This document shows, in pieces, positions 1 through 64,000 of a stretch of DNA of 64,000 bases (positions are counted from its first letter, which is position 1; the number at the start of each line of letters is the position of its first letter). The position numbers and the translations under genes are program-made. Source of the stretch: Shouchella clausii (GTDB lineage: Bacteria > Bacillota > Bacilli > Bacillales > Bacillaceae_D); the NCBI RefSeq assembly GCF_002250115.1, contig NZ_CP019985.1:2356001-2420000 (forward strand), given 5' to 3'. The notes beneath the pieces were generated by a model. The model was not told where the DNA came from. It made no database searches and was given only the letters and a program-made list of their open reading frames with translations.

Positions 1-1
1 T

Positions 2-376
2 TATGGCCATATTTATACAGAAAGTTTCGGCATGCCTGCTTTTTTAAAGGAAAGTGTAGCGACAAACAACGCCGTATTGCATGAAGAACGAAATTGGGCA
101 TTTTATTTGGCTGAAGTCGAGGAAGAACCAGCCGGGGTTGCCGCTTTATTCACTAGTGGCAGCATCGCCGTACTTGCTGCTTGTGCTGTACTTGGTCGGT
201 TTCGAAAGCAAGGTGTACAGCAAGCGCTCATCGCTAGGCGCCAGGCAGACGCCGCGGCTGCTGGATGTACATACATTTGCGGCCAAGCCGGATTTGCGAC
301 AACAAGCCAGCGCAATATGGAGCGCTCTGGCTTGCAAACCATCTATACGAAAACGCTTTGGCAGCGTGTTTTATAA
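2..376 (+). CDS. GNAT-family N-acetyltransferase, C-terminal part (5' end outside window)
   Basis: The reading frame is open from the first bases of the window, so the gene starts upstream and about 124 residues are visible. The segment RFRKQGVQQALI fits the acetyl-CoA pyrophosphate-binding motif (R/Q-x-x-G-x-G/A) of GNAT enzymes. It is preceded by a beta strand ending in ACAVLG and followed by the alpha helix and ICGQAGFATTSQRNMERSG, typical of the final half of the fold. The family transfers an acyl group from acyl-CoA to an amine; nothing here indicates the substrate. A Met codon at 32 opens the same frame but is probably internal, because residues before it (YGHIYTESFG) continue the fold. 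A strong terminator follows directly. Confidence 0.75.
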   Translation, partial: YGHIYTESFGMPAFLKESVATNNAVLHEERNWAFYLAEVEEEPAGVAALFTSGSIAVLAACAVLGRFRKQGVQQALIARRQADAAAAGCTYICGQAGFATTSQRNMERSGLQTIYTKTLWQRVL

Positions 377-406
377 GAGCTGTGCCGTAATGGGCAGCTC
401 TTTTTT
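375..406 (+). terminator. Rho-independent terminator after the GNAT gene
   Basis: Inverted repeat AAGAGCTG / CAGCTCTT with a 12-base loop runs into six T residues. It overlaps the GNAT stop codon and separates that gene from the TetR operon. Confidence 0.85.
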
Positions 407-459
407 GTGCAGTGACAGTGCATAAATATTCCTTTTTGTTAATTTACATAAATTTGTGC

Positions 460-510
460 TTGCTTTTTAAGAGGAAGGCGACTAAACTGTTGCTAACTAA
501 TATTCGTTAG
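460..510 (+). promoter_or_regulatory. SigA-type promoter plus dyad operator upstream of the TetR gene
   Basis: A -35 like TTGCTT (460-465) and a -10 like TAAACT (483-488) are separated by exactly 17 bases. Directly downstream, 493-510 is a near-perfect dyad, CTAAC-(TAATATTC)-GTTAG, with a single mismatch pair. A dyad at the transcription start of a gene for a TetR repressor is the usual autoregulatory operator, so the regulator probably binds here and controls the whole operon to 5085. Confidence 0.6.
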
Positions 511-520
511 GTGGATGGCG

Positions 521-1114
521 ATGACAAAAGAAAAAATTAAACAAGCAGCATTGGTTGCGTTTGCCAAAGGCGGCTACGAAGGAATGAGCCTGGCGGAAGT
601 CGCCAGTGCAGTTGGGATCAAAACACCTTCGATTTACGCGTTTTTTAAAAGCAAGCAAGATTTGTTTATGACCATTTACCATGAGCTTCTTGATGAGCAT
701 GCCGCTCAATTAGTTCAGCAAACCAATGTGATGGAGATCGAAGGAAGTGAACAGCGGCTTCGAAAAGTGGTAGAAGCCATGATTGATTATCATCTCCGAG
801 AGCAAACGAAAACGGAATTTTTAACACGTGTGAATTTGTTTCCTCCTGATTTTCTTAAGGATGAGATGCGCAGTCGGTTTGCTCATAATGAACAACAGAT
901 CCGTTCCTCTCTAGTTGCTATTTTTTCGGAAGGAATTGAACAAGGGGATATTCGGAGCGAACCGTTGTATGAGCTGGTCGATTCTTTTCTTTGCTTATTG
1001 GATGGGTTGTTTTTACAAACGTTTTACTATAACAAAGAGAAGTTGGAAACATCCTTTTTTCATGCGTGGAAATTTTATTGGCAAGGCATTTCTAATCGTA
1101 CGGCCAATTGTTAA
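521..1114 (+). CDS. TetR/AcrR-family transcriptional regulator
   Basis: About 197 residues, the normal TetR length. The N-terminal helix-turn-helix is clear: QAALVAFAKGGYEGMSLAEV, then VGIKTPSIYAFFKSKQDLF, with the family's YxxFxxK recognition-helix pattern. The C-terminal helical domain would bind a ligand; none can be named. I chose the ATG at 521 rather than 515, because the purine-rich ribosome site (TTAGGTGG) abuts 515 but leaves six bases before 521. It is the first gene of an operon with a cytosine-permease-like transporter (18 bases downstream), a DUF917 protein and a hydantoinase-like protein. It is therefore likely a local regulator responding to a nitrogenous heterocycle or its breakdown product (inference). 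Confidence 0.85.
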   Translation: MTKEKIKQAALVAFAKGGYEGMSLAEVASAVGIKTPSIYAFFKSKQDLFMTIYHELLDEHAAQLVQQTNVMEIEGSEQRLRKVVEAMIDYHLREQTKTEFLTRVNLFPPDFLKDEMRSRFAHNEQQIRSSLVAIFSEGIEQGDIRSEPLYELVDSFLCLLDGLFLQTFYYNKEKLETSFFHAWKFYWQGISNRTANC

Positions 1115-1132
1115 CAAGGAAGTGAGCGGGAG

Positions 1133-2422
1133 ATGGAAGAAGCATATAAAACAATCAAAGACTTTGAAAGGGAGCCTGTGCCAAAAGAAGTGCGAAAAGG
1201 CTGGCTGCCGATGGCGACTGTTTGGTTTGCCATCGGCATCGATTTATCAGGCATGTTGTTAGGCGCACAACTTGGAGCGGGGATCCCATTTGTGGAGGCG
1301 TTGCTGGCAGTTGCAGTCGGCTCTCTTTTTCTTGGCGTGCTGGGCGCGATTTGTGCCAATATTGGCGCTGCAACCGGCCTGTCCACGACGATGATTTCCA
1401 ATTTTGTTTTTGGCGCGGCTGGAGCAAAAGTGATTTCAGTCGTTATATCGATTTCAATGATCGGGTGGTTCGGCGTCCAAGCTGGATTTTTTGCCGAAAA
1501 TACGGTATCTGTTGTTGAACATTTAACAGGCTGGGCACTGCCCCTTCCGGCGACTGCCTTTGTTGGCGGACTCCTGATGATGACGACCGCGTTTGCGTTT
1601 AGATGGTTCGAAAAGCTAACGAATTGGACAAGCCCACTGCTTGTTGTCTTAATTTTAGCAGCGTTGGTATTAGCATTTGCACAAAGAGATGCTAGCGCCG
1701 TGTTGGCACCAGTAGAAGCGAAGTTTTCATTCGGAGTGGCTGTTTCTTTAGTGGTAGGCATTTATGTACTTGGCACAATTCTTTCTCCTGATATTTCTAG
1801 GTGGGCAAAATCAAAGAAAGATGCGATGATTGCTGCTTTCTTAGGCTTTTTCTTTGGAAATAGCTTTATGGTTGTCGTTGCCGTGCTGTTGTCGAAATTG
1901 TTAAACACAGAAGATTTGGCGCAAGTATTTATCCTGCTTGGTTTAAGTTTACCGGCGTTAATTGTCCTTACTTTTTCTCAGTGGACGACAAATACAAATA
2001 ATCTCTATTCTGCTTCTTTAAGCATGTCGGTGCTAATTCCGAAAGCAAAGCGTCCCGTGTTGACGCTTGTTATGGGAGTAGCCGCTTCGGCATTAGCGTT
2101 TATAGGCATATTTGACCACTTTATTACGTTTTTATCATTAATGACGATGTTAATCGCTCCAGTTGGAGGAGTGTATGCTGCTGAATATTATGTCGTCGAC
2201 AAACAGAAATTCTCCTTTCAAGCTCTTCACAGCCGTAAGCTGATCGGACGTTCTCTGGCCGTATGGCTAGTCACGTCATTGTTTTGTTGGCTGACGACGC
2301 CAGCGCCAGACGGGTTGGGCCTGCTCGTTTTTACAACCATTCCAGCACTTGATGGCTTTATCGTCGCGTTTGTCTTGCAAGCGCTAATTGGAAAAGCTGT
2401 GTTCGCACGCAAAAACAAATAA
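1133..2422 (+). CDS. NCS1-family permease (cytosine permease, CodB-like)
   Basis: A 429-residue, very hydrophobic protein with about 12 membrane segments, the size and layout of NCS1 transporters such as CodB. The N-terminal region has the family's polar entry followed by a long Gly/Ala-rich stretch (GAQLGAGIPFVEALLAVAVG) and ISISMIGWFGVQAGFFAENT. The SPDISRWAKSKKDA loop between helices is characteristic of cytosine/purine/hydantoin permeases, which import nucleobases or hydantoins with a cation. It sits 18 bases after the TetR gene and 21 before the DUF917 gene, so it probably supplies the substrate for those two proteins. The exact substrate cannot be read from sequence; a cyclic ureide or hydantoin is the best contextual guess. 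Confidence 0.85.
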   Translation: MEEAYKTIKDFEREPVPKEVRKGWLPMATVWFAIGIDLSGMLLGAQLGAGIPFVEALLAVAVGSLFLGVLGAICANIGAATGLSTTMISNFVFGAAGAKVISVVISISMIGWFGVQAGFFAENTVSVVEHLTGWALPLPATAFVGGLLMMTTAFAFRWFEKLTNWTSPLLVVLILAALVLAFAQRDASAVLAPVEAKFSFGVAVSLVVGIYVLGTILSPDISRWAKSKKDAMIAAFLGFFFGNSFMVVVAVLLSKLLNTEDLAQVFILLGLSLPALIVLTFSQWTTNTNNLYSASLSMSVLIPKAKRPVLTLVMGVAASALAFIGIFDHFITFLSLMTMLIAPVGGVYAAEYYVVDKQKFSFQALHSRKLIGRSLAVWLVTSLFCWLTTPAPDGLGLLVFTTIPALDGFIVAFVLQALIGKAVFARKNK

Positions 2423-2443
2423 ACAGGAAAAGGAGAACATAGT

Positions 2444-3535
2444 ATGAGATGGCTAACGGAAGAATCGATTGAACATATTGCCCTAGGAGCGGCTGTTCTA
2501 GGTACTGGGGGAGGGGGAGATCCATACCTAGGTAAATTGATGGCGCTTGAGGCGATCAAAACATATGGACCGATTAAGTTGCTGTCGATTGAAGAATTGG
2601 CAGACGATGCCTTAATTGTGCCTCTATCGATGATGGGTTCACCGACGATAGGCGTTGAAAAAATTCCTTCGATTGAAGAGTTGGTGGCTCCACTTGAAAA
2701 AATCGAGGAGACGCTTGGCCAAAAAGCAGCTGCCTTGATGCCAATCGAGGTCGGAGGCGTCAATTCACTTGTGCCTGTGCTAGCTGCTGCGGCAAAAGGC
2801 TTGCCTCTTGTAGACGCTGATGCGATGGGGCGCGCTTTTCCAGAGAGTCAAATGGTCACTTTTTATTTGGATGGCCATTCGGCTGACCCGACTGTGTTAG
2901 CTGATGAAAAAGGCAATACAGTTGTGATTACGCCAAAGGACGGCCACTGGGGTGAAAAGCTTGCTCGGGCCATCACTGTGCAAATGGGTGGGTCTAGTAC
3001 GGTGTGCGACTATGCACTTCCTGGTTCTGTTGTAAAAAAGAGCGCGATTCCAGGCACATTGACAAAATCAGAAGAAATAGGGCGGCTGCTGCTTCATAAA
3101 AGCGGAGATGGCACACACCCGATTAAACGGCTGCTTGCTTTCCTTAACGGCTACAAGCTGCTAACTGGCAAACTTACTGACATCCAGCGTACACTGACGG
3201 GCGGTTTTACCCGGGGGATTTGCGAAGTCGAAGGCATCCATGACGATGCAGGACGGGTGGTAACACTCCATTTTCAAAATGAACAATTGTTAGCGACAGA
3301 AGGGGAGAAACCGCTGGCCATTACGCCTGATTTGATTGCGATCCTTGATGTTGAAACGGGGCAGCCCATTACGACTGAAGGATTGCGCTACGGCACGCGG
3401 GTGACGGTCATTGCATTTCCGTGCGATCCGAAATGGCGTACGAAAAAAGGAATTGAAACAGCAGGGCCACGTTATTTTGGCTATCCTGTCGAGTATGAGC
3501 CTGTAGAAAAGTTGCAGGAAGGTGGAGGCAAATGA
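2444..3535 (+). CDS. DUF917 / S-methyl-thiohydantoin desulfurase-domain protein
   Basis: A 363-residue protein with the DUF917 N-terminus: AAVLGTGGGGDPYLGKL, followed by VPLSMMGSPTIGVEKI and EVGGVNSLVPVLAAA. This family (renamed S-Me-THD for a thiohydantoin desulfurase relationship) is regularly encoded beside hydantoinase/oxoprolinase-like proteins. Here its last four bases overlap the start of such a gene (ATGA), implying translational coupling and probably a stable pair. The GTGGGGDP loop looks nucleotide- or phosphate-binding, but that is inference. The C-terminal third (AILDVETGQPITTEGLRYGTRVTVIAFP) matches the family's small beta domain. Ribosome site AGGAGAAC lies upstream of ATG 2444. 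Confidence 0.8.
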   Translation: MRWLTEESIEHIALGAAVLGTGGGGDPYLGKLMALEAIKTYGPIKLLSIEELADDALIVPLSMMGSPTIGVEKIPSIEELVAPLEKIEETLGQKAAALMPIEVGGVNSLVPVLAAAAKGLPLVDADAMGRAFPESQMVTFYLDGHSADPTVLADEKGNTVVITPKDGHWGEKLARAITVQMGGSSTVCDYALPGSVVKKSAIPGTLTKSEEIGRLLLHKSGDGTHPIKRLLAFLNGYKLLTGKLTDIQRTLTGGFTRGICEVEGIHDDAGRVVTLHFQNEQLLATEGEKPLAITPDLIAILDVETGQPITTEGLRYGTRVTVIAFPCDPKWRTKKGIETAGPRYFGYPVEYEPVEKLQEGGGK

Positions 3536-5085
3536 GCTATCGGATTGGAATTGATGTAGGCGGTACAAACACAGATGCTGTCCTACTTGATCACAGATTG
3601 CATGTAATAGCGAAAGCAAAACAGCCAACTACTGAGGATGTCATGACTGGTATTTGGAAAGTGTTAATTGCCATTCTAGAGGAATCAGCTATATCGCCTG
3701 GCGAAATTGGCTATGCAATGCTTGGCACTACCCATTGCACGAATGCCATTGTTGAGCGGAAACAGCTAAATAAAGTTGGCATCATTCGTCTTTGTAAACC
3801 GGCAGCAACGGCTGTGCCCCCTTTAGCTGCTTGGCCTGATGACTTAAAAGCGGCAGTGGGCGAGCACCACTATTTAGTAGCCGGCGGGTATGAATACGAT
3901 GGCACGTTGATTTCAGAACTAGATGAAAATGAAATCCGTTCCGCACTGGAGGCTATGAAAGGAAACGTTAAATCCATTGCTGTTACAGGCATATTTTCGC
4001 CAGCCCGAGCCGAGCAAGAATTGAAAGTAGCGCGCCTTGCCCATGATGTCATGCCTGGCGTGCCGATTTCGCTGTCTCATCAAATTGGCAGCATTGGTTT
4101 GTTGGAACGGGAAAATGCGACGATTTTAAATGCAGCGCTGCAAACGACAATACGTACCGTCGTTTCCGGGTTCCGTGAAGCACTTAGCAAACTTGGCATT
4201 CCTGCGCAAATCTTTATCGGCCAAAATGACGGCACATTAATGGAAGCCGATTATGCAATCCGTTACCCGATTTTGACGATTGGCTGCGGGCCAACGAACT
4301 CGATTCGCGGAGCCTCGTTTTTGTCCGGTTTAAAAGACGCGCTTGTGTTGGACATCGGTGGAACGACTTCTGATATCGGTGTTCTATCAAATGGATTTCC
4401 GCGCCAGTCAGCCATTGCCGTTGATGTCGGCGGCATCCGCACCAACTTCCGCATGCCAGATATTCTCTCAGTTGGCTTAGGAGGCGGAACAATCATCCGT
4501 ATAGACGAACAGGGAGCAATCACGGTTGGCCCTGATTCAGTCGGCTATCGTTTATTACAGGAAGCGCGCTCTTTTGGAGGCGACACATTGACAGCAACAG
4601 ATGTGGTGTTGGCCGTGACAGACACAACGATTGTTGGGGCTGATACTAGCGATTTAGACAGCGACGCCTGTCAACAGGCGTACAACCGAATGATCGAAAA
4701 GCTTGAGGTTGCGATTGACCAAATGAAAACGTCGAAAGAGCCTGTTCCTGTCATTTTAACAGGCGGCGGCAGCATTCTAGTTAACAGTCGATTGGCGGGG
4801 GCTTCAGAAGTGATAAAGCCAGACCATCATGATGTTGCAAATGCAATTGGGGCTGCGCTGGGGACTATTTCCGGGGAAGCGGAGAATATCTATGCGTTGG
4901 AAGGGCGGACGTATGAAGATGCAGTCGAAGCAGCAAAACAACAAGCAATTGGGAATGCGGTCGAGGCAGGGGCTGTTCCGGCCACAGTCGAAATTGTCTC
5001 TGTTGAGGACGTTCCACTCGCATACATGCCGGGAAACTCCGTTTTTATTAAAGTAAAGGCAGTCGGAGAGCTGGATGCAAAATAA
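3532..5085 (+). CDS. Hydantoinase/oxoprolinase (HyuA)-family protein
   Basis: A 517-residue member of the hydantoinase A / oxoprolinase superfamily, with an ASKHA ATPase-like fold. Phosphate-binding signatures are visible: IGIDVGGTNTDAVLLD at residues 4-19, an N-terminal subdomain with LGTTHCTNAIVERK, and a central LDIGGTTSDIGVLSNGFP. GGGSILVN follows near the end. The superfamily couples ATP hydrolysis to ring opening of hydantoins or 5-oxoproline. At 517 residues it is shorter than classical HyuA (about 690), matching the short type that pairs with DUF917 proteins. It overlaps the DUF917 gene by four bases and is the last gene of the TetR operon. The substrate is unknown. Confidence 0.82.
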   Translation: MSYRIGIDVGGTNTDAVLLDHRLHVIAKAKQPTTEDVMTGIWKVLIAILEESAISPGEIGYAMLGTTHCTNAIVERKQLNKVGIIRLCKPAATAVPPLAAWPDDLKAAVGEHHYLVAGGYEYDGTLISELDENEIRSALEAMKGNVKSIAVTGIFSPARAEQELKVARLAHDVMPGVPISLSHQIGSIGLLERENATILNAALQTTIRTVVSGFREALSKLGIPAQIFIGQNDGTLMEADYAIRYPILTIGCGPTNSIRGASFLSGLKDALVLDIGGTTSDIGVLSNGFPRQSAIAVDVGGIRTNFRMPDILSVGLGGGTIIRIDEQGAITVGPDSVGYRLLQEARSFGGDTLTATDVVLAVTDTTIVGADTSDLDSDACQQAYNRMIEKLEVAIDQMKTSKEPVPVILTGGGSILVNSRLAGASEVIKPDHHDVANAIGAALGTISGEAENIYALEGRTYEDAVEAAKQQAIGNAVEAGAVPATVEIVSVEDVPLAYMPGNSVFIKVKAVGELDAK

Positions 5086-5134
5086 AGTTTACTATGGCAC
5101 TAGCGAACGAAGCGAAATTCAAATTTAACCGGTT

Positions 5135-5168
5135 GTATGAGCCAGTGCACGATAGCGCTGGCTCATAC
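5135..5168. other. Strong stem-loop between the HyuA-like gene and the small minus-strand gene
   Basis: GTATGAGCCAG and CTGGCTCATAC form an 11-bp perfect stem with a 12-base loop in the space between two convergent genes. Neither strand has a clear T-tract after it, so it may be a weak bidirectional terminator or an RNA-stabilising hairpin. Confidence 0.5.
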
Positions 5169-5181
5169 TGCCTACATGTCG

Positions 5182-5382
5182 TTATTGTTTCTCATCACAC
5201 TGCTTTTCCAATCGATCTAGTTTGGCCAATACTTGATCCAGCTTTTTGTCGATATCTTCAATTTCTGGGCCAAAGCCTTGGCGCATTTCCAGTTCCCGTA
5301 AACGAGAGCGGCTTTCAAGATGTTTGGTAATGACTGGTACCAAAATTGCGGCAAGGGGGATGAGCACCCACCATGGAATCAT
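5182..5382 (-). CDS. Small single-span membrane protein with C-terminal coiled coil
   Basis: 66 residues: one N-terminal membrane span (WWVLIPLAAILVPVI), then a charged amphipathic region (LESRSRLRELEMRQG) and a short coiled-coil heptad tail (IDKKLDQVLAKLDRLEK). A textbook ribosome site, AGGAGGCG, lies nine bases before the ATG on the minus strand, which is the main reason to call it real. The layout (short anchor plus cytosolic coiled coil) resembles small stress or envelope accessory proteins of Bacilli, but I do not recognise the family. It stands alone, convergent with the hydantoinase operon and divergent from the HD gene at 5503. Confidence 0.75.
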   Translation of the reverse strand: MIPWWVLIPLAAILVPVITKHLESRSRLRELEMRQGFGPEIEDIDKKLDQVLAKLDRLEKQCDEKQ

Positions 5383-5502
5383 AATCGTTTCGCCTCCTAA
5401 TTCAAAACATAGTTGGTTTAGTTACGGTTGTTAGCTAGTAAAAGATTCGGTTACTTGATAAAATAGGAAAAATCGTGCTACATCCATTATGAGGAGGCCA
5501 TT

Positions 5503-6153
5503 ATGGGGGAACGGGAAAAAAGTGAAACGGTTAAATCAACGGCTGATTGGGTGAGGGACCAATTATTAACGGAGTCAACGGGCCATGATTGGTACCATAT
5601 TCAGCGGGTCACAGAAACGGCCAAATCGATCGCCGCTGAAGAGGGCGCTGACATGTTTGTTGTGGAAATGGCCGCACTGCTTCATGATTTAGCAGACGAC
5701 AAACTTGTGGCGAGTGAAGAGGAAGGCATACAGGAAATCAATAAATGGCTTGTAGATAGGTCAGTGGGAAAAGCCGATTCAGCCCATATTATTGAAATCA
5801 TTGAGACGATTTCTTTTAGCAAAGGCAAGCCGTTGCGTACGTTAGAAGCAAAAGTCGTCCAAGATGCAGACCGCCTTGATGCGATTGGTGCAATTGGCAT
5901 TGCCCGTACGTTCCAATATGCCGGCGCAAAAGGGCATGCCCTCTATGACCCAAAAGCAAACGTGCGGACAGAGATGACAAAAGCCGAATATCGGAGTGGA
6001 CAGGGGTCAGCGATTCACCATTTTTATGAGAAACTGCTTTTGTTGAAAGACCGGATGAATACACATACAGGTAAGAAATTGGCTGAATCTCGCCACGCGT
6101 TTATGGAACAGTTTTTAAAACGCTTTTATGCAGAATGGGATGGAAACGGCTAA
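5503..6153 (+). CDS. HD-domain phosphohydrolase (YpgQ/YedJ-like)
   Basis: 216 residues with a complete HD metal site: GHDWYHIQRV (H of the first helix), AALLHDLADDK (the HD pair), the middle helix IIEIIETISFSKGKP, and VQDADRLDAIGAIGIARTF (final D). This arrangement and the size match B. subtilis YpgQ and E. coli YedJ; YpgQ is described as a metal-dependent (deoxy)nucleotide pyrophosphohydrolase. Expected role: cytosolic cleavage of nucleotide phosphates, perhaps pool sanitation. Start ATG 5503 follows GAGGAGGCC at good spacing. It is monocistronic; the downstream leader of the histidyl-tRNA synthetase gene has its own translated leader and terminator. Confidence 0.85.
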   Translation: MGEREKSETVKSTADWVRDQLLTESTGHDWYHIQRVTETAKSIAAEEGADMFVVEMAALLHDLADDKLVASEEEGIQEINKWLVDRSVGKADSAHIIEIIETISFSKGKPLRTLEAKVVQDADRLDAIGAIGIARTFQYAGAKGHALYDPKANVRTEMTKAEYRSGQGSAIHHFYEKLLLLKDRMNTHTGKKLAESRHAFMEQFLKRFYAEWDGNG

Positions 6154-6213
6154 GAAAGGTCTTTTCAGCAAAGTGTATTTATGTTAGTGTGTTTGTACTA
6201 GGAGAGATGCCGC

Positions 6214-6261
6214 ATGTTTTCCGCTATCACCGATCAATACAAACAACATCATATGAATTAG
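6214..6261 (+). CDS. Putative 15-residue leader peptide with tandem His codons (MFSAITDQYKQHHMN)
   Basis: ATG 6214 follows AGGAGA (6200-6205) with an eight-base spacer and opens a 15-codon frame ending at TAG 6259-6261. Codons 12 and 13 are consecutive CAT His codons. Next come a hairpin that begins at the stop codon, an intrinsic terminator (6311-6360) and a histidyl-tRNA synthetase gene. This is the layout of ribosome-mediated attenuation, where stalling at the codons of the cognate amino acid changes RNA folding. A second ATG (6207) opens another frame with scattered His codons but abuts the ribosome site. The regulation is inference; the peptide, codons and hairpins are seen directly. Confidence 0.55.
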   Translation: MFSAITDQYKQHHMN

Positions 6262-6302
6262 CCTTGCTATATGATTTTTAAAAATCATACATAGGAAGGC
6301 TA
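6259..6302 (+). promoter_or_regulatory. First leader hairpin (possible pause/antiterminator stem) upstream of hisS
   Basis: TAGCCTT (6259-6265) pairs with AAGGCTA (6296-6302), with an inner stem of CTATATGATTTT-like bases against AAAATCATACATAG. The 5' arm starts at the leader-peptide stop codon, so a ribosome stalled on the His codons would sit right beside it. Confidence 0.55.
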
Positions 6303-6310
6303 TTTTGCAT

Positions 6311-6360
6311 AACCGCATGGATTCGTTTGAAAGCTGGATCCCATGCGGTTTTTTGTTTTT
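6311..6360 (+). terminator. Leader terminator (attenuator) upstream of the histidyl-tRNA synthetase gene
   Basis: AACCGCATGG (6311-6320) pairs perfectly with CCATGCGGTT (6341-6350), followed by TTTTGTTTTT. It lies only 20 bases before the hisS start codon, so it must be bypassed for expression. GCCGCATG at 6209-6216, covering the leader start codon, could also pair with the 3' arm. No T-box UGGN motif is visible before ACCGC. Confidence 0.8.
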
Positions 6361-6379
6361 AAAAAGGGAGGCAGATTGA

Positions 6380-7657
6380 ATGAAGAAATGGGATTATCAA
6401 AATGTACGTGGCACGCAGGATTATTTGCCTGAGGATGAAAGCGTCCGTGTTTGGCTGCGCAGAGTGCTGGAAGAAGTGTTTCAGCAGTATGGCTGCAAGC
6501 CAATGGAAACGCCAATGATTAATTACACAGACTTGCTTGCGTCAAAATACGGCGGCGGGGCAGAAATCAAAAAAGAAATGTATACGTTGACAGACCGCGG
6601 CAAGCGAGCATTGGCACTCCGCTATGATTTAACGATTCCGTTTGCAAAAGTTATGGCGATGAATCCGGAAATTCGCAAGCCGTTTAAACGCTATGAGATC
6701 GGCAAAGTGTTTCGCGATGGCCCGATTAAAGCAGGGCGTTTCCGTGAGTTTACCCAATGCGATGTTGACGTAGCCGGCGTCGATTCTGCATTGGCAGAAG
6801 CAGAACTATTAGAGATGGCGACCGAAGTGTTCCGGCGGATCGGGCTGAATATTAACATCCAGTACAATAATCGCAAGCTGTTGACGGGCTTGTTGGACAT
6901 TTGCGGAGTTAGCAAAGATCAACACAGTGCCGTTATATTGATACTCGATAAACGAGAAAAAATCGGTGATAAACAAGTGTTGACCGAACTAAAGGAAATG
7001 GGCGTTGACGGAAAAGCGATTAGCAAAATTGCACAATGGCTAAAGCAAATGAGCCAAATTGGAAGCGTCGATTTTGCCACCGACCGGCCCACTACACCGA
7101 TAATGGCGGAAGGGATAGCGGAGCTACAAGAGTTAGAAGAAGCGCTTCGCTACTTAAACATTGATAGCCAATGTACGTTTAATCCCTTTTTAGCTAGAGG
7201 CCTTGAAATTTATACAGGCACTGTATATGAATTGTTCCTGACAGAGGGACCGATCCAATCAAGTGTTGGCAGCGGCGGTCGTTATGACCAAGCCATCAGC
7301 GGTTTAATTGGCGAAGAACAGCCTATGCCGACAGTTGGGATCTCGTTTGGCATTGATGTCATTTATACAGCTTTAAAGATGGAGGGTCGTATCAACCAAA
7401 AGCCACTACTCGATTACTACGTTATTCCTTTGCAAAAACAAAAAGAAGCGCTTGCTGTCGCTTCTTCGTTGCGGAAACAAGGCTTTCGTGTAGACGTAGA
7501 ATTTAAAAACAAAAAACTTACTAAAGCGCTGGAAAGAGCAAACAAAGAAAAGATTCCATTTGTGATTCTTATTGGAGAAGAGGAAGTGGCTTCGGGCCGT
7601 TATAAACTCAAAAACATGGAGACTGGCACCGAACAATATGTTCCCTTCTCTTTTTAG
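6380..7657 (+). CDS. hisS: Histidyl-tRNA synthetase, second (HisS2-like) type
   Basis: 425 residues, class II synthetase. Motif 1 region: NVRGTQDYLPEDESVR. Motif 2: KRYEIGKVFRDGPIKAGRFREFTQCDVDV. Histidine-binding loop: ARGLEIYTGTVYE, followed by SVGSGGRYDQ. Motif 3 reads GISFGIDVI, without the Arg of the usual GLER version; I believe this is the normal form in the second HisRS of Bacilli. The C-terminal anticodon-binding domain (YYVIPLQKQKEAL ... RANKEKIPFVILIGEEEVASGRYKLKNM) is complete, which argues against the truncated HisZ regulator. It attaches His to tRNA(His) in the cytosol. It stands alone, not with a his operon or aspS, behind a leader-peptide attenuator, as expected for an inducible second copy. 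Confidence 0.88.
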   Translation: MKKWDYQNVRGTQDYLPEDESVRVWLRRVLEEVFQQYGCKPMETPMINYTDLLASKYGGGAEIKKEMYTLTDRGKRALALRYDLTIPFAKVMAMNPEIRKPFKRYEIGKVFRDGPIKAGRFREFTQCDVDVAGVDSALAEAELLEMATEVFRRIGLNINIQYNNRKLLTGLLDICGVSKDQHSAVILILDKREKIGDKQVLTELKEMGVDGKAISKIAQWLKQMSQIGSVDFATDRPTTPIMAEGIAELQELEEALRYLNIDSQCTFNPFLARGLEIYTGTVYELFLTEGPIQSSVGSGGRYDQAISGLIGEEQPMPTVGISFGIDVIYTALKMEGRINQKPLLDYYVIPLQKQKEALAVASSLRKQGFRVDVEFKNKKLTKALERANKEKIPFVILIGEEEVASGRYKLKNMETGTEQYVPFSF

Positions 7658-7731
7658 AAACAAATGGTTGCCGCTGCTTTTGTTCGGTTTTGCTATAAAA
7701 ATTTTCGCTGGAGGGATGGGCACGCTTGGCT

Positions 7732-8280
7732 TTACCCTGTCCCTTTCCCTTCTTTTGATTCTTTCCTGTTGCTTTGCTGTCTGTTTGTCTGACCGCGTTC
7801 CTTTAAATAATCAGAGCGTTCGCCATAATAGAGTAAATCGAAAATGGCGCGCCCATTGGTCGGCTGCCCATCAGGCAAATAAACTGGAATCACATCGAAA
7901 AAGACAAAATAGAAAATGTAGAATAAAAATGTTTGGAAAAACATATTGTTTGGCAAAACCTCAGCAGCAATGAAGGCATTGACTGAAAAGCCAACTGTGA
8001 TACATGTCAAAATCGGCGAAGCATACATAAAGCCATGCCAAAAACGGCTGTTTGTTTTTAGTTCGTCGTACTCCATCCAACTGTACATGAAAAAATAGCG
8101 GCGGACTTCGATCGTAGACACGGAAAAAAGTTTAGGGCCGTTACCAATCACTAGTTTTTTCTTGGTAGCGCCAAGGAGAATGGCTGCGAGGTAGTAGCCT
8201 GATTCACGAATAATCGTCGTCAGCGGCAAAATGATCAGCACCGACATCAAAAGCCGCAGGAAGTCGGACAAGCCAAACAT
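7732..8280 (-). CDS. Membrane protein resembling an M50 metalloprotease that lacks the HExxH residues
   Basis: 182 residues with about four membrane spans. RESGYYLAAILLGATKKKLV, followed by IGNGPKLF, aligns with the M50 site-2 protease pattern HExGHxxxAxxxGxxxxxxxIGxGPKLF, but both His and the Glu of HExxH are replaced (RESGY). Near the C-terminus, IPVYLPDGQPTNGRAIFDLL mirrors the M50 motif NxxPxPxLDGG. It therefore looks like a catalytically dead paralogue, perhaps a binding or inhibitory partner in the membrane (inference). I start it at ATG 8280, because AAAGGAGG lies inside the longer frame that begins at 8298. The C-terminal tail is strongly charged. It is convergent with hisS. Confidence 0.6.
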   Translation of the reverse strand: MFGLSDFLRLLMSVLIILPLTTIIRESGYYLAAILLGATKKKLVIGNGPKLFSVSTIEVRRYFFMYSWMEYDELKTNSRFWHGFMYASPILTCITVGFSVNAFIAAEVLPNNMFFQTFLFYIFYFVFFDVIPVYLPDGQPTNGRAIFDLLYYGERSDYLKERGQTNRQQSNRKESKEGKGTG

Positions 8281-8351
8281 AGACAGTCCTCCTTTCATAT
8301 AGATCCATACCCGTTTGCATCTAGATTGAACGTCCCGATTTCGCTAATTGG

Positions 8352-8385
8352 AAAAAAACACGGTGAACACATTTTGCGTTCACCG
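8352..8385 (-). terminator. Terminator for the GlsB-type gene (minus strand)
   Basis: On the minus strand CGGTGAAC and GTTCACCG form an eight-bp stem with a nine-base loop, ending in GTG then a run of T residues (8352-8358 read as A on the plus strand). Confidence 0.8.
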
Positions 8386-8400
8386 CGTTTGAGCTTGTCT

Positions 8401-8649
8401 TTATTTTCTGAAGAGGCGAAGGATAAGACTGACAATCGCCACTAAAATAATAGCGCCTAATAACGCTGGCAAAATCGCAAAGTCGCCAAGCGTAGGGCCC
8501 CAACTACCAAAAATGGCAGCTCCGATATTTGCACCAATAAAGCCGGCAATAATGTTGCCGATAATGCCGAATGGTATGTCTCTTCCTGTAATGGCTCCGG
8601 CCGCCCAACCAATTAAACCACCGACAATTAAGTTCCAAATAATACTCAT
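8401..8649 (-). CDS. GlsB/YeaQ/YmgE-family (transglycosylase-associated) small membrane protein
   Basis: 82 residues starting MSIIWNLIVGGLIGWAAGAI, then TGRDIPFGIIGNIIAGFIGA, and a final hydrophobic helix ending LRLFRK. Three membrane segments rich in Gly and Ala with the GWxAG and GxxGNxxxGxxGA pattern identify the family. Members are general-stress membrane proteins in Gram-positives; the molecular function is unsettled despite the 'transglycosylase-associated' name. The start is set at ATG 8649 because GGAG lies nine bases before it; an upstream ATG at 8667 is less well placed. The gene is alone, with its own terminator. Confidence 0.85.
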   Translation of the reverse strand: MSIIWNLIVGGLIGWAAGAITGRDIPFGIIGNIIAGFIGANIGAAIFGSWGPTLGDFAILPALLGAIILVAIVSLILRLFRK

Positions 8650-8667
8650 GCGATTCACTCCAATCAT

Positions 8668-8966
8668 TAGCAGTACGGTTTTAGTATTCCCGGCTTTTTA
8701 AAAATAAAACCTATGCTATCATGGAAAGAAGAAAGGCTAGGCGGCATCGATAAACAAAAATGGACGACAACAAGTAAACATATACGGTTTTTGAAAGCGC
8801 TTTCTCTTTGGGGTGAAACACGTCAGGGCAATCGTTTAGCTGCGTTGTGAAAGGTAAACGGTGCAGAGGAAGTCGATGCAAAAGCAGTCAATAAGCTGTT
8901 TTGCCTGCCATCGTTGTGAAAACGCGTATACTTTAACATGTTCAAGTGATGAATTCATGGGCAAAA
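8668..8966. other. Gene-poor stretch with a cre-like palindrome
   Basis: About 300 bases between two minus-strand genes. The only striking element is TTGAAAGCGCTTTCTC (8791-8806), matching the CcpA cre consensus at 14 of 16 positions and having a perfect AAAGCGCTTT core. No gene it would obviously control is adjacent. A plus-strand frame from ATG 8876 encodes a Cys-rich start (CFACHRCENAYTLTC) but runs into the opposite small gene, and I do not call it. Confidence 0.35.
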
Positions 8967-9113
8967 CTAAGAGGAATATGGTACTTCTTTCTTTTCCTCT
9001 TTCGCAATCATTTCTTGGAGCAACATGCTTTCTTGTGCGGTCAATTCCCGGCATAAGCGTTTTTCAAAATCTTGTTTTAAGGCGAGAAAACGTGCTGCTA
9101 AATCTTCAGACAT
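8967..9113 (-). CDS. 48-residue orphan protein
   Basis: Minus-strand frame ATG 9113 to TAG 8967-8969. It encodes MSEDLAARFLALKQDFEKRL, then CRELTAQESMLLQEMIAKEE and KKEVPYSS: a charged, helical, soluble-looking protein with one Cys. Support comes from an AAGGGG ribosome site seven bases before the start and a well-spaced promoter just upstream (9151-9179). A second strong site, AGGAGGGG, precedes another ATG (9133 on the minus strand) that opens an 11-codon frame overlapping this start, perhaps a translational-coupling peptide. I do not recognise the family. Confidence 0.55.
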   Translation of the reverse strand: MSEDLAARFLALKQDFEKRLCRELTAQESMLLQEMIAKEEKKEVPYSS

Positions 9114-9150
9114 AATGGAACCCCTTCTCTCATAGCCGTGTTCCCCTCCT

Positions 9151-9179
9151 ATTTTACCATTAACAAAGTGTTAAGACAA
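9151..9179 (-). promoter_or_regulatory. SigA-type promoter for the 48-residue gene
   Basis: Read on the minus strand, TTGTCT (9179-9174) and TAAAAT (9156-9151) are separated by exactly 17 bases and lie about 40 bases before the start codon. Confidence 0.55.
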
Positions 9180-9357
9180 TCAGTGAACGAAAGCTTTTAA
9201 GAAAGAGAAGGGCCCAATTAAGAAAAAAGATGCCTAAAGTATAAGCCGCCATACGAGAAAACTCGCTGTAAAGATTGTTTCGATGTCTCTATGCCGATTC
9301 ATGCAAGGTGTCCATGAGGCAAGCTTTGTCTGTAGCAAAACTTAAAAAGGAGGAACT

Positions 9358-9857
9358 ATGCAAATTCACGCTGCTTGTAAAAACGATATAGAATCGCCAA
9401 AGTCCATGTAGATAGTTGGCAAGAAACGTATAAAGGCATCATTCCAGACCAGTTTTTAGAAAGCCTTACGTACGAATCAAGGGAAAAAGGATGGGAAGAG
9501 CTTATAGCTGATCCAAGACAAGAGATTTTAGTTGTTGAAAATAATGCAGGCGAGATCGTTGGCTTTGTTAGTGGAGTGATGCAGGAAGACAAACGTACCG
9601 GAGAGTTAAAGGCGATTTATTTGTTGAAAGAAGAGCATGGGAAAGGGATTGGCCGGCAGTTAGTTAGGATGCTTTTCAGCCGTTTGAAAGCAAAAGGCTG
9701 TGAAACGATTTTTGTGGAAGTCCTTGCACAAAATGATGCCTGCCGTTTTTATGAAAAACTTAATGCGAAATGGCATGCCACGACTTCGATTGCCATTGCC
9801 GGCAAACTTCTGCGCTTATGTGTGTATAAATGGGAGGACGCCGATTTGGAGGTTTAG
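9358..9857 (+). pseudogene. GNAT-family N-acetyltransferase, broken by a one-base frameshift
   Basis: A perfect start (AAAAAGGAGGAACT then ATG 9358) opens MQIHAACKNDIES and runs into a stop at 9409. The reading frame of the rest of the protein is one base off: from about 9396 it reads AKVHVDSWQETYKGIIPDQF and continues with GEIVGFVSG, the acetyl-CoA loop LLKEEHGKGIGRQLVRML and AQNDACRFYEKLNAKW to a stop at 9857. Loss of one base near 9391-9396 joins the two halves of a normal approximately 166-residue GNAT enzyme. It is either a true pseudogene or a sequencing error. Its terminator at 9899 hosts a group II intron next door. Confidence 0.8.
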
Positions 9858-9898
9858 TGCTTTTTTTATGGAGTGTTCGTTCATCTGCAAATAACCTG

Positions 9899-9930
9899 AA
9901 GCTGGCCAGATTATTGATGGCCAGCTTTTT
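9899..9930 (+). terminator. Rho-independent terminator of the GNAT pseudogene; target of the group II intron
   Basis: AAGCTGGCCA / TGGCCAGCTT with a nine-base loop, running into a T-run ending TTTTTGC. The intron begins within about five bases after the T-run, which is the known insertion preference of class C group II introns. Confidence 0.85.
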
Positions 9931-10482
9931 GCGTGTGTGCCCGGCATGCGCATGGGCTATAGGGTTGAAGTCCCGAACAGTGAAGGTCACTGTAACTGTT
10001 AGCCGACGACAAGGGTGTCTGGGGCGACTCAGAATCTGAAGGAAGTCCGAGGCAAACCTCCGCTCCGAGGAACACGAATCTCATCAGGCGCTTATTCTTG
10101 GATGAGGCTGCACGACAAGTCGAAGTCCTAGTGACCAAAGGGGATAGGCGTAAATGAGGCGGAGACATGGAGGGGAAGGACATGTGCTTACCCGGGGAGA
10201 TCTAGTGATCGTGCGGAACACGTTCCGTAACCACTTGTGTGAACAGGTGCTGAGACACGAGAAGTCAGCAGAAGTCATAGTACATGTCTGATCTAGACAG
10301 ACATGGAAGGACGGAATCAGGAAAGGAATAAGAGGACTTGGCGAACGCTGTACGTGTTGAAGCAGAAACATCTACGGAACCTACTCTCCCGCAAGAAGCG
10401 GTGAATCCCGCAGGGGGCCGGAGAGAGGGTGGAGCGTACAGCCACACAAGAAGACCCCTCTTATACGAAGGAGTAGAAATAC

Positions 10483-11742
10483 ATGTTGGATCAGATTCTA
10501 TCAAGAGACAATCTCCTCCAAGCGCTCAAGCGCGTGGAGTCCAATAAAGGAAGTCCTGGTGTCGATGGGATGACGACAAAATCCGTCCGATCTTATCTCA
10601 TGGAAAACTGGGACTCCTTGAGAAGGGCAATCATGGAAGGAACCTACTCTCCTCAGCCAGTAAGACGGGTCGAAATCCCGAAACCGTCTGGAGGCGTAAG
10701 GGCATTAGGCATTCCGACGGTGATCGACCGTCTGATCCAACAAGCCATCGCTCAAGTGTTGTCAAAGAAGATGGACCCAAGCTTTTCCGAAAATAGCTAC
10801 GGGTTTCGTCCAGGAAAACGGGGACATGACGCGGTCAAAAAGGCGAAGACGTATATCCAAGAAGGATACGGATGGGTCGTCGATATTGATCTCTCGAAGT
10901 TCTTTGACCGTGTCCATCACGACCGCTTAATGAGACGCCTTAGCCAGATCATTCAAGATCGACAAGTGTTGCGTCTGATTAGACGCTACCTTCAAGCAGG
11001 GATTATGGAAAACGGACTGGTTCAGCCGAGTACAGAAGGAACGCCGCAAGGCGGACCGCTCAGTCCGCTTCTTTCCAACATTGTGTTAGATGAGTGGGAT
11101 CAGGAACTAGAGAAACGAGGCTACCGATTCGTTCGTTACGCGGATGACTGCCAGATTTACGTCAAGTCACGACGGGCGGCAAAACAAACGCTAACAAAGA
11201 TGACGACGTTCCTAGAGGATCGTCTCCGTCTTCAAGTGAATCGGGAAAAGAGCGCATGGGGGCGCCCGTGGGAGCGGAGCTTCCTGGGGTTCACCTTCAC
11301 GCGCAACCGACAAGACCCGAAGATCCGGATCACAAAAGAAAGTCTCAAGCGATGTAAAGATCGCATTCGCGAACTCACCTCACGTCGCCACTCGATTGAG
11401 ATGGAAGAACGAATTCGCAGACTGAATCAGTTTCTTATAGGATGGATAGGCTACTTTCAGTTAGTCGAAACGCCATCTTTCCTACAGAATTTAGACGCAT
11501 GGGTGAAGAGACGCCTCCGAATGATCCGCTGGAAAGAATGGAAGAAACCGAAAACGAGACAGCGGAAGCTTGTCACGCTTGGGGTAAAGAAAGGAAAAGC
11601 GTGGGAATGGGCCAATACGCGAAAAGCCTATTGGCGAATCGCGAAAAGTCCGATCTTACACAAAACCCTCGACTCTGCATATTGGAAGAGTCAAGGGCTC
11701 AAGAGCTTAATGGAACGTTATGATACACTTCGTCAAACTTAA
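10483..11742 (+). CDS. ltrA: Group II intron reverse transcriptase/maturase
   Basis: 419 residues. Reverse-transcriptase blocks in order: KPSGGVRALGIPTVIDRLIQ, NSYGFRPGKRGHDAV, VVDIDLSKFFDRVHHDRLM, EGTPQGGPLSPLLSNIVLDE, and the catalytic FVRYADDCQIYVKS with the YADD box. EKSAWGRPWERSFLGFTF follows, then the maturase (X) domain with RRLNQFLIGWIGYFQLVE. There is no C-terminal HNH endonuclease domain, as usual for class C. It binds its own intron RNA, aids splicing and copies it during mobility. GAAGGAG lies nine bases before ATG 10483. All catalytic motifs are present, so the intron may still be active. Confidence 0.95.
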   Translation: MLDQILSRDNLLQALKRVESNKGSPGVDGMTTKSVRSYLMENWDSLRRAIMEGTYSPQPVRRVEIPKPSGGVRALGIPTVIDRLIQQAIAQVLSKKMDPSFSENSYGFRPGKRGHDAVKKAKTYIQEGYGWVVDIDLSKFFDRVHHDRLMRRLSQIIQDRQVLRLIRRYLQAGIMENGLVQPSTEGTPQGGPLSPLLSNIVLDEWDQELEKRGYRFVRYADDCQIYVKSRRAAKQTLTKMTTFLEDRLRLQVNREKSAWGRPWERSFLGFTFTRNRQDPKIRITKESLKRCKDRIRELTSRRHSIEMEERIRRLNQFLIGWIGYFQLVETPSFLQNLDAWVKRRLRMIRWKEWKKPKTRQRKLVTLGVKKGKAWEWANTRKAYWRIAKSPILHKTLDSAYWKSQGLKSLMERYDTLRQT

Positions 11743-11745
11743 CTG

Positions 11746-11816
11746 AAACCGCCGTATACGGAACCGTACGTGCGGTGGTGTGAGAGGTCGGGGGTTAGTC
11801 GCCCCCTCCTACTCTA
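11746..11816 (+). ncRNA. Group II intron domains V and VI
   Basis: Just after the maturase stop, ACCGC ... GCGGT encloses CGTATACGGAACCGTACG, the compact domain V hairpin with a GAA-type tetraloop region. A second stem with five G and five C residues and unpaired A is placed as domain VI, followed by the 3' splice end. Boundaries are approximate. Confidence 0.7.
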
Positions 11817-12389
11817 TTAAAGAAGGGAGTAAGAAATGAGAAAATGGAGTACGGCTGTCTCTTTTCCTGGATTGATGTAAGCATGGGGGCGGTCGCCTTT
11901 GAAACGGATCGAGTCATAGGTTGACAAATGGTGGCTTTCCCCCTCGACTTCAATCGTCAGTTGTCCAGCCATAACCGTTACCGTTTCGACCACACCAAGG
12001 CGGTGTGCTTCTGATTCATAGCGGCATTGAGGCCGCAAATAACCACGGTAGCATTCCATCAGTCCTTGTGAGCGAAACAACGGCTCAGCGATGAACTCGT
12101 CATCTGAGCTGGAGAGTTTCATCGCCTTGTTGGCTCGGGCGATGGCCACATCAGCTTCAAATGATAGCAAGGCGGTAATCGGGATATGAAGTCCGTTGGC
12201 GATTTTCCAAATGACAGATAGAGTCGGGTTGCCTTCCCCTTGTTCAATTTTTAGCAATGTCAGTTTGCTGACACCAATTTGTTTGGCAAGTGCCTCGATG
12301 CTTATTCCTTTGCTTGTCCGCAATTGCCGTAGGTTTTTACCAATTTGTTTGCCGGCTTCTTGATTTTCGGCAAGCTCTTCTTTCGCCAA
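11817..12389 (-). CDS. XRE-family regulator with C-terminal cupin domain
   Basis: 190 residues from a TTG start at 12389, chosen because AAAGGAG lies eight bases before it; the longer frame upstream is an A+T-rich promoter region. Helix-turn-helix: IGKNLRQLRTSKGISIEALA, then KQIGVSKLTLLKIEQGEGNP. The C-terminal half is a cupin: GLMECYRGYLRPQCRYESEAH, VVETVTVMAGQLTIEVEGE, then SIRFKGDRPHAYINP. This is the standard cytosolic sensor-repressor of the family, where the cupin binds a small ligand, possibly an amino acid here. It is divergent from azlCD across a 28-bp perfect palindrome, so it most likely represses both. Its stop codon touches the group II intron. Confidence 0.87.
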   Translation of the reverse strand: MAKEELAENQEAGKQIGKNLRQLRTSKGISIEALAKQIGVSKLTLLKIEQGEGNPTLSVIWKIANGLHIPITALLSFEADVAIARANKAMKLSSSDDEFIAEPLFRSQGLMECYRGYLRPQCRYESEAHRLGVVETVTVMAGQLTIEVEGESHHLSTYDSIRFKGDRPHAYINPGKETAVLHFLISYSLL

Positions 12390-12433
12390 TTGGATCACTC
12401 CTTTCTCAATAATGTAATAGATGACGAATGAAT

Positions 12434-12461
12434 AATATGGTATATTATAATATACCATATT
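12434..12461. promoter_or_regulatory. Perfect 28-bp palindrome in the divergent XRE-azlC promoter region
   Basis: AATATGGTATATTA (12434-12447) is followed immediately by its exact reverse complement TAATATACCATATT (12448-12461). The centre contains TATTATAAT, usable as a -10 box on either strand, so a bound regulator would block both promoters. It is the obvious candidate operator for the XRE-cupin protein. Confidence 0.75.
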
Positions 12462-12491
12462 GTAATTTTTAATATACATGGGGGTGTGACA

Positions 12492-13184
12492 ATGGTTGGA
12501 CGAAAACAAATAACGCTAGCAGCGATCACCGAAGCGTTTCCTCTTGCGCTTGCAATTGCTGCGTACGGCATTTCTTATGGAGTGCTTGCTACGCAAGGTG
12601 GGTTTACGTTCGGGCAAACAGTGGCGATGTCGATGTTTGTTTTTTCAGGATCGGCGCAACTTGTAACGGCTGGTATGATGGCAGGCAGCGCAAGTGCAAT
12701 CAGCATACTAGCTGCAGTGTTGCTATTAAATTTACGCAATTTGTTATACGGCGCTGCCTTAGCCAACACGGTATCATTAGCAGGAAAATGGCGCTTTGCC
12801 CTTGCTTTTGGTGTGTCAGACGAACCATTTGTGCTTGCAAGCGCCAGGGAACAAAAACATGGGCCGGACCCTTTTTATTTTGCGATCGTGTTTGTTTGCT
12901 TTTACTTGTCTTGGGTATTTGCTTCTTTGGCTGGCGCGCTTCTCGGCGCCCAAGTCGATCCCCTCACTTGGGGGCTCGATTTCGTTTTTCCTGTAACGTT
13001 TACAGCATTGCTTGTCCCTTCGTTAAAGGGCCGTCCAGCGATGGCTACAGCCCTTGCGGCGGTTGGCATTTGCCTGCTGTTCCACTATTCTGGCTTCCGC
13101 GAAGAACTAATTATGATTGCGGCGGGCATGCTTGCTCCCCTCGCAGGGCTAATGGCTGGAGGGAGGAAGAGCGATGGACAATAA
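12492..13184 (+). CDS. azlC: AzlC-family branched-chain amino acid exporter, large subunit
   Basis: About 230 residues with AzlC signatures: EAFPLALAIAAYGISYGVLA, then MSMFVFSGSAQLVTAGMMAG, LLLNLRNLLYGAAL and FGVSDEPFVLAS. About six or seven membrane spans. With AzlD it forms a membrane exporter for leucine analogues and probably other branched-chain or related amino acids. ATG 12492 follows GGGGGTG; a GTG at 12486 is also in frame but overlaps that site. The azlD start overlaps the 3' end by 11 bases. Control by the divergent XRE-cupin regulator is likely, comparable in logic to Lrp-type AzlB in B. subtilis, though the regulator family differs. Confidence 0.9.
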   Translation: MVGRKQITLAAITEAFPLALAIAAYGISYGVLATQGGFTFGQTVAMSMFVFSGSAQLVTAGMMAGSASAISILAAVLLLNLRNLLYGAALANTVSLAGKWRFALAFGVSDEPFVLASAREQKHGPDPFYFAIVFVCFYLSWVFASLAGALLGAQVDPLTWGLDFVFPVTFTALLVPSLKGRPAMATALAAVGICLLFHYSGFREELIMIAAGMLAPLAGLMAGGRKSDGQ

Positions 13185-13497
13185 CTGGCCGTTAATTGCA
13201 GGAATCGCTGTCGTTACTTATCTATCTCGCATTGCGGGCATCGAACTGATGGCCAAGCGCCCGTTGCCGCCAAAATTACAAACGTTTTTTCGTTATGTCC
13301 CGATTGCAATGATGGCAGCGTTAATTGCCAACCAAGTTGTTTCCTCAGAAGGCGGAGGGATGAGCCTGTCTTATCCAATGCTATTTGGTTGTATTGCTTG
13401 TGCCGTTGTTCTTCAATTGAGGAAGCGCTTTTTGCTTGCAGTCGTGGCTGGCGTCCTAGTCGGGGTGGCTGCCCGTTATCTGCTACATCATTTATAG
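13174..13497 (+). CDS. azlD: AzlD-family branched-chain amino acid transport protein, small subunit
   Basis: 107 residues with four hydrophobic segments: WPLIAGIAVVTYLSRIAGIE, then FFRYVPIAMMAALIANQVV, LFGCIACAVVLQLRK and FLLAVVAGVLVGVAARYLL. The VTYLSR and RYVPIAMMAAL stretches are the AzlD family pattern. It acts only with AzlC in the membrane. Its start lies inside the last codons of azlC (11-base overlap), implying coupled translation and a 1:1 complex. Confidence 0.9.
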   Translation: MDNNWPLIAGIAVVTYLSRIAGIELMAKRPLPPKLQTFFRYVPIAMMAALIANQVVSSEGGGMSLSYPMLFGCIACAVVLQLRKRFLLAVVAGVLVGVAARYLLHHL

Positions 13498-13598
13498 CAC
13501 CCAATCTTGCTTTTGCAAAGCATCAGGTAAGCGCCATCGCTTCAGGCACTGGAGGCTTCATAACCGATGCTTTATTTCGTTTTAGAAAAGGACAACAT

Positions 13599-13627
13599 TT
13601 GACGGCTATAATTGAAAGCGTTATCAT
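13599..13627 (+). promoter_or_regulatory. SigA promoter overlapped by a perfect CcpA cre site, upstream of a sugar ABC operon
   Basis: TTGACG (13599-13604), a 17-base spacer and TATCAT (13622-13627) form the promoter. TGAAAGCGTTATCA at 13613-13626 matches the cre consensus TGWAANCGNTNWCA at every fixed position and covers the -10 box. CcpA with HPr-Ser-P would therefore repress the importer genes at 13671-16679 when preferred sugars are present. Confidence 0.8.
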
Positions 13628-13670
13628 CGTGGTGCAACTTCTTACTATTTACCAAAAAGGAGTGGACGTC

Positions 13671-14966
13671 ATGCAGAGAATAGTCATGCCGCTAGGAATT
13701 GCTTTACTGATTGCTCTAGGAGGGTGCAGTCAGGAGACAGACCAGGCGGTCGATGAGCCTTCAGAAGAAATCACTGTCTGGGCTTGGAATTTAGAAGCGG
13801 AATATTTAAAAGATATCGTCCCGGCTTTTGAAGAAAAGTATCCTGATATTAAGGTAAATGTGTTAAAGTTGAGCGCTGACCAAGTCTACCAACGGCTGAC
13901 GACAGGGTTGGCTGCAGGAATAGAAAGCCAATTGCCTGACTTGGTCCAGGTCGAAAACCAGCGCATCGATTTGTATATGGACCGGTTTCGTGAAAGTTTT
14001 GTCGATTTGTCAGAAATGGGCTTTGATGAACATCGCGATAAATTTGTTGAAGGAAAAATCGCGCCATTAATGAACGAGGATGGCGGCGTCATGGCGTTTC
14101 CCCGGGATATAGGACCGATGGCTGTCTTTTATCGCGCTGATTTGTTTGAAGAAGCAGGCATTAATCCAGCCGACATAAAAACATGGGATGATTATGTAGA
14201 AGCGGGCGTGGCCATGCGTGAACAAACTGGGACTCTGATGACAGGCATCCAGCTTAATCACGACACGTCGTTTTACCGCGCGATGCTCCAGCAACATGAA
14301 CTGTTCTACTTTGACTTAGAAGGCAATGTTGCTGCCAATACCGAGGCAGCGCGCCGCTCAATGGAAATGCTCAAAAAAATGGATGACGCAGGCATTTTGC
14401 TTCATGCCGCTACAGCAGAGGAAATTAACGCCGCCATTAAAAACGACGCGGTCGCTTCGGTCATAAGCGGTTCTTGGCAAAAGGGAATCATTGAGGATCA
14501 AATGCCTGAGCAAGAAGGGTTATGGCGGGTCATGAAAATGCCTGCTTTTGAAGAAGATGGTTTGACCGCGGCTAATGACGGCGGTTCCAACTTGGCGATT
14601 ACATCGGTGTCAAGCAACAAAGAGGCGGCTTATTTATTTGGTGAATTTGCTTCTGTTGATGTTGAGAATCAGCTTTATGGCGCCATGGAATACGGGGCTT
14701 ACCCTGCCTTAATAGATGCGATTGAGCAGCCAGAACTGGATGAGGGCATTCCGTTTTACGGTGGACAAAAAATCTTTTCGATTTTTGCGGAAGAAGCGGT
14801 TGATCTGCCTGTTATCAATTTTACAAGCGACTTTTTGCGTGCCCGGGAAACGTATAACGATGCAATTGGGCGTGTCGTCCTCCAAGATGTGCCTGTTGAG
14901 GAAGCGCTTGAGACAGCAGCCAACAGGCTAGAAGCCAGCACAGGACGGGGGGCTAGCAATGAGTAA
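13671..14966 (+). CDS. Sugar ABC transporter substrate-binding lipoprotein
   Basis: 431 residues from ATG 13671, set by AAAAAGGAG nine bases upstream; the longer upstream frame runs through the promoter and is not coding. Signal peptide with lipobox LIALGGC, so it is anchored outside the membrane. The mature protein is a family 1 extracellular solute-binding protein: EEITVWAWNLEAEYLKDIVP, AFEEKYPDIKVNVLK, LPDLVQVENQRID, then FPRDIGPMAVFYRADLFEEA and NDGGSNLAITSVSSNKEAA. It captures an oligosaccharide or sugar derivative for the two permeases downstream (overlap of eight bases). The substrate cannot be read; CcpA control shows it is a carbon source. Confidence 0.9.
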   Translation: MQRIVMPLGIALLIALGGCSQETDQAVDEPSEEITVWAWNLEAEYLKDIVPAFEEKYPDIKVNVLKLSADQVYQRLTTGLAAGIESQLPDLVQVENQRIDLYMDRFRESFVDLSEMGFDEHRDKFVEGKIAPLMNEDGGVMAFPRDIGPMAVFYRADLFEEAGINPADIKTWDDYVEAGVAMREQTGTLMTGIQLNHDTSFYRAMLQQHELFYFDLEGNVAANTEAARRSMEMLKKMDDAGILLHAATAEEINAAIKNDAVASVISGSWQKGIIEDQMPEQEGLWRVMKMPAFEEDGLTAANDGGSNLAITSVSSNKEAAYLFGEFASVDVENQLYGAMEYGAYPALIDAIEQPELDEGIPFYGGQKIFSIFAEEAVDLPVINFTSDFLRARETYNDAIGRVVLQDVPVEEALETAANRLEASTGRGASNE

Positions 14967-15864
14967 TCCAGCGTTTTCAAAGGGAACAAAGCACATAAAA
15001 CGGAAAAAGGCATCATCAGGACTAGCGCCTTATGTTTTCATTGCGCCAGCTGCGATTTTGTTTATCATCTTTACAGGCTACCCGGTTATCTACTCGTTTG
15101 TGCTTAGTTTTACGGTAAACGAGAATGGCGTTAACACATTTGCCGGTCTCAGCAATTACATTCGCTTGTTCCAAGATAGCTTGTTTTATGAAGCGCTTTT
15201 TAATACGTTTATTATTTTGCTCGTACAAGTGCCCGTGATGATTTGTATGGCCGTTATACTGGCGAACGTGCTTCACAGCGGAATCCGCCGTTTTAAAGGG
15301 CCCCTGCGCGTAGCGTTTTTTACGCCGACAGTCACGTCGTTAGTAGCGACAGCGGTTATTTTTCTGCTGATTTTGAACCAAGACTTCGGCATCATCAACT
15401 ACGTGCTAACAAGTATTGGCATAGAGCGGATCCCTTGGCTAAACGATCCGTTTTGGGCCAAAGTGTCTGTCATTCTTGCGATTCTTTGGCGGTGGACCGG
15501 TTATAACATGGTGATTATTCTAGCTGGGCTGCAAGTCATTCCGAAAGACCTGTATGAAGCCGCCGAAATAGATGGGGCAAGCACCGTAAAAAAGTTCTTC
15601 TCGATTACCGTTCCTCAATTGAAACCGGTGCTTTTGTTTGCTTTTGTTATGTCGACGATCGGAACATTCCAACTGTTTGATGAAGTGTTTATTTTGACTG
15701 GAGGCGGTCCAATAAACGCAACGATGACAGTGACGATGTATTTATACGAAAATGGCTTTGAGTATTTTGATTTTGGCTATGCATCGGCAATTGCCTACGT
15801 CATTGTCATTATTATTGCCTTCTTGTCCTTCATCCAGTTTAAAGTGGCAGGTGATCGTGAATGA
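14959..15864 (+). CDS. Sugar ABC transporter permease, MalF type
   Basis: 301 residues, six main membrane helices. N-terminal charged segment, then SSGLAPYVFIAPAAILFIIF. The EAA loop that contacts the ATPase is clear: DLYEAAEIDGASTVKKFFSI, followed by TVPQLKP. It overlaps the binding-protein gene by eight bases and the MalG-type gene by four, so all three are made together. No ATPase gene accompanies the set; a shared MsmX-like ATPase encoded elsewhere is expected, as is usual in Bacilli. Confidence 0.92.
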   Translation: MSNPAFSKGTKHIKRKKASSGLAPYVFIAPAAILFIIFTGYPVIYSFVLSFTVNENGVNTFAGLSNYIRLFQDSLFYEALFNTFIILLVQVPVMICMAVILANVLHSGIRRFKGPLRVAFFTPTVTSLVATAVIFLLILNQDFGIINYVLTSIGIERIPWLNDPFWAKVSVILAILWRWTGYNMVIILAGLQVIPKDLYEAAEIDGASTVKKFFSITVPQLKPVLLFAFVMSTIGTFQLFDEVFILTGGGPINATMTVTMYLYENGFEYFDFGYASAIAYVIVIIIAFLSFIQFKVAGDRE

Positions 15865-16679
15865 AATGGATCGGAAAACTAGGCAAATATGTAGTGCTGG
15901 CAGCTGGCTTGTTTATTACGCTTGGGCCATTTTACTGGATGGTTGTAGGAGCGACCAATTCATCTGGAGCATTGCTGTCCGTGCCTCCGAATGTCATACC
16001 AGGAACGCACTTGCTAGAAAACGCTCGCAATCTCTTAAACAACATCGATATTTTCCGGGCCTTGTGGAACTCGATTTTCATAACGGTCACATTTACAGTT
16101 ATAGCCGGGCTGTTTAGTGCAGCGGCAGGGTATGCATTTGCCAAATATGAATTTAAAGGCAAAAATGCTATATTCTCGATGTTTCTTGTATCAATGATGA
16201 TTCCGTATCAAGCATTGATCATCCCACAATTCGAGCTGTTTGCGCGAATGGGTATCCTAAATTCGTATAGCGCGATCATCCTGCCCCAGCTTGCCTATCC
16301 ATTTGCGATCTTTTTAATGCGGCAAAGCATGAAGTCGATCCCTGATTCGGTACTTGAATCGGCGCGAATCGACGGGTGCGGCGAGTACCGGATGTTTTTC
16401 CAAATCGCGTTGCCGACGATGTTGCCTGCCATTGGCGCTGTAGGTATTTTCTTGTTTACCCATCAATGGAACAACTTTCTGTGGCCTTTAGTCGTCATTG
16501 TCACTGAAGATATGTATACGCTTCCAATTGTCTTGTCGATTTTAGGCGGACAAGACAACTTGGATTATGGCCAACTTATGCTCGCCGCTACTATTTCTGT
16601 TTTGCCGATTTTTATCATGTTCTTGTTTTTGCAACGGTACTTTATTGCAGGAATATCAAGTGGGGCTGTAAAAGAGTAA
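15861..16679 (+). CDS. Sugar ABC transporter permease, MalG type
   Basis: 272 residues with six membrane helices; first helix VVLAAGLFITLGPFYWMVVG and EAA loop PDSVLESARIDGCGEYRMFF with QIALPTMLPA. It pairs with the MalF-type subunit to form the channel. The start overlaps the preceding gene by four bases (ATGA). The final residues GISSGAVKE are the usual C-terminus of the family. A strong terminator follows 13 bases later and closes the three-gene operon. Confidence 0.92.
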   Translation: MKWIGKLGKYVVLAAGLFITLGPFYWMVVGATNSSGALLSVPPNVIPGTHLLENARNLLNNIDIFRALWNSIFITVTFTVIAGLFSAAAGYAFAKYEFKGKNAIFSMFLVSMMIPYQALIIPQFELFARMGILNSYSAIILPQLAYPFAIFLMRQSMKSIPDSVLESARIDGCGEYRMFFQIALPTMLPAIGAVGIFLFTHQWNNFLWPLVVIVTEDMYTLPIVLSILGGQDNLDYGQLMLAATISVLPIFIMFLFLQRYFIAGISSGAVKE

Positions 16680-16691
16680 ATTATTAAAAGC

Positions 16692-16726
16692 AAGCGGGTA
16701 TTCGGGGAACGGATGCCCGCTTTTTT
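16692..16726 (+). terminator. Terminator of the first sugar ABC operon
   Basis: AAGCGGG (16692-16698) pairs with CCCGCTT and is followed by six T residues (16721-16726). Confidence 0.85.
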
Positions 16727-16887
16727 GAAGCAATTTGCCGAAAAGGCCAACCGTGTGTTCGTGGAACAAATGTTCTGTTTGTGGTATGCTAAACGCGTAA
16801 TGAAATGGTAGCCGAAATGTTGAATTTAGTGCTGGGCCCATAGCAGCTTTTTTGTTGTTCCCAGCTACGGAAAAAGGAGTGGGCAAA

Positions 16888-17532
16888 ATGCCAATGAAGT
16901 TAAAAGCGCCGACTTTGCCGGTGCAATTTGAGGAAAGTGACTTTGCAACACAACTTGAAGAAGAAGAACCGTTTTTAATGAATAGGGCTTTTAATGGGGA
17001 AGACAAGGCCGCTTTGCATGTAGAGAAGCTAACAGTTTCGAAATCGGTATTCAAGCAAAGCAAATTCTTGCATAGTGCTTTCCCAAAAGCCGATTTTACA
17101 GATGTGGTGTTCGAACGGTGTGATTTTTCCAATTGTACGTTTCATGGAGCGATTTTTCACCGTGTCCAATTTATAGGCTGCAAATTGACTGGGGCGGCCT
17201 TTTCTGAAGCAAATCTTGGCCATGTGGCGTTACAAGATTGCTTAGTAAATTTAACGGATTTTGTTGAAGCCCGTTTAAAACATGTCGCTTTTCGCCAGTG
17301 TTCCCTGGAAGCGGCCAACTTTTCCGATTGTCTGTTAAAGCCAGTCGAACTGAATGAATGCAGTATTGACGACATTCACTTTGGGCAAACACTGTTAGAT
17401 GGGTTGGACATAAGTACGTGTACATACAACCGCATTCAAACGTCTCTTGCGCAACTGGATGGCCTTACCATCTCAAAAGCGCAAGCAGTTGGATTTGCGA
17501 AATTGCTTGGCTTAAAAATCAAAGACGAGTAG
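16888..17532 (+). CDS. Pentapeptide-repeat protein (YisX/Qnr-like fold)
   Basis: 214 residues from ATG 16888, seven bases after AAAAAGGAG. After a 60-residue start it consists of imperfect A(D/N)LXX-type repeats: FPKADFTDVVFERCDFSNCT, FHGAIFHRVQFIGCKLTGAA, then FSEANLGHVALQDC and LEAANFSDCLLKPVEL. These build a right-handed quadrilateral beta helix. Relatives include Qnr/MfpA proteins that mimic DNA and protect gyrase, and B. subtilis YisX of unknown function. The repeats are cysteine-rich. Which role applies cannot be told from sequence. It is a monocistronic gene; a weak hairpin with a T-run lies in its leader at about 16833-16857. Confidence 0.85.
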   Translation: MPMKLKAPTLPVQFEESDFATQLEEEEPFLMNRAFNGEDKAALHVEKLTVSKSVFKQSKFLHSAFPKADFTDVVFERCDFSNCTFHGAIFHRVQFIGCKLTGAAFSEANLGHVALQDCLVNLTDFVEARLKHVAFRQCSLEAANFSDCLLKPVELNECSIDDIHFGQTLLDGLDISTCTYNRIQTSLAQLDGLTISKAQAVGFAKLLGLKIKDE

Positions 17533-17653
17533 ATGGGAGAAATGCTCAGAAAAAGGAGCACAGCGCAAAAAAACGCCTAATTGGCTCTTTAGTTTGCTTA
17601 CAATCACTGGTACACTAAAAAGGTCAAATGAATTTTAATTTTGGAGGGGTAGA

Positions 17654-18562
17654 ATGGGGAAGCGTATCCTTTTGTTTATCGGGACAAATATCTTGGTCTT
17701 AACGACAATTATGGTCGTTTGGACGTTGGTTACATCGTTTACAGGCATAGACGGTTCGTTTGTAAGCAGCAGTGGCGCAATTCAATTTGTTCCGATCCTA
17801 ATCTTTAGTCTCATTGTCGGGTTCTCAGGCTCGTTTATTTCGCTAGCGATGTCGCGCTGGATTGCGAAAAAAATGATGAAAGTCCAGGTGCTTGATCCAG
17901 AGGGGCCGCTCAGTGCTGAACAGAAAGCGATTGTTGAAAAAGTGCACCGTTTGTCGAGGGCAGCAGGGCTGACACATATGCCGGAAGTCGGGATTTACCA
18001 ATCGGCGGAAGTCAATGCTTTTGCAACAGGCCCATCTAAAAAACGTTCTCTTGTCGCCGTATCCACTGGCTTGTTAGACGTGATGGATGACGATGCAGTC
18101 GAAGGTGTCATCGCCCATGAAGTCGCCCACGTCGCCAATGGAGATATGGTGACGATGACGTTGCTGCAAGGGATTGTGAACACATTTGTTGTCTTTTTGT
18201 CCCGTGTTTTAGCGATCGTTGTCTCACGGTTTGTGAAGCCTGAACTTCAGTTCATTGTGCAATTCCTGGCCATTATTATATTGCAAATCTTGTTCTCTAT
18301 TCTTGGCAGCCTTGTTGTCAACGCATACTCACGTTATCGTGAATATCACGCAGACAGGGGCGGCGCAGATTTGGCTGGGAAAGATAAAATGGTTCATGCC
18401 TTACATGCGTTAAAAAATTATGTGGACCGAGCGAAAGCCAATGACCACACAGATGATACAGCTGTACAGACGATGAAAATTAGTGGCGGCAACTCCGTAC
18501 TAAAGTTATTTTCAACACACCCGGATTTAAATGACCGTATTGCCCGTCTACAAGAGCGGTAG
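17654..18562 (+). CDS. htpX: HtpX membrane metalloprotease
   Basis: 302 residues, M48 family. Two N-terminal membrane helices ([20 protein letters not shown] and [20 protein letters not shown]), then the cytosolic domain with [19 protein letters not shown] and the zinc motif HEVAH at about residue 155 in [16 protein letters not shown] second hydrophobic pair follows, then [17 protein letters not shown], supplying the third zinc ligand (Glu). HtpX degrades misfolded membrane proteins in concert with FtsH. GGAGGGG lies seven bases before the ATG. It is alone and ends in a terminator. Confidence 0.93.
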
Positions 18563-18568
18563 GCGAAG

Positions 18569-18592
18569 AAAAGCCCAATTGGGCTTTTTTAT
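18569..18592 (+). terminator. Terminator of htpX
   Basis: AAAAGCCCAATTGGGCTTTT is a self-complementary stem followed by further T residues. Confidence 0.85.
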
Positions 18593-18629
18593 TTATTTGC
18601 TGTTTATGGCAAAGTGCAAAGGTATTCGC

Positions 18630-19424
18630 CTAAAGACTTAAACCAATCTTAAAAATATTTGAGATGTTGATTATAATTATAAGAATTACAGAAAAATTAA
18701 ATATTTTCTCAATGGATAAATTAGATAATTTTAAAAGGAGACTATTTCCAATAATACCTCCGATGATACCCCCGGGAATCATGACAAGCAGCATGTATAA
18801 ATTGTAGGCACCAAAGCCGGTAGTAAAAGCAACGACTAAAAGAGCTGAAATTTGCGAGAAAAATATAATAAAAATAGAATTGTATCCTGCATTTTTTGTC
18901 GTCATCGAAAAAAGCAAACATAGTACCGCTACATTTAATGGTCCTCCGCCAATCCCTATAAATGAAGACAGAAGCCCTAAAGCAAGCCCTACTAACAAAA
19001 TGATACATTTATTTGTAAGCCTATAGGACCTTGACTTATCCTTATTTTTAAAATAAATAACGATAACTAACAGCAAAAGCACTATTAAACTAGATTGAAT
19101 AATGGCCGTTATATTAGGTATGTTTAGTGAAATAGCGATTAAATTGAAAATCGCTTTCCCTAATATCCCTCCTAAAATTGATCCAAAAGCAAGAATGGAA
19201 CTCGATACTTTATTAAGCTTAATTTTTTGCTGCTTCATTTTCATGAGAGAAACAGTAGCCATTGATAGAACGGTTGTTGCAGATAAGATACTAATTGTCG
19301 GTAAGTCAAAATGTCCAAACAAGTCCAAAACAGGTTTTATAATGACGCCTCCGCCAAGACCGGCGGCTGCCCCCAGTGTTGTAGCGAGAAGGCCTATTAC
19401 AAAGTATAGCGCAAAAATAACCAT
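18630..19424 (-). CDS. TauE/SafE-family anion (sulfite/sulfonate) exporter
   Basis: 264 residues, about eight membrane spans, with two family repeats: GLLATTLGAAAGLGGGVIIK near the N-terminus and GLALGLLSSFIGIGGGPLNV in the second half. TauE/SafE proteins export sulfite, sulfoacetate or related organosulfur anions. GGAG lies seven bases before the ATG. Base composition is much more A+T-rich than the genes to the left, as in the following sulfatase genes. It is divergent from the GntR gene of the sulfatase-PTS locus, so disposal of sulfate or sulfite freed by the sulfatase is the likely job (inference). Confidence 0.88.
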   Translation of the reverse strand: MVIFALYFVIGLLATTLGAAAGLGGGVIIKPVLDLFGHFDLPTISILSATTVLSMATVSLMKMKQQKIKLNKVSSSILAFGSILGGILGKAIFNLIAISLNIPNITAIIQSSLIVLLLLVIVIYFKNKDKSRSYRLTNKCIILLVGLALGLLSSFIGIGGGPLNVAVLCLLFSMTTKNAGYNSIFIIFFSQISALLVVAFTTGFGAYNLYMLLVMIPGGIIGGIIGNSLLLKLSNLSIEKIFNFSVILIIIINISNIFKIGLSL

Positions 19425-19616
19425 TAACTCCTCCTATACTTGCACGCTGTTGATCATTTGTATTTTATCAAAGTAAAAGTGGTTTACATAATACCGATAA
19501 GTTATAGGATATAAGCAAAGGTTATGATCGCTAATGGTTTTTTGGAGGGAGAATGGTGAACTCGCTTTAAATTTGCTATATTGAAGATATAACATGTGAA
19601 CGTGGAGGTTAATCTG

Positions 19617-20339
19617 TTGTCTCAAAAGCCTAAAAGAATTGCGAAATATAAAAGGATTGAAGAATATATACTTGATAAAATAAAGAGCGGAGAATATACG
19701 AAGGGACAATTAATTGAGACTGAACAAGAATTAGTCGATAAATTTGGCGTTAGTCGAGTAACTGTACGACAGGCTACGAATAATCTTGTCGCAAAGGGCT
19801 ATTTATCAAGAAGTCAAGGCAGCGGCACGTATGTATCGAGCTCTCAAATTGTTGGTAGAACAACGAATGTGAAGAGTTTTACAGAAGAAATGAAGGAAAT
19901 GGGGAAAGTTGCCAGTACGGAAATAATTGAATTTAAAATAACGTCTGCTAGCCAAGAGATCGCTCATAAATTACGAATCGAGACAGGCAGTCCTGTTTAT
20001 TTTATTAAAAGGCTTCGAAAAGCAGATGACATTCCTATGATGCTCGAGTCAACTTACATGAGTGTAAAGGAATATCCTGACCTCTCCTATGAGGATATGA
20101 CGAAGTCCAAATATAAGTATATTGAAGAAGTGAAAAATCAGATCATCGATCATTCTCACCATGTTGTTGTGCCCATTATGCCTACAGAGGAGATTATAAA
20201 CTATTTTAACTATGACCCAGATCAACCGCTAATAAAATTATTAAACACCACCTTCTTATCGAATGGAAAAGTAATGGATTATACAGAAGTGATCCTGAAT
20301 TCCGAGAAGTATCAATATCAGTCGATAAGAGCCAAATAA
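19617..20339 (+). CDS. GntR/HutC-family regulator with UTRA ligand domain
   Basis: 240 residues from a TTG start at 19617, eight bases after GTGGAGG. Winged helix: YKRIEEYILDKIKSGEYTKG, then ETEQELVDKFGVSRVTVRQA and GYLSRSQGSGTYVSS. UTRA domain: FKITSASQEIAHKLRIETG, SPVYFIKRLRKADDIPMMLE. The sub-family usually binds a sugar phosphate or amino acid derivative and represses a neighbouring catabolic operon, as NagR/YvoA does with GlcN-6-P or GlcNAc-6-P. Here it sits between the exporter and the PTS operon and probably senses the phosphorylated substrate (inference). It has its own terminator. Confidence 0.88.
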   Translation: MSQKPKRIAKYKRIEEYILDKIKSGEYTKGQLIETEQELVDKFGVSRVTVRQATNNLVAKGYLSRSQGSGTYVSSSQIVGRTTNVKSFTEEMKEMGKVASTEIIEFKITSASQEIAHKLRIETGSPVYFIKRLRKADDIPMMLESTYMSVKEYPDLSYEDMTKSKYKYIEEVKNQIIDHSHHVVVPIMPTEEIINYFNYDPDQPLIKLLNTTFLSNGKVMDYTEVILNSEKYQYQSIRAK

Positions 20340-20400
20340 TTTGTATTAACAAATGTGCGAGACTATTTGTATGTGAATTGTATAATTAGCTTAATTTGTT

Positions 20401-20435
20401 AAGGCATTCGTCTATTATGACGGATGCCTTTATTT
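20401..20435 (+). terminator. Terminator of the GntR gene
   Basis: AAGGCATTCGTC (20401-20412) pairs with GACGGATGCCTT (one G-T pair), followed by TATTT. Confidence 0.75.
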
Positions 20436-20604
20436 AACGGTTTATTTTTTTAAATAAATGGAATGATAAAGCTGTACCATAGTCTGAATGATTGTCGCAA
20501 GACTTGAGAAGGCGACCAGATTTTAACGGAAGGAGAAATAGAGCAAAGCGTGAGTTGCCATTTTATACAATAAAAAAATCATTAACACATAAAAATAAAT
20601 TGTA

Positions 20605-20710
20605 TTGACATATTTAAAGAATTTGATACTATGTTTATAGCTAATGAGTGATGGCTTCCTTTGAATTTTTAAGAAGAGTTCGTTTTTTTAGTTGAATGAA
20701 AGCGATTGCT
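20605..20710 (+). promoter_or_regulatory. Promoter of the PTS-sulfatase operon, with a downstream cre-like site
   Basis: TTGACA (20605-20610), a 16-base spacer and TACTAT (20627-20632) make a good SigA promoter. TGAAAGCGATTGCT at 20697-20710 matches the cre consensus except at two positions, so catabolite repression by roadblock is possible. I could not identify a clear GntR operator dyad in the stretch between. Confidence 0.6.
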
Positions 20711-20753
20711 TCATAAGCTACATGTCACTTCTAAGGGAGAAAGGGGAATGGAG

Positions 20754-22331
20754 ATGAAAGATTTACTGATGGGTTTTGGACAAAAACTGGGTAAAGCGAT
20801 TTTGCTCCCAGTAGCAATCCTTCCAGTAGCAGGTTTATTACTTGGAGTATCATCAGCATTATCTGGACAAGCAGTAATTGACACTTATCCAGTTCTAGGA
20901 AACACGGTTTTGCAAGCGATTTTACAAATTATGAATGCAGCGGGTTCAGGTGTATTTAATGCACTCCCTCTTATATTCGCAGTAGGTATAGCGATAGGGT
21001 TAGCTAAAAAAGAAAAGGGCCCTGCTGCTTTAGCGGCTGTTGTTGGTTATTTCGTGTTAATTATTACAATTAATTCTTTATTAACGATTACTGGCGATAT
21101 AGCCCCGCCAGATGCGGACCCTAGGGCTTTCGGGCAAGGCTCACAGTTTGGCGTCTTGACGCTTCAAATGGGAGTGTTTGGAGGAATTTTAACAGGCATT
21201 GTCACTGGTTTCATTCATAATCGTTTTTACAATATAAAGTTGCCTGAAATGCTTGCTTTCTTTGGAGGATCTAGATTCGTTCCAATTGTTAATACATTTG
21301 TATTCCTCATTGTTGGAGCAATGATGTATATAATCTGGCCGTTTATTGGGAGTGGCATCGCTTCATTTGGAGAATTTGCTACAGGGCTAGGCACACTAGG
21401 ATCATTTTTATATGGCTTGATGTTACGTACATTGTATTTGTTTGGTCTTCATCATGTCTTTTATTTACCGTTCTGGACGACTGCGGCGGGTGGCACGTTA
21501 GAAGTTGGGGGACAAGTGTACGAAGGATTCCAAACCATCTTTTTGGCGCAATTATCTGACCCTGAGACGACTAAATTCTTCGGGAACTTAGCGTTGTTCA
21601 ATAGTGGCCGGTACTTGCATATGATGTTTGGGATGCTTGGGATCGTATTTGCCATGTATAAGGCCATTCCTGCTGGACCGAAGAGAAAAGCAACTGCAGG
21701 CTTTTTGTTATCTGTTGGCCTAACAGCGTTTGTTACTGGGGTGACAGAACCCATTTCATTTGCTTTATTATTTGCTTCACCTATTTTGTTTGCTGCAGAG
21801 GCTCTTTTATTTGCGCTTAGCTTTGTTTTAGCGAGTCTAGCAAACATTACAATCGGCTCAACTTTCTCAGCGGGGTTAGTTGAATTCCTTTTATTTGGAG
21901 TATTCCAAGGAAACGATAAAACAAATTTCCTGTGGGCCATTCTTTTAGGGATTCCAGTTGCCATCGTTTACTATTTTGTATTTAAGTTTTTAATTTTAAA
22001 GCTAAATGCGAAAACTCCTGGCCGTGATGACGAAGAGGTTACAGAGCAGGAAAGCGCTCATCAAGCTTCTCATGCAGATGGACAAGCAAAAACAATCATT
22101 GAAGGCTTAGGTGGATTCGAAAACATTACGGAGATCGACAACTGTGCGACTAGATTAAGAGTAAGTGTGGTCAAACCAGATAAAATTAACGCCAGCCTTT
22201 TAAAGCAAACGGGTGCCATGAACACGGTGGTAAGGGGCAAAGCTATTCAAGTTATCTATGGACCAAAGGTAAATATTATTCGCGGAGAAATAGACGATTA
22301 TATCCAAGACAATAATATTAAACATTTGTAG
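20754..22331 (+). CDS. PTS transporter subunit IICB, glucose/N-acetylglucosamine family
   Basis: 525 residues. IIC domain (about 1-400) starts LLMGFGQKLGKAILLPVAIL and contains the sugar-site region GVTEPISFALLFASPILFA. The IIB domain follows a polar linker (DDEEVTEQESAHQASHADGQ), with the phosphorylated cysteine in DNCATRLRV at about residue 464. It imports and 6-phosphorylates a hexose-type sugar. The IIA domain is separate (23776). ATG 20754 is preferred over 20748 because AAAGGGG is seven bases upstream of it. The family covers glucose, GlcNAc and amino-sugar derivatives; the sulfatase context suggests a sulfated amino sugar. Confidence 0.92.
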   Translation: MKDLLMGFGQKLGKAILLPVAILPVAGLLLGVSSALSGQAVIDTYPVLGNTVLQAILQIMNAAGSGVFNALPLIFAVGIAIGLAKKEKGPAALAAVVGYFVLIITINSLLTITGDIAPPDADPRAFGQGSQFGVLTLQMGVFGGILTGIVTGFIHNRFYNIKLPEMLAFFGGSRFVPIVNTFVFLIVGAMMYIIWPFIGSGIASFGEFATGLGTLGSFLYGLMLRTLYLFGLHHVFYLPFWTTAAGGTLEVGGQVYEGFQTIFLAQLSDPETTKFFGNLALFNSGRYLHMMFGMLGIVFAMYKAIPAGPKRKATAGFLLSVGLTAFVTGVTEPISFALLFASPILFAAEALLFALSFVLASLANITIGSTFSAGLVEFLLFGVFQGNDKTNFLWAILLGIPVAIVYYFVFKFLILKLNAKTPGRDDEEVTEQESAHQASHADGQAKTIIEGLGGFENITEIDNCATRLRVSVVKPDKINASLLKQTGAMNTVVRGKAIQVIYGPKVNIIRGEIDDYIQDNNIKHL

Positions 22332-22391
22332 TCGGAGAGATCGAGGCTTTCGCCATAAATGAATGTTCGGGATCTGCAAAAAAGGAGTTTT

Positions 22392-23774
22392 ATGATGAAG
22401 AAGAATGTTATTTATATACACACACATGATAGCGGAAAGGTTTTAAGCCCGTATGGATATGACGTACCTACGCCATCGCTGCAGAAATTTGCTGAAGACG
22501 CAACCATTTTTAGGCAGGCGTATTGCGTAGGGCCTACATGTTCACCGAGCAGAGCTGGATTATTGACAGGCATGTACCCTCATAGTAATGGGATGTATGG
22601 ATTATCCCAGAGAGGATTTAAGCTTCATGATTATAATCAGCACTTAGTGAACTTTTTAAAAAAAGAAGATTATTTTACCGTGTTATGTGGCATTCAGCAT
22701 GAGGCTGGCAGTTATATCGATCACGATAAAGGTGCGAAAATAATTGGCTATGATCAAGATATCACTTCTGATAATACAGGGTTGTCGGAACAAGAGCTTG
22801 TAAAATGGGATTATGAAAACGCTCGTCAAGTTCGACAATGGCTGCAGCAATCTGACAAGAAAAAACCATTCTTTTTATCCTATGGGATGTTTGCTACTCA
22901 TCGGAAATTTCCTGAAGAGGCACATGAAGACGACCGTTCGTATGATTCGAAATATGTGATGCCACCATATCCAGTGCCAGACAATAAGGAAATAAGAGAG
23001 GACTATACAGGCTACCTTAACTCTGCGACTTGGGTGAATGCTTCTTTTGGTTTAGTCATTGAGACATTAAAAGAAGAAGGCCTATATGATAATTCGATCA
23101 TTATATTTACGACAGACCATGGCCTTGCTTTTCCATTTAGTAAATGTACTTTATATGATTCAGGCATTGGCGTTTCATTGATTATGCGTGTTCCTGAAAG
23201 TTCGATGATTGGTGAGGAAGTGGAAGGGTTGGTTTCACAAGTAGACGTTTTCCCTACTTTATGCGACTTATTGGAGATCGAACAGCCTTCTTACTTACAA
23301 GGCGTTTCTTTTGCAGAGATGTTCCATATGAAAAATCATGAAGTAAGAGAAGAAGTATTTGCTGAAATCAACTATCACACCGCTTATGAACCTGCCAGAA
23401 GCATCCGTACAAAAAGGTATAAGTATATAAAATTTTATGATGATGACTATTTGAAAGTAAACCGCACGAACATTGATAATTCCCCGACTAAAACGCTCAT
23501 GCATGAAAATGGGCTGGAAGAAGTTGTGAAACCAAAAGAAGGGCTTTATGATTTGCTTTTCGATCCAGGTGAAAGAAATAACCTAGCTGGTGATAAACGT
23601 TATGAGAAAGTGCTAAATGACATGCGCAAAAAGCTCCATGATTATCAAACAAAAACAGAGGACCCGATTTTAACGGGTCATTTCAAAGTGAGAGAGGGCT
23701 GGAAAGTTAACAAATCAGAAACCTATAACCCTAGTTCAAAAGATCCTCATGATTATTTAAAGGTAGGTGAATAA
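22392..23774 (+). CDS. Cytosolic type I sulfatase, sulfamidase (N-sulfoglucosamine sulfohydrolase)-like
   Basis: 460 residues with no signal peptide: the N-terminus goes straight into the first beta strand, KNVIYIHTHDSG, carrying the metal-ligand Asp. The sulfatase signature CSPSRAGLLTG places the formylglycine precursor at Cys50, in the C-x-P-S-R context required by formylglycine-generating enzyme. LLTGMYPHSNGMYGLSQRG strongly recalls human sulfamidase (SGSH, ...GLPQHQNGMYGLHQ). IIIFTTDHGLAFPFSKCTLYDSG provides the C-terminal metal and sulfate ligands. Expected reaction: hydrolysis of a sulfate ester or N-sulfate from a sugar phosphate inside the cell. AAAGGAG precedes ATG 22392. It lies between the two PTS genes. 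Confidence 0.85.
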   Translation: MMKKNVIYIHTHDSGKVLSPYGYDVPTPSLQKFAEDATIFRQAYCVGPTCSPSRAGLLTGMYPHSNGMYGLSQRGFKLHDYNQHLVNFLKKEDYFTVLCGIQHEAGSYIDHDKGAKIIGYDQDITSDNTGLSEQELVKWDYENARQVRQWLQQSDKKKPFFLSYGMFATHRKFPEEAHEDDRSYDSKYVMPPYPVPDNKEIREDYTGYLNSATWVNASFGLVIETLKEEGLYDNSIIIFTTDHGLAFPFSKCTLYDSGIGVSLIMRVPESSMIGEEVEGLVSQVDVFPTLCDLLEIEQPSYLQGVSFAEMFHMKNHEVREEVFAEINYHTAYEPARSIRTKRYKYIKFYDDDYLKVNRTNIDNSPTKTLMHENGLEEVVKPKEGLYDLLFDPGERNNLAGDKRYEKVLNDMRKKLHDYQTKTEDPILTGHFKVREGWKVNKSETYNPSSKDPHDYLKVGE

Positions 23775-23775
23775 T

Positions 23776-24249
23776 ATGTTTGGCCTATTTAATAAAAAAA
23801 GCAATACATTTGTCAGTCCAGCTTCAGGCACGATTAAATTAATTGATCAAGTGAAGGATGAGACATTTTCCCAAAGAATGATGGGGGATGGATTTGCAAT
23901 TGAACCCACTTCTTCGCACATCTATGCTCCCATTAATGCAAAAGTCGATTTTGTTTTTCAAACCAACCATGCTGTTGGGTTAAGGACAGATGACGGGAAG
24001 GAGATTTTAATACATGTGGGCGTAGACACAGTTCGCCTAGAGGGCAAAGGGTTTACTGCTCATATTAAAGAAGGGCAAAGGGTAAAAGCAGGCGATCTGT
24101 TATTAACCGTTGATTTTGATTCGATTCAAGCACAGGTCCCATCAACAGATATCATTTTGATTTTTACAAGTGGTGAAGCTTGTACCGTGAACAATCCTGA
24201 CAGTAAAGTTGACGCTCGGCAGGAAAATATTATCCAACTTTCAAAATAA
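23776..24249 (+). CDS. PTS IIA component, glucose family
   Basis: 157 residues from ATG 23776, one base after the sulfatase stop. The fold markers are FVSPASGTIKLIDQVKDETF, GDGFAIEPTSSHIYAPINAK, NHAVGLRTDDGKEILIHVGV and GQRVKAGDLLLTVDFD. His65 and His80 are the two active-site histidines; His80 accepts phosphate from HPr and passes it to the IIB Cys of the neighbouring IICB protein. A free-standing IIA next to a IICB without its own IIA is complementary, so the two form one transporter. It is translationally close to the sulfatase. Confidence 0.92.
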   Translation: MFGLFNKKSNTFVSPASGTIKLIDQVKDETFSQRMMGDGFAIEPTSSHIYAPINAKVDFVFQTNHAVGLRTDDGKEILIHVGVDTVRLEGKGFTAHIKEGQRVKAGDLLLTVDFDSIQAQVPSTDIILIFTSGEACTVNNPDSKVDARQENIIQLSK

Positions 24250-24256
24250 AGACCGT

Positions 24257-24293
24257 TCTCGCTTTCTCCTATTTGTGAGTGAGCGAGATTTTT
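24257..24293 (+). terminator. Partial terminator between PTS IIA and the epimerase gene
   Basis: TCTCGCT (24257-24263) pairs with AGCGAGA (24282-24288), followed by TTTTT. It probably sets lower expression of the epimerase and formylglycine-enzyme genes relative to the transporter. Confidence 0.7.
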
Positions 24294-24344
24294 CGCATAT
24301 TCATTTAGAATGGATTTTTGAAAATGGGAAAGGGGAGATAGCGA

Positions 24345-25082
24345 ATGGAATCATTAAGCGCAAAACAGCAGATTATCATTGAACGTTTAAAAAATGGTCT
24401 TATCGTGTCTTGCCAAGCAAAAAAAGAGGATCCAATCTATTTGCCAGGTATCATTACGAAAATGGCTGAATCGGCAATATGGGGAGGGGCGGCCGGACTG
24501 CGAATAAATACGCCTGAACATATTAAAGAAGTGCGTAAAATAACGGATCTGCCGATTATTGGGTTATGGAAGCAGCATACGAAGGGTAATCCTGTCTTTA
24601 TTACACCTACTATCGAAGCAGTAGAAGAGGTCATAGAGGCAGGAGCAGATATTGTGGCAATAGACGCCACTGATCGGGCCAATGCACAAGGAGAAAAAGC
24701 GTATCTTCTTATTGATAAAATTAAACAGAAGTACCCCAATACGATCATTTTAGCTGATATTCGCAATGAAAAAGAAGCTGTTTTGGCATTAGAGCAAGGC
24801 GCCCATATGGTAGCGCCGACTTTATATCGATTTAACGATCATCCAAAATCAATTGACAGTCCAGATTTCGAGATGTTGGCTAAAATCGTTCGCGTAACAC
24901 AAGGGAATGGCGTCGTATTAATGGAAGGCAAAATTAATACCCCTGAAGAGGCAATCGAAAGTCTTTATTTAGGTGCGTATGCGGTAGTAGTTGGAAGTGC
25001 CATAACTCGCCCCCATCTAACGACATTAAGATTTACCAACAAAATAAACAAATATGAACATAAGATGCCACTCTATTATTAA
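24345..25082 (+). CDS. NanE-like (N-acylmannosamine-6-phosphate 2-epimerase family) enzyme
   Basis: 245 residues, TIM barrel. GLIVSCQAKKEDPIY, WGGAAGLRINTPEHIKEVRK, LPIIGLWK (Lys equivalent to the catalytic one), AGADIVAIDATDRANAQGEK, then VVLMEGKINTPEEAIESLYL (catalytic Glu) and AYAVVVGSAITRP match the NanE family along the length. The phosphate-side loop differs: GAHMVAPTLYRF replaces the usual DIVGTTLSGYT. NanE interconverts ManNAc-6-P and GlcNAc-6-P. Here it may epimerise a different amino-sugar phosphate, perhaps still sulfated or free-amino. AAAGGGGAG precedes the start. It is part of the sulfatase locus. Confidence 0.78.
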   Translation: MESLSAKQQIIIERLKNGLIVSCQAKKEDPIYLPGIITKMAESAIWGGAAGLRINTPEHIKEVRKITDLPIIGLWKQHTKGNPVFITPTIEAVEEVIEAGADIVAIDATDRANAQGEKAYLLIDKIKQKYPNTIILADIRNEKEAVLALEQGAHMVAPTLYRFNDHPKSIDSPDFEMLAKIVRVTQGNGVVLMEGKINTPEEAIESLYLGAYAVVVGSAITRPHLTTLRFTNKINKYEHKMPLYY

Positions 25083-25117
25083 ATAAGTAAATATCCTTCA
25101 ATGAAGAGGTGAGAGAA

Positions 25118-26059
25118 GTGGACCATAACAAAAGCTGTTGCTCCGTATCTAGGTCAACGATTAGGAACAATGCTAATATAGAAAAGGACGGGACCAATAG
25201 AACGTTAAGTACGAAGCAAAAACATCGTGATGACATGGTTTACCTTGAAGGCGGCAACTTCTTAATGGGAACCGAAGATCCAGATGCTAATCCATTTGAT
25301 CAGGAAGGACCCGTTCGGGATGTTACGGTTCGCCCGTTTTACGTTGATAAATTTGCTGTCACAAATCGGCAATTTCAAGAATTTATTAGCGATACGAACT
25401 ATCAGACAGATGCCGATACATTTGGCTGGTCTTTTGTTTTCCATCTCTTGCTGTCTGACAAAACAGCTGAGAAAGTGAAACAGGTACCTGTCCAAACCCC
25501 ATGGTGGCGTGTGGTGGAGGGAGCAACTTGGAATCACCCTGAAGGTCCTGATTCTTCTATTGAAGATCGAATGGATCATCCAGTTGTCCATGTTTCGTGG
25601 AATGATGCGAAAGCTTATTGTGAATGGGCTGGGAAAAGGCTCCTTTTGGAAGAGGAATGGGAATATGCTGCGAGAGGGGGGCTTGTTCAGCAAAGGTATC
25701 CATGGGGAAATACGCTCCATCCTAATGGAGAACACCGTTGCAATATTTGGCAAGGAGAGTTTCCGACTAAAAATACAAAAGAAGACGGCTATCTAGGGAC
25801 AGCCCCTGTACATTCTTTTCCCGCAAACGGTTATGGTTTATATAATATGTCAGGGAATGTGTGGGAATGGTGTGAAAACTGGTTTGATAAAAACAAGGTA
25901 AGTGGAAAGCCTACAAATAGGCCAAAAGCGATGCGAGGCGGGTCCTATTTATGTCATGATTCATACTGTAACAGGTATAGGGTCGCTGCTCGAAGTTGTA
26001 ATACGCCAGACAGTTCATCAGGCAATGTCGGGTTTCGTTGCGCAGTAAGTGCAGAATAG
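25118..26059 (+). CDS. Formylglycine-generating enzyme (SUMF1/FGE family), aerobic type
   Basis: 313 residues from GTG 25118, five bases after GAAGAGGTGA. Body: DMVYLEGGNFLMGTEDPDAN, RPFYVDKFAVTNRQFQEFI, HPVVHVSWNDAKAYCEWAGK, RLLLEEEWEYAARGG. The C-terminal active site GGSYLCHDSYCNRYRVAARS keeps both copper-binding cysteines in the same spacing as human FGE (GGSYMCHRSYCYRYR), so this is a true oxygen- and Cu-dependent enzyme, not a general SUMF1-like protein. It converts the sulfatase CxPSR cysteine to formylglycine in the cytosol. The N-terminus contains KSCCSVSRS, a C-x-x-S-R sequence resembling its own substrate motif. It is in the same locus as its client at 22392. Confidence 0.93.
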   Translation: MDHNKSCCSVSRSTIRNNANIEKDGTNRTLSTKQKHRDDMVYLEGGNFLMGTEDPDANPFDQEGPVRDVTVRPFYVDKFAVTNRQFQEFISDTNYQTDADTFGWSFVFHLLLSDKTAEKVKQVPVQTPWWRVVEGATWNHPEGPDSSIEDRMDHPVVHVSWNDAKAYCEWAGKRLLLEEEWEYAARGGLVQQRYPWGNTLHPNGEHRCNIWQGEFPTKNTKEDGYLGTAPVHSFPANGYGLYNMSGNVWEWCENWFDKNKVSGKPTNRPKAMRGGSYLCHDSYCNRYRVAARSCNTPDSSSGNVGFRCAVSAE

Positions 26060-26163
26060 AAAGTAGAAACCTAGCCAAAGGTAGTGTCTATTAATTGATG
26101 TAATTCTCTCGTTCTTAGAAACATCGTTGGGTTTAGTAAGGTTCATTTCAGGTAAGGGTGTGA

Positions 26164-27054
26164 ATGATCGTCTTGAATATAGAGAGTTTACGAATGTTTT
26201 GTAAAGTTGCAGACGGAGGGAGCATCAGTCAGGCTGCGCGCTTAAGTTTTGTAACCCAGCCAGCGGTAACAAAACAAATTCGCCAACTAGAGAACAGTTA
26301 TGGGACGGCTTTATTTGATCGAACTGAAGGAAAAATGTTGCTATCAGAAGCAGGAGAACAATTATATCCCTATGCAAAGGAAATAGTGGAAAGTTATGAT
26401 AACTCGGTACAAGCTCTTCAAGAAGTGATAGGGATTCGAGATCCTAAACTAAACGTTGGAGCAAGCTTAACTATAGGTGAATATTTGCTTCCTGGCCTAT
26501 TGGGAAACTTTCAACAAAAACATGCCGATATTAAATTCAGTTTATTAATTGGAAATACACCATATATATTATCGAAACTTGAAGCAAATGAAATTGATAT
26601 TGCGCTCATAGAGGGACGCGTCAATCAGTCTGAATATAGCCTGAAAAAATTTGCAGTTGATGAGCTGATTCTCGTTACATCTTACAACCATCGTTGGAAG
26701 GAAAGAGAATCAATTGACATTCACGAACTTACAGAAGAAAAAATGCTTTGGAGAGAAAAGGATTCAGGAACAAGATTGATTGTTGAGAGCGCATTAACTG
26801 ACTACGGTATTTTGGAACAAATCGAAAATGTGATGGAGCTTGGCAGTATGCAGTCGATAAAAAGTGCCGTGGAAGCAGGGCTTGGAATAAGCATTCTGCC
26901 TAGAATAACCGTTAGCAAGGAACTGCAGTTCAAGATTTTAAGAGAAGTGCCGATTAAAGGATTTACTCTGATGAGGGACTTATGGCTCGTGCAAAAGAAA
27001 CAGCGTTTTAAAAAGAGCGCACACATTCATTTCTATGATTTCTTGCTTCAATAA
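26164..27054 (+). CDS. LysR-family transcriptional regulator
   Basis: 296 residues. Winged helix: NIESLRMFCKVADGGSISQA, ARLSFVTQPAVTKQIRQLEN, then SYGTALFDRTEGKMLLSEAG. Ligand domain: LNVGASLTIGEYLLPGLLGN, IGNTPYILSKLEANEIDIALIEG and SAVEAGLGISILPRITVS. The GASxTIGEYLLP form is typical of the CysL/CbbR-like branch, several of whose members handle sulfur metabolism (known for CysL of B. subtilis). It follows the formylglycine enzyme by 104 bases on the same strand, shares the low G+C and may regulate sulfite/sulfate handling or TauE export; this is inference. A terminator follows. Confidence 0.85.
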   Translation: MIVLNIESLRMFCKVADGGSISQAARLSFVTQPAVTKQIRQLENSYGTALFDRTEGKMLLSEAGEQLYPYAKEIVESYDNSVQALQEVIGIRDPKLNVGASLTIGEYLLPGLLGNFQQKHADIKFSLLIGNTPYILSKLEANEIDIALIEGRVNQSEYSLKKFAVDELILVTSYNHRWKERESIDIHELTEEKMLWREKDSGTRLIVESALTDYGILEQIENVMELGSMQSIKSAVEAGLGISILPRITVSKELQFKILREVPIKGFTLMRDLWLVQKKQRFKKSAHIHFYDFLLQ

Positions 27055-27153
27055 AGACGAATGAAAACAGCGGTACACTAAATGGGACTGTTGTCATTAA
27101 GAGGGCAACTCTATAGAGCCACCCTGTCACTTAATGCAATTCTGCCAAAAAGC

Positions 27154-27178
27154 GAGGGACATGTTGTTCCTCTTTTTT
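27154..27178 (+). terminator. Terminator after the LysR gene
   Basis: GAGGGAC (27154-27160) pairs with GTTCCTC (one G-T pair), followed by six T residues. It closes the sulfatase locus. Confidence 0.7.
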
Positions 27179-27290
27179 GCTTATATTTTTTTGTTAACAG
27201 GACGCATTGGTCCGATGATGTCGACGACAGAGGTCCGTTGATGGCTTAAGAATACAAGCGGTTGTCGCCGACACAGCAGTACACAGGGTA

Positions 27291-28145
27291 CTAGCCATCG
27301 ATAACGCTGTTCGCGATCGCTTCTGCCACTGTTTGTCGATAATTGGCGTCTCCAAGTTGGCTCGCGTCGTCGGCATTCGACACAAATCCTGTCTCTACAA
27401 GAATCGCCGGCATAGCCGTATGGTAAATGACATAAAAGGCTTCCTCAAAAATGCCTCGGTCGGTTCGATCTGTGTTTTCAACTAATTGATTTTGGACATT
27501 AGCGGCCATATGCTTGCCTGCTGCACTTCCCGGGAAATAATAAGTTTCGACACCATTTGCAGCTGGGTCAGAGAACCCATTTGCATGTATGCTAATAAAC
27601 TGGTCAGCCCCCCAATCGTTTGCCATTGCTGTTCTCTCTTCTAAGCTGACAAATACATCTTCGTCTCGTGTCATCAATACGGTAAAACCAGCATTTTCTA
27701 AAATGTCACGCGTTCGTTTGCCGATATCTAATACAATTTCTTTTTCCATTAAACCGTTCGCTACAGCTCCGCTATCTTTCCCCCCGTGCCCAGGGTCCAA
27801 CACAATCCGTTCATTGTTTGGCGGGACACTGTCATGTTTGGCGCTGCTCCGGTCGACAGGTTCTCCATCATGATTTGTAATATAATGAAGGCTGATATAG
27901 CCACTGCCGTCGACTAGTTCGCCCCAGCCATCGCCGTTGTCGGTATACTCTACTTGTTCGCCCGGTGTCAGCCATCCGACAACTTCGTGGCTCGTGCTCG
28001 GTCCGCTACGGACATTTAAAGAAGTTTGTGTATCAACTTCCCCTGTTTTCGCTGCTATTGCATGCACATCTTCAGAAATCACAACTGAAGAAAGCGCGAA
28101 TACGATAAAAAAGAAAAGACAAAGTGTCATTTGATTGCATTTCAT
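27291..28145 (-). CDS. Secreted N-acetylmuramoyl-L-alanine amidase with SH3b domain
   Basis: 284 residues. Signal peptide of about 30 residues (LCLFFFIVFALSSVVIS). Then a bacterial SH3 domain for wall binding: TSLNVRSGPSTSHEVVGWLT, GWGELVDGSGYISLHYI. Then an Amidase_3 zinc domain: IVLDPGHGGKDSGAVANGLM, with the second zinc ligand Glu in EKEIVLDIG, the third His in QFISIHANGFSD and the catalytic Glu in AILVETGFVSN. It cleaves the bond between N-acetylmuramic acid and L-Ala in peptidoglycan outside the cell. It is a single gene, with a ribosome site AGGAGG before ATG 28145. Confidence 0.92.
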   Translation of the reverse strand: MKCNQMTLCLFFFIVFALSSVVISEDVHAIAAKTGEVDTQTSLNVRSGPSTSHEVVGWLTPGEQVEYTDNGDGWGELVDGSGYISLHYITNHDGEPVDRSSAKHDSVPPNNERIVLDPGHGGKDSGAVANGLMEKEIVLDIGKRTRDILENAGFTVLMTRDEDVFVSLEERTAMANDWGADQFISIHANGFSDPAANGVETYYFPGSAAGKHMAANVQNQLVENTDRTDRGIFEEAFYVIYHTAMPAILVETGFVSNADDASQLGDANYRQTVAEAIANSVIDG

Positions 28146-28319
28146 AAAAAATACCTCCTGTCTAAGTCAACCTGCCTTAGCAGTCTAGCCATCTAGCAGA
28201 AAAAATAAACAGATTCATAGAAAGAAAGCACAGGAAGCTGGCTAAAAAATACGCTTTTTATGGGTAAAACAGCGCGTTTCGGGCAGAATGGAAAAATAAA
28301 GGAAAGGGAAGAGTGGCCC

Positions 28320-28715
28320 ATGGAACCATCATTGCGAATGATTACATTGCCTGTCTGCAACTTAAAACGGGCGCTAAGTTTTTATGAAAAGGCAATGCCG
28401 TTTCAACCAGTAAAAAAGACAATCCAGCCAGATGCTACGCATGTTGCGCTCAAAGTAAAAGATGGCCTAGGCCTTATCCTCATGCTTAGATCGGAAGTTT
28501 CCCGAATTTACGGCATAACCGAAAAAGCGAACAATGGCACAATTTTAACGTTGGCCTGTGAGTCAGATGAAGAAGTCGATGCGGCCTTTGCCAATGTCAC
28601 AGCAACCTCTGCACACTTAATTCATCCGATTCAACGTGATGAATGGTCTTACTCATTTGTTTTTTCAGATCCAGACGGAAACTTATGGGAAGTGATTCAT
28701 ATAGAGCAGCTTTAG
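28320..28715 (+). CDS. VOC-family (glyoxalase/bleomycin-resistance-like) protein
   Basis: 131 residues from ATG 28320; the preceding in-frame codons lack a ribosome site. Two beta-alpha-beta-beta-beta modules: RMITLPVCNLKRALSFYEKA near the start and SFVFSDPDGNLWEVIHIEQL at the end, the usual vicinal-oxygen-chelate signature with metal-ligand Glu in WEV. A substrate cannot be assigned; members range from glyoxalase to antibiotic-binding proteins. Monocistronic with a strong terminator. Confidence 0.85.
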   Translation: MEPSLRMITLPVCNLKRALSFYEKAMPFQPVKKTIQPDATHVALKVKDGLGLILMLRSEVSRIYGITEKANNGTILTLACESDEEVDAAFANVTATSAHLIHPIQRDEWSYSFVFSDPDGNLWEVIHIEQL

Positions 28716-28739
28716 CCCGCTGAGCAAGCGGGCTTTTTT
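28714..28739 (+). terminator. Terminator of the VOC gene
   Basis: AGCCCGCT and AGCGGGCT form a perfect eight-bp stem with a five-base loop and six T residues. Confidence 0.9.
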
Positions 28740-28823
28740 GTGGAGTGAAGATAGCAAAAAGCGTGGCCGAGATTCTAACAATTTGATCTTAAAAATGTAG
28801 TAAGGTTTGACCTATTACATAAC

Positions 28824-28864
28824 AAAAAAGAACGGACCCGTGAATGAACGCCGAGTACCGTTCT
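28824..28864 (-). terminator. Terminator of the PlsY / fusion / LtaS-like operon (minus strand)
   Basis: On the minus strand AGAACGG and CCGTTCT form the stem base, and the 3' arm continues into TTTTTT (28824-28829 on the plus strand read as A). Confidence 0.75.
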
Positions 28865-28906
28865 CTTATTCGTTTACTGAGCTTATATCTCAGCTCATCT
28901 CAATGA

Positions 28907-30745
28907 TTAGTCAAGAAAGCGTAGTAGATCGCCAAGTAAAATCTCATCAGAGAGCGCCAACTGCTCTCTGACAATTTCTTGATCTTTGGCACAGTATGTT
29001 TCCTCTACAGGCTGTTCGGTTTTACGGTCATAACAAGTGTGGTCTGCATACAAATACTCCTCAGACACAAATCGGCCATCGCGAAAGATAATCGGCACGT
29101 CGCTAGGGCGGGTGAACAAGTCGTAGCTAAACGTTAAGTTTTCATTGGCAGAAAGGCCTAAGAGTTGAAGCAGTGTCGCATGAATATCGATTTGTCCACC
29201 TTCCGTTTCAATCGTTTGTCCAGTTTGCCTAGGAATATGGATAATGAGTGGTACTTTTTGCAAGTCCAAATGAGTTAGTGTGTTTTCTTCTTGGTCAAGC
29301 AATGTGTGAACGCCGCTTTCATATTGGCGGGAAATCCCGTAATGGTCGCCGTATAACAAGAAGATGGTATCTTCATAATGGCCTTCTTTTTTGAGATCGG
29401 CAAAAAACTGCTCAATCGCTTCATCTTGATAGCGAATGGTCGTCACATAGCGATTGACTACATCGACTTCTGTATCAGCTGGATCAATTGACTGGTCCTC
29501 TTGTTCAAGCAAGAACGGGAAATGGTTCGTCAAAGGGATAAATTTAGCCATATATGGCGATTTCAACGTGTTAAGATGGTCAATCGACTGGGCAAAAAAG
29601 GGTTTGTCTTTCAGCCCATAGTTGACACTCAACTCATCTGTTACCTCATAATCGTCTTTTGAGAAAAACTCGTCATATCCTAGCGTTTCATACATCGCTT
29701 CACGGTTCCAAAAAGTCGCGTCATTGGCGTGGAAAGCGGCCGATGTATACCCTTGTTCTTTCAAGATCTGAGGAAGGGAGCGAAATGTATTTTCATAACG
29801 GCGCACAAAGGCCGAGCCACTGGAAAGCGGGTAAAAGCCGGTATCGAGCATAAACTCCATATCCGATGACTTGCCTTGTGCGGTTTGGTCATAAATGTTT
29901 GGAAAATAAAAGCTCTCTTCGATCAATTGGTTTAAGAACGGCGTCAATTCTTCGCCATTTACCGTTTGCCCGATTACGAAATTTTGCGTGGACTCAAGGC
30001 TAATCATCACGATATTTTTTCCCTTTGCGAGTCCAAAAACATCCACGTCAGGAGAAGGTTTTTCCTGCATTTCCGCTTTTATGTCAGAAGCGGTTGCTTC
30101 GTTGGCCCACGATTCTTTCAGCGGCGCACTAATGCCTTGGGCGAGATTGACCAATTGATAATTATAGAGGCCAAGAGAAGCGACAAGTTCATCTCTAGCG
30201 TAGTCGGTCTTAAGCAAATACGGGTTTTGAATATGGCTGACGCCTAGTGCCACCACAAGCGCCACCAAACCTGACCAGGCAAATCCTTTTCCGTTTGGGC
30301 GCTCGATCGGCTGTCGTTCTATTTTTGCGCTAATCGTGAACCAAGCAACGACAAATAAGTCGATGAGCAATAACAAATCATAAGGTGAAACGAGCTCGGC
30401 TGTGCTGGATCCGAGTCCGCCAACATTGCTGAATTGCAGGAAAACGGACACAGTCAGAAAATCAATGTAAAACCGGTAGTATAAAAGCGTCCCAAACAAC
30501 AACGCTGTGCATAAGAGATAAACAAGCAAAAACGCGAGCGGGCGAACATGCTTGCTAAAGTAAAAACTAAAGCCAAGCAAGAGCATAAGTGAACCGAGAG
30601 GGCCGATAAGCAACAAAAAGATGTCGACGCCATTTTGGATAGGCAACGAAAAAGCCGTTGCCGACACAATCACGGTTTTCAACCAAAGTGCAACAACACC
30701 TAAAGGAATAAGATGTTTTGCTAAAAAATGTTTAAGTTCATTCAT
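28907..30745 (-). CDS. LtaS-like (lipoteichoic acid synthase family) transferase with Ser at the nucleophile position
   Basis: 612 residues: five N-terminal membrane helices, then an extracellular sulfatase-fold domain. VMISLESTQNFVIG holds the first metal Glu; QTAQGKSSDMEFMLDTGFYP corresponds to the LtaS nucleophile loop GQGKTSDSE, with Ser replacing the catalytic Thr. FLLYGDHYGISRQY supplies the final Asp-His pair. LtaS enzymes transfer glycerol phosphate from phosphatidylglycerol to a lipid or growing teichoic acid outside the cell. Its start overlaps the fusion gene's end by eight bases. Context with a PlsY paralogue and an acyltransferase-aminotransferase suggests an unusual lipid head group (inference). 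Confidence 0.82.
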   Translation of the reverse strand: MNELKHFLAKHLIPLGVVALWLKTVIVSATAFSLPIQNGVDIFLLLIGPLGSLMLLLGFSFYFSKHVRPLAFLLVYLLCTALLFGTLLYYRFYIDFLTVSVFLQFSNVGGLGSSTAELVSPYDLLLLIDLFVVAWFTISAKIERQPIERPNGKGFAWSGLVALVVALGVSHIQNPYLLKTDYARDELVASLGLYNYQLVNLAQGISAPLKESWANEATASDIKAEMQEKPSPDVDVFGLAKGKNIVMISLESTQNFVIGQTVNGEELTPFLNQLIEESFYFPNIYDQTAQGKSSDMEFMLDTGFYPLSSGSAFVRRYENTFRSLPQILKEQGYTSAAFHANDATFWNREAMYETLGYDEFFSKDDYEVTDELSVNYGLKDKPFFAQSIDHLNTLKSPYMAKFIPLTNHFPFLLEQEDQSIDPADTEVDVVNRYVTTIRYQDEAIEQFFADLKKEGHYEDTIFLLYGDHYGISRQYESGVHTLLDQEENTLTHLDLQKVPLIIHIPRQTGQTIETEGGQIDIHATLLQLLGLSANENLTFSYDLFTRPSDVPIIFRDGRFVSEEYLYADHTCYDRKTEQPVEETYCAKDQEIVREQLALSDEILLGDLLRFLD

Positions 30746-32351
30746 AACTGCGGACCGCCTGTTCTTGTTTCATTTTTGCATAAATAGTAGTAATGGTTTG
30801 AACTGCTTTTTTGGCAAGGCGAGCGTCGATGTGGCCCATTAATGCTAGCTGGAACCAATTGCGTTCAAGTAAATAGGTGCTTTCATAACTGACATGAATG
30901 CCGTGTTGTTTGAGACGGTCGCCAAATGCTCTTGCAGACAAGTGGCCAGAAAGATCAACTGTAATAATAGCAGGAGAAAAAGACTCGCCGCGCACTACTG
31001 TAAAGCCATTCGCTTCTAGTATAGCCAATATGGACTCGCATAAAGAAGCATATGGCGGAGCTGGATGGTTTAGTGCTTCATTTAGTGCATGCAAGCCATT
31101 CGAACAATGGGTAAACGGTATACTTTCTGCTTGTTCATATGTGCCAATGTCAAGGTAGGCAGGCAACGAATCATTTGCGAAAGCTGGTTCGTCATGGAAG
31201 ACGAGGGCAAGTCCGGGATAAGCTGCCAATCCTTTGCCGCTGACTGAACTAGCAAGCCAGACGCCAGATAAGTCAACTGGAACAGAGCCGATGCTGCTGC
31301 ATGCGTCAAGGCATAAACGAACGCCATGTTTGCAGCAAATCTCTTTAAGGCGGTCAAGAGCATAAAGGCGCCCCGTCGACGTTTCACAATGGACAGTCCA
31401 AAGCCAGCCAATCTCAGAATCGGCCTCTAGCCATTTCTCAATGTTTTCGTAAGGTACCGGGCCAGTTTGGGAATGGGCCAATTGGTCAAATGATAACCCC
31501 CACCGCTCTGCTTGTTTGACTAACCGCTCGCCAAATTCACCGCTTGTGAGAATGACACCTTTTTGATGTAGCGTCGACAGTTGAGCTGCTACCATCTCAT
31601 TGGCAAGTGTCCCTGTCCCAACTGCAAGTTCGACATAACGACCATTTGTTAACTGGAGCAGCTTTTCTTTCGTTTGTGCCATCACGTGATGGAATTCTTC
31701 GGCCCGGTGGGATACAGGAGCCTTTGCCCAAGCCTCTTGCACGGCTTTCAATTGTGTGACGGGCCCAGGCAAGAACAACTGCTGGACAGGCGCTTGCTGC
31801 CGTTCCATTAACTTTTGAAACGCTTTGGTTGAAGCTTTGAAATTTTCTTCTGTTAAATACATCGGTTGGTAACGGGCTTCCTCAGACCCGACAAGGGGCC
31901 CAAACGGCACAAAGCCAATTCGCTTATAAAGCTTTAATTGCCGTGTTGTTCCTGATATAAGGGCCATCGTATACCCTTGTTTTAGACAATAAGAAACGAG
32001 TTGCTCGCAGAGGCGGTAAAAAACAACCCCTTTGCGGTATGCTTGTTTAATGGAAAGCAGCCTAATTTCGCATAGCTTTTCATCGCTGTTTATGTAAGAG
32101 TCAAGGTTTTCTAATTTACTGTCTAACGAAAATGGGCGCGTGTCCCGAACGGATATCATGCCGATAATTTCTTGATCGCGCTTGGCAATTATATAAATGT
32201 TTTCGTCATTAAAGCGGTCAATGAGCCTCTTATCTGTATTTGGGCGATGCTGCGGGATCTCTTCGACAAAAGTGTCGTAATTTAACTTATGAATTTGATT
32301 GAATTCTTCATCTGAATCAGCAATCTTGTATGTAATCGCAGATGTGTCCAT
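30738..32351 (-). CDS. GNAT acyltransferase - class V aminotransferase fusion
   Basis: 537 residues in two parts. Residues about 1-165 form a GNAT-like domain: IYIIAKRDQEIIGMISVRDT, CEIRLLSIKQAYRKGVVFYR, KLYKRIGFVPFGPLVG; it is most like FeeM/AHL-synthase-type N-acyltransferases. Residues about 190-537 form a fold-type I, class V PLP enzyme: VELAVGTGTLANEMVAAQLS, TVHCETSTGRLYALDRLKEI, LCLDACSSIGSVPVDLSGVW (Asp to PLP nitrogen) and SSVSGKGLAAYPGLALVF (PLP Lys). It resembles 2-aminoethylphosphonate or serine-glyoxylate transaminases. ATG 32351 follows AGAAAGGGG, which lies in the last codons of the PlsY-like gene one base upstream. The substrate is unknown. Confidence 0.8.
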   Translation of the reverse strand: MDTSAITYKIADSDEEFNQIHKLNYDTFVEEIPQHRPNTDKRLIDRFNDENIYIIAKRDQEIIGMISVRDTRPFSLDSKLENLDSYINSDEKLCEIRLLSIKQAYRKGVVFYRLCEQLVSYCLKQGYTMALISGTTRQLKLYKRIGFVPFGPLVGSEEARYQPMYLTEENFKASTKAFQKLMERQQAPVQQLFLPGPVTQLKAVQEAWAKAPVSHRAEEFHHVMAQTKEKLLQLTNGRYVELAVGTGTLANEMVAAQLSTLHQKGVILTSGEFGERLVKQAERWGLSFDQLAHSQTGPVPYENIEKWLEADSEIGWLWTVHCETSTGRLYALDRLKEICCKHGVRLCLDACSSIGSVPVDLSGVWLASSVSGKGLAAYPGLALVFHDEPAFANDSLPAYLDIGTYEQAESIPFTHCSNGLHALNEALNHPAPPYASLCESILAILEANGFTVVRGESFSPAIITVDLSGHLSARAFGDRLKQHGIHVSYESTYLLERNWFQLALMGHIDARLAKKAVQTITTIYAKMKQEQAVRSYE

Positions 32352-32352
32352 A

Positions 32353-32898
32353 TCAATGCCCCTTTCTGTGAGCAAATAGCACAATCATGAGCAAAAGCGC
32401 AAACAAGCCAGCAAGGCTGTATGCAGTTTGGCAAAGTAATGTGAGCGGGATTGTACAAATGGCAATGAAGCCTGCTTCCGTAAATGATCGTTTGCAAGCA
32501 CGCAAAACGGCAAGTGTTAGGCCGCATACGACTAATGCAAGGGGGGCAAGCACAAGCACAGCCGCCAAATAAACGACGACTCCTTTTCCACCTGAGCGCT
32601 GCAACTGCAGCGGCCAAATATGGCCAATGAGAATGGCCAAAGCCATTGCACCAATAACGATATCAGAAACGTCTAGCCATATTCGCCCTATGGTCAATGG
32701 AATGATTGTTTTTAACGCATCGATGATGACTGTGCCGATAAACGCTTTTTTTCCAAAAATACGTCCAGCATTTCGGGCTCCAGCGTTCGTGCTTCCCAAA
32801 GTGCGAATATCTTGTTTGTATTTCATATGTCCGATATAGTAAGCCCCGTTTATACAGCCACATGCATAGGATACTGCAACGAGTAGGAAAAATGCCAT
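32353..32898 (-). CDS. PlsY-family (glycerol-3-phosphate acyltransferase) paralogue
   Basis: 181 residues, about five membrane helices. Motif 1 reads GSTNAGARNAGRIFGKKA (canonical GSGNxGATNxxR), motif 2 GHIWPL, motif 3 LQRSGGKGVVVYL. These three cytosolic loops form the active site of acyl-phosphate:glycerol-3-phosphate acyltransferases. The Thr-Asn-Ala-Gly variant of motif 1 and the lack of a parC/parE neighbour distinguish it from the housekeeping PlsY. As first gene of an operon with an acyltransferase-aminotransferase fusion and an LtaS-like protein, it may acylate a different phosphate-bearing acceptor (inference). Confidence 0.82.
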   Translation of the reverse strand: MAFFLLVAVSYACGCINGAYYIGHMKYKQDIRTLGSTNAGARNAGRIFGKKAFIGTVIIDALKTIIPLTIGRIWLDVSDIVIGAMALAILIGHIWPLQLQRSGGKGVVVYLAAVLVLAPLALVVCGLTLAVLRACKRSFTEAGFIAICTIPLTLLCQTAYSLAGLFALLLMIVLFAHRKGH

Positions 32899-33162
32899 GG
32901 AATCGCCCTTTTATAGAGAAGATAGTAATTTTTACCGTTTTATCATATCACACTCTATGAAAAGGATTAAGAACCTTTCTAAAAGATAGCAGGATTTCGG
33001 AAGCAGAAAAGGAAGATGGCTTCCTTGCAAAAACTTTAAAAGGCATACCTTTCGGCTAAAATGTAGTCCTTAATGTTTGTCAATTTGCTGGCTTGAAAGA
33101 AGAAAAGCCAAACAATTGGTTCAACTGATATGTTACACTTGAGCAAAGGAGGGGGCTTTTAA
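32899..33162. other. Divergent intergenic region (PlsY operon / serine hydrolase)
   Basis: No gene. On the minus strand a TATGAT box (about 32941-32946) is a plausible -10 for the PlsY operon, without a convincing -35. The rest is A+T-rich, with a short imperfect hairpin around 32959-32980 and no known RNA element that I can recognise. Confidence 0.4.
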
Positions 33163-33186
33163 TGCTATACTTAAGCTTAAGGCTGA
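33163..33186 (+). CDS. Putative 7-residue leader peptide (MLYLSLG) before the serine hydrolase
   Basis: ATG 33163 lies about seven bases after AAAGGAGGGGG, one of the strongest ribosome sites in the window, yet encodes only seven residues before TGA. Twelve bases later an 11-bp inverted repeat starts whose 3' arm covers part of the hydrolase ribosome site. This arrangement parallels erm/cat translational attenuators. That it functions so is inference. Confidence 0.4.
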
Positions 33187-33198
33187 CATGAACCTAAC

Positions 33199-33246
33199 CC
33201 TAAATGATCCATTCGTTGACAGCATTAATTAAGATCATTTAGGAGG
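33199..33246 (+). promoter_or_regulatory. 11-bp inverted repeat that would sequester the serine-hydrolase ribosome site
   Basis: CCTAAATGATC (33199-33209) and GATCATTTAGG (33233-33243) are exact complements with a 23-base loop. The 3' arm includes the first three bases of AGGAGG (33241-33246), the ribosome site for ATG 33255. It could instead be a protein-binding operator. Confidence 0.6.
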
Positions 33247-33254
33247 ACACGAAT

Positions 33255-34271
33255 ATGATGGAAACGATCAAACAAGTAGCGAAAGAAACGGCAAAAGCAG
33301 AAACGTTTGCTGGCACGTATTACGTTGCGACCCCAGAAGGTACCGTCACAGACAGTTTTGGCTTTGCCAACCGAGCCGAACGAATCCCTAACCAAACGAA
33401 TACCCGCTACGGTATTGCATCAGGCACTAAGTTGCTAACGGCGATTGCGGTTTGCCAACTAGTAGACTCAGGAAAATTGTCGTTGCACGCAAAATTGGCT
33501 GATTGTTTAGAAATCGATTTCTTAGCAATAGACCCTGAAATAACGGTGCACCAACTGTTGACCCATACTTCCGGCATTGCTGATTATTTTGATGAAGAGG
33601 TCATGGACGACTACGAGGAGCTTTGGCAGCAAACGCCTGTTTACCAAATGAGAAAGGGGAAAGACTTTTTGCCGCTTTTCCAACAACAAGAAATGAAAGA
33701 GAAGCCAGGAACCACATTTCGGTACAACAATTCTGGCTACATTGTTCTTGGCCTTGTTGTTGAACAGGCAAGCGGGCTTCCGTTTAGCGACTATGTTGAA
33801 AAGGCGATTTTTCAAAAAGCAGGCATGCCAAGATCCGGTTTTTTCGAAATGGATGCTTTGCCAGAAGGCGCTGCGCTTGGTTACATTGATGAAGAAAATG
33901 GACAATGGCGCACAAATGTATTTTCTGTTCCAACTAAAGGAGGCGCCGACGGGGGTGCTTATGTAACAGCACCAGAAATGGCGAGGCTGTGGCAAGAGTT
34001 AGGCGCAGGCAAGCTAATGTCTAAGGAAATGGTCGCTTCACTGTTAGCGCCCCATGTACAAGTCGAAGACGACCTTTTTTACGGCTATGGCGGATACATG
34101 AAGGGCAAAGCTGGCCGCGTATACAAACATATCTTTATGGGCTATGATCCAGGGGTCAATTTCCGAATGGCATGTTACCCTGAAACAGGGCATGTACTCG
34201 TTGTATGTTCGAACAACTCTGACGGTGCGTTCACGCTGCAAGCGGCGATCGAAACCGCGCTATTCACATAA
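33255..34271 (+). CDS. Serine hydrolase, class C beta-lactamase / DD-peptidase fold
   Basis: 338 residues. Active-site serine in SGTK (Ser56, Lys59) of RYGIASGTKLLTAIAVCQL, followed by LLTHTSGIADYF and the second motif YNN at 157-159 in FRYNNSGYIVLGLVVE. The C-terminal region has MGYDPGVNFRMACYPETGH in place of KTG. No signal peptide is seen, so it is probably cytosolic and an esterase or peptidase rather than a resistance beta-lactamase. ATG 33255 is eight bases after AGGAGG. The leader carries a mini-ORF and a stem covering the ribosome site. A G/C-rich terminator follows. Confidence 0.87.
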   Translation: MMETIKQVAKETAKAETFAGTYYVATPEGTVTDSFGFANRAERIPNQTNTRYGIASGTKLLTAIAVCQLVDSGKLSLHAKLADCLEIDFLAIDPEITVHQLLTHTSGIADYFDEEVMDDYEELWQQTPVYQMRKGKDFLPLFQQQEMKEKPGTTFRYNNSGYIVLGLVVEQASGLPFSDYVEKAIFQKAGMPRSGFFEMDALPEGAALGYIDEENGQWRTNVFSVPTKGGADGGAYVTAPEMARLWQELGAGKLMSKEMVASLLAPHVQVEDDLFYGYGGYMKGKAGRVYKHIFMGYDPGVNFRMACYPETGHVLVVCSNNSDGAFTLQAAIETALFT

Positions 34272-34363
34272 GGGCTAATAAGGATACATTGTTTGTTAGC
34301 GACAAAAAGCAAATAAGCGATCGGGGCAAACGCAACGGCTAAGCTTAGCTTGCAATATGTAAT

Positions 34364-34397
34364 AACCCCCTTCCCCTAAATAGGGGGAGGGTTTCTT
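34364..34397 (+). terminator. Terminator of the serine hydrolase gene
   Basis: AACCCCCTTCCCC and GGGGGAGGGTT form a stem around TAAATA, ending in TTTCTT. It separates the hydrolase from the PhzF gene. Confidence 0.75.
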
Positions 34398-34417
34398 AGG
34401 TGGGGAGAGGAAGAAAG

Positions 34418-35308
34418 ATGAAACATGTACAAGTATGGCATTACGAAGCGTTCAGCAGACACAAAGGAAAAGGAAACCCTGCTGGCGTTGTCTTTGAAGG
34501 AGATACGTTAGAAGAAAGGAACATGCAAGAAATCGCTAAAAAGGTTGGCTTTAATGAAACGGCGTTTGTCCTTGATTCCGATGTAGCAGACTTGCGCTTG
34601 CGCTATTTCACGCCAGGGCATGAAATGAATTTGTGCGGCCACGGTACGGTTGCCGCATTGCAAGCGCTCGTCGAGGCTGGAACGATTGACAAGCAAACAA
34701 AACTTACGCTCGAAACAAAAGCGGGCATTTTGAACATTGAGTTGGAAACAAAGGCAGGGCAGTTAACGATTGCGATGGAACAGGCAGCCCCTCAATTTGA
34801 ACGATTCAATGGATCAACTGCTAAACTGGCGGAAGCACTTGGCTTGTCTTCATCTGATTTGGACGACCAACTGCCGATTATGTATGGCAGCACAGGCACT
34901 TGGACGCTTCTTGTGCCGATAAAAAGCATTCACGCTTTTTTGCAAATGAACCCGCAAAACCGTGAATTTCCAGCGATTTTAACAGAAAAGCCACGTTGTT
35001 CAGTCCACCCCTTCTGTGTGGAAACGATTGACCCAGACGCCGATCTCCATGGCCGCCACTTTTCATCCCCATATTCAGGCACGATCGAAGACCCAGTCAC
35101 GGGGACGGCATCTGGTGTAATGGGCGCTTACGCAACAACGTATATTGACAGCGGCAAACAAGAGTGGCTTGTCGAACAAGGGCAAGAAATCGGCAAAGAT
35201 GGCCGCGTTTTCGTTGTTGTTAAGACGGGCAAGAACGACAAGCCTCATGTCTCGATTAAAGGGGAAGGCGTTTATGTCGGCAGCTTAATGGTGGAAATAG
35301 GCGAATAG
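34418..35308 (+). CDS. PhzF-family isomerase-like protein
   Basis: 296 residues from ATG 34418 (GGGGAGAGGAAG upstream). The family core is complete: HYEAFSRHKGKGNPAGVVFE, IAKKVGFNETAFVLDSD (catalytic Glu in NETAFV), LRYFTPGHEMNLCGHGTVAA, and EDPVTGTASGVMGAY near the end. PhzF proteins share the diaminopimelate epimerase fold; only PhzF itself has a well-known reaction (isomerising a phenazine precursor), and no phenazine genes are here. In this setting it is a PhzF-like isomerase with unknown substrate. It is a single gene. Confidence 0.9.
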   Translation: MKHVQVWHYEAFSRHKGKGNPAGVVFEGDTLEERNMQEIAKKVGFNETAFVLDSDVADLRLRYFTPGHEMNLCGHGTVAALQALVEAGTIDKQTKLTLETKAGILNIELETKAGQLTIAMEQAAPQFERFNGSTAKLAEALGLSSSDLDDQLPIMYGSTGTWTLLVPIKSIHAFLQMNPQNREFPAILTEKPRCSVHPFCVETIDPDADLHGRHFSSPYSGTIEDPVTGTASGVMGAYATTYIDSGKQEWLVEQGQEIGKDGRVFVVVKTGKNDKPHVSIKGEGVYVGSLMVEIGE

Positions 35309-35380
35309 CGTTAAGCAAGGAAGCTTCGCTCTATTCAGCCAACGTTCTCGCCGACACTACCACGTTTTCTGCCTATCCTT

Positions 35381-35758
35381 TCATCTCGACAGCGCTTTAT
35401 CAAGCGAAAGTCGTCCAAACCATTGGTGGCGGTGGCTGGAAATGAAGCGATACGCTGCCGTTCCAACGATCTCTACCAAGGAAAAGGAAAGCAATGGCGT
35501 GAGCCAGGCTAGTGCTGGCAGGCGGGAGAGGATTTTACGTATAGCTTGGAAACCAATCGATACTTGGCCTTCTTTTGACAGGACATAGATTTCGTCAAAC
35601 ATGTCTACATAGCGTGCTGCTTTTTTTTGTGTTGTTTCGCTTACGAACTGGACAGGGAACCAGCGAAGTTCCCTGTTCCAGTCTAGTTTCATAACGACTT
35701 TTTTCACGGCTCGGCACAACGGGCATTGGGCGTCATAAAAGACAATATCGGTTTTCAT
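35381..35758 (-). CDS. DCC-family thiol-disulfide oxidoreductase-like protein (DUF393)
   Basis: 125 residues beginning KTDIVFYDAQCPLCRAVKKV: the DxxCxxC motif near the N-terminus defines the DCC family. A hydrophobic middle (LPALAWLTPLLSFSLVEIV) and a final HRHQWFGR are usual. Relatives are predicted membrane-associated thioredoxin-like proteins; substrates are unknown. Start ATG 35758 sits seven bases after GAGGTG, better than the GTG six bases earlier. The gene is convergent with the PhzF gene and stands alone. Confidence 0.87.
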   Translation of the reverse strand: MKTDIVFYDAQCPLCRAVKKVVMKLDWNRELRWFPVQFVSETTQKKAARYVDMFDEIYVLSKEGQVSIGFQAIRKILSRLPALAWLTPLLSFSLVEIVGTAAYRFISSHRHQWFGRLSLDKALSR

Positions 35759-35809
35759 GTCCACTCACCTCAACAACCGTATTGCCGAAAACCGTCCAAG
35801 TTAAACACA

Positions 35810-36817
35810 TTACACGGGTTGCGCGCTTTTTAAGAAAATACGGCGCCCTTCTGTGGCCGATTGCAGCGCAGCTTCATTGATTTGCGTTAAGCGGAGCATA
35901 TCCTCTCGTGTAATATGCGGCTTTTTGCCATCTTTGATTTCCGCAACCCATTGGGCGATTGCGCTTGGTCCAGGCTCTGGTAGTGTCGGCGTTTGCCAAG
36001 ATCCGTCGCCAAGTTGGCTGGAACGGATGCGGACTGAGCGGTCTTCAACGAGCAAACTGCCTTCTGTACCATGCAACTCAAGCAAAAATGGGCTGGAACT
36101 TCCAATAAAGCCGGCTTCGATAATACCGCTTGCGCCAGAATCATAGCGGACGATGACTGAGGCATGGTCATCGACTTCACGCCCGGTGAACGCAACCATT
36201 TCGCACATGACAGACGCTGCTTCGCCAGCAAGGCGGTTTGTTAAATAAATTGGATGGGCGCCTAAGTCAATTAAGGCGCCGCCTCCGCATTGGTTTTTGG
36301 CATAGAAGTGAGGAGGCAGCCACCCGTCTGGATGCGTGTCTGTTGGCAAGGCGCCGCCATGTTCAAGCCGGCAACGGATGGACGTCAGTTGGCCAAGCCA
36401 GCCGTTGTCAAGTGCTTGTTGCGCATAGATGTAAGACGGGTCATTTAAACGAGGCAACGACAGCATTAACGAGACATTGTTTTTATCTACAGCTTCAAAG
36501 ATAGCGATACAGTCTTCCTTTGTAAGCGCTAACACTTTTTCAGAAAAAATATGCTTTTTTGCAGCGGCACAAGCAAGAATTACATCTTTGTGCATCGAAG
36601 TAGGCGTGTCGACAATCACCCCGTCGATTTGATCTTGGGCAAGCAATTCGTTTAAGTCTTCGAAAAAATCAACCTCTAACTCCTTCGCCCACTGTCTTCC
36701 CCGTTCTCGATCTTCATCCCAGACAGCAACGACAGACAAATCAGGGTTCTCCAGTGCTTGGCTGGCATAATCATTGGCATGAACATGCCAGCGGCTTAAC
36801 AATGCAACTTGAATCAT
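35810..36817 (-). CDS. Gfo/Idh/MocA-family dehydrogenase (1)
   Basis: 335 residues. N-terminal Rossmann part: VALLSRWHVHANDYASQALE, DGVIVDTPTSMHKDVILACA, KHIFSEKVLALTKEDC; here EKV replaces the usual EKP. C-terminal part has GGGALIDLGAHPIYLTNRLA, containing the substrate-binding D-x-x-x-H. It oxidises or reduces a sugar or cyclitol with NAD(P). It follows an AraC regulator on the same strand and is divergent from the epimerase-ABC operon at 37922, which it probably serves. GGAGGAG lies upstream of ATG 36817. Confidence 0.88.
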   Translation of the reverse strand: MIQVALLSRWHVHANDYASQALENPDLSVVAVWDEDRERGRQWAKELEVDFFEDLNELLAQDQIDGVIVDTPTSMHKDVILACAAAKKHIFSEKVLALTKEDCIAIFEAVDKNNVSLMLSLPRLNDPSYIYAQQALDNGWLGQLTSIRCRLEHGGALPTDTHPDGWLPPHFYAKNQCGGGALIDLGAHPIYLTNRLAGEAASVMCEMVAFTGREVDDHASVIVRYDSGASGIIEAGFIGSSSPFLLELHGTEGSLLVEDRSVRIRSSQLGDGSWQTPTLPEPGPSAIAQWVAEIKDGKKPHITREDMLRLTQINEAALQSATEGRRIFLKSAQPV

Positions 36818-36872
36818 TGTACTCCTCCTCAGCAGTTATTAAAGTCCATACTAGAGAGTGAGTGAATTGCTG

Positions 36873-37799
36873 TCAAGACAAAAAAGTTTCATTTTTATCA
36901 AACACGCTTTGTTGAAGACGCTTTTTAAAGCGTAAAGGTGAGAGATGTTTAGCTTGTTTAAAATGCTGGATAAAATAGCTTGTGCTCGAATAGCCGACGC
37001 TCACCGCTACCTCTGTAATGCTTAAATCGGTCGTCGTTAATAGTTTCTCCGCTTCTGTGATTCGAATGTAGTTCAGCAGTTCAGTGAACGAACGCCCGGT
37101 AATGCTTTTGATTTTTCGAGAAAAATAGCTATAGCTTAAATTGCATGTAGCTGCCGCTTGTTTTGCCGTCAGCGCTGTAGCGTAGTGGCTTTCTAATAAT
37201 TGGAACACTTGCCGCATAAGATGGAAATCGCTGTCATTGATCGATTCCGTCCCAACAGAAATGCCTGATTGGCGCCAATGGCGTAAAACCGCTAAAAAAA
37301 TCGTGCAAATATGAATCCGGATCGCAAAGTCATAGCCGTAATCCTTGTGTGAAAATTCGTCATTGATTTTTGTAATCGTTGCTGGAATGACGGTGCTTGC
37401 CATTTCCCTGCTTTTTAGCAGTGTTTGCGGGCTTGACTTTGACATCGTAAAAGGAAAGACGTACTTAGACTCAAAAATCGAGCGTGATGTAGAATACAAG
37501 ACCTCAGGATCAAGTTTAATCACAAGGTATTCGACATTTTCACCGCTCTCTGCCCATATTGCATGGACTTCGTTGGAGTTGATAATCACTAAGTCGCCTT
37601 TCTCCATAAGGAACGGTTGCCCGCTCACAAAAACGCGGGCGCGCCCAGAAAACGAATAGAGCAGTTCAATGGCGTCATGAAAATGGGGGCTGGCAATTCG
37701 TCGGTTTGGTTCGCTTGTTTGCATATGGCAGTGGATCGGCTCCCGAATGTCATTTCCACTTGGCAATTGTTCTTTGTAAGCATCTAATTGCGTGAACAT
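36873..37799 (-). CDS. AraC-family transcriptional regulator with cupin sensor (1)
   Basis: 308 residues from ATG 37799, eight bases after AAGGAGAG. N-terminal cupin: RRIASPHFHDAIELLYSFSG, KGDLVIINSNEVHAIWAESG. C-terminal pair of helix-turn-helices: ALTAKQAAATCNLSYSYFSR, ITEVAVSVGYSSTSYFIQHF, KQAKHLSPLRFKKRLQ. It presumably activates the divergent operon starting at 37922 when its sugar is bound; the promoter between them has TATAAT (37849-37854) but no decent -35, as expected for an activator-dependent promoter. Confidence 0.9.
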   Translation of the reverse strand: MFTQLDAYKEQLPSGNDIREPIHCHMQTSEPNRRIASPHFHDAIELLYSFSGRARVFVSGQPFLMEKGDLVIINSNEVHAIWAESGENVEYLVIKLDPEVLYSTSRSIFESKYVFPFTMSKSSPQTLLKSREMASTVIPATITKINDEFSHKDYGYDFAIRIHICTIFLAVLRHWRQSGISVGTESINDSDFHLMRQVFQLLESHYATALTAKQAAATCNLSYSYFSRKIKSITGRSFTELLNYIRITEAEKLLTTTDLSITEVAVSVGYSSTSYFIQHFKQAKHLSPLRFKKRLQQSVFDKNETFLS

Positions 37800-37848
37800 C
37801 CTATCTCTCCTTATGACAAACATTTAATATAATTGAATAGTTCTAGTA

Positions 37849-37854
37849 TATAAT
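37849..37854 (+). promoter_or_regulatory. -10 box of the epimerase/dehydrogenase/ABC operon
   Basis: TATAAT without a good -35 at 16-18 bases. AATTGA and TCAATT flank it as an inverted pair. Consistent with activation by the divergent AraC protein. Confidence 0.4.
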
Positions 37855-37921
37855 CAATTGAGCCGAACATGGTACGATTTTTTCGAAAGAATTCAGAAAA
37901 CGGTAAAGGTGGTGTGCGAAC

Positions 37922-38668
37922 ATGGCTCGAATTGGCTTGCAATTGTATTCCGTTAAAGAACGGTGTGCCGCTGATTTTTTTGGCACATTAGACGAGGTCG
38001 CGAGGTCAGGGTATGAAGGCGTTGAATTTGCCGGATATTTTGGCAAAAGCAGCAAGGAGTTAAAAAAGAGGTTAGCAGATAACCAACTCGTTGCGGCGGG
38101 GAGCCATATATCGATCGAACAACTGACAGATCAGTTGGATGAAGTGATTGCTTATGCAAACGAAATTGAAAGCCCTTACATTATTTGCCCTGGCTTGCCT
38201 GAGCCTTATCGGGACAGCGCCGATGCTTATAAACGTACAGGAGAGCTGTTGACGAAAATCGGTAAAAAGGCAGCAGCGGCCAATATTGCGTTCGGCTATC
38301 ACAACCATGACATCGAACTTACCCAATTTGAAGGCGAATACGGACTTGATCTGTTATTTGCCGCTGCGGACCCACGTTATCTGTTTATGGAGCTTGATAC
38401 GTTCTGGCTGGAAGCAACGGGGCAGAAGTCCATTGACTGGATTCACCGTTATAAAGACCGGATTAAAATTTTGCATATGAAAGATATGAACAACCTACAG
38501 GAATTGCGCAATGTTGAAGTTGGCAGCGGCATAATGGATTTTCACGGGATTCATGCAGCCGCAAAGCAGCACGGTGTCGACTGGTACACGGTTGAACAAG
38601 AGCAGTTTGACAAAGATGAGTTTGAATCAATTAAAGAAAGCGCCCAATTTTTGCATTCATTACGATAA
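37922..38668 (+). CDS. Xylose-isomerase-like sugar phosphate isomerase/epimerase (1)
   Basis: 248 residues, AP-endonuclease-2 type TIM barrel. IGLQLYSVKERCAADFFGTL at the start, then AFGYHNHDIELTQFEGEYGL, YLFMELDTFWLEATGQKSID, KILHMKDMNN and a final DWYTVEQEQF. The metal ligands Glu, Asp, His and Glu of the family are in place. Such enzymes epimerise or isomerise keto sugars, or act on 3-keto-glycosides together with Gfo/Idh dehydrogenases. It is first in an operon with a Gfo/Idh enzyme and an ABC importer. Confidence 0.88.
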   Translation: MARIGLQLYSVKERCAADFFGTLDEVARSGYEGVEFAGYFGKSSKELKKRLADNQLVAAGSHISIEQLTDQLDEVIAYANEIESPYIICPGLPEPYRDSADAYKRTGELLTKIGKKAAAANIAFGYHNHDIELTQFEGEYGLDLLFAAADPRYLFMELDTFWLEATGQKSIDWIHRYKDRIKILHMKDMNNLQELRNVEVGSGIMDFHGIHAAAKQHGVDWYTVEQEQFDKDEFESIKESAQFLHSLR

Positions 38669-38682
38669 AAGGAGCGATTGAA

Positions 38683-39795
38683 ATGGAAGAGCGGACAGTA
38701 AGAATTGGCATTATTGGTTGCGGAGGCATTGCCAATGGCAAACAAATGCCGAGTTTGGCTAAAGTGAAAGGCGTCGAAATGGTGGCGTTTTGTGACATTA
38801 TTAAAGAAAGGGCAGAGAAAGCGGCGGAAACGTACGGCAGCGAAGGCGCGAATGTGTATACCGATTACACCGAGCTATTGAAGGATTCGTCGATTGAAGT
38901 CATCCATGTGTGTACGCCTAATAAGTCCCATGCGCCGATCAGCATTGCAGCGATGGAAGCAGGCAAGCATGTGCTGTGCGAAAAGCCAATGGCGAAAACG
39001 GCCGCTGAAGCACGGCAAATGGTGGAGACAGCAAAGCGCACAGGCAAAAAGCTAACAATCGGCTATGACAACCGTTACCGCAATGACTCCCTTTATTTGA
39101 AGGAGCTTGTGGAACAAGGCGAACTAGGCGACATTTACTTTGCGAAAGCACATGCCGTGCGGCGTCGTGCGGTACCGACGTGGGGCGTCTTTTTAAACGA
39201 GGAAGAACAAGGGGGCGGCCCGTTAATTGACATCGGTACCCATGCCCTAGATTTAACGTTATGGACGATGAATAACTACAACGTTAAAAGCGTTGTCGGC
39301 AATGTTTACTACAAGCTGTCGAATACAGAAAATGCGGCCAATGCTTTTGGCCCGTGGGATCCAAAAGAGTTTACTGTCGAAGATTCGGCATTTGCGTTTA
39401 TTACGATGGAAAATGGCGCAACGATTACATTGGAGGCAAGCTGGGCCCTTAATACGCTTGATGTGGATGAAGCAAAAACGACATTGTGTGGCACGAAAGC
39501 AGGCGCAGATATGCGTGACGGTTTGCGGATCAACGGCGAAAAATTAAGCCGCCTATACGTAACGAAGCCAGATTTAAACGCTGGCGGAGTCGCCTATTAT
39601 GAAGGCGGCGCAGAAAGCCAAGCAGACAAGGAAGCGCGCCTTTGGATTGAGGCGATTCGCAACGGCACGGAGCCACTCGTAAAAGCGGAACAAGCGCTTG
39701 TTGTCAGTGAAATTTTGGAAGCGATTTATCAATCAGCGAAAACAGGCAAAACCATTTATTTTGATGAGGCCAATGTACCTGCGACGACCAATTAA
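38683..39795 (+). CDS. Gfo/Idh/MocA-family dehydrogenase (2)
   Basis: 370 residues. NAD(P) site VRIGIIGCGGIANGKQMPSL, then VIHVCTPNKSHAPISIAAME, KHVLCEKPMAKTAAEARQMV with the EKP Lys, and GGGPLIDIGTHALDLTLWTM with the catalytic D-x-x-x-H. Complete and of typical length. It lies 14 bases after the epimerase gene and 14 before the binding-protein gene. It probably oxidises the imported glycoside or reduces a keto intermediate made by its neighbour (inference). Confidence 0.9.
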   Translation: MEERTVRIGIIGCGGIANGKQMPSLAKVKGVEMVAFCDIIKERAEKAAETYGSEGANVYTDYTELLKDSSIEVIHVCTPNKSHAPISIAAMEAGKHVLCEKPMAKTAAEARQMVETAKRTGKKLTIGYDNRYRNDSLYLKELVEQGELGDIYFAKAHAVRRRAVPTWGVFLNEEEQGGGPLIDIGTHALDLTLWTMNNYNVKSVVGNVYYKLSNTENAANAFGPWDPKEFTVEDSAFAFITMENGATITLEASWALNTLDVDEAKTTLCGTKAGADMRDGLRINGEKLSRLYVTKPDLNAGGVAYYEGGAESQADKEARLWIEAIRNGTEPLVKAEQALVVSEILEAIYQSAKTGKTIYFDEANVPATTN

Positions 39796-39809
39796 TGGAG
39801 GTGCCAATC

Positions 39810-41114
39810 ATGTCTATTCGTTTTCGTTCCTTGAAATGGGTCGGTCTTTTGGCGGCAGTCACGACTGTTCAAACGGCATGCAGCAGCGCAGACACGGGTA
39901 CAGAGGAGCTTGAGGAAGAAGTGATTACCGTCGAAGGACGGACGACGGTCACTTATTGGCATAACTATACTGGAAAAGGACTGGAAGCCATCGAACAGGT
40001 GGCTTCTGACTTTAATGAAAGTCAGGACGACATTTTTGTGCAACCGATTTATAGCGCCTCTTCTGAAGGAGACGACCAGCGGCTTTTGACAGCAATTGCT
40101 GGCGGCAATCCTCCAGATCTTGCCCATTTCGACCGTTTCAAAGTCGCCCAATATGCGGCAGAGAATTCCCTTGAACCGCTGACGCCTTTTATTGAAGCCG
40201 ATCACTACGATATGGGAATTTATTATGACTATGCGGTTGAAGAATCGACTTACGAGGGCGACATTTATGCCATGCCGCTGACAACCGATTCAAGGCTGCT
40301 TTTTTACAATAAAGACCGCTTTGTCGAAGCGGGGCTAGACCCTGATCATCCGCCATCAACGATTCAGGAATTAGAAGAGGCGATTGAAAAGCTCTCAACG
40401 ATTGAAGATGGGCGCGTGCAGGAGCTTGGTATGGTGCCATGGACGGCGCAAGGTTGGTTTTACACGTGGGCATGGGCATTCGGCGGCGATTTTTATGATC
40501 CAGAGACAGGCGAGTTGACGATCAATCATCCGAAAAATGTCGAAGCGCTGGAATGGCTCGTTTCGATTGCCGACAAATATGACGCAGCGACGGTCACAAG
40601 TTTTGACACGGCCCAAGGAAGCAATGAGATGGACCCCTTTATTCAAGAAATTTATAGCATGAAAGTCGATGGCCCGTTCTCGATCTCTACGATTAATCAA
40701 TACAATCCTGATTTAAATTACGGGGTGACTCCTGTCCCTACGCCAACAGGCGACAATTTTGCGACCTGGTCAGGAGGGATGTCGCTGATCATTCCGAAAG
40801 GAGCCAAACACGCTGAAGAGGCGTGGGAATTTATGAAATATTTTGGCAGCGAACAAGGACAGCGTACGTTCAACGAAATGGATCACCAAATGTCGGTTAT
40901 TGATACGGTCAATGAAGAACTGTATGGCGATGATCCGATTATGAAGGAATTTATTGACATTTTGCCGGATTCGAATTCGCGGCCTCCGATTGCAAGCGGG
41001 CAATTGTTATGGAACGAGCTCGACCGGGCAGTGGAGTATGCGATCCACGGCAGAGACGAGCCCCAGGCGTTGCTTGACAAAGTCGCTAAAAAAGTGGCCG
41101 AAGAGGAAAATTAG
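39810..41114 (+). CDS. Sugar ABC transporter substrate-binding lipoprotein (2)
   Basis: 434 residues from ATG 39810, nine bases after TGGAGGTG. Signal peptide with lipobox-like VQTACSS, then an acidic linker (TEELEEEVITVE) and the solute-binding fold: TTVTYWHNYTGKGLEAIEQV, LAHFDRFKVAQYAA, AMPLTTDSRLLFYNKDRFVE, then ATWSGGMSLIIPKGAKHAEE and EQGQRTFNE. It binds an unknown saccharide outside the membrane. It belongs with the two permeases that follow. Confidence 0.9.
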   Translation: MSIRFRSLKWVGLLAAVTTVQTACSSADTGTEELEEEVITVEGRTTVTYWHNYTGKGLEAIEQVASDFNESQDDIFVQPIYSASSEGDDQRLLTAIAGGNPPDLAHFDRFKVAQYAAENSLEPLTPFIEADHYDMGIYYDYAVEESTYEGDIYAMPLTTDSRLLFYNKDRFVEAGLDPDHPPSTIQELEEAIEKLSTIEDGRVQELGMVPWTAQGWFYTWAWAFGGDFYDPETGELTINHPKNVEALEWLVSIADKYDAATVTSFDTAQGSNEMDPFIQEIYSMKVDGPFSISTINQYNPDLNYGVTPVPTPTGDNFATWSGGMSLIIPKGAKHAEEAWEFMKYFGSEQGQRTFNEMDHQMSVIDTVNEELYGDDPIMKEFIDILPDSNSRPPIASGQLLWNELDRAVEYAIHGRDEPQALLDKVAKKVAEEEN

Positions 41115-41125
41115 GAGGGTGGATG

Positions 41126-42052
41126 ATGGCAAAATTGGAAACGGGAAAGGCGCCGAGAGTACGGGTAAGCCGCAAGCGTTCGAATGAAAGTTTAGCTGGT
41201 TGGCTGTTTGCGTTGCCTTGGATCATTGGGCTTTTGCTTTTTTTCGCATACCCTTTGATTTCTTCAATATATTACAGTTTTACGGATTACAGCATTTTGC
41301 AAAGCGGCAAATTTATTGGCTTGGCTAATTACCGCGAGTTGTTTCAAGACGAGTTGTTTTGGATTTCGATTTACAATACCATTTATTTTGCTGTTTTATT
41401 CGTCCCCCTGAGCATTATCTTTGGCGTTGCTTTGGCGATGGTGCTGAATATGAGGGTGCGTGGCATGGCTGTGTACCGGACGATTTTCTTTTTGCCGACT
41501 CTTGTTCCCCATGTCGCATTGGCGATCTTATGGATTTGGCTGTTAAATCCACAATTCGGGTTGGTCAACGCTGTTCTAGACTGGTTCGGCATACAAGGGC
41601 CGCCTTGGCTTGGCAGCACATTTTGGTCAAAACCGGCATTGATCTTGATGTCGCTTTGGGGGATTGGACAAGCGGTTATCATTTACTTGGCTGGCCTTAG
41701 CGATATTTCGCAAGAGTACTATGAAGCAGCGGAAGTGGATGGCGCAAGCTTTCTGCAAAAGACGTTTTACATTACGCTGCCGTTGTTGACGCCTGTGATT
41801 TTCTTCAATTTGGTGATGGGCTTTATCGGGGCGTTCCAGCAGTTCACATTACCTTATACGATGACCCAAGGTTCTGGAAGCCCTGCTGATTCATTGACAT
41901 TTTACGTCATGTATCTGTATGACAACGCGTTTAGTTATTTCCGGATGGGCTATGCATCGGCAATGGCATGGATTTTGTTCGTCATCATTATGGCATTGAC
42001 GGCCATCGTCTTTTGGAGTTCAAAACGATGGGTCCATTACCAAGGCGATTAG
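41126..42052 (+). CDS. Sugar ABC transporter permease, MalF type (2)
   Basis: 308 residues from the second of two adjacent ATG codons, as AGGAGGG ends six bases before it. Basic N-terminus, six membrane helices beginning AGWLFALPWIIGLLLFFAYP, EAA loop EYYEAAEVDGASFLQKTFYI with TLPLLTP. Partner of the gene 10 bases downstream. No ATPase gene in the operon. Confidence 0.92.
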   Translation: MAKLETGKAPRVRVSRKRSNESLAGWLFALPWIIGLLLFFAYPLISSIYYSFTDYSILQSGKFIGLANYRELFQDELFWISIYNTIYFAVLFVPLSIIFGVALAMVLNMRVRGMAVYRTIFFLPTLVPHVALAILWIWLLNPQFGLVNAVLDWFGIQGPPWLGSTFWSKPALILMSLWGIGQAVIIYLAGLSDISQEYYEAAEVDGASFLQKTFYITLPLLTPVIFFNLVMGFIGAFQQFTLPYTMTQGSGSPADSLTFYVMYLYDNAFSYFRMGYASAMAWILFVIIMALTAIVFWSSKRWVHYQGD

Positions 42053-42062
42053 GAGGTGCCGC

Positions 42063-42899
42063 ATGAACACATTGGCAAAAAAACGATTAAAAAGCATCTA
42101 CGCCCATACCATTTTAATTCTTGCATCGATTTTGTTTTTAGTTCCGTTTGTATGGATGGTGTCTACTTCTTTTAAGCCGATTACGCAAGTCTTTACGTTT
42201 CCGCCAGAATTTTTGCCGCGGCCTTTCCAATGGGAGAATTATATTGAAGCAACGAAGTATATTCCGTTTTGGACATACACATGGAACACTGCCGTTATTA
42301 CAGGATTAAGCACACTCGGAGTCGTTCTTTCCTGCCCCCTAGTAGCCTATAGTTTTGCAAAGCTCCGATGGCGTGGCCGCAATACGTTGTTTGCGATTAC
42401 GATTGGCGTCATGATGATTCCGACACAGGTGACGATGATACCGCTCTTCTTGCTTTTTAACCAGTTAGGCTGGGTGGGAACAAACTTGCCATTGATTGTG
42501 CCAGCTTTTTTCGGTATCCCTTTTTCGATTTTTCTGTTGCGGCAATTTTTTAAAGGCCTTCCTGACACATTACGGGAAGCTGCAAAAATTGATGGGGCCA
42601 GCGAATGGCGCATTTATTGGCAAATTATGTTTCCATTAGCCAAGCCTGCTGTGTTAGCAGTCGCGCTGTTCCAATTTATGGCGGCGTGGACCGATTTTCT
42701 TGGACCGCTTATTTACTTGACTGATGAAGCGGCCTATACATTGTCGCTCGGGCTCCAGCAATTCCAAAACCAGCAAGGTTCTCAGTGGCATATGATGATG
42801 GCCGTTTCGACGCTGATGACGTTGCCGATTATCGTGTTATTCTTCTTTATGCAAAAAACGTTTATTCGCGGGATCACGTTTACAGGCATCAAAGGCTAA
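42063..42899 (+). CDS. Sugar ABC transporter permease, MalG type (2)
   Basis: 278 residues, six membrane helices: ILASILFLVPFVWMVSTSFK, then TTLGVV-type helix regions, EAA loop PDTLREAAKIDGASEWRIYW and IMFPLAKPAVLAV. The C-terminus reads GITFTGIKG. Forms the transport channel with the preceding protein. AGGAGG lies seven bases before the start. Confidence 0.92.
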   Translation: MNTLAKKRLKSIYAHTILILASILFLVPFVWMVSTSFKPITQVFTFPPEFLPRPFQWENYIEATKYIPFWTYTWNTAVITGLSTLGVVLSCPLVAYSFAKLRWRGRNTLFAITIGVMMIPTQVTMIPLFLLFNQLGWVGTNLPLIVPAFFGIPFSIFLLRQFFKGLPDTLREAAKIDGASEWRIYWQIMFPLAKPAVLAVALFQFMAAWTDFLGPLIYLTDEAAYTLSLGLQQFQNQQGSQWHMMMAVSTLMTLPIIVLFFFMQKTFIRGITFTGIKG

Positions 42900-42996
42900 A
42901 CCACAATGAGGGAAAAACAAAACGCGGTTTTACACAACGAAGAACAAGTGCGTGTGGCTAGAATCGCCTATAGTAGAAGCATAGGGGGCGATACGG

Positions 42997-43755
42997 GTGA
43001 ACGAAAAACTTGCAGTAACGGTATTTACTGTTCGTGAACAGTTAAAAACGGTCGGCATTGGCCCAGTTTTTAAAGAGCTTGCGCAAATGGGCTATAAAGG
43101 GCTGCAATTGTCAGGGTTGCCAGCAGGCTATGACCAAGATGAAGTCGCTTACCATTTAAAGGCTAACAATGTGGTCGCTGCCGGAATGCATGTGCCATTT
43201 GCTCGCTTAACGAATGAGCTTGACCTTGTGCTGAAAGAGGCACAGAAATACGGGACAAACGCTTTGTTCTGCCCATATTTGCCTGAAGAGCTGCGGACGG
43301 AGGAAGGGTACCGGGCCGTTAAGGAAGGGCTAAATAAAGTGGCGCAACAGGCGCCTGATTTTCAAATTGGTTTCCATAACCATGCTTTCGAGTTTGAGAC
43401 AACGATCGATGGTCAAGATGCGCTTAGCTATTTGCTTGAACCGAGCCAAGATAACCGCATTCTAGCTGAAATTGACGTCTACTGGGTTAAAAAAGGCGGC
43501 CGCGATCCATACGCATTTATTCAGACGTACAGCGGGCGAATGCCGATGATTCACTTGAAAGACATGACGAAAGACGAAGAAGAGACATTTGCCGAAGTTG
43601 GAGAAGGGTCGATTCCCTTTTTGCCGATTTTGCAATGGGGCGAACAAAATGGAGTAGAGTGGTATGTTGTCGAACAGGATGTATGCAAAAGGGATCCGAT
43701 GGACAGCTTGCGCATAAGCTTCGCCAACTTACAGCGATTGGCGGCACAGCTTTAA
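42997..43755 (+). CDS. Xylose-isomerase-like sugar phosphate isomerase/epimerase (2)
   Basis: 252 residues from a GTG start after AGGGGGCGA. Same family as the gene at 37922 but clearly different in sequence: LAVTVFTVREQLKTVGIGPV at the start, DFQIGFHNHAFEFETTIDGQ, NRILAEIDVYWVKKGGRDPY, MIHLKDMTKDEEETFAEVGE, EWYVVEQDVCKRDP at the end. The metal ligands are retained. Two such enzymes flanking one importer suggest two successive or alternative isomerisation or cleavage steps on the imported sugar. It ends near a strong stem-loop shared with the convergent AraC gene. Confidence 0.87.
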   Translation: MNEKLAVTVFTVREQLKTVGIGPVFKELAQMGYKGLQLSGLPAGYDQDEVAYHLKANNVVAAGMHVPFARLTNELDLVLKEAQKYGTNALFCPYLPEELRTEEGYRAVKEGLNKVAQQAPDFQIGFHNHAFEFETTIDGQDALSYLLEPSQDNRILAEIDVYWVKKGGRDPYAFIQTYSGRMPMIHLKDMTKDEEETFAEVGEGSIPFLPILQWGEQNGVEWYVVEQDVCKRDPMDSLRISFANLQRLAAQL

Positions 43756-43767
43756 CGACGAATGTAT

Positions 43768-43793
43768 TCTGGCTAAGCATTGGCTTAGCCAGA
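43768..43793. terminator. Stem-loop between convergent epimerase and AraC genes
   Basis: TCTGGCTAAGC and GCTTAGCCAGA form an 11-bp perfect stem with loop ATTG. It overlaps the AraC stop codon. There is no T-run on either side, so termination would be modest or bidirectional. Confidence 0.55.
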
Positions 43794-44636
43794 CATGCTT
43801 TGGCGCTTGTATTGAGCAGGCGTGATGCCTGTGAATTGTTTAAACACTTTTGTAAAATGGGACGGATAATGAAAGCCAACTTGGTAGCAAATATCGGTAA
43901 TGCTGGCGTCGCTTACGAGAAGTTCAATTTTCGCTTGGTTGACTCGCCGCTGATACAAATATTTAAAAATCGTTACGCCTGTCATTTCTTTAAACACTTT
44001 CGACAGATGGTATTTGCTGACGTGAAGTGCCTCTTCTATCGTTTCAAGGCCGAGATGTTCCTGATAATGGCTTTCAATAAAAGAGACGACCGCTTGGACG
44101 GTCTTTTCTTTTTGGCTCATTTCCCCCTTAGGGAGCTCGTGCTGTGACGTGCCCCAATAGGAGCAAAGATAAAGGAGAAGATCCATAAAAGCTAACTGGA
44201 AGCGGGGTGCAGCCATAGGGCCGCCCCGCTTTTGGCTATCATGTAACTCGGCTAGATGCTGTTCCAATTGCTGGCGGCTGCCCCCAGTAAAAGAGAGCCG
44301 CACTGGCTTCACTTGGGCGAATGGCAAAAGGGCGTGGTCGTCGCCTAATGCTTGAAACACCTCTTGAAAAAAACGGTGGTCAAAGTGAATCGTTGAGCGG
44401 ACATAAGGATGGCCGTGATACAGCTTTGGGCAATGAAGTGTCAAGCCATTCATTAAAATGATATCGCCAGGGGCAAGGGAAAAAATTTGATCGCCAATTA
44501 AGTACGTGCATTTGCCTTCATGAAAATAAAAGATTTCTGCTTGTTCGTGAGAGTGAAAGGAAAGCGTCCGTTCATTTTTATGGTTTTCTTTGTAGTTAAA
44601 ATTCAATGCTGGCGTTTGTAAAAGCGCATCGCTCAT
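43785..44636 (-). CDS. AraC-family transcriptional regulator with cupin sensor (2)
   Basis: 283 residues from ATG 44636, overlapping the upstream dehydrogenase stop (ATGA). Cupin: FHSHEQAEIFYFHEGKCTYL, FSLAPGDIILMNGLTLHCPK. DNA-binding half: LGLETIEEALHVSKYHLSKV, FKEMTGVTIFKYLYQRRVNQ, ITDICYQVGFHYPSHFTKVF, GITPAQYKRQ. It is the last gene of a minus-strand operon of two dehydrogenases and this regulator. It could control that operon and the convergent or divergent transport genes. Confidence 0.9.
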   Translation of the reverse strand: MSDALLQTPALNFNYKENHKNERTLSFHSHEQAEIFYFHEGKCTYLIGDQIFSLAPGDIILMNGLTLHCPKLYHGHPYVRSTIHFDHRFFQEVFQALGDDHALLPFAQVKPVRLSFTGGSRQQLEQHLAELHDSQKRGGPMAAPRFQLAFMDLLLYLCSYWGTSQHELPKGEMSQKEKTVQAVVSFIESHYQEHLGLETIEEALHVSKYHLSKVFKEMTGVTIFKYLYQRRVNQAKIELLVSDASITDICYQVGFHYPSHFTKVFKQFTGITPAQYKRQSMSG

Positions 44637-45724
44637 GTTGTTTGCTCCGATGGCATCATACGCTCGGCTTGTGCTTGGGCGCGCAAGCACAGCTCCGCTG
44701 CTTTAAAAGCATGGGCTTGCGTCATCGCGTGTTCCGTCCGGTTTAGGCAATCGAGAATCAACTCGCCAAAAAACGGAAACCCGACTTTCCCGGATAAAGC
44801 AAAATGCTGTTCGCCATCTTTGTTAACCAGATAGAGATGGTCGCCACCATTGTCACGGGCGACATCGACATACTTGCGCAGTTCGATTGTCCCCTCTGTC
44901 CCTGTAATGAACGTCCGCCCGTCTCCCCATGTGCTTAACCCGTCTGGCGTGTGCCAATCTACTTTAAAAAAGTGTGTCGCGCCATTGTCGCCGACGAGCG
45001 TCGCATCGCCGTAATCCTCAAGTTCAGGGTAATCAGGATTGGCATAATTGGCGACTTTGCTGTGAAGCACCGTCGCGTCGCGGGCCCCGGAAAAATACAG
45101 GAATTGCTCGATCTGATGGCTGCCGATGTCGCAAAGAATACCGCCATACTTCTCTTTTTCGAAGAACCACTTTGGACGGCTTGGGGCGTTAAGCCGGTGC
45201 GGTCCAAATCCTGTTACTTGCAAAACGCGGCCAATCGCCCCTTGCTGGATTAAATCGCCTGCAAATACAGCCGACTCGACATGCAAGCGCTCGCTGTAAT
45301 AAACCATGTATTTTTGTTTAGTCCGCTCAACGGTTGCTTTTGCCTGTTCAAGCTGCTCAAGCGATGTAAACGGCGTTTTGTCTGTAAAATAGTCCTTACC
45401 GCTTTCCATTACTTGAATGCCAAGGGCGGCCCGCTCAGATGGGATCGCTGCCGCGGCAACTAAAGCGATTGTTTCATCGCTAAGAATATCGGCAACGCTA
45501 GCAGCCACTTGCACATTTGGATAGGTGCCAACAAAAGCAGCGACTTTTTTAGGATCGGGATCGTACACAGACACAAGCGTTGCCCCCGCCTCAAGCAAGC
45601 CATTGCACATACCGTATATATGTCCATGGTCAAGCCCGATTGCAGAAAAGCGAAATTCGTCTTTATTGACGACTTTGTTTGGTTTTCCTTTTGGCGCATA
45701 ACTCATCCCATTTTGCTTGTTCAT
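44633..45724 (-). CDS. Gfo/Idh/MocA-family dehydrogenase (3)
   Basis: 363 residues. FSAIGLDHGHIYGMCNGLLE replaces the standard GxGxxG start, so the nucleotide-binding turn is atypical (GLDHGH). DYFTDKTPFTSLEQLEQAKA stands where other members have EKP, here DKTP with a Lys retained. GGILCDIGSHQIEQFLYFSG holds the D-x-x-x-H. The variants suggest a divergent member with a distinct substrate. GAGGAGG precedes ATG 45724. It lies 11 bases after the next dehydrogenase gene. Confidence 0.85.
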   Translation of the reverse strand: MNKQNGMSYAPKGKPNKVVNKDEFRFSAIGLDHGHIYGMCNGLLEAGATLVSVYDPDPKKVAAFVGTYPNVQVAASVADILSDETIALVAAAAIPSERAALGIQVMESGKDYFTDKTPFTSLEQLEQAKATVERTKQKYMVYYSERLHVESAVFAGDLIQQGAIGRVLQVTGFGPHRLNAPSRPKWFFEKEKYGGILCDIGSHQIEQFLYFSGARDATVLHSKVANYANPDYPELEDYGDATLVGDNGATHFFKVDWHTPDGLSTWGDGRTFITGTEGTIELRKYVDVARDNGGDHLYLVNKDGEQHFALSGKVGFPFFGELILDCLNRTEHAMTQAHAFKAAELCLRAQAQAERMMPSEQTT

Positions 45725-45735
45725 CGTTTTCCTCC

Positions 45736-46896
45736 TCAGTAGCTTTTTCGTACATCCAACGTTTGATTGGTTGTGACCGTTTTTCCTGGAGAGTTGCGGA
45801 TTCGTTCGTTTAAGTTTTGCTCATAAAGGGCTTCATCTAATGGGAGTTCGACCCAATTGTCGATCCACGTTGACAAATGCATGGCATTGGATAATGTCAG
45901 ACCTTGAATGCCTTCCTCGCCTGGGGCAATTAGTGGAACGCCATGTAAAATCGCATCGACAAAATTTTGGGTAATGCCTTGGTGCCCCGTTTCGGCGCCA
46001 GCGACAGGGATATCAATTTTCCAATGTTCTGGAGCACCAAAACCGCCTTTATAGGATGCGTTAAACGTGGGCTCTGGTGTCCGCAACTGCCAAAAAGACA
46101 GCGTTTCGCCTTCAATGACCGCTTTTCCTCTTGTGCCAGTCACTTCAAGGCGGTTGGTCCCTGGAGCTTCTGCTGTTGTCGTAATAAACACGCCAGTCGC
46201 ACCGCTTTCGTACTCCATATAAGCGGTGACTTCATCCTCCACTTCAATATCGCGGTATTTTCCAAATGAGCAAAAAGCACGGATTCGTTTCGGTTCCATG
46301 CCAATCAGCCAGCCCCATAAATCTAATTGGTGGGGGCACTGGTTGATGAGGACGCCGCCGCCCTCGCCTGGCCAGGTGGCGCGCCAACTGCTTGAGTCAT
46401 AATAGCTTTGCGAGCGGTACCAATCGGTAATGATCCAATTCATTCGCCGAATCGTCCCTAATTCGCCCGATTGGATCAAATCTTTAAGCTTTAGATAAAT
46501 CGGCTTTGTCCGTTGATTGTACATTAAAGAATACACACGCCCGCTTTTTTGAGCTGCTTCATTCATTTCCCGCACTTGGCGCGTGTACACGCCTGCAGGC
46601 TTCTCGCAAAGGACGTGCAGGCCTGCGGCAAAGGCTTGCTCAGCAAGGCGTGAGTGGCTATAGTGTGGCGTGGCAATGAGCACGGCATCAACGACATTGG
46701 CGTGAAAGAAATCCGTTTCATTCGTAAATACAGGCACTTCGTCGCCAAAATGTTGTTGCAAGGCACTGGCCCGCTCGCCGTCTTCTTCCAATAATGCGCC
46801 AAGACATGCGCTTTTTATGCTTCCATCTGCTAAGTAAGCGGCATGGGCGCCGCCCATATTGCCAACACCAATCACACCGATCCGCACTTGATCCAT
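45736..46896 (-). CDS. Gfo/Idh/MocA-family dehydrogenase (4)
   Basis: 386 residues from ATG 46896 (GGAGAAG upstream). VRIGVIGVGNMGGAHAAYLA is a normal Rossmann start; AVLIATPHYSHSRLAEQAFA, LHVLCEKPAGVYTRQVREMN carries the EKP Lys, and GGVLINQCPHQLDLWGWLIG holds N-Q-C-P-H at the catalytic position in place of D-x-G-x-H. It is the first gene of the minus-strand operon. A perfect cre-type site sits 15 bases before it, so it is probably under CcpA control. Confidence 0.88.
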   Translation of the reverse strand: MDQVRIGVIGVGNMGGAHAAYLADGSIKSACLGALLEEDGERASALQQHFGDEVPVFTNETDFFHANVVDAVLIATPHYSHSRLAEQAFAAGLHVLCEKPAGVYTRQVREMNEAAQKSGRVYSLMYNQRTKPIYLKLKDLIQSGELGTIRRMNWIITDWYRSQSYYDSSSWRATWPGEGGGVLINQCPHQLDLWGWLIGMEPKRIRAFCSFGKYRDIEVEDEVTAYMEYESGATGVFITTTAEAPGTNRLEVTGTRGKAVIEGETLSFWQLRTPEPTFNASYKGGFGAPEHWKIDIPVAGAETGHQGITQNFVDAILHGVPLIAPGEEGIQGLTLSNAMHLSTWIDNWVELPLDEALYEQNLNERIRNSPGKTVTTNQTLDVRKSY

Positions 46897-46910
46897 CAAA
46901 TCTTCTCCTT

Positions 46911-46926
46911 TTGTTTGCGCTTACAA
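46911..46926 (-). promoter_or_regulatory. CcpA cre site before the dehydrogenase-AraC operon
   Basis: On the minus strand TTGTAAGCGCAAACAA matches the extended cre consensus WTGNAARCGNWWWCAW at all positions and lies between the likely promoter and the start codon at 46896. Confidence 0.75.
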
Positions 46927-46986
46927 ACAGTGTAGTCTTCATGAGGAGGTTTAGCTGATCTATTGTTGGGGATTTTCGATTTTTAC

Positions 46987-47868
46987 TTATACGTGGTTGT
47001 TGTCTGTATTCATGGACAAGCGGTATTGGTGCGGCGTTGCATTGGTTTTGCGCTTGAACATTTGGATGAAATACGAGACATTCGTTAAACCGATACGCTG
47101 GCTAATTTCGTCGATAGGCAAGCTCGTCGTTTGCAAAAGGTGGCACGCTTCTTTCATGCGCCGCGCTGTTAAATAGTCGGTAATGCTACTTCCCGTCTCA
47201 CGGCGAAACACTTTAGAAACATACGACTTGGACAAATACAAGTCCTGTGCCAGTAGCGACAGGTCAAATGGTTCCATTAGATGGTCTTCAATCCAGCCCA
47301 TAATCCGTTCGGCGTAATGGATTTTGCGGAGCTCCTTTGTAGGAGGCCGTCCCTTTAGCTGATGCTGCATATAGCTGAGCAGTTGAATTAAAAGCAACTC
47401 TTCCCGTTCAGCCCGTTCGTTGATCGAAGCTGCTTCAGCCATTTTGTCATGCATGTCGCATAAGGAGCGAATGTAAAAGTAGTCTTCAGAAAAATCAATA
47501 AATGGATCTTGGTTGTAGTCATTTTTCAATTGGCGGAAAAATTGGACCATCGCCGGATAGGCCGTTAGGCGCTTTTCGGCATGCAATGGGTCGAAATGAA
47601 GTGTGGCCCGTTCATATGTAGCGGCAGAAGCAGGCGCAACATGGTGCAATTGAAAGGGCTGGAAGAAAAAAAGCATGCCTTTTTTGATTGGCGACATTTG
47701 CTGGTTCACAACGACACTGCCGGCCCCATCAAACACAATGAGCAATTCACAACCTTGGTGCCAGTGGTAATAGCCATTATAATCAGTCGGATAAAACAGC
47801 TTCTTATGATGCCAATCAAGCGCTTCAGAGCTTTGGGGACTTTGCTGGAACAATGGCTTTTTTGTCAT
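46987..47868 (-). CDS. AraC-family transcriptional regulator with cupin sensor (3)
   Basis: 293 residues, ATG 47868 nine bases after AAAGGAG. Cupin: NGYYHWHQGCELLIVFDGAG, KKGMLFFFQPFQLHHVAPAS. DNA-binding half: FDLSLLAQDLYLSKSYVSKV, FRRETGSSITDYLTARRMKE, IDEISQRIGLTNVSYFIQMF, TPHQYRLS. Divergent from the GH88 hydrolase and its ABC importer, which it most likely activates in response to an oligosaccharide. Confidence 0.9.
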   Translation of the reverse strand: MTKKPLFQQSPQSSEALDWHHKKLFYPTDYNGYYHWHQGCELLIVFDGAGSVVVNQQMSPIKKGMLFFFQPFQLHHVAPASAATYERATLHFDPLHAEKRLTAYPAMVQFFRQLKNDYNQDPFIDFSEDYFYIRSLCDMHDKMAEAASINERAEREELLLIQLLSYMQHQLKGRPPTKELRKIHYAERIMGWIEDHLMEPFDLSLLAQDLYLSKSYVSKVFRRETGSSITDYLTARRMKEACHLLQTTSLPIDEISQRIGLTNVSYFIQMFKRKTNATPHQYRLSMNTDNNHV

Positions 47869-47933
47869 GCTGCCGCACTCCTTTTGTGCAACAAAACAAT
47901 ATTTCTTTCCATTGTATCATGATTTTTTTATTG

Positions 47934-47949
47934 GCGGAAGCGCTATCAT
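47934..47949 (+). promoter_or_regulatory. cre-like site before the GH88 gene
   Basis: GCGGAAGCGCTATCAT agrees with the extended cre consensus at 14 of 16 positions, 24 bases before the GH88 start codon, in the promoter or leader region. Confidence 0.5.
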
Positions 47950-47972
47950 TTGTATCAAAAGGAGGGAGTCAG

Positions 47973-49082
47973 ATGGAAACAGTACAACACATCATCGGCA
48001 TCGATGAATTGGAACAACGCATCATAAAGATGGCCAAGCAAATGGAGCCCCGTTCACCCCATGCGTCAAATAGCAGCGGGCGGTACGACGATATGCCTGT
48101 TAGCTGGTGGACTTCTGGCTTTTACCCTGGTTTGCTTTGGCTGATGCATGATGTGACTGGCAATGCTTTCTTTAACAATCAAGCAGAAGGTTGGTCCCGC
48201 AAAATCGAGGAAGCATTCCAAGAACATCCAATCATCTTGCACCATGATGTGGGCTTTCAATTTTTGTTGACGGCGGTGATGGAGTATGAACAAACAGGAA
48301 GCGAAGACGGGCTCCGAATCGGCTTGAAGGCAGCGAATTATTTGGTAGGGCGGTTCAATCCAGTTGGCGGTTTTATTAAAGCGTGGAATGGCGACGACAA
48401 AAAAGGCTGGGCCATTATTGACTGCATGATGAACATTTCTTTGCTTTATTGGGCCAGCCGCGTCACCAATGACCCGAGCTACGGACAGATTGCCTCAGCA
48501 CACGCTGATACAACGTTGCAATGGGGCGTCCGCAACGATGGCAGCACAAGCCATATCCTTTCTTTTAACCCCCATACAGGGGAATTTATCGAGTCCATTG
48601 GCGGCCAAGGATACGGACCTGACTCAGCATGGAGCCGGGGGAACGCCTGGGCGTTGTATGGCTTTGCCAATGCCAGTCGCCACACAGGGAAGCGCGCCTA
48701 TTTGCATGCAGCTAAACGAATTGCCCACTTTTTTCTGGCCGCGTTGCCAGAAGACAATGTGCCGCACTGGGATTTTCGCTGCGGCGGAGAAGAAGAGGAG
48801 CCACGGGACAGTTCCGCTGCGGCCATCGCCGCTTCTGGCTTACTTGAAATCGAAGCACAAGTGCCACAGCGAGAAAAACGTATGTACCGGCGGGCGGCAG
48901 AAAAGATATTACAATCGCTGAGCACCCATTATTTGGCGAGTGACGAAAGCGAGGCGGTCTTGACAAAGGCAACAGGCAATGCCCCACAAGGCCGCGACAT
49001 AAACGTCTCTCTCATTTATGGTGATTATTTCTTTGCTGAAGCGATTGCAAAACGAAACGGTTGGCAACGGCGGATTTTCTAA
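47973..49082 (+). CDS. Glycoside hydrolase family 88 unsaturated glucuronyl/galacturonyl hydrolase
   Basis: 369 residues from ATG 47973, after AAAGGAGGG. An (alpha/alpha)6 barrel: WWTSGFYPGLLWLMHDVTGN, ILHHDVGFQFLLTAVMEYEQ (first catalytic Asp in HHDVGF), KGWAIIDCMMNISLLYWASR (second Asp in IIDCMMN), DSAWSRGNAWALYGFANAS and EPRDSSAAAIAASGLLE. These are the GH88 (UGL) landmarks. The enzyme hydrates the enol ether of unsaturated uronic acid at the non-reducing end of lyase products, releasing a 5-keto acid. No signal peptide, so it acts on imported oligosaccharides in the cytosol. It is first in the operon with the importer at 49109. Confidence 0.9.
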   Translation: METVQHIIGIDELEQRIIKMAKQMEPRSPHASNSSGRYDDMPVSWWTSGFYPGLLWLMHDVTGNAFFNNQAEGWSRKIEEAFQEHPIILHHDVGFQFLLTAVMEYEQTGSEDGLRIGLKAANYLVGRFNPVGGFIKAWNGDDKKGWAIIDCMMNISLLYWASRVTNDPSYGQIASAHADTTLQWGVRNDGSTSHILSFNPHTGEFIESIGGQGYGPDSAWSRGNAWALYGFANASRHTGKRAYLHAAKRIAHFFLAALPEDNVPHWDFRCGGEEEEPRDSSAAAIAASGLLEIEAQVPQREKRMYRRAAEKILQSLSTHYLASDESEAVLTKATGNAPQGRDINVSLIYGDYFFAEAIAKRNGWQRRIF

Positions 49083-49108
49083 TTGAAAGAAAAGGAGGCC
49101 AAAAATGA

Positions 49109-50020
49109 ATGAAAGCGAAAATGGGGGAGAGTGTCCAACTACAGACACGCCGAAATAAAGCCGCAAAATCAACGCTCACATGGTATTTGTTTTTGTTGCC
49201 AACATTATTGGGGATTGCTTGTTTTATTCTTTATCCCGTGTTTGAATCGTTCCGTTTGAGTTTTTACCGCTCAAACGGGACGATCGAAACGTGGATTGGT
49301 TTAGGCAATTATCAACGTGTTTTAGGTTCAAGTGCATTTTGGAATGCGGTTTACAATACGTTTTATATTGCTTTTTTTCAGCTGCTGCTAGCGATTCCAG
49401 CCGGGTTTGTCCTCGCCAGCATGATCAATCGCATAAAACGATTTCAAAGCATGTTTAAAGTGTTGTTTTTCTTGCCTAATGTTACTTCAATCGTTGCTGC
49501 TGCGATGATTTTTATGTTTGTGCTCCAGCCGGAAGTCGGCCTCATTAACCATTTCTTAGACTTGCTTGGCTTGCCGACGTCCCCATGGCTATCTGATCCG
49601 TCGACCTCAAAAGCAGGCGTCATTTTGCTGGCTGTTTGGCATTGGCTCGGCTTTGTCATTATTATTTGTTTGGCCAATTTGCAAGCGATTTCACCGGAAT
49701 TGTATGAAGCCGCTGAAATCGACGGCGCCTCCAGTTTGCAACAATGGCTGTTTATCACGATTCCGAACATGGCAGGGACATTCGCTTTTCTGTTTATCAT
49801 GGGCTGGATTTCTGGTTTACAGCGGTTCCAAGAAGTGTTTGTGCTCGGCGGTCCAGGGGGCAGTCCTAGCCGTTCCATGCAGACAGTGGTCGCCCTCATT
49901 TATGAGCGGGGCTTTGGCGGGTTTGAATTTGGCATTGCCTCTGCCATCACGGTATTGCTGTTTCTCATCATTCTTGCATTTACAGTACTGAACCTCAAGC
50001 TGACACGCTTGAAACTATAG
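49109..50020 (+). CDS. Sugar ABC transporter permease, MalF type (3)
   Basis: 303 residues, 26 bases after the GH88 gene. LTWYLFLLPTLLGIACFILY opens six membrane helices; EAA loop ELYEAAEIDGASSLQQWLFI, TIPNMAG. ATG 49109 is ten bases from AAAGGAGG; an ATG at 49105 is in a different frame. Binding-protein and MalG-type subunits follow; the ATPase is missing from the operon. Confidence 0.92.
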   Translation: MKAKMGESVQLQTRRNKAAKSTLTWYLFLLPTLLGIACFILYPVFESFRLSFYRSNGTIETWIGLGNYQRVLGSSAFWNAVYNTFYIAFFQLLLAIPAGFVLASMINRIKRFQSMFKVLFFLPNVTSIVAAAMIFMFVLQPEVGLINHFLDLLGLPTSPWLSDPSTSKAGVILLAVWHWLGFVIIICLANLQAISPELYEAAEIDGASSLQQWLFITIPNMAGTFAFLFIMGWISGLQRFQEVFVLGGPGGSPSRSMQTVVALIYERGFGGFEFGIASAITVLLFLIILAFTVLNLKLTRLKL

Positions 50021-50032
50021 GAGGGGATGAAT

Positions 50033-50878
50033 TTGGCCCAAAGCCAACAAGCAAACCGGCGTGTTGCTCACATTGTGATTTATGTGTTTCTTTTTGTTTG
50101 CGCACTGCTCGTCATCGCTCCTTTTGTATGGATGGTGAGCATAAGCTTTGACCGAATGGCCAATATTCAAGTACCGTTTCCGCCAAGTTTTATTCCTGAT
50201 TTGTTTTCGATCTTTAACTATGAATTGGTATTTGAAAATGGCCGCATTTTCCGTGCGTATCTTAATTCAGGATTGGTAACGTTTGGTTCAGTCATTTTAC
50301 AAGTGTCAGCCGCGCTATTAGGAGGCTATGCCTTTTCAAAAGGGCGCTTTAAAGGGAAAAAGCTGCTGTTTCTTGTCGTGCTTGCGACGATGATGGTGCC
50401 CATTGAAGCGCGGCTTATCCCATTGTATTCGATGTTTAATCGCGTTGGCTTGCTCGATACATTTTGGCCAGTGATTTTGCCCTCGATTTTGTATGGCCTA
50501 GGCGTGTTCCTCACTAAACAATTTTTTGACCAAATTCCTGACAGTTTGCGGGAAGCAGCCTCCATCGACGGCGCTAGTGAATTCAGAACATTTTTTCAAG
50601 TTTACGCGCCATTGGCCGGCCCGATTACAGCGACACTCATCATCTTGTCGTTTATGGGCAACTGGAATGAGTTTGTATGGCCGCTCGTTGTCTTAAACTC
50701 GGAACAGCTCCAGACGATTCCACTCTTTCTCGCCAGCTTTTCGTTAGAAAACGGAACGGCATTAGCCGGAATGACGATGGCGCTGGCAACGATAAGCGTC
50801 GTGCCCATTATTATCGTATTTGTTTGTTTGCAGCGCTATATTATCCAAAGCATTGCCCTTAGCGGCTTAAAAGAATAG
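50033..50878 (+). CDS. Sugar ABC transporter permease, MalG type (3)
   Basis: 281 residues from TTG 50033, six bases after GGAGGGG; the ATG at 50027 touches that site and is unlikely. Six membrane helices starting IVIYVFLFVCALLVIAPFVW; EAA loop PDSLREAASIDGASEFRTFF. C-terminus ALSGLKE. It completes the channel for GH88 substrates. Confidence 0.9.
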   Translation: MAQSQQANRRVAHIVIYVFLFVCALLVIAPFVWMVSISFDRMANIQVPFPPSFIPDLFSIFNYELVFENGRIFRAYLNSGLVTFGSVILQVSAALLGGYAFSKGRFKGKKLLFLVVLATMMVPIEARLIPLYSMFNRVGLLDTFWPVILPSILYGLGVFLTKQFFDQIPDSLREAASIDGASEFRTFFQVYAPLAGPITATLIILSFMGNWNEFVWPLVVLNSEQLQTIPLFLASFSLENGTALAGMTMALATISVVPIIIVFVCLQRYIIQSIALSGLKE

Positions 50879-50891
50879 GGGGACTGCAAAA

Positions 50892-52217
50892 ATGAAGCGA
50901 TTGAGTACACTTGTGGCAGCCTGTTCGTTGGTGATGCTCACCAGTTGTGCGCCGCAAACGGAAACAGAAAACGCCCCGAGTGAAAACGCAGACTTGACCG
51001 TCGCGATGATTGGCGATTTTAAGATGCAAGATACAACAGACCCGATTACAGGCCAAAAAGCGACCGGTTTCCATGCTGCAAAAGCAGAATTTGAACGGCT
51101 TCATCCAGGCGTTACGATTGAATTCATCATGATGCCATGGAGCAACTATGTCGCCAATACACAAGCAATGATTGCCGGGAGCCAGGCCGACGTCTACCAA
51201 ATGCCAGGCGTCAACGATTTTGCCGCCCAAGGTTTGGTAGAACCACTCGAGCCATTCATTGAAGAAGACGACGATTTTGATTTAGGCGTCTATAACGACA
51301 ACTTGGTCGAAGGCTGGAAAGTATTTGGTCCAGACGATGACACACCACAAATTTACTCCCTGCCAGTACTTGGGGACGGCCGTTTCATCCAATACGACAA
51401 GCTATTGTTTGAACAATGGGGCGTTGAGCCACTCTCCGATTACCCGACAGTGGAAGAAGTGATCGACAAAGCGAAGCAAATGACAGGCGAAAATCCAGTC
51501 ACAGGTGAACAAAACTACGGCATTTACTTTCCCGGCACAAACGACACTGCTTTAACGCTCGCCAATCTTATGGAAGGCTTTGGCGGCGAATGGGGCACAG
51601 GCCAACGCTGGGAAGACATTGAGCTGCACTTCGACTCGCCCGAAATGAAACAGGCGCTCGAAGCGATGGTTGAGCTCGCCGACTACATGCCAAAAAGCTT
51701 TATTAACGGCCAAGGCAATGAACGCTGGCTGACGCCTAGCAACAATATCGCCATTGGCATCAACCAAGGAAACGGCAACTTAAAAACAATTTACGCTCAA
51801 AGTTTGCAAGACCGCTTCCCGATTGTGCAAAACTTTAAAAATGAAAACGGCGTCGGTGGCATGTTCTCCGGCAGCCCGCTCGCAATCGGAAAAACGAGCA
51901 AAAACAAAGACCTGGCCTGGGAATTCATTAAATTCAGCGCAAGCGAGTACTTCCAGCGCTTTCTCTGGGAAGAATGGGGCAGCACACCCGTTATCAAACA
52001 AGCGACAGAATGGGAAAGCATCCAAGAGATGGAGCTAATGGAACCCGTCATCGAAGCGATGAGCAACGCCGTCACACCCCGCTATCCATGGGCCTCCTCC
52101 CAGCCACGCTACATTTTGCAAGCAAAAACCGAAGGCGCCTTAACCGGCACGATGTCGGTAGAACAAGCCTTGGAAGAAGCGCAGCGGGAAAGCATGGAGT
52201 GGATTGGGGGGCGGTAA
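50892..52217 (+). CDS. Sugar ABC transporter substrate-binding lipoprotein (3)
   Basis: 441 residues with signal peptide and lipobox LVMLTSCA. Mature part: LTVAMIGDFKMQDTTDPITG, AEFERLHPGVTIEFIMMPWS, DVYQMPGVNDFAAQGLVEPL, then GVGGMFSGSPLAIGKTSKNK. It has a high content of acidic residues, as is common in alkaliphile surface proteins. It presumably delivers unsaturated uronic-acid oligosaccharides to the permeases just upstream; that comes from the GH88 neighbour. The gene order (permeases before the binding protein) differs from the other two importers. The 3' half is unusually rich in C at third positions. Confidence 0.88.
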   Translation: MKRLSTLVAACSLVMLTSCAPQTETENAPSENADLTVAMIGDFKMQDTTDPITGQKATGFHAAKAEFERLHPGVTIEFIMMPWSNYVANTQAMIAGSQADVYQMPGVNDFAAQGLVEPLEPFIEEDDDFDLGVYNDNLVEGWKVFGPDDDTPQIYSLPVLGDGRFIQYDKLLFEQWGVEPLSDYPTVEEVIDKAKQMTGENPVTGEQNYGIYFPGTNDTALTLANLMEGFGGEWGTGQRWEDIELHFDSPEMKQALEAMVELADYMPKSFINGQGNERWLTPSNNIAIGINQGNGNLKTIYAQSLQDRFPIVQNFKNENGVGGMFSGSPLAIGKTSKNKDLAWEFIKFSASEYFQRFLWEEWGSTPVIKQATEWESIQEMELMEPVIEAMSNAVTPRYPWASSQPRYILQAKTEGALTGTMSVEQALEEAQRESMEWIGGR

Positions 52218-52256
52218 GGGCAATACGAAAGAGAGCAGAGCGTCGAGTGGGTACCG

Positions 52257-52303
52257 ACCCCAAGAAGTTAGAGTAGGAAAATTAACTTCTTGGGGTGTTT
52301 TTA
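52257..52303 (+). terminator. Terminator of the GH88-ABC operon
   Basis: ACCCCAAGAAGTTA and TAACTTCTTGGGGT form a perfect 14-bp stem with a 12-base loop, followed by GTTTTT. Confidence 0.9.
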
Positions 52304-52453
52304 TGGCTAAATATCTAATTTCTTTCAAATTGAAGAATGGGTAAAGATTAACGAAACAGTTGCGGGCATACAAAACGTATAATTATCTGTAAATGATTTC
52401 CTCTTGGTCTTCCCCCGGTTCCGAATGTATGCCTGATTGTTTACGACGCCTAC

Positions 52454-53038
52454 TTAAGAACCTCGAATTTCTGAGATAATGGAGCTGAGAAACTTTTGTT
52501 GTTCGACACTAGCTTTTTCACATAGCCCCCATAGCAACTGATTCTCATGCTCAGTCAAATCCCGTTTGAGTGTTGAATTCATTCGTTGTTTCAAGTCGAA
52601 ATAGACGCCCCTTTCTTCGACCGCGCGAATATAGTGCCCGTCCGGGTCATAAAAGGTGAAATAACCGAAATCATTAGTAAATACAGGTTCTTTATCAACA
52701 TGGGTTCCAGCTTGTTTAATCCGTTCATGCAACGCAAGCAAGTCATTCGTTAATATCTCAACCATCGTCACATGTCCTGTGCTGCTTGTGATAAAGAATG
52801 AATGAGGAAAGACAAACTTCAATTGTGTGACATCTTCAGGTTTAGTTTCCATCAAAAAAATACCTGGACCATTTCTGTTTTTCAATGCAATATGTGCTTC
52901 TCCAAACGAATAATCTGTTGAAACCAATTCATAGCCCAAGACAGTACAATAAAAGTCGACTGATTTTTTCAAATTTGTGACTGGAAATCGCATGCTGCAG
53001 TACCCAATCACATCCGCATCATTTTTTTCTTTGTTCAA
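52454..53038 (-). CDS. VOC-family protein with C-terminal helical extension
   Basis: 194 residues. VOC domain at residues about 10-140: CSMRFPVTNLKKSVDFYCTV, HIALKNRNGPGIFLMET, VFTNDFGYFTFYDPDGHYIR with the terminal metal-ligand pattern. A further 50 residues (LKQRMNSTLKRDLTEHENQL and EKASVEQQKFLSSIISEI) form an amphipathic helical tail absent from minimal VOC proteins. Function unknown. The leader has a weak purine-rich site. It is convergent with the GH88 operon. Confidence 0.8.
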   Translation of the reverse strand: MNKEKNDADVIGYCSMRFPVTNLKKSVDFYCTVLGYELVSTDYSFGEAHIALKNRNGPGIFLMETKPEDVTQLKFVFPHSFFITSSTGHVTMVEILTNDLLALHERIKQAGTHVDKEPVFTNDFGYFTFYDPDGHYIRAVEERGVYFDLKQRMNSTLKRDLTEHENQLLWGLCEKASVEQQKFLSSIISEIRGS

Positions 53039-53266
53039 TATCTTCTACTCCTTTCTAGTTACTTCAAATTTTTCGTCGCTGATCGCCATGCCGATTTTAA
53101 AATCAAATTGGGGTACTTATTCGTTAGAAAAGTTTACAATCCTGCTTGTTAGCTTAAAGCATCATTGAAATTTTCCACATATTGCTGTCCCCTACATAAA
53201 AATAAAAAGGCTTGATGAGTGGATGATGAATCTAGCGCGTTAACTATACGAATAAAGGAGACGAAA

Positions 53267-53791
53267 ATGATTATACAGGAACAACTAAACAATAAAAGTT
53301 TACCTTGTCCAAATATCATTCAAATGGTGTTATCAAATGTTCCACCAGCAACTCATTTAGTCACCGCAGTCCATTGTCTATTATTTTTTGAAGAACGGTT
53401 AGTACTAACGAGGTTAGAGAATAGAGGCTGGGAAATTCCAGGAGGACATATGGAAGAAGGTGAAACGATAGTCGAAGCTTTAAGAAGAGAGGTATTAGAA
53501 GAGGCGGGAGCTTATATAAGTTCGGAAACTTTAATAGGGTATGAAAAGATTACGTTATTAGGTAGTAGACAAGATGGTTACCCTTATCCTTACCCATCAA
53601 GTTATCAGTTATTTTTCGCAGCAATAGCGGAGCAGTTTGTTAAGATAAATGACCCAACAGGACAAGCGAAAGAAAGATACTTCTTAGACTTGAACAATGA
53701 GTGTGATAAAAAGAGTCAATGGGTAGTTGACCATTATAAACTTTGTCTAGCAGCTTATAATGCTTTATTTCAAACAAAGAAGGATGATTAA
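53267..53791 (+). CDS. Nudix hydrolase
   Basis: 174 residues from ATG 53267 (AAAGGAGACG upstream). Nudix box: GHMEEGETIVEALRREVLEE then AGAYI, matching Gx5Ex7REUxEExGU exactly. It follows a beta strand NRGWEIPGG. Nudix enzymes hydrolyse nucleoside diphosphates linked to another moiety; the substrate is not predictable here. About 50 residues precede the domain. It is monocistronic and followed by a large hairpin. Confidence 0.9.
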   Translation: MIIQEQLNNKSLPCPNIIQMVLSNVPPATHLVTAVHCLLFFEERLVLTRLENRGWEIPGGHMEEGETIVEALRREVLEEAGAYISSETLIGYEKITLLGSRQDGYPYPYPSSYQLFFAAIAEQFVKINDPTGQAKERYFLDLNNECDKKSQWVVDHYKLCLAAYNALFQTKKDD

Positions 53792-53817
53792 ATGTATTTA
53801 CTATTATTTCGCTTCGA

Positions 53818-53856
53818 GGCCAGCACCAACGCCTGCTCACTTCGTTGGTGTTGGCC
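53818..53856. repeat. 14-bp inverted repeat downstream of the Nudix gene
   Basis: GGCCAGCACCAACG and CGTTGGTGTTGGCC pair over 14 positions (one G-T) with an 11-base loop. No T-run follows on either strand, so it is more like a structured spacer or a dispersed repeat unit than a terminator. Confidence 0.55.
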
Positions 53857-53973
53857 ATTACGATTCGTGGCACACGTAAAGTGGGTGTAATGTCAGTTGG
53901 TGTGTGTAGGAGCCATTGCAGGATTCTAGGCGCCTATCAGTCCGTTTTATAACGATCCGCATATTTTCTAAAT

Positions 53974-55347
53974 TCAGTTCAAATCAGAATGCAAATCATT
54001 CCCGGTCTCTGTTTGATAGGCTCCGAAATCATCAAACTCTTCATCCTTCCATATCCAATACGCTTGATTTTTGCTGCTATAGTGATTATAGTCGACGCTA
54101 TTTCCTTCATTTTCGCTGAACTCGTTTGTGATCATTCGTCCGTCTTCATTCGCTTTGATGTAGTTGTTATGCAATTCATTGTTTCTAGTGTCGAAGGCTA
54201 GATTGATTTCACCATAACCAAGATGCTTCCCGTTATTTTCTGTTAACTCGTTTTCTTTAATGATACAATTTTCCGTCCTTCCACGATCTTCGTCATAGCC
54301 GCCAAGGGTAATGCCTGCTCCATGATTGTTATAAATGCGGTTCCTTGATACTTCCACATTTGAAGTGGCACCGCCGTCATGCTCACTTGCCAGTTCAATT
54401 CCAAAATCATTGTGGTGAACGTCATTGTCGATAATTTTTACAGCTTTGCCTCCATCCACGTATATGCCGGCGGCTGAGTAATCTTCCCCATAGGCGGGAT
54501 TGCCAAAAGAGGAACTATTGTATACATGATTTTCTTCAATTACACCATTTCTAGCCTGATCTTGCGAAGGATTCGGCGCGATCCCTTCAAAGCCGATGAT
54601 GTCGATGCCAATATTGTTGTTATCGTGTACAATATTCTGCGCAATACGAAAGCCGTCTACATTTCCATTAATCGCCATCGCTTCGCTCGCCCCTAGTTTC
54701 AGGTTATACAACTCATTTTGGGTAATAGCAAGCTGTTCCAATGAAGTTGACGAGTTACCGTAAACGGCAATGCCGTGTGCATTACCGCCTCCTATTCGCT
54801 GATCTGCGTTTGTTCCCATATCGTGGATGCGATTCCCTATCATTTCAATATTCCTGCCGCTACCGCTCACATGAATGCCAACGGGCGTGACATCGGGTGA
54901 TGATGTATAAAAATGGCGTATTTCAATGCCTTCGACACGTACATAACTGGCATTGTCAATACGAATGATGCCATCTTCGACTTGCTTTACACCCTTGCCG
55001 TCTATTATTGCCGTTTGTCCCTCCACATTGCGCAAAGATATGTAACCTTGGTCAAGCGATCCAGATTTATTGATGCTCACCGTTTGGTGATACACTCCCT
55101 CCATTAGGAATACAGTGCCACCTGGTTTGACTAATTCGATTGCTTTCTGGATACTGGCAAACGGCGCATTCATTGTTCCAGGATTCGTATCTTTGCCTTG
55201 CGGTGAGACGTAGTAATCTCTTATTTCCGTTTCGGCTGTTGCTGGCAGCCTCGCCCCTGAAGTTGGATATAGTTTGGTGCTGAAGTAAGCGGCACTTCCT
55301 ACTAACAATACGAGGAAACAAGTCCAGAAAATCTTTTTTTTGTTCAT
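53974..55347 (-). CDS. Secreted right-handed beta-helix protein (DUF1565/NosD-like)
   Basis: 457 residues. N-terminal KKKIFWTCFLVLLVGSAAYF is a signal peptide or anchor. A DUF1565-type start follows (YYVSPQGKDTNPGTMNAPFA, SIQKAIELVKPGGTVFLMEG), then many parallel beta-helix rungs with N-rich turns: NIEMIGNRIHDMGTNAD, FRIAQNIVHDNNNIGID, VKIIDNDVHHNDFGIELASE, SRNRIYNNHGAGITLGG. Such proteins are often polysaccharide lyases or glycan-binding; catalytic residues could not be identified. Neither candidate start (55347, or 55380 giving an extra MEKFKSPDVVI) has a strong ribosome site; I chose the one directly before the signal peptide. Proximity to the GH88 locus is suggestive only. Confidence 0.8.
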   Translation of the reverse strand: MNKKKIFWTCFLVLLVGSAAYFSTKLYPTSGARLPATAETEIRDYYVSPQGKDTNPGTMNAPFASIQKAIELVKPGGTVFLMEGVYHQTVSINKSGSLDQGYISLRNVEGQTAIIDGKGVKQVEDGIIRIDNASYVRVEGIEIRHFYTSSPDVTPVGIHVSGSGRNIEMIGNRIHDMGTNADQRIGGGNAHGIAVYGNSSTSLEQLAITQNELYNLKLGASEAMAINGNVDGFRIAQNIVHDNNNIGIDIIGFEGIAPNPSQDQARNGVIEENHVYNSSSFGNPAYGEDYSAAGIYVDGGKAVKIIDNDVHHNDFGIELASEHDGGATSNVEVSRNRIYNNHGAGITLGGYDEDRGRTENCIIKENELTENNGKHLGYGEINLAFDTRNNELHNNYIKANEDGRMITNEFSENEGNSVDYNHYSSKNQAYWIWKDEEFDDFGAYQTETGNDLHSDLN

Positions 55348-55380
55348 GATAACCACATCCGGTGATTTGAATTTTTCCAT

Positions 55381-55667
55381 CTATTTCACATCTTTATCTT
55401 TACTCAGTTTTTTTGTTGAGCTGCTGTATATGTAGTAGTTCATAAGTGTTCAAGTTTGGGGGCGAGTCATAATTTCCCGCACCGGTTTTCATCAATGATC
55501 ACCTAAAAGTACAAGATGATTTCTCTTTTGTATTAGAATAGCCTAGTTCTCCGTCATTTGTATAGAATAGTGTTTATTCTATTGAAGGTGAAATTGCTGA
55601 TGCTACTCAAAGGGTGTTGACTCGTCATAAGAATGAAGGATACCGTCTTAAAAATCGTATATAACAA
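55381..55667. other. Intergenic stretch with a dyad and a possible coding remnant
   Basis: ATAGAATA (55562-55569) and TATTCTAT (55575-55582) form a dyad. The plus frame 55566-55664 reads VYSIEGEIADATQRVLTRHK and NEGYRLKNRI before a stop; it looks protein-like but has no start or ribosome site, so it may be the tail of a lost gene. Nothing else is recognised. Confidence 0.3.
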
Positions 55668-55697
55668 TTGACAATGTTCAAAGGATGCTCCTATACT
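55668..55697 (+). promoter_or_regulatory. SigA promoter of the EamA transporter gene
   Basis: TTGACA (55668-55673) and TATACT (55692-55697) with an 18-base spacer. Transcription would start near 55704, leaving a leader of about 134 bases. Confidence 0.7.
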
Positions 55698-55775
55698 ATG
55701 AACGGAACAGAATAACTTACCTAAAACCTATTTGGGAAGTTGTGGACTTTTCTAGAGAGCGATTTCTATTTTCGC

Positions 55776-55810
55776 CACACAAAGGCCGTACGGTCATTGT
55801 GTGTTTTTTT
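55776..55810 (+). terminator. Terminator hairpin inside the leader of the EamA gene
   Basis: CACACAA (55776-55782) pairs with TTGTGTG (55797-55803), with an inner CCGTACGG, and runs into seven T residues. It lies between the promoter and the start codon at 55838, so it is an attenuator candidate. TGTGG in the leader at about 55741-55745 could pair with CCACA of the 5' arm as an antiterminator. Confidence 0.7.
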
Positions 55811-55837
55811 GTGTTCAATAAAGGAGGAACTGGCGCG

Positions 55838-56752
55838 ATGAAATTATGGCACTATGCATTAATCGTTTTTTTAGGAGGGTGTAGTTACGGGGTGTTGTCT
55901 ACTTTTGTTAAATTGGCGTATGCGGCCGGTTTCACCGTGTCAGCAGTAACCGGGGGGCAATATCTCTTCGGCGCTGTGCTTACTTGGCTTGCAGTGTTCT
56001 TTACGAAAAAGAAAAAACTGACGCGTATACAATTTTTAAAGCTTATCGTATCTGGTATTCCATTCGGGTTAACAGGAATATTTTATTATCAAGCCTTGCA
56101 AACTTTAAACGCCTCTCTAGCGATCGTGTTTTTGTTCCAATTTGTTTGGATCGGAGCCTTGTTAGAGTGGGGATTCCATAAGAAAAAGCCGACCAAGAGG
56201 AAACTTATTTCCATCGCGTTGCTTCTGGTTGGTTCCATGTTGGCAGCCAATATTCTATTTCAGGAACATTTGGCGCTGTCATGGCAAGGAAGCTTTTGGG
56301 GAATGCTTGCAGCATCATCCTTTTCCACATTCATTTTTTTGAGTGGTTCGGTTGAAAAGGAAACGCCTCCCGTTTTAAAAAGCGCTCTTCTTTCCACAGG
56401 AGGCGTATTGACCGTATTTATTGTATTTCCACCAACGTTTTTATTTGACCTGGATGTATTAATGGGGATCATTCCTTATGGATTCGCACTGGGCATATTC
56501 GGCGTCGTCCTTCCGCCCCTTCTCTTTTCGATTGGAATGCCCCGTGTCGGTCCGGGATTGGGAACCATTCTTACGTCATCCGAATTGCCGGTTGTCATTA
56601 TCATGTCCTCTTTAGTGCTTGGAGAAGCGATAAGCTGGGCTCAGTGGGTTGGAGTGCTCATTATTCTCGGTGGGATCGTTTACAGCAACGCTCGATTTGA
56701 TAGTCGGAAAAAATTGTCTTTAAATAAGGCTGACAGCCATAACGTGAGCTGA
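55838..56752 (+). CDS. EamA/DMT-superfamily transporter
   Basis: 304 residues from ATG 55838, about nine bases after AAAGGAGG; codons upstream in the same frame are the leader RNA. Ten membrane helices in two EamA repeats: YALIVFLGGCSYGVLSTFVK and LSWQGSFWGMLAASSFSTFI begin the two halves; the end has LTSSELPVVIIMSSLVLGEA and ISWAQWVGVLIILGGIVY. Members export amino acids, nucleobases or other metabolites. The substrate is unknown. The terminator hairpin in its leader suggests control by a small-molecule or protein signal. Confidence 0.88.
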   Translation: MKLWHYALIVFLGGCSYGVLSTFVKLAYAAGFTVSAVTGGQYLFGAVLTWLAVFFTKKKKLTRIQFLKLIVSGIPFGLTGIFYYQALQTLNASLAIVFLFQFVWIGALLEWGFHKKKPTKRKLISIALLLVGSMLAANILFQEHLALSWQGSFWGMLAASSFSTFIFLSGSVEKETPPVLKSALLSTGGVLTVFIVFPPTFLFDLDVLMGIIPYGFALGIFGVVLPPLLFSIGMPRVGPGLGTILTSSELPVVIIMSSLVLGEAISWAQWVGVLIILGGIVYSNARFDSRKKLSLNKADSHNVS

Positions 56753-56767
56753 AAGTGTGGGATAAAA

Positions 56768-56800
56768 GAGCCTGCTAAACCCGAAGGTTAGTAGGCTTTT
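56768..56800 (+). terminator. Terminator of the EamA gene
   Basis: AGCCTGCTAA (56769-56778) pairs with TTAGTAGGCT (one G-T) around an ACCCGAAGG loop, then TTTTC. Confidence 0.8.
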
Positions 56801-56887
56801 CTATGGCTTTCCGGTTGTTGTGTTTAATCCTATCGAATCAATGTCAGTCAAGGCATCAACCGATTCATTTTTTAATTGTAGCTATCG

Positions 56888-56941
56888 TTGACACGGTAGT
56901 TGCCTACATATATGATTTAGTTAGTTATATAACTAACTAAA
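56888..56941 (+). promoter_or_regulatory. Promoter and perfect 26-bp palindromic operator of the TetR-DUF5367 pair
   Basis: TTGACA (56888-56893), 17-base spacer, TATGAT (56911-56916). TTTAGTTAGTTAT (56916-56928) is followed immediately by its exact reverse complement (56929-56941), covering the transcription start. An ideal autoregulatory TetR operator. Confidence 0.85.
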
Positions 56942-56959
56942 TAGTGGTGGTGAACGAAA

Positions 56960-57547
56960 ATGGCTGAACCTAATGTGATTACAAAGCAAGATTTAATTGA
57001 ATCGGCTAAAACGTGCATTGTCGAGAATGGGGTCAATCAGTTAACGCTTAGGGCTGTTGCAGAGGGAGCGGGAGTGACGCAAGGAACGGTTTACTACCAT
57101 TTTAAAACGAAAGAGCAGCTTATGATTGAAGTGGTAGAGGATATGTGCAAAACCTCTTGGGAGAGGTTGGAACAGATGAAAGAGGATACGGGCCAGCAAG
57201 GGATTGAGTGGATGAAAGCAGGTCTTGAAGCTGCTTATGAAAGGAATTCAAGCGATGCTTCTTATCACTCGTTATTTTTCTCATTGGTTGCGGCAGGATT
57301 GCACAACCATAACATTCGTGAGCGAATTGGCGGATTACTGGCTTATGAGAATGACGTTCTCCAAAAACAAATTCACGCATTAGCAGGAGACGAATGTTCC
57401 GGCATGCCGGCAGACGTCTTCAGTGTGTTCGTGAATGCGCTCATTGATGGTTTGGCGGTACAGTCTTTAATGAGAGCAGATTTCGATGGCAAAAAAGTAT
57501 TTGATTATCTGGAAAGGTTGCTGGCTAAACAATTGGGAAGCCGTTAG
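56960..57547 (+). CDS. TetR/AcrR-family transcriptional regulator
   Basis: 195 residues. Helix-turn-helix: DLIESAKTCIVENGVNQLTL, RAVAEGAGVTQGTVYYHFKT, KEQLMIEVVED. The C-terminal part ends ALIDGLAVQSLMRADFDGKK, VFDYLERLLAKQL, the TetR_C ligand domain common to repressors of membrane protein genes. Its gene carries a perfect palindrome over the promoter. It is followed after 41 bases by a DUF5367 membrane protein that it likely controls. Confidence 0.9.
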   Translation: MAEPNVITKQDLIESAKTCIVENGVNQLTLRAVAEGAGVTQGTVYYHFKTKEQLMIEVVEDMCKTSWERLEQMKEDTGQQGIEWMKAGLEAAYERNSSDASYHSLFFSLVAAGLHNHNIRERIGGLLAYENDVLQKQIHALAGDECSGMPADVFSVFVNALIDGLAVQSLMRADFDGKKVFDYLERLLAKQLGSR

Positions 57548-57588
57548 TCTTTTTCACATTCATTCGCTGCCAAAGGGTGTGATATAGT

Positions 57589-57963
57589 TTGTTTTTTCTT
57601 GTATGGGGTTTTTTAGTATGGTTAGGAGCGACAGCGGTTTTTCGTTTTTTCGGACAGTTTTTCTTCTCACTGGAACAGCCGCTGTTGTTGGTTGCTGCGT
57701 ATGTAGGTGTAATTCCGTTAATTTTAAGTCTGACTTTTCCTGTTTATCGCTATAAAAAATTGCAGCCGAGGGAACGCCAAAAAGCCGCTGTTTTCATTGC
57801 TTTGCCGGGGATGTTGTTCGATGTCGTCGTGTTGTTGTTTTTTGCTAATATCTTCGTAAACTTAGATCCGGATATGGATCGCATGTTTGCCTCATGGCTG
57901 TTATGGGCCTACTCAGCGATACTCCTTACAGGGTTAGTGCCAAGGAAAAGGAATGTTACTTAA
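57589..57963 (+). CDS. DUF5367-family four-helix membrane protein
   Basis: 124 residues from a TTG start, with a weak AAAGGG site about 11 bases upstream. FFLVWGFLVWLGATAVFRFF opens the first of four hydrophobic helices; next LLLVAAYVGVIPLILSLTFP, then AVFIALPGMLFDVVVLLFFA and MFASWLLWAYSAILLTGLVP. This is the DUF5367 pattern. Function unknown; pairing with a TetR repressor suggests an inducible membrane protein, perhaps protective. A terminator follows at 58060. Confidence 0.78.
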   Translation: MFFLVWGFLVWLGATAVFRFFGQFFFSLEQPLLLVAAYVGVIPLILSLTFPVYRYKKLQPRERQKAAVFIALPGMLFDVVVLLFFANIFVNLDPDMDRMFASWLLWAYSAILLTGLVPRKRNVT

Positions 57964-58059
57964 TAAGCATTAAAGGGACGAGACGGGGAAGCGGGCTTGA
58001 ATTTTATAATAAAAAGCTGTTTAAAAAGCTCATGCTGCGAACAAACGATAAAACATGAA

Positions 58060-58107
58060 GGACCTAAAGCAAAGATCATTCGATCTTCGCCTCGGGTCTC
58101 TTTTTTT
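58060..58107 (+). terminator. Terminator after the DUF5367 gene
   Basis: GGACC ... GGGTC as outer arms with an inner AAGATC / GATCTT stem, then CTTTTTTT. It overlaps the stop codon of the convergent LysR gene by two bases. Confidence 0.75.
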
Positions 58108-59014
58108 ATGTTATTTGTGGAGCCGACTCTATTGTAATCACTTCTTTCAAAGCAGCGACCGACTCTTTAAAAAACAGAATCGCATCGTTTTCCCACAGGT
58201 GCTGGTGATATACGAAATAAATTTGCCGCTTTAATCGGTTGTCATCTAGTTCCGTGAAAGCGAGATGGTCTTCGTTCTCGATTAGGCGCTTGGAGATGAG
58301 GGCGACGGCTTGGCCGAATGACAGCATTTTGATAATCGTTGAAACGGAGTCAAGCTCAATTAAATCCATCTCTTCATCACGGCCTTTTAACCATGTTTTG
58401 GAGAAGTGTTTAGTCGAGCTTGACAGTGTGTGCACGAGCAGACGTTGTTTGCTTAAGTCGACTTCTGCCGTTGTCTCCACTTTGGAAAAAGGGTGGTCTT
58501 TGCTGTAGGCAAGCACCAGTTCATCGCAAGCAAATGCCTCGTAAACTAGCTCTTTTGCTTGGCTGCTTGTTTCCATTATTAAGCCAAAATCAAGTTCTTG
58601 GCGGACCAGTTTTTGCTCAATTTCAGGTGCGGTTTTTACGTCTAGTGATACATTGATGCGCGGGTAACGCTCGGCCATTTTGTGGATCAGCTCTGGCATA
58701 AATAGTTGTGCGGGCACGCCGCTTGCTCCTAACTGTAGCGAACCAGCTTCGCCCTTTTTGAATTGAAACAAGGCATGTTCTAATTTTTGGTTTGTTTGGC
58801 TCAATTGCTTTGCGTAGTGGTAGAGGATCTCCCCTCCTGGCGTTAGCCGATATCCACCGGCATTCGTGCGAAACAACTTAATGCCGTATTCTTTTTCAAG
58901 TGAACGGATATGAAACGATACGGTGGGGGCGGACAGTTTTAACTGCTGAGCAGTCTCGGTCATTTTTTTCGTTTCGACAAGTGTTAAAAAGACGTCCAGC
59001 TTTTGAATGTTCAC
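58106..59014 (-). CDS. LysR-family transcriptional regulator of the adjacent ABC operon
   Basis: 302 residues. Winged helix: IQKLDVFLTLVETKKMTETA, QQLKLSAPTVSFHIRSLEKE, YGIKLFRTNAGGYRLTPGGE. Ligand domain: LQLGASGVPAQLFMPELIHK, QELDFGLIMETSSQAKELVY, IIKMLSFGQAVALISKRLIE. Divergent from the ATPase gene at 59152; the space between contains TTAACGTTAA (59081-59090) within a T-rich run, a possible LysR-type site. It likely activates the importer operon when its ligand is present. Confidence 0.87.
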   Translation of the reverse strand: MNIQKLDVFLTLVETKKMTETAQQLKLSAPTVSFHIRSLEKEYGIKLFRTNAGGYRLTPGGEILYHYAKQLSQTNQKLEHALFQFKKGEAGSLQLGASGVPAQLFMPELIHKMAERYPRINVSLDVKTAPEIEQKLVRQELDFGLIMETSSQAKELVYEAFACDELVLAYSKDHPFSKVETTAEVDLSKQRLLVHTLSSSTKHFSKTWLKGRDEEMDLIELDSVSTIIKMLSFGQAVALISKRLIENEDHLAFTELDDNRLKRQIYFVYHQHLWENDAILFFKESVAALKEVITIESAPQIT

Positions 59015-59080
59015 TTTATCACCTTAACGTATTTTAGATTTTTTCTAACTACACGATGATTTTCGCAGATTTATTTTAAT

Positions 59081-59090
59081 TTAACGTTAA
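59081..59090. promoter_or_regulatory. TTAACGTTAA palindrome in the LysR / ABC divergent region
   Basis: A perfect ten-base palindrome; CTTAACG occurs again upstream in the LysR leader (about 59023-59029). Candidate binding site for the LysR protein. Confidence 0.35.
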
Positions 59091-59151
59091 CGGAAGATTA
59101 ATCATGTCTATACATTCGGCTCCTATACTCAGTAGTTGAGGGGAGGATTCC

Positions 59152-60129
59152 ATGAACATTACCTTAAAAGGGATTGAGAAAGCATATGGATCATTCCAAG
59201 CTGTAAAACCGCTTGATTTAACAATCGAGGACAGGTTTGTGACAATTCTTGGGCAATCAGGGTGCGGAAAAACAACTTTGCTTAAAATGCTTGCTGGCCT
59301 GACCGAGCCAACGGCGGGAGAGTTGTTTTTCGATGACCACCTTATTTTCTCGAAAGCAAGGAAGACGAATGTCAAACCGAATAAACGAGGCATTGCCATG
59401 GTATTTCAAGACTTTGGTTTGTGGCCCCATATGACTGTGTACGACAACATCGCCTTCGGTTTACGCAACATACGTTCAAAGAAAGATAGGCGCGATGCAG
59501 TGAACGAAGCGTTAATAAAAGTAAGGCTCGAAGATAAAGCGACTAAAAAGCCAGGCGAACTATCCGGAGGGCAACAGCAACGTGTTGCGTTGGCAAGGGC
59601 GATTGCGGTAAATCCAAAGCTGATTTTATTTGATGAAGCGCTCAGTGCCCTTGATGCGATCTTGCGTGAGCAGATGCGGGAAGAGATTTTGGCGATTGTC
59701 CAAAAAATTGGCGCGCAAGCGATTTTTGTGACACATGACCAAACAGAGGCAATGGCCATGTCAGACATGATGATCGTGATGGAAGCAGGAAATGTAGTTC
59801 AAACAGGGCGACCTGAACACATTTATCGATCTCCCGCACACGCTTATGTCGCTGATTTTATCGGCAAAGCGAATTGGATGAAAAGCCAAGAGGGGATGAT
59901 TAGACCTGAGCGCATTTCTTTGCAGCCAAAAGAGCATGCACGCGCTCAAACAGGGCACGTCCGCAAAAGCTTATTTACAGGAGACCGCTATTTGATTGTG
60001 GCTGAAGTTAATGGCCAGCATTGGCAATTCTATGATCAAAATCCTCATGAAACGGGTTCCTCTATTACGTTGTACGTACAAGAAAGCGACATTCATTATT
60101 TCCATAAACAGGAGGCTTCTTCATTATGA
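59152..60129 (+). CDS. ABC transporter ATPase (iron/putrescine/2-aminoethylphosphonate type)
   Basis: 325 residues. Walker A GQSGCGKTT, Q-loop VFQDFGLWPHM, signature ELSGGQQQRVALARA, Walker B LILFDEALSALDA and H-loop FVTHDQTEAMA. After about residue 240 a TOBE-type domain with MIRPERISLQPKEHARAQTG. The DFGLWPHM sequence and the neighbouring fused permease place it in the FbpC/AfuC/PhnT group. It energises the importer encoded by the next two genes and overlaps the binding-protein gene by four bases. Confidence 0.93.
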   Translation: MNITLKGIEKAYGSFQAVKPLDLTIEDRFVTILGQSGCGKTTLLKMLAGLTEPTAGELFFDDHLIFSKARKTNVKPNKRGIAMVFQDFGLWPHMTVYDNIAFGLRNIRSKKDRRDAVNEALIKVRLEDKATKKPGELSGGQQQRVALARAIAVNPKLILFDEALSALDAILREQMREEILAIVQKIGAQAIFVTHDQTEAMAMSDMMIVMEAGNVVQTGRPEHIYRSPAHAYVADFIGKANWMKSQEGMIRPERISLQPKEHARAQTGHVRKSLFTGDRYLIVAEVNGQHWQFYDQNPHETGSSITLYVQESDIHYFHKQEASSL

Positions 60130-61154
60130 AAAAAACAACAATCGCTCCAATAGCCGGCATCGGAGCTGCGCTGTTTCTTCTTAGTGCATGCGGAGCAGAG
60201 GCAGGCGGGGAAGGGAACACAGCAACTGAAAGCACGTCCTCTAATGAAAAACAAAGCATTACGGTGTATTCGGCTGGGCCTGAAGGGTTGGCTGAAGACA
60301 TTAAAATCGCTTTCGAAGAGGAGACTGGCATTCAAGTTGACATGTTTCAAGGGACGACGGGGAAAATTCTTTCCAGGCTTGAAGCGGAGTCTAACAATCC
60401 CGTTGCCGATGTGGTCGTCCTTGCCTCAGTACCGTCAATGGAAGGGTTAAAATCAGAAGGGATGCTCCAGCCTTATGAAGCCAAAAACGGCGAACTTATG
60501 AACCAAGAATGGAGCGATAGCGACCATTATTATTATGGATACAGCGCTTCCGCTCTTGGGGTAGCTTACAACACGAATCAAGTCGACAATCCTCCTGGTG
60601 AGTGGACAGACTTTAGTGACCCTGAGTGGGCCAATCGGGTGACGATGCCTGATCCGACTTCCTCTGGTTCAGCAGTTGACTTCTTGTACGGGTTAACGAG
60701 CACAGAAGCGGACGGATGGGAATGGATTGAAGGTTGGATCGACAATGGCTTGCTTGTCGCTGGGGCGAATAAAGAATCCCTTGATGCGGTCATCACTGGC
60801 GATAAAGACGTCGTTGTGTCAGCGGTCGATTATATGGCGTACAAAGCGAAAGCGAGCGGTGAGCCGATTGAGATTTACTACCCTGAAAGCGGGACGGTGA
60901 TCAGTCCCCGTGCAGCTGGAGTATTGGCCGATGCCACCAATGTCAGCGGCGCACAAGCATACATCGATTTTCTCCTTTCCGATAAAGCGCAGCAGCTCGT
61001 CGCCGATGCCTATCTTCTGCCAGGCAATGAAGAGATTGCGTTAAGCGACCGCGCTTCGCTAAGTGAAATTCCTGTACTCCCAGTTACGTGGGAAGGAGCG
61101 GAAGAAAAGCAAATTGATACATTAAATGAATTTACGTCAAAGTTGCAGCAATGA
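60126..61154 (+). CDS. ABC transporter substrate-binding lipoprotein, FbpA/AfuA/PhnS type
   Basis: 342 residues with signal peptide and lipobox FLLSACG. Mature part: QSITVYSAGPEGLAEDIKIA, FEEETGIQVDMFQGTTGKIL, VADVVVLASVPSMEGLKSEG, SSGSAVDFLYGLTSTEADGW, GTVISPRAAGVLADATNVSG. These fit the class of binding proteins for Fe(III), 2-aminoethylphosphonate or thiamine. YSAGP and the missing paired Tyr ligands make iron less likely; phosphonate or organophosphate is an inference from the MBL partner. Overlaps the ATPase gene by four bases. Confidence 0.87.
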   Translation: MKKTTIAPIAGIGAALFLLSACGAEAGGEGNTATESTSSNEKQSITVYSAGPEGLAEDIKIAFEEETGIQVDMFQGTTGKILSRLEAESNNPVADVVVLASVPSMEGLKSEGMLQPYEAKNGELMNQEWSDSDHYYYGYSASALGVAYNTNQVDNPPGEWTDFSDPEWANRVTMPDPTSSGSAVDFLYGLTSTEADGWEWIEGWIDNGLLVAGANKESLDAVITGDKDVVVSAVDYMAYKAKASGEPIEIYYPESGTVISPRAAGVLADATNVSGAQAYIDFLLSDKAQQLVADAYLLPGNEEIALSDRASLSEIPVLPVTWEGAEEKQIDTLNEFTSKLQQ

Positions 61155-61167
61155 TGGAGGATTCATA

Positions 61168-62826
61168 ATGGTTGTCAGGAAACACATTTCGTTTGGCGCA
61201 TTGCTCATATTGCTTGCAGCATTGGCGGCAGCGCCGTTGTTTGCGGTATTCGTACAGACATTTTTCCGAGATGGCTCGTTTTCTCTCGATACGTTTTTGG
61301 CTACGCTACAACATGGCCGAGTTCTGTCAACGATGCGCCATTCGTTTTTGCTTGGTTTGTATGTAATCGCCGCAACGACGTGCATCGCCCTTCCTCTTGC
61401 GTTAATCCGAACCAAAACAAGGCTGGCCAAGCACGATTGGCTAGATCTCGTCTTTACGATTCCATTTATGACGCCTCCTTATATTGGTTCCATGGGCTGG
61501 ATTCTGTTTATGCAAAACAATGGCTATTACGAGCAGCTGTTTGCAACAGCAGCGCCGTCATCGTTTTTTAGCATAGCGGGCATGGTTTTTATTATGAGCA
61601 TGCACTTATACCCGTTTTTGTATTTGATGCTAAAAAATGCGCTAGTCCGAATGAATGGTTCTTTTCAAGACGCAGCGCTCGTATATGGGACGAACCCAAT
61701 CAGCAACTGGATCCGTGTTGTTCTGCCATTGCTCTTATCCAGCTACGTAATGGCGGCATTGCTTATTTTTATTAAAACATTAGCGGAGTTCGGCACGCCG
61801 GCGACATTTGGAAAACGGATTGGCTATCCTGTTTTCACAACGGAAATCCATCAATACTTGTCCCGTTGGCCTGTCGATATTCCAGCAGCAACGTCGTTGT
61901 CATTTGTGCTATTAGGTGTGTGCATGGCTGTTTGGTATATGCAAAGTCTTGTTAGCCAGAAATTTGCATACGGCATTCATTCTGGCAAGTCGTCTATGCA
62001 AACAAGACAAGTTGAATCGTGGCCTATCACTGTTAGTGCTTATGTGTTTACGGGCGTGATTCTGCTGTTATCGATCGGCATTCCGTATTTCTCGATTGTC
62101 GCCACTTCACTGCTCGATGTCCGCGGCGATGGGTTAAGTTGGTCAAACCTTACGTTTGGTCATTACGTAGAGCTGTTTTCATTCCAGTCATCTGGCTATC
62201 ACGCTTTTATGAACAGCGTTGGGTTTGCGTTTGCTGCTGCATCAATTGCCTCGCTGCTTGGTTTCTTCACGGCGTTGTATGTTAAAAATGCTTCTTCTAA
62301 GCGGCAGAAACTAATTGATTTGACAAGTTTGTTGCCAAATATTGTGCCAGGCATTGTCTTTGTTGTTGGCTTGATTTTATTTTGGAATGCAAGTTGGCTG
62401 CCAGCCACTGTCTACAATACGAAATGGATGCCGATTCTCACGTACATTGTTTTGTTTTTGCCTTACTCGGTCCAGTACACAAAGGCAGCATTATCACAGC
62501 TCGACCAATCGATTGACCATGCCAATTCCATTTATGGGCCGACGGCAGCGAGTATTCTTGTGCGAGTATGGCTCCCCCTTCTCGCACAAGGTGTTTTGGC
62601 CGGATGGATCATGACGTTTATTATTTCGATGCGCGAGTTAGTTGGTTCGCTTTTAATTCTTCCACCATCTGTTCAAACAGGCGCTACGTTTATTTACAGC
62701 CAATTTGAACAAGGAAACGTTTCCCTCGGGATGGCGATGGCTGTGGTGACCGTATTAATGACAGTCGTGTTTTTATATGTGGTCGAATGGCTGCAGCGAA
62801 AGGCGCTCGTAAAGCAACATGGTTAA
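61168..62826 (+). CDS. ABC transporter permease, fused double-domain FbpB type
   Basis: 552 residues from ATG 61168, eight bases after GGAGG; the longer upstream frame overlaps the binding-protein gene. Two homologous six-helix halves, each with an EAA-like loop: QDAALVYGTNPISNWIRVVL in the first and DHANSIYGPTAASILVRVWL in the second. Both halves of the channel are thus one polypeptide. It is co-transcribed with the ATPase and binding protein and overlaps the MBL gene by eight bases. Confidence 0.93.
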   Translation: MVVRKHISFGALLILLAALAAAPLFAVFVQTFFRDGSFSLDTFLATLQHGRVLSTMRHSFLLGLYVIAATTCIALPLALIRTKTRLAKHDWLDLVFTIPFMTPPYIGSMGWILFMQNNGYYEQLFATAAPSSFFSIAGMVFIMSMHLYPFLYLMLKNALVRMNGSFQDAALVYGTNPISNWIRVVLPLLLSSYVMAALLIFIKTLAEFGTPATFGKRIGYPVFTTEIHQYLSRWPVDIPAATSLSFVLLGVCMAVWYMQSLVSQKFAYGIHSGKSSMQTRQVESWPITVSAYVFTGVILLLSIGIPYFSIVATSLLDVRGDGLSWSNLTFGHYVELFSFQSSGYHAFMNSVGFAFAAASIASLLGFFTALYVKNASSKRQKLIDLTSLLPNIVPGIVFVVGLILFWNASWLPATVYNTKWMPILTYIVLFLPYSVQYTKAALSQLDQSIDHANSIYGPTAASILVRVWLPLLAQGVLAGWIMTFIISMRELVGSLLILPPSVQTGATFIYSQFEQGNVSLGMAMAVVTVLMTVVFLYVVEWLQRKALVKQHG

Positions 62827-63922
62827 AGTAACGGCGTTAGGGGGAGTCGGCGAATACGGTCGCAACTGTTTTTTGCTTAAAGAGGAAGCGACCAATCAAA
62901 CGATTTTGCTTGACTGCGGCGTCAAAAATGGAAAACCAGAACAATTTCCTGCAATTACTGAGCAACTAGCTTCTACCATTGATGTTGTGTTTATTTCCCA
63001 TGTTCATAACGACCATGTCGGCGCTTTGCCATTGCTCGCAGCAAAAGGATTTACGAAAGAGATATGGCTGAGCGAGGCGAGCCTTGCCCAGATTGAACCG
63101 ATTAAAAGCGTCTGGCGCAAGAAAGCGGATGTTTCGCCGTATTCAAGCAGTGATGTTGACAAGCTCCGCTTCCAATCGTTCCCTAGCAATTCAAGAGGGA
63201 AGTGGACGAAACTATCCGATCACTTGTCTTTTACATGGGGGTATAGCGGCCATATGCTTGGTAGCGTTTGGTATGTATTACAAGTCGGAAAACACATGAT
63301 TTTCTTTTCCGGCGATATGTCACTTGAATCGCCGCTGCTTGTAACGGATTACCCTAGAAAAATGGGTTACGACGTCGCTTTGCTTGATACGGGCCATAGC
63401 GGCATCACGATGCCAAGGGAAAAGAGTATGGAAGCGATTCTTGCTTCCGTGCATGACCCTGCTAGACGTTATACGATTCCCGTTTCGATTTCAGGCAAAG
63501 CGTTTGACTTAATGTACTTGCTCTATACGAACCTACCAGACAGAATCTTTTTTATTGAAGCTTCTTTTGAAAAAAGCGCACATCTTTATTTGCAGTTTGG
63601 CGATAACATCAACAGTGCTCAGCAAGCTGCTTTTAAAAAAATGTTGCAAAGCGAACGGGTTCAGTTTGGTTTTGAGCCAGCAGACCAACGGCCAGGCATT
63701 TATATTTCTGAACAGCCTGTTGTTGGGTGTGTCCCGATTTCAACGAGCGATTTGGCTGCTCAATCTTTTTATAAATCCCATCCTGATCTAGCTGACACGC
63801 ATAATTTGCTTAAGTTTGTCAAAGCGAAGCAGTACCTTTTCTTTCACAGCAGGCAGAAAGACTTGCGCCATTTGCTTTCGCAGATTCCTCATTATCAATC
63901 AAAACATATTGGAGGCGTATGA
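62819..63922 (+). CDS. Metallo-beta-lactamase-fold hydrolase (beta-CASP-like layout)
   Basis: 367 residues. MVKVTALGGVGEYGRNCFLL and ILLDCG open the fold; the metal motif is HVHNDHVGAL at about residues 61-70. Then FTWGYSGHMLGSVWYVLQVG, IFFSGDMSLESPLL, LLDTGHSGITM give the remaining ligands. The GHMLGS and FSGD arrangement resembles the CPSF/RNase J branch, and a C-terminal SRQKDLRHLL replaces the usual last motif. In this operon, with a transporter for a small organic anion, it may hydrolyse an imported phosphoester or act in regulation; not certain. It overlaps the permease gene by eight bases. Confidence 0.8.
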   Translation: MVKVTALGGVGEYGRNCFLLKEEATNQTILLDCGVKNGKPEQFPAITEQLASTIDVVFISHVHNDHVGALPLLAAKGFTKEIWLSEASLAQIEPIKSVWRKKADVSPYSSSDVDKLRFQSFPSNSRGKWTKLSDHLSFTWGYSGHMLGSVWYVLQVGKHMIFFSGDMSLESPLLVTDYPRKMGYDVALLDTGHSGITMPREKSMEAILASVHDPARRYTIPVSISGKAFDLMYLLYTNLPDRIFFIEASFEKSAHLYLQFGDNINSAQQAAFKKMLQSERVQFGFEPADQRPGIYISEQPVVGCVPISTSDLAAQSFYKSHPDLADTHNLLKFVKAKQYLFFHSRQKDLRHLLSQIPHYQSKHIGGV

Positions 63923-63924
63923 CA

Positions 63925-64000
63925 ATGAAAAAAACGATGGCTGTTGCCGCTCTTGCATTGGTTGCCGTGTTTGCTGCTGAAAGCAGCGCACAAGCCAATA
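63925..64000 (+). CDS. Start of a secreted protein (truncated by window end)
   Basis: ATG 63925 follows GGAGG (63911-63915) and overlaps nothing; the preceding stop is at 63920-63922. Residues visible: MKKTMAVAALALVAVFAAES then SAQAN, a classic signal peptide with cleavage near SAQA. It belongs to the importer operon; identity is outside the window. An extracellular phosphatase or similar would fit but cannot be shown. Confidence 0.7.
   Translation, partial: MKKTMAVAALALVAVFAAESSAQAN

Follow-up and report, generated by a model that had tools for sequence, protein, structure and literature searches.

Why does a sulfatase gene lie between the two genes of a sugar PTS, and on what substrate could the enzyme act? 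The question is raised by a locus of Shouchella clausii located in a window of 64,000 nucleotides (NZ_CP019985.1, positions 2,356,001 to 2,420,000). An earlier note on this DNA had listed eight genes and read them as an A+T-rich island for uptake and cytosolic desulfation of a sulfated amino sugar. All eight genes were found in the window check (Table 1), and each of the eight proteins scored above the curated cut-off of its own Pfam family. In 2-kb steps, the G+C content was 37.7-39.2% at 18001-24000 and 41.8% at 24001-26000, and most remaining steps of the window were at about 42-49% (extremes 40.3% at 52001-54000 and 50.8% at 10001-12000). The island is thus A+T-rich for about the first two thirds of the locus and not for the remainder. 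The interpretation as a whole was partly supported. The predicted functions and the gene context agree with PTS uptake, a cytosolic formylglycine sulfatase, an anion transporter and a link to amino sugars via NanE, whereas the name sulfamidase and the suggestion that this exact gene set was undescribed were not supported. The locus looks built for import of a sulfated sugar with phosphorylation, followed by intracellular desulfation and expulsion of sulfate.

Table 1. Features of the locus, with positions in the window and profile scores or comments.
Feature	Position	Strand	Evidence
TauE/SafE-family anion transporter, presumed sulfate/sulfite exporter	18630..19424	-	PF01925 104 bits
GntR/UTRA regulator	19596..20339	+	PF00392 68 bits, PF07702 118 bits; kept in L004-L008
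Candidate promoter TTGACA-16-TACTAT, TG before -10	20605..20632	+	
Putative cre (CcpA) box	20696..20710	+	ATGAAAGCGATTGCT, perfect consensus match
PTS glucose-family IICB	20748..22331	+	PF02378 (PTS_EIIC) 222 bits, PF00367 (PTS_EIIB) 49 bits
Leaderless FGly sulfatase, SGSH/S1_8-like	22395..23774	+	PF00884 127 bits, PF16347 (SGSH_C) 78 bits
PTS IIA, glucose type	23767..24249	+	PF00358 (PTS_EIIA_1) 163 bits
NanE-like C2 epimerase, altered acetamide pocket (Tyr161-Arg162-Phe163)	24345..25082	+	PF04131 166 bits
Aerobic formylglycine-generating enzyme (FGE)	25109..26059	+	PF03781 289 bits
LysR-type regulator	26164..27054	+	LysR_substrate 147 bits, HTH_1 70 bits

Well-studied carbohydrate sulfatases are mostly active outside the cytosol. 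The open reading frame of the sulfatase opens at 22359, but the likeliest start is ATG 22392/22395 behind AAGGAG, and no leader was visible when the sequence was judged by eye. In a structure model, weak overall (mean pLDDT 69.5), the first strand was predicted at residues 4-12. The CxPSR motif was read as Cys49-Ser-Pro-Ser-Arg53 (CSPSR) and a SNGMYGL stretch was also found. The gene for IIA overlaps that of the sulfatase. The best NCBIfam match of IICB was GlcB, at 472 bits under the cut-off of 592. Eight loci were inspected of the 18 listed for the closest IICB paralogues; in seven a canonical NanE lay alongside, and the eighth (L090) adjoins a sulfatase. The substrate of the IICB-NanE module is not proven: ManNAc use in Listeria needs NanE, yet growth is described as persisting after deletion of PTS genes (PMC10667646), and a pneumococcal IICB next to NanE was assigned to glucosamine (PMC3302838). 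FGE was the sole PF03781 match in its genome, and its hits among solved FGE sequences had E values of 1e-101 to 1e-111. Cys282 and Cys287, which would be the copper-binding pair, align with cysteines of solved FGE, in keeping with an aerobic FGE.

The SGSH_C domain of the sulfatase scored 78 bits against a cut-off of 29. The best-scoring solved relative by sequence was S1_8A, barely separated in single-sequence scores from an exo-L-Gal-6-sulfatase (128 and 123 bits), and with a profile it was SGSH. A fold search with the weak model placed SGSH first, with 6-O-sulfatases close behind and ahead of S1_8A. In a tree with 14 other S1 sulfatases the window family (19 of its 24 rows), S1_8A and SGSH formed one group (99/98); the tree has only two S1_8 rows, and SGSH and S1_8A lie on long branches (2.2-2.3). 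The equivalents of SGSH Arg74, His125, His181, Asp32 and Asp273 are kept. SGSH Asp31, Asp32, Asp273 and Asn274 correspond to His11, Asp12, Asp241 and His242; Asp241 was Glu in one of the 24 family rows and His11 was Asp in another. The position of SGSH Arg282, which the comparison of PMC4014121 shows as Lys for its O-sulfatases, is Lys250, a lysine in all 24 members. SGSH Lys123 is replaced by Ile, and the GxxH motif was without Lys in 24/24 rows. In view of this lysine, the absent Lys123 and the differing metal ligands, sulfamidase identity is not established from the sequence, although SGSH and S1_8 enzymes are the nearest relatives.

The NanE-like protein passed PRK01130 (NCBIfam) with 238 bits over the cut-off of 189, and the six catalytic residues Gln11, Arg40, Lys63, Asp124, Glu180 and Arg208 (S. 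aureus numbering) were kept in all six cluster copies. The NanE signature V-G-[SG]-A-X-T-R is present as VGSAITR; the signature X-P-X-I-G-I-X-K-Z (Z basic) was not matched in this protein. The acetamide pocket was different. Gly-Tyr-Thr (Tyr149), of which the Tyr contacts the acetamide methyl (PMC8482478), was invariant in 38/38 other NanE rows (37 distinct genes) and was Arg-Phe-Asn/Gly in every cluster copy. Residue 75 was also altered, being Trp in 6/6 cluster rows and in 1/38 of the others. The sugar pocket seems to carry a new positive charge and may accordingly take an unusual substrate; the arginine loop was modelled at pLDDT <50, where the side chain cannot be placed. In the unrelated enzyme BT4656, an Arg in place of a hydrophobic acetyl pocket holds N-sulfate (PMC10154612). 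Given the changed pocket, the epimerase may act on the sugar while it is still sulfated, contrary to the desulfate-then-epimerise order of the earlier note. The same genome carries two canonical NanE genes besides this one. To our knowledge, no C2 epimerase that acts on a sulfated sugar phosphate has been described, nor is a natural N-sulfomannosamine known.

Conservation of gene order, the lack of which was one of the findings that the earlier note would have taken against its reading, was found for a core of six genes. The order gntR-IICB-sulfatase-IIA-nanE-FGE recurs in all five other loci with a close sulfatase (L004-L008; three genera; sulfatases 69-97% identical), with two additional genes between nanE and FGE in L008, and the gene set is therefore not a chance one. 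tauE and lysR accompany the core in two of the five, both Shouchella, and were not kept outside this genus. The slot for an anion transporter was occupied by unrelated families: TauE in the window, in L004 and L005 and in the independent PTS-sulfatase locus L090, SulP in L008 and two CHR half-genes in L170. BLAST with tauE and SulP, together with inspection by eye, found none in L006 and L171. All eight PTS-linked rows of the sulfatase tree had a gene for FGE and/or an anaerobic maturase in the stretch examined; two of the three anaerobic-maturase proteins were over the curated cut-off and that of L171 was below it. The permeases were of glucose or mannose type. No NanE-like gene was found in the stretch examined around each of L090, L170 and L171, the view of L170 being limited by an IICB that starts 517 bases from the contig end. 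Linkage of PTS and sulfatase required at least two changes on the sulfatase tree. That PTS family, maturase and anion transporter all vary across these and further PTS-sulfatase loci supports cytosolic release of sulfate.

Judged from its family, the GntR/UTRA regulator would respond to a sugar phosphate. Both C. gottheilii and S. tritolerans keep the candidate promoter block 5' of IICB, and in Evansella it is degenerate; promoter-like sites in the region were not in excess (25, against 25.2 by chance). The putative cre box matches the CcpA-site consensus, and a similar TGAAAGCGGTTCCT was observed at its position in C. gottheilii and was absent from Evansella. A LysR 50% identical to that of the window adjoins the sulfatase in L090. 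The window LysR scored 226 bits with a selenium-metabolism family and 183 bits with YeiE, which is described as a sulfite-binding regulator (PMC12880088); both scores miss their cut-offs, of 250 and 480 bits respectively. Its best solved relative was a Rubisco-operon regulator.

Taken together, the locus is probably an operon for carbon catabolism that serves a small sulfated sugar, with the sulfate most likely at C2. We infer the following reactions, their substrate and their order from gene context. IICB and IIA would import a sulfated monosaccharide and phosphorylate it at C6, a step for which the 6-OH must be free, so that a 6-sulfate is ruled out. FGE would turn the CSPSR cysteine into formylglycine in the cytosol, and the leaderless sulfatase would take the sulfate off the sugar 6-phosphate. 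The NanE-like enzyme would invert C2 of the sugar phosphate, probably with the C2 substituent still anionic. Desulfated hexosamine 6-phosphate would proceed to NagB, or NagA and NagB (both genes are present elsewhere in the genome), and surplus sulfur anion would leave via TauE. Control would be exerted by GntR and probably also by CcpA through the cre box. The substrate that we propose is a C2-sulfated hexose(amine) 6-phosphate, since NanE is a C2 epimerase and the S1_8 activities named in PMC12549532 are at C2; the grouping with S1_8A and SGSH and the replaced acetamide-pocket Tyr and neighbours argue in the same direction. N-sulfo-hexosamine would be the likeliest candidate and 2-O-sulfo-hexose the second. 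More tentatively, the locus could encode a new route for a C2-sulfated hexosamine of the N-sulfo-glucosamine/N-sulfo-mannosamine type, in which the PTS forms the sulfated 6-phosphate, a NanE descendant epimerises C2 with its arginine holding the sulfate, and desulfation of the phosphorylated substrate falls to a cytosolic S1_8-like enzyme whose metal site resembles that of phosphonate monoester/phosphodiester hydrolases (PMH).

The same PTS route could instead deliver GlcNAc or ManNAc sulfated at O3 or O4, an ordinary ManNAc-6-P epimerase acting after desulfation and the pocket change being cosmetic. The intact catalytic residues, the PRK01130 match and the O-sulfatase-like Lys250 fit this explanation, but it is rather unlikely: canonical NanE is already encoded twice in the genome, the published S1_8 activities lie at C2, and Gly-Tyr-Thr and residue 75 are changed in all six cluster copies. 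Sulfur scavenging, with sulfate as the sulfur source, the sugar incidental and TauE or SulP tuning sulfate pools, would account for the nearby sulfur-anion transporters and the sub-threshold LysR scores; it is improbable, because the PTS, the amino-sugar epimerase, GntR/UTRA and the cre box indicate carbon use and an exporter next to the sulfatase makes little sense when sulfur is scarce. That the FGly enzyme is a PMH is very improbable. In its favour are the loss of Lys123 and the metal ligands Asp12, Asp241 and His242, which fit the Asp, Asp and His of PMH rather than the set of four in SGSH. Against it are the SGSH_C domain and S1_8/SGSH kinship, the sulfatase-like His102 and His169 (PMH has Thr at the first), three unrelated transporter families for sulfur anions or related oxyanions in the clusters and the Asp-His pair of S1_8A, a sulfatase. 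A set of PTS-coupled cytosolic sulfatases in which maturases and anion transporters can be exchanged would give Gram-positive bacteria a recurrent means of using sulfated sugars, and the altered epimerase offers a direct way to test what the substrate is.

The earlier note knew of no description of this exact gene set, but the idea of a PTS-coupled sulfatase island is not new. An island of pneumococcus, SPH1922-SPH1930, that covers the same functions was published in 2012 (PMC3283741, PMC3302838); judged by the published gene lists, it also combines a PTS, a sulfatase, a sulfatase-modifying protein, a TauE-family protein, a sugar-type regulator and a protein that HHpred relates to ManNAc-6-P epimerase, named ComA-like in PMC3302838. 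It differs in its lactose-family PTS, that of the window being glucose-family, and its ROK regulator, and 4-methylumbelliferyl sulfate is described as giving no activity there. Bifidobacterium breve UCC2003 likewise uses an intracellular sulfatase on an amino sugar, for growth on GlcNAc-6-sulfate; this 6-sulfate is incompatible with PTS phosphorylation at C6, and the passage concerned names no PTS (PMC7326374). Human SGSH shares the fold, SGSH_C, CxPSR and the NGMYGL stretch, but is lysosomal (PMC4014121). S1_8A of the lambda-carrageenan pathway, interpreted as a monosaccharide-specific C2 sulfatase, shares the Asp-His at the metal site; it is marine, acts on galactose 2-sulfate rather than a sugar phosphate, and was cloned without its signal peptide, which implies export in life (PMC12549532). 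The Listeria lmo2795-nanE operon similarly joins PTS EIIA, EIIBC and NanE for an amino sugar, with an RpiR regulator and, among the genes named in that account, no sulfatase, maturase or anion exporter (PMC10667646). What is new here is a NanE-like protein that keeps the catalytic residues yet has lost the canonical acetamide pocket in all cluster copies.

All eight genes that the earlier note had placed between 18630 and 27054 (tauE, gntR, IICB, sulfatase, IIA, nanE-like, FGE and lysR) were recovered at those positions of the window, which lies within a 4.5-Mb chromosome, and all scored above their Pfam cut-offs. The sulfatase gene overlaps the IIA gene; otherwise, neighbouring genes between IICB and lysR are separated by about 30-105 bases. 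Upstream of IICB lie a promoter block and a site that fits the cre (CcpA) consensus perfectly; a promoter scan over the region gave a site count no higher than chance. One palindrome was rejected as GntR operator candidate; it has no good second copy, with 7 window matches at up to 3 mismatches versus 5.2 expected. Over the whole window, eight perfect cre-consensus sites were counted versus 1.7 expected, a number reached in none of 100 shuffles, suggesting a concentration of carbon-catabolic control in this region.

Positions of features in the window and in three loci with related sulfatases
Sequence	Position	Strand	Feature	Remark
Window	20340		Palindrome TTTGTATTAACAAAT	GntR operator candidate, rejected
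Window	22392/22395		Most likely sulfatase start, ATG	AAGGAG ahead; product opens with MKKNVIYIHTHD
Window	28907-32898	minus	PF00884 protein of 612 aa, FeeM-like/class-V aminotransferase fusion, PlsY-family acyltransferase	Consecutive; first protein LtaS-like by eye
L174	479-6519		Sulfatase and neighbours	Short contig
L175	9606-12860		Sulfatase, anaerobic-maturase-like protein, MntP manganese efflux pump	Consecutive
L186	3621-9786		Sulfatase-like ORF and neighbours	Genus sample

A scan of genome contigs resulted in 72 loci, in five of which the sulfatase was 69-97% identical to the window protein. The order gntR-IICB-sulfatase-IIA-nanE-FGE was kept in all five, belonging to S. tritolerans, S. 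clausii AKU0647, two Cytobacillus gottheilii and Evansella caseinilytica; one C. gottheilii locus, L007, was examined by BLAST with the window proteins alone. tauE and lysR accompany the core in only the two Shouchella among these loci, so that the refuting condition named in the earlier note, a gene order not kept in relatives, does not apply to the six-gene core but does apply to tauE and lysR outside Shouchella. In Evansella, two extra genes lie between nanE and FGE. One encodes an anaerobic sulfatase maturase (361 bits to TIGR03942, cut-off 349), the other a sulfate permease of the SulP family (437 bits to TIGR00815, cut-off 380). The cluster is rare. At E 1e-40, the sulfatase was detected in 3 of 41 family-sample genomes, its own genome counted.

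Sulfatase relatives were present in 8 of 397 genomes of the order sample, 6 of 398 of the class sample and 9 of 398 of the phylum sample, with the own genome counted in each; the family, order, class and phylum samples overlap. Neighbourhoods were fetched for all order- and class-sample matches and for six of the eight other phylum-sample matches (G812 and G1094 were left out). Genomes G039 and G038 are by coordinates those of the two Shouchella loci L004 and L005 and were counted once. At locus L170, the sulfatase (58%) stands with IICB (64%), IIA, an anaerobic maturase above its cut-offs and two CHR half-transporters (PF02417, 188 and 190 bits). At L171, the sulfatase (51%) is found with mannose-family IIAB, IIC (AgaW as best family, under cut-off) and IID, GntR and a maturase-like protein under cut-off. 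L090, from a different part of the tree, holds TauE, FGE, IIA, an antiterminator, IIBC, sulfatase (35%) and LysR. The neighbours of other relatives are ABC transporters, proteins of the GH65 and HAD families or a transporter resembling MFS, and in some cases none could be named. On the 24-row sulfatase tree, the PTS label (eight rows) required two changes and all 500 shuffles required more, near-copies included; L174, a 6.9-kb contig in which no PTS gene was seen, was scored as non-PTS in this count, yet grouped with the PTS clade for residue counts. Since PTS and maturase genes differ across the loci, permease and maturase appear to be exchangeable among the clusters. The anion transporters belong to three unrelated families (TauE, SulP and CHR). 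Two results speak against a reading of exchangeable parts: C. gottheilii L006 and L171 showed no anion transporter, and L090, L170 and L171 no NanE-like gene.

In one genus sample of 60 genomes, a sulfatase match at E 1e-12 was observed in two. At the first locus, L186, the sulfatase-like ORF is accompanied by an FGE-like ORF (53%), an anaerobic-maturase-like ORF and four ORFs resembling the mannose-family PTS by eye. At the second, one ORF is TauE-like and another maturase-like, and a transporter resembling MFS is present. Both sulfatases are distant from the window protein, with an identity of only 24-25% (27-29% over the matched stretches), which suggests that the arrangement arose repeatedly. 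Matches were also present in 29 plasmid and 4 phage records; in the 4 plasmid records and 1 phage record whose surroundings were read, no PTS gene was seen.

A secreted sulfatase was dropped, as no leader was evident by eye; in the predicted model a strand at residues 4-12 enters the core sheet immediately. Among solved relatives, the S1_8-subfamily sulfatase S1_8A was best and, with a profile, human sulfamidase (SGSH). With a model of modest quality, Foldseek placed SGSH on top, followed by 6-O-galactose sulfatases and S1_8C (also of the S1_8 subfamily), and then S1_8A. When 14 other S1 sulfatases served as comparison in a tree, S1_8A and SGSH, both on long branches, fell into one group with 19 rows of the window family (99/98). 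Five of the 24 window-family rows were left out (near-copies L004, L007, L091 and L097, and the fragment L174), as were L011 and L049, in which no CxPxR/CxAxR motif was found. In the active site, Cys49, Arg53, His102, His169, His242, Lys250 and Asp12 are invariant in all 24 rows, and Asp241 and His11 are each kept in 23. The earlier note had called the enzyme a sulfamidase. This label was given up because SGSH residues Asp31, Lys123, Asn274 and Arg282, taken through an alignment from a table in PMC4014121, are all replaced. According to that paper, many sulfamidase sequences have Arg282, where the O-sulfatases of its comparison carry Lys. N-desulfation by the window sulfatase is possible, and the SGSH_C domain was dropped as proof of substrate. 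The S1_8 members described in PMC12549532 and PMC10154612 have attack at C2 as common trait (GlcNS, xylose 2-sulfate and galactose 2-sulfate). Four basic residues that mark the clade of PTS-linked sulfatases (positions 411, 437, 440 and 449) were set aside as weak candidates for 6-phosphate binding; three of them fall in a low-confidence predicted tail.

A C2-sulfated substrate is proposed for the operon on two indirect and partly independent lines, the kinship of the sulfatase and a changed C2 pocket in the NanE-like epimerase. The PTS phosphorylates its sugar at C6, and a 6-sulfated substrate was rejected for this reason. Sulfotrehalose was dropped because the operon has no trehalose enzyme. 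Gene content, conservation and residue changes were observed directly; all reactions of the operon we infer.

The unusual epimerase is the most interesting part of the operon. Three NanE-family matches were found in the own genome, two canonical (243 and 228 bits) and the window copy at 166 bits. Six cluster rows were aligned with 38 others (37 distinct genes, since L104 and the NanE of the L176 pair are one gene), comprising the best 29 of about 150 matches, two from the own genome and seven from IICB-NanE pairs. The six catalytic residues are invariant across all rows. Gly-Tyr-Thr of the other rows is replaced by Arg-Phe-Asn/Gly in the cluster rows, and Trp75, typical of the cluster rows, occurs in one of the 38 others. 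Counted along an alignment with C. perfringens NanE, the Tyr of Gly-Tyr-Thr is Tyr149, which in S. aureus NanE contacts the acetamide methyl, according to PMC8482478. The arginine loop was not placed in the predicted model. In BT4656, an Arg in place of the hydrophobic acetyl pocket binds the N-sulfate, as stated in PMC10154612; the enzymes are unrelated and the likeness is one of analogy only.

Besides the window's own IICB, 8 of 18 IICB matches were inspected. The nearest paralogues (about 50%) directly adjoin canonical NanE in seven of these eight loci, one of them in the own genome; the eighth is L090. nagA and nagB lie next to each other outside the operon in the own genome. Because the paralogues lie beside canonical NanE, the operon appears to derive from an amino-sugar PTS-NanE module by gain of sulfatase, maturase and exporter. 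In Listeria, NanE is required for ManNAc and the PTS genes of the module are not (PMC10667646), and a pneumococcal IICB adjoining NanE is assigned to glucosamine in PMC3302838.

Several other gene clusters were observed. Sulfatases 33-38% identical to the window protein recur in clusters of Bacilli, several of them near relatives (L089, L091-L093 and L096-L098). The GH65-type clusters hold an ABC sugar transporter, a LacI-like regulator, GH65 phosphorylase, a HAD protein (beta-phosphoglucomutase-like), FGE and sulfatase; families were assigned by Pfam for GH65 and HAD of L089 only and otherwise by eye or BLAST, and for L092 among the genes listed. They perhaps serve a 2-O-sulfated glucobiose, one candidate being 2-sulfotrehalose, an osmolyte of haloalkaliphilic archaea (PMC3403918). 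L174 combines a 46% identical sulfatase with genes for a sigma-54 activator, a SIS protein, a KDPG-type aldolase, a creatininase and the phosphotriesterase family, possibly another amino-sugar pathway. MntP at L175 is noteworthy because the sulfatase family carries a metal site like that of phosphonate monoester hydrolase. L187 (MT835824.1, labelled bacteriophage), with a 42% identical sulfatase among bacterial-looking transport and regulator genes, is probably host DNA within a viral data set. On the minus strand of the window, the genes at 28907-32898 look like an uncharacterised lipid-modification operon, the FeeM-like part of the fusion protein being an N-acyltransferase.

In the openly licensed literature on PTS-coupled sulfatases with FGE or TauE and on Shouchella/B. 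clausii sulfatases, no title names this operon, which is weak evidence because mainly titles were covered. According to a review (PMC7326374), B. breve has an intracellular sulfatase for GlcNAc-6-sulfate. For Proteus vulgaris, a putative sulfatase accompanied by putative PTS genes is mentioned in a review.

The earlier note named no description of this exact gene set. A pneumococcal island whose listed functions are those of the window operon is, however, in print, in McAllister et al. 2012 (PMC3283741) and in a transporter survey (PMC3302838).
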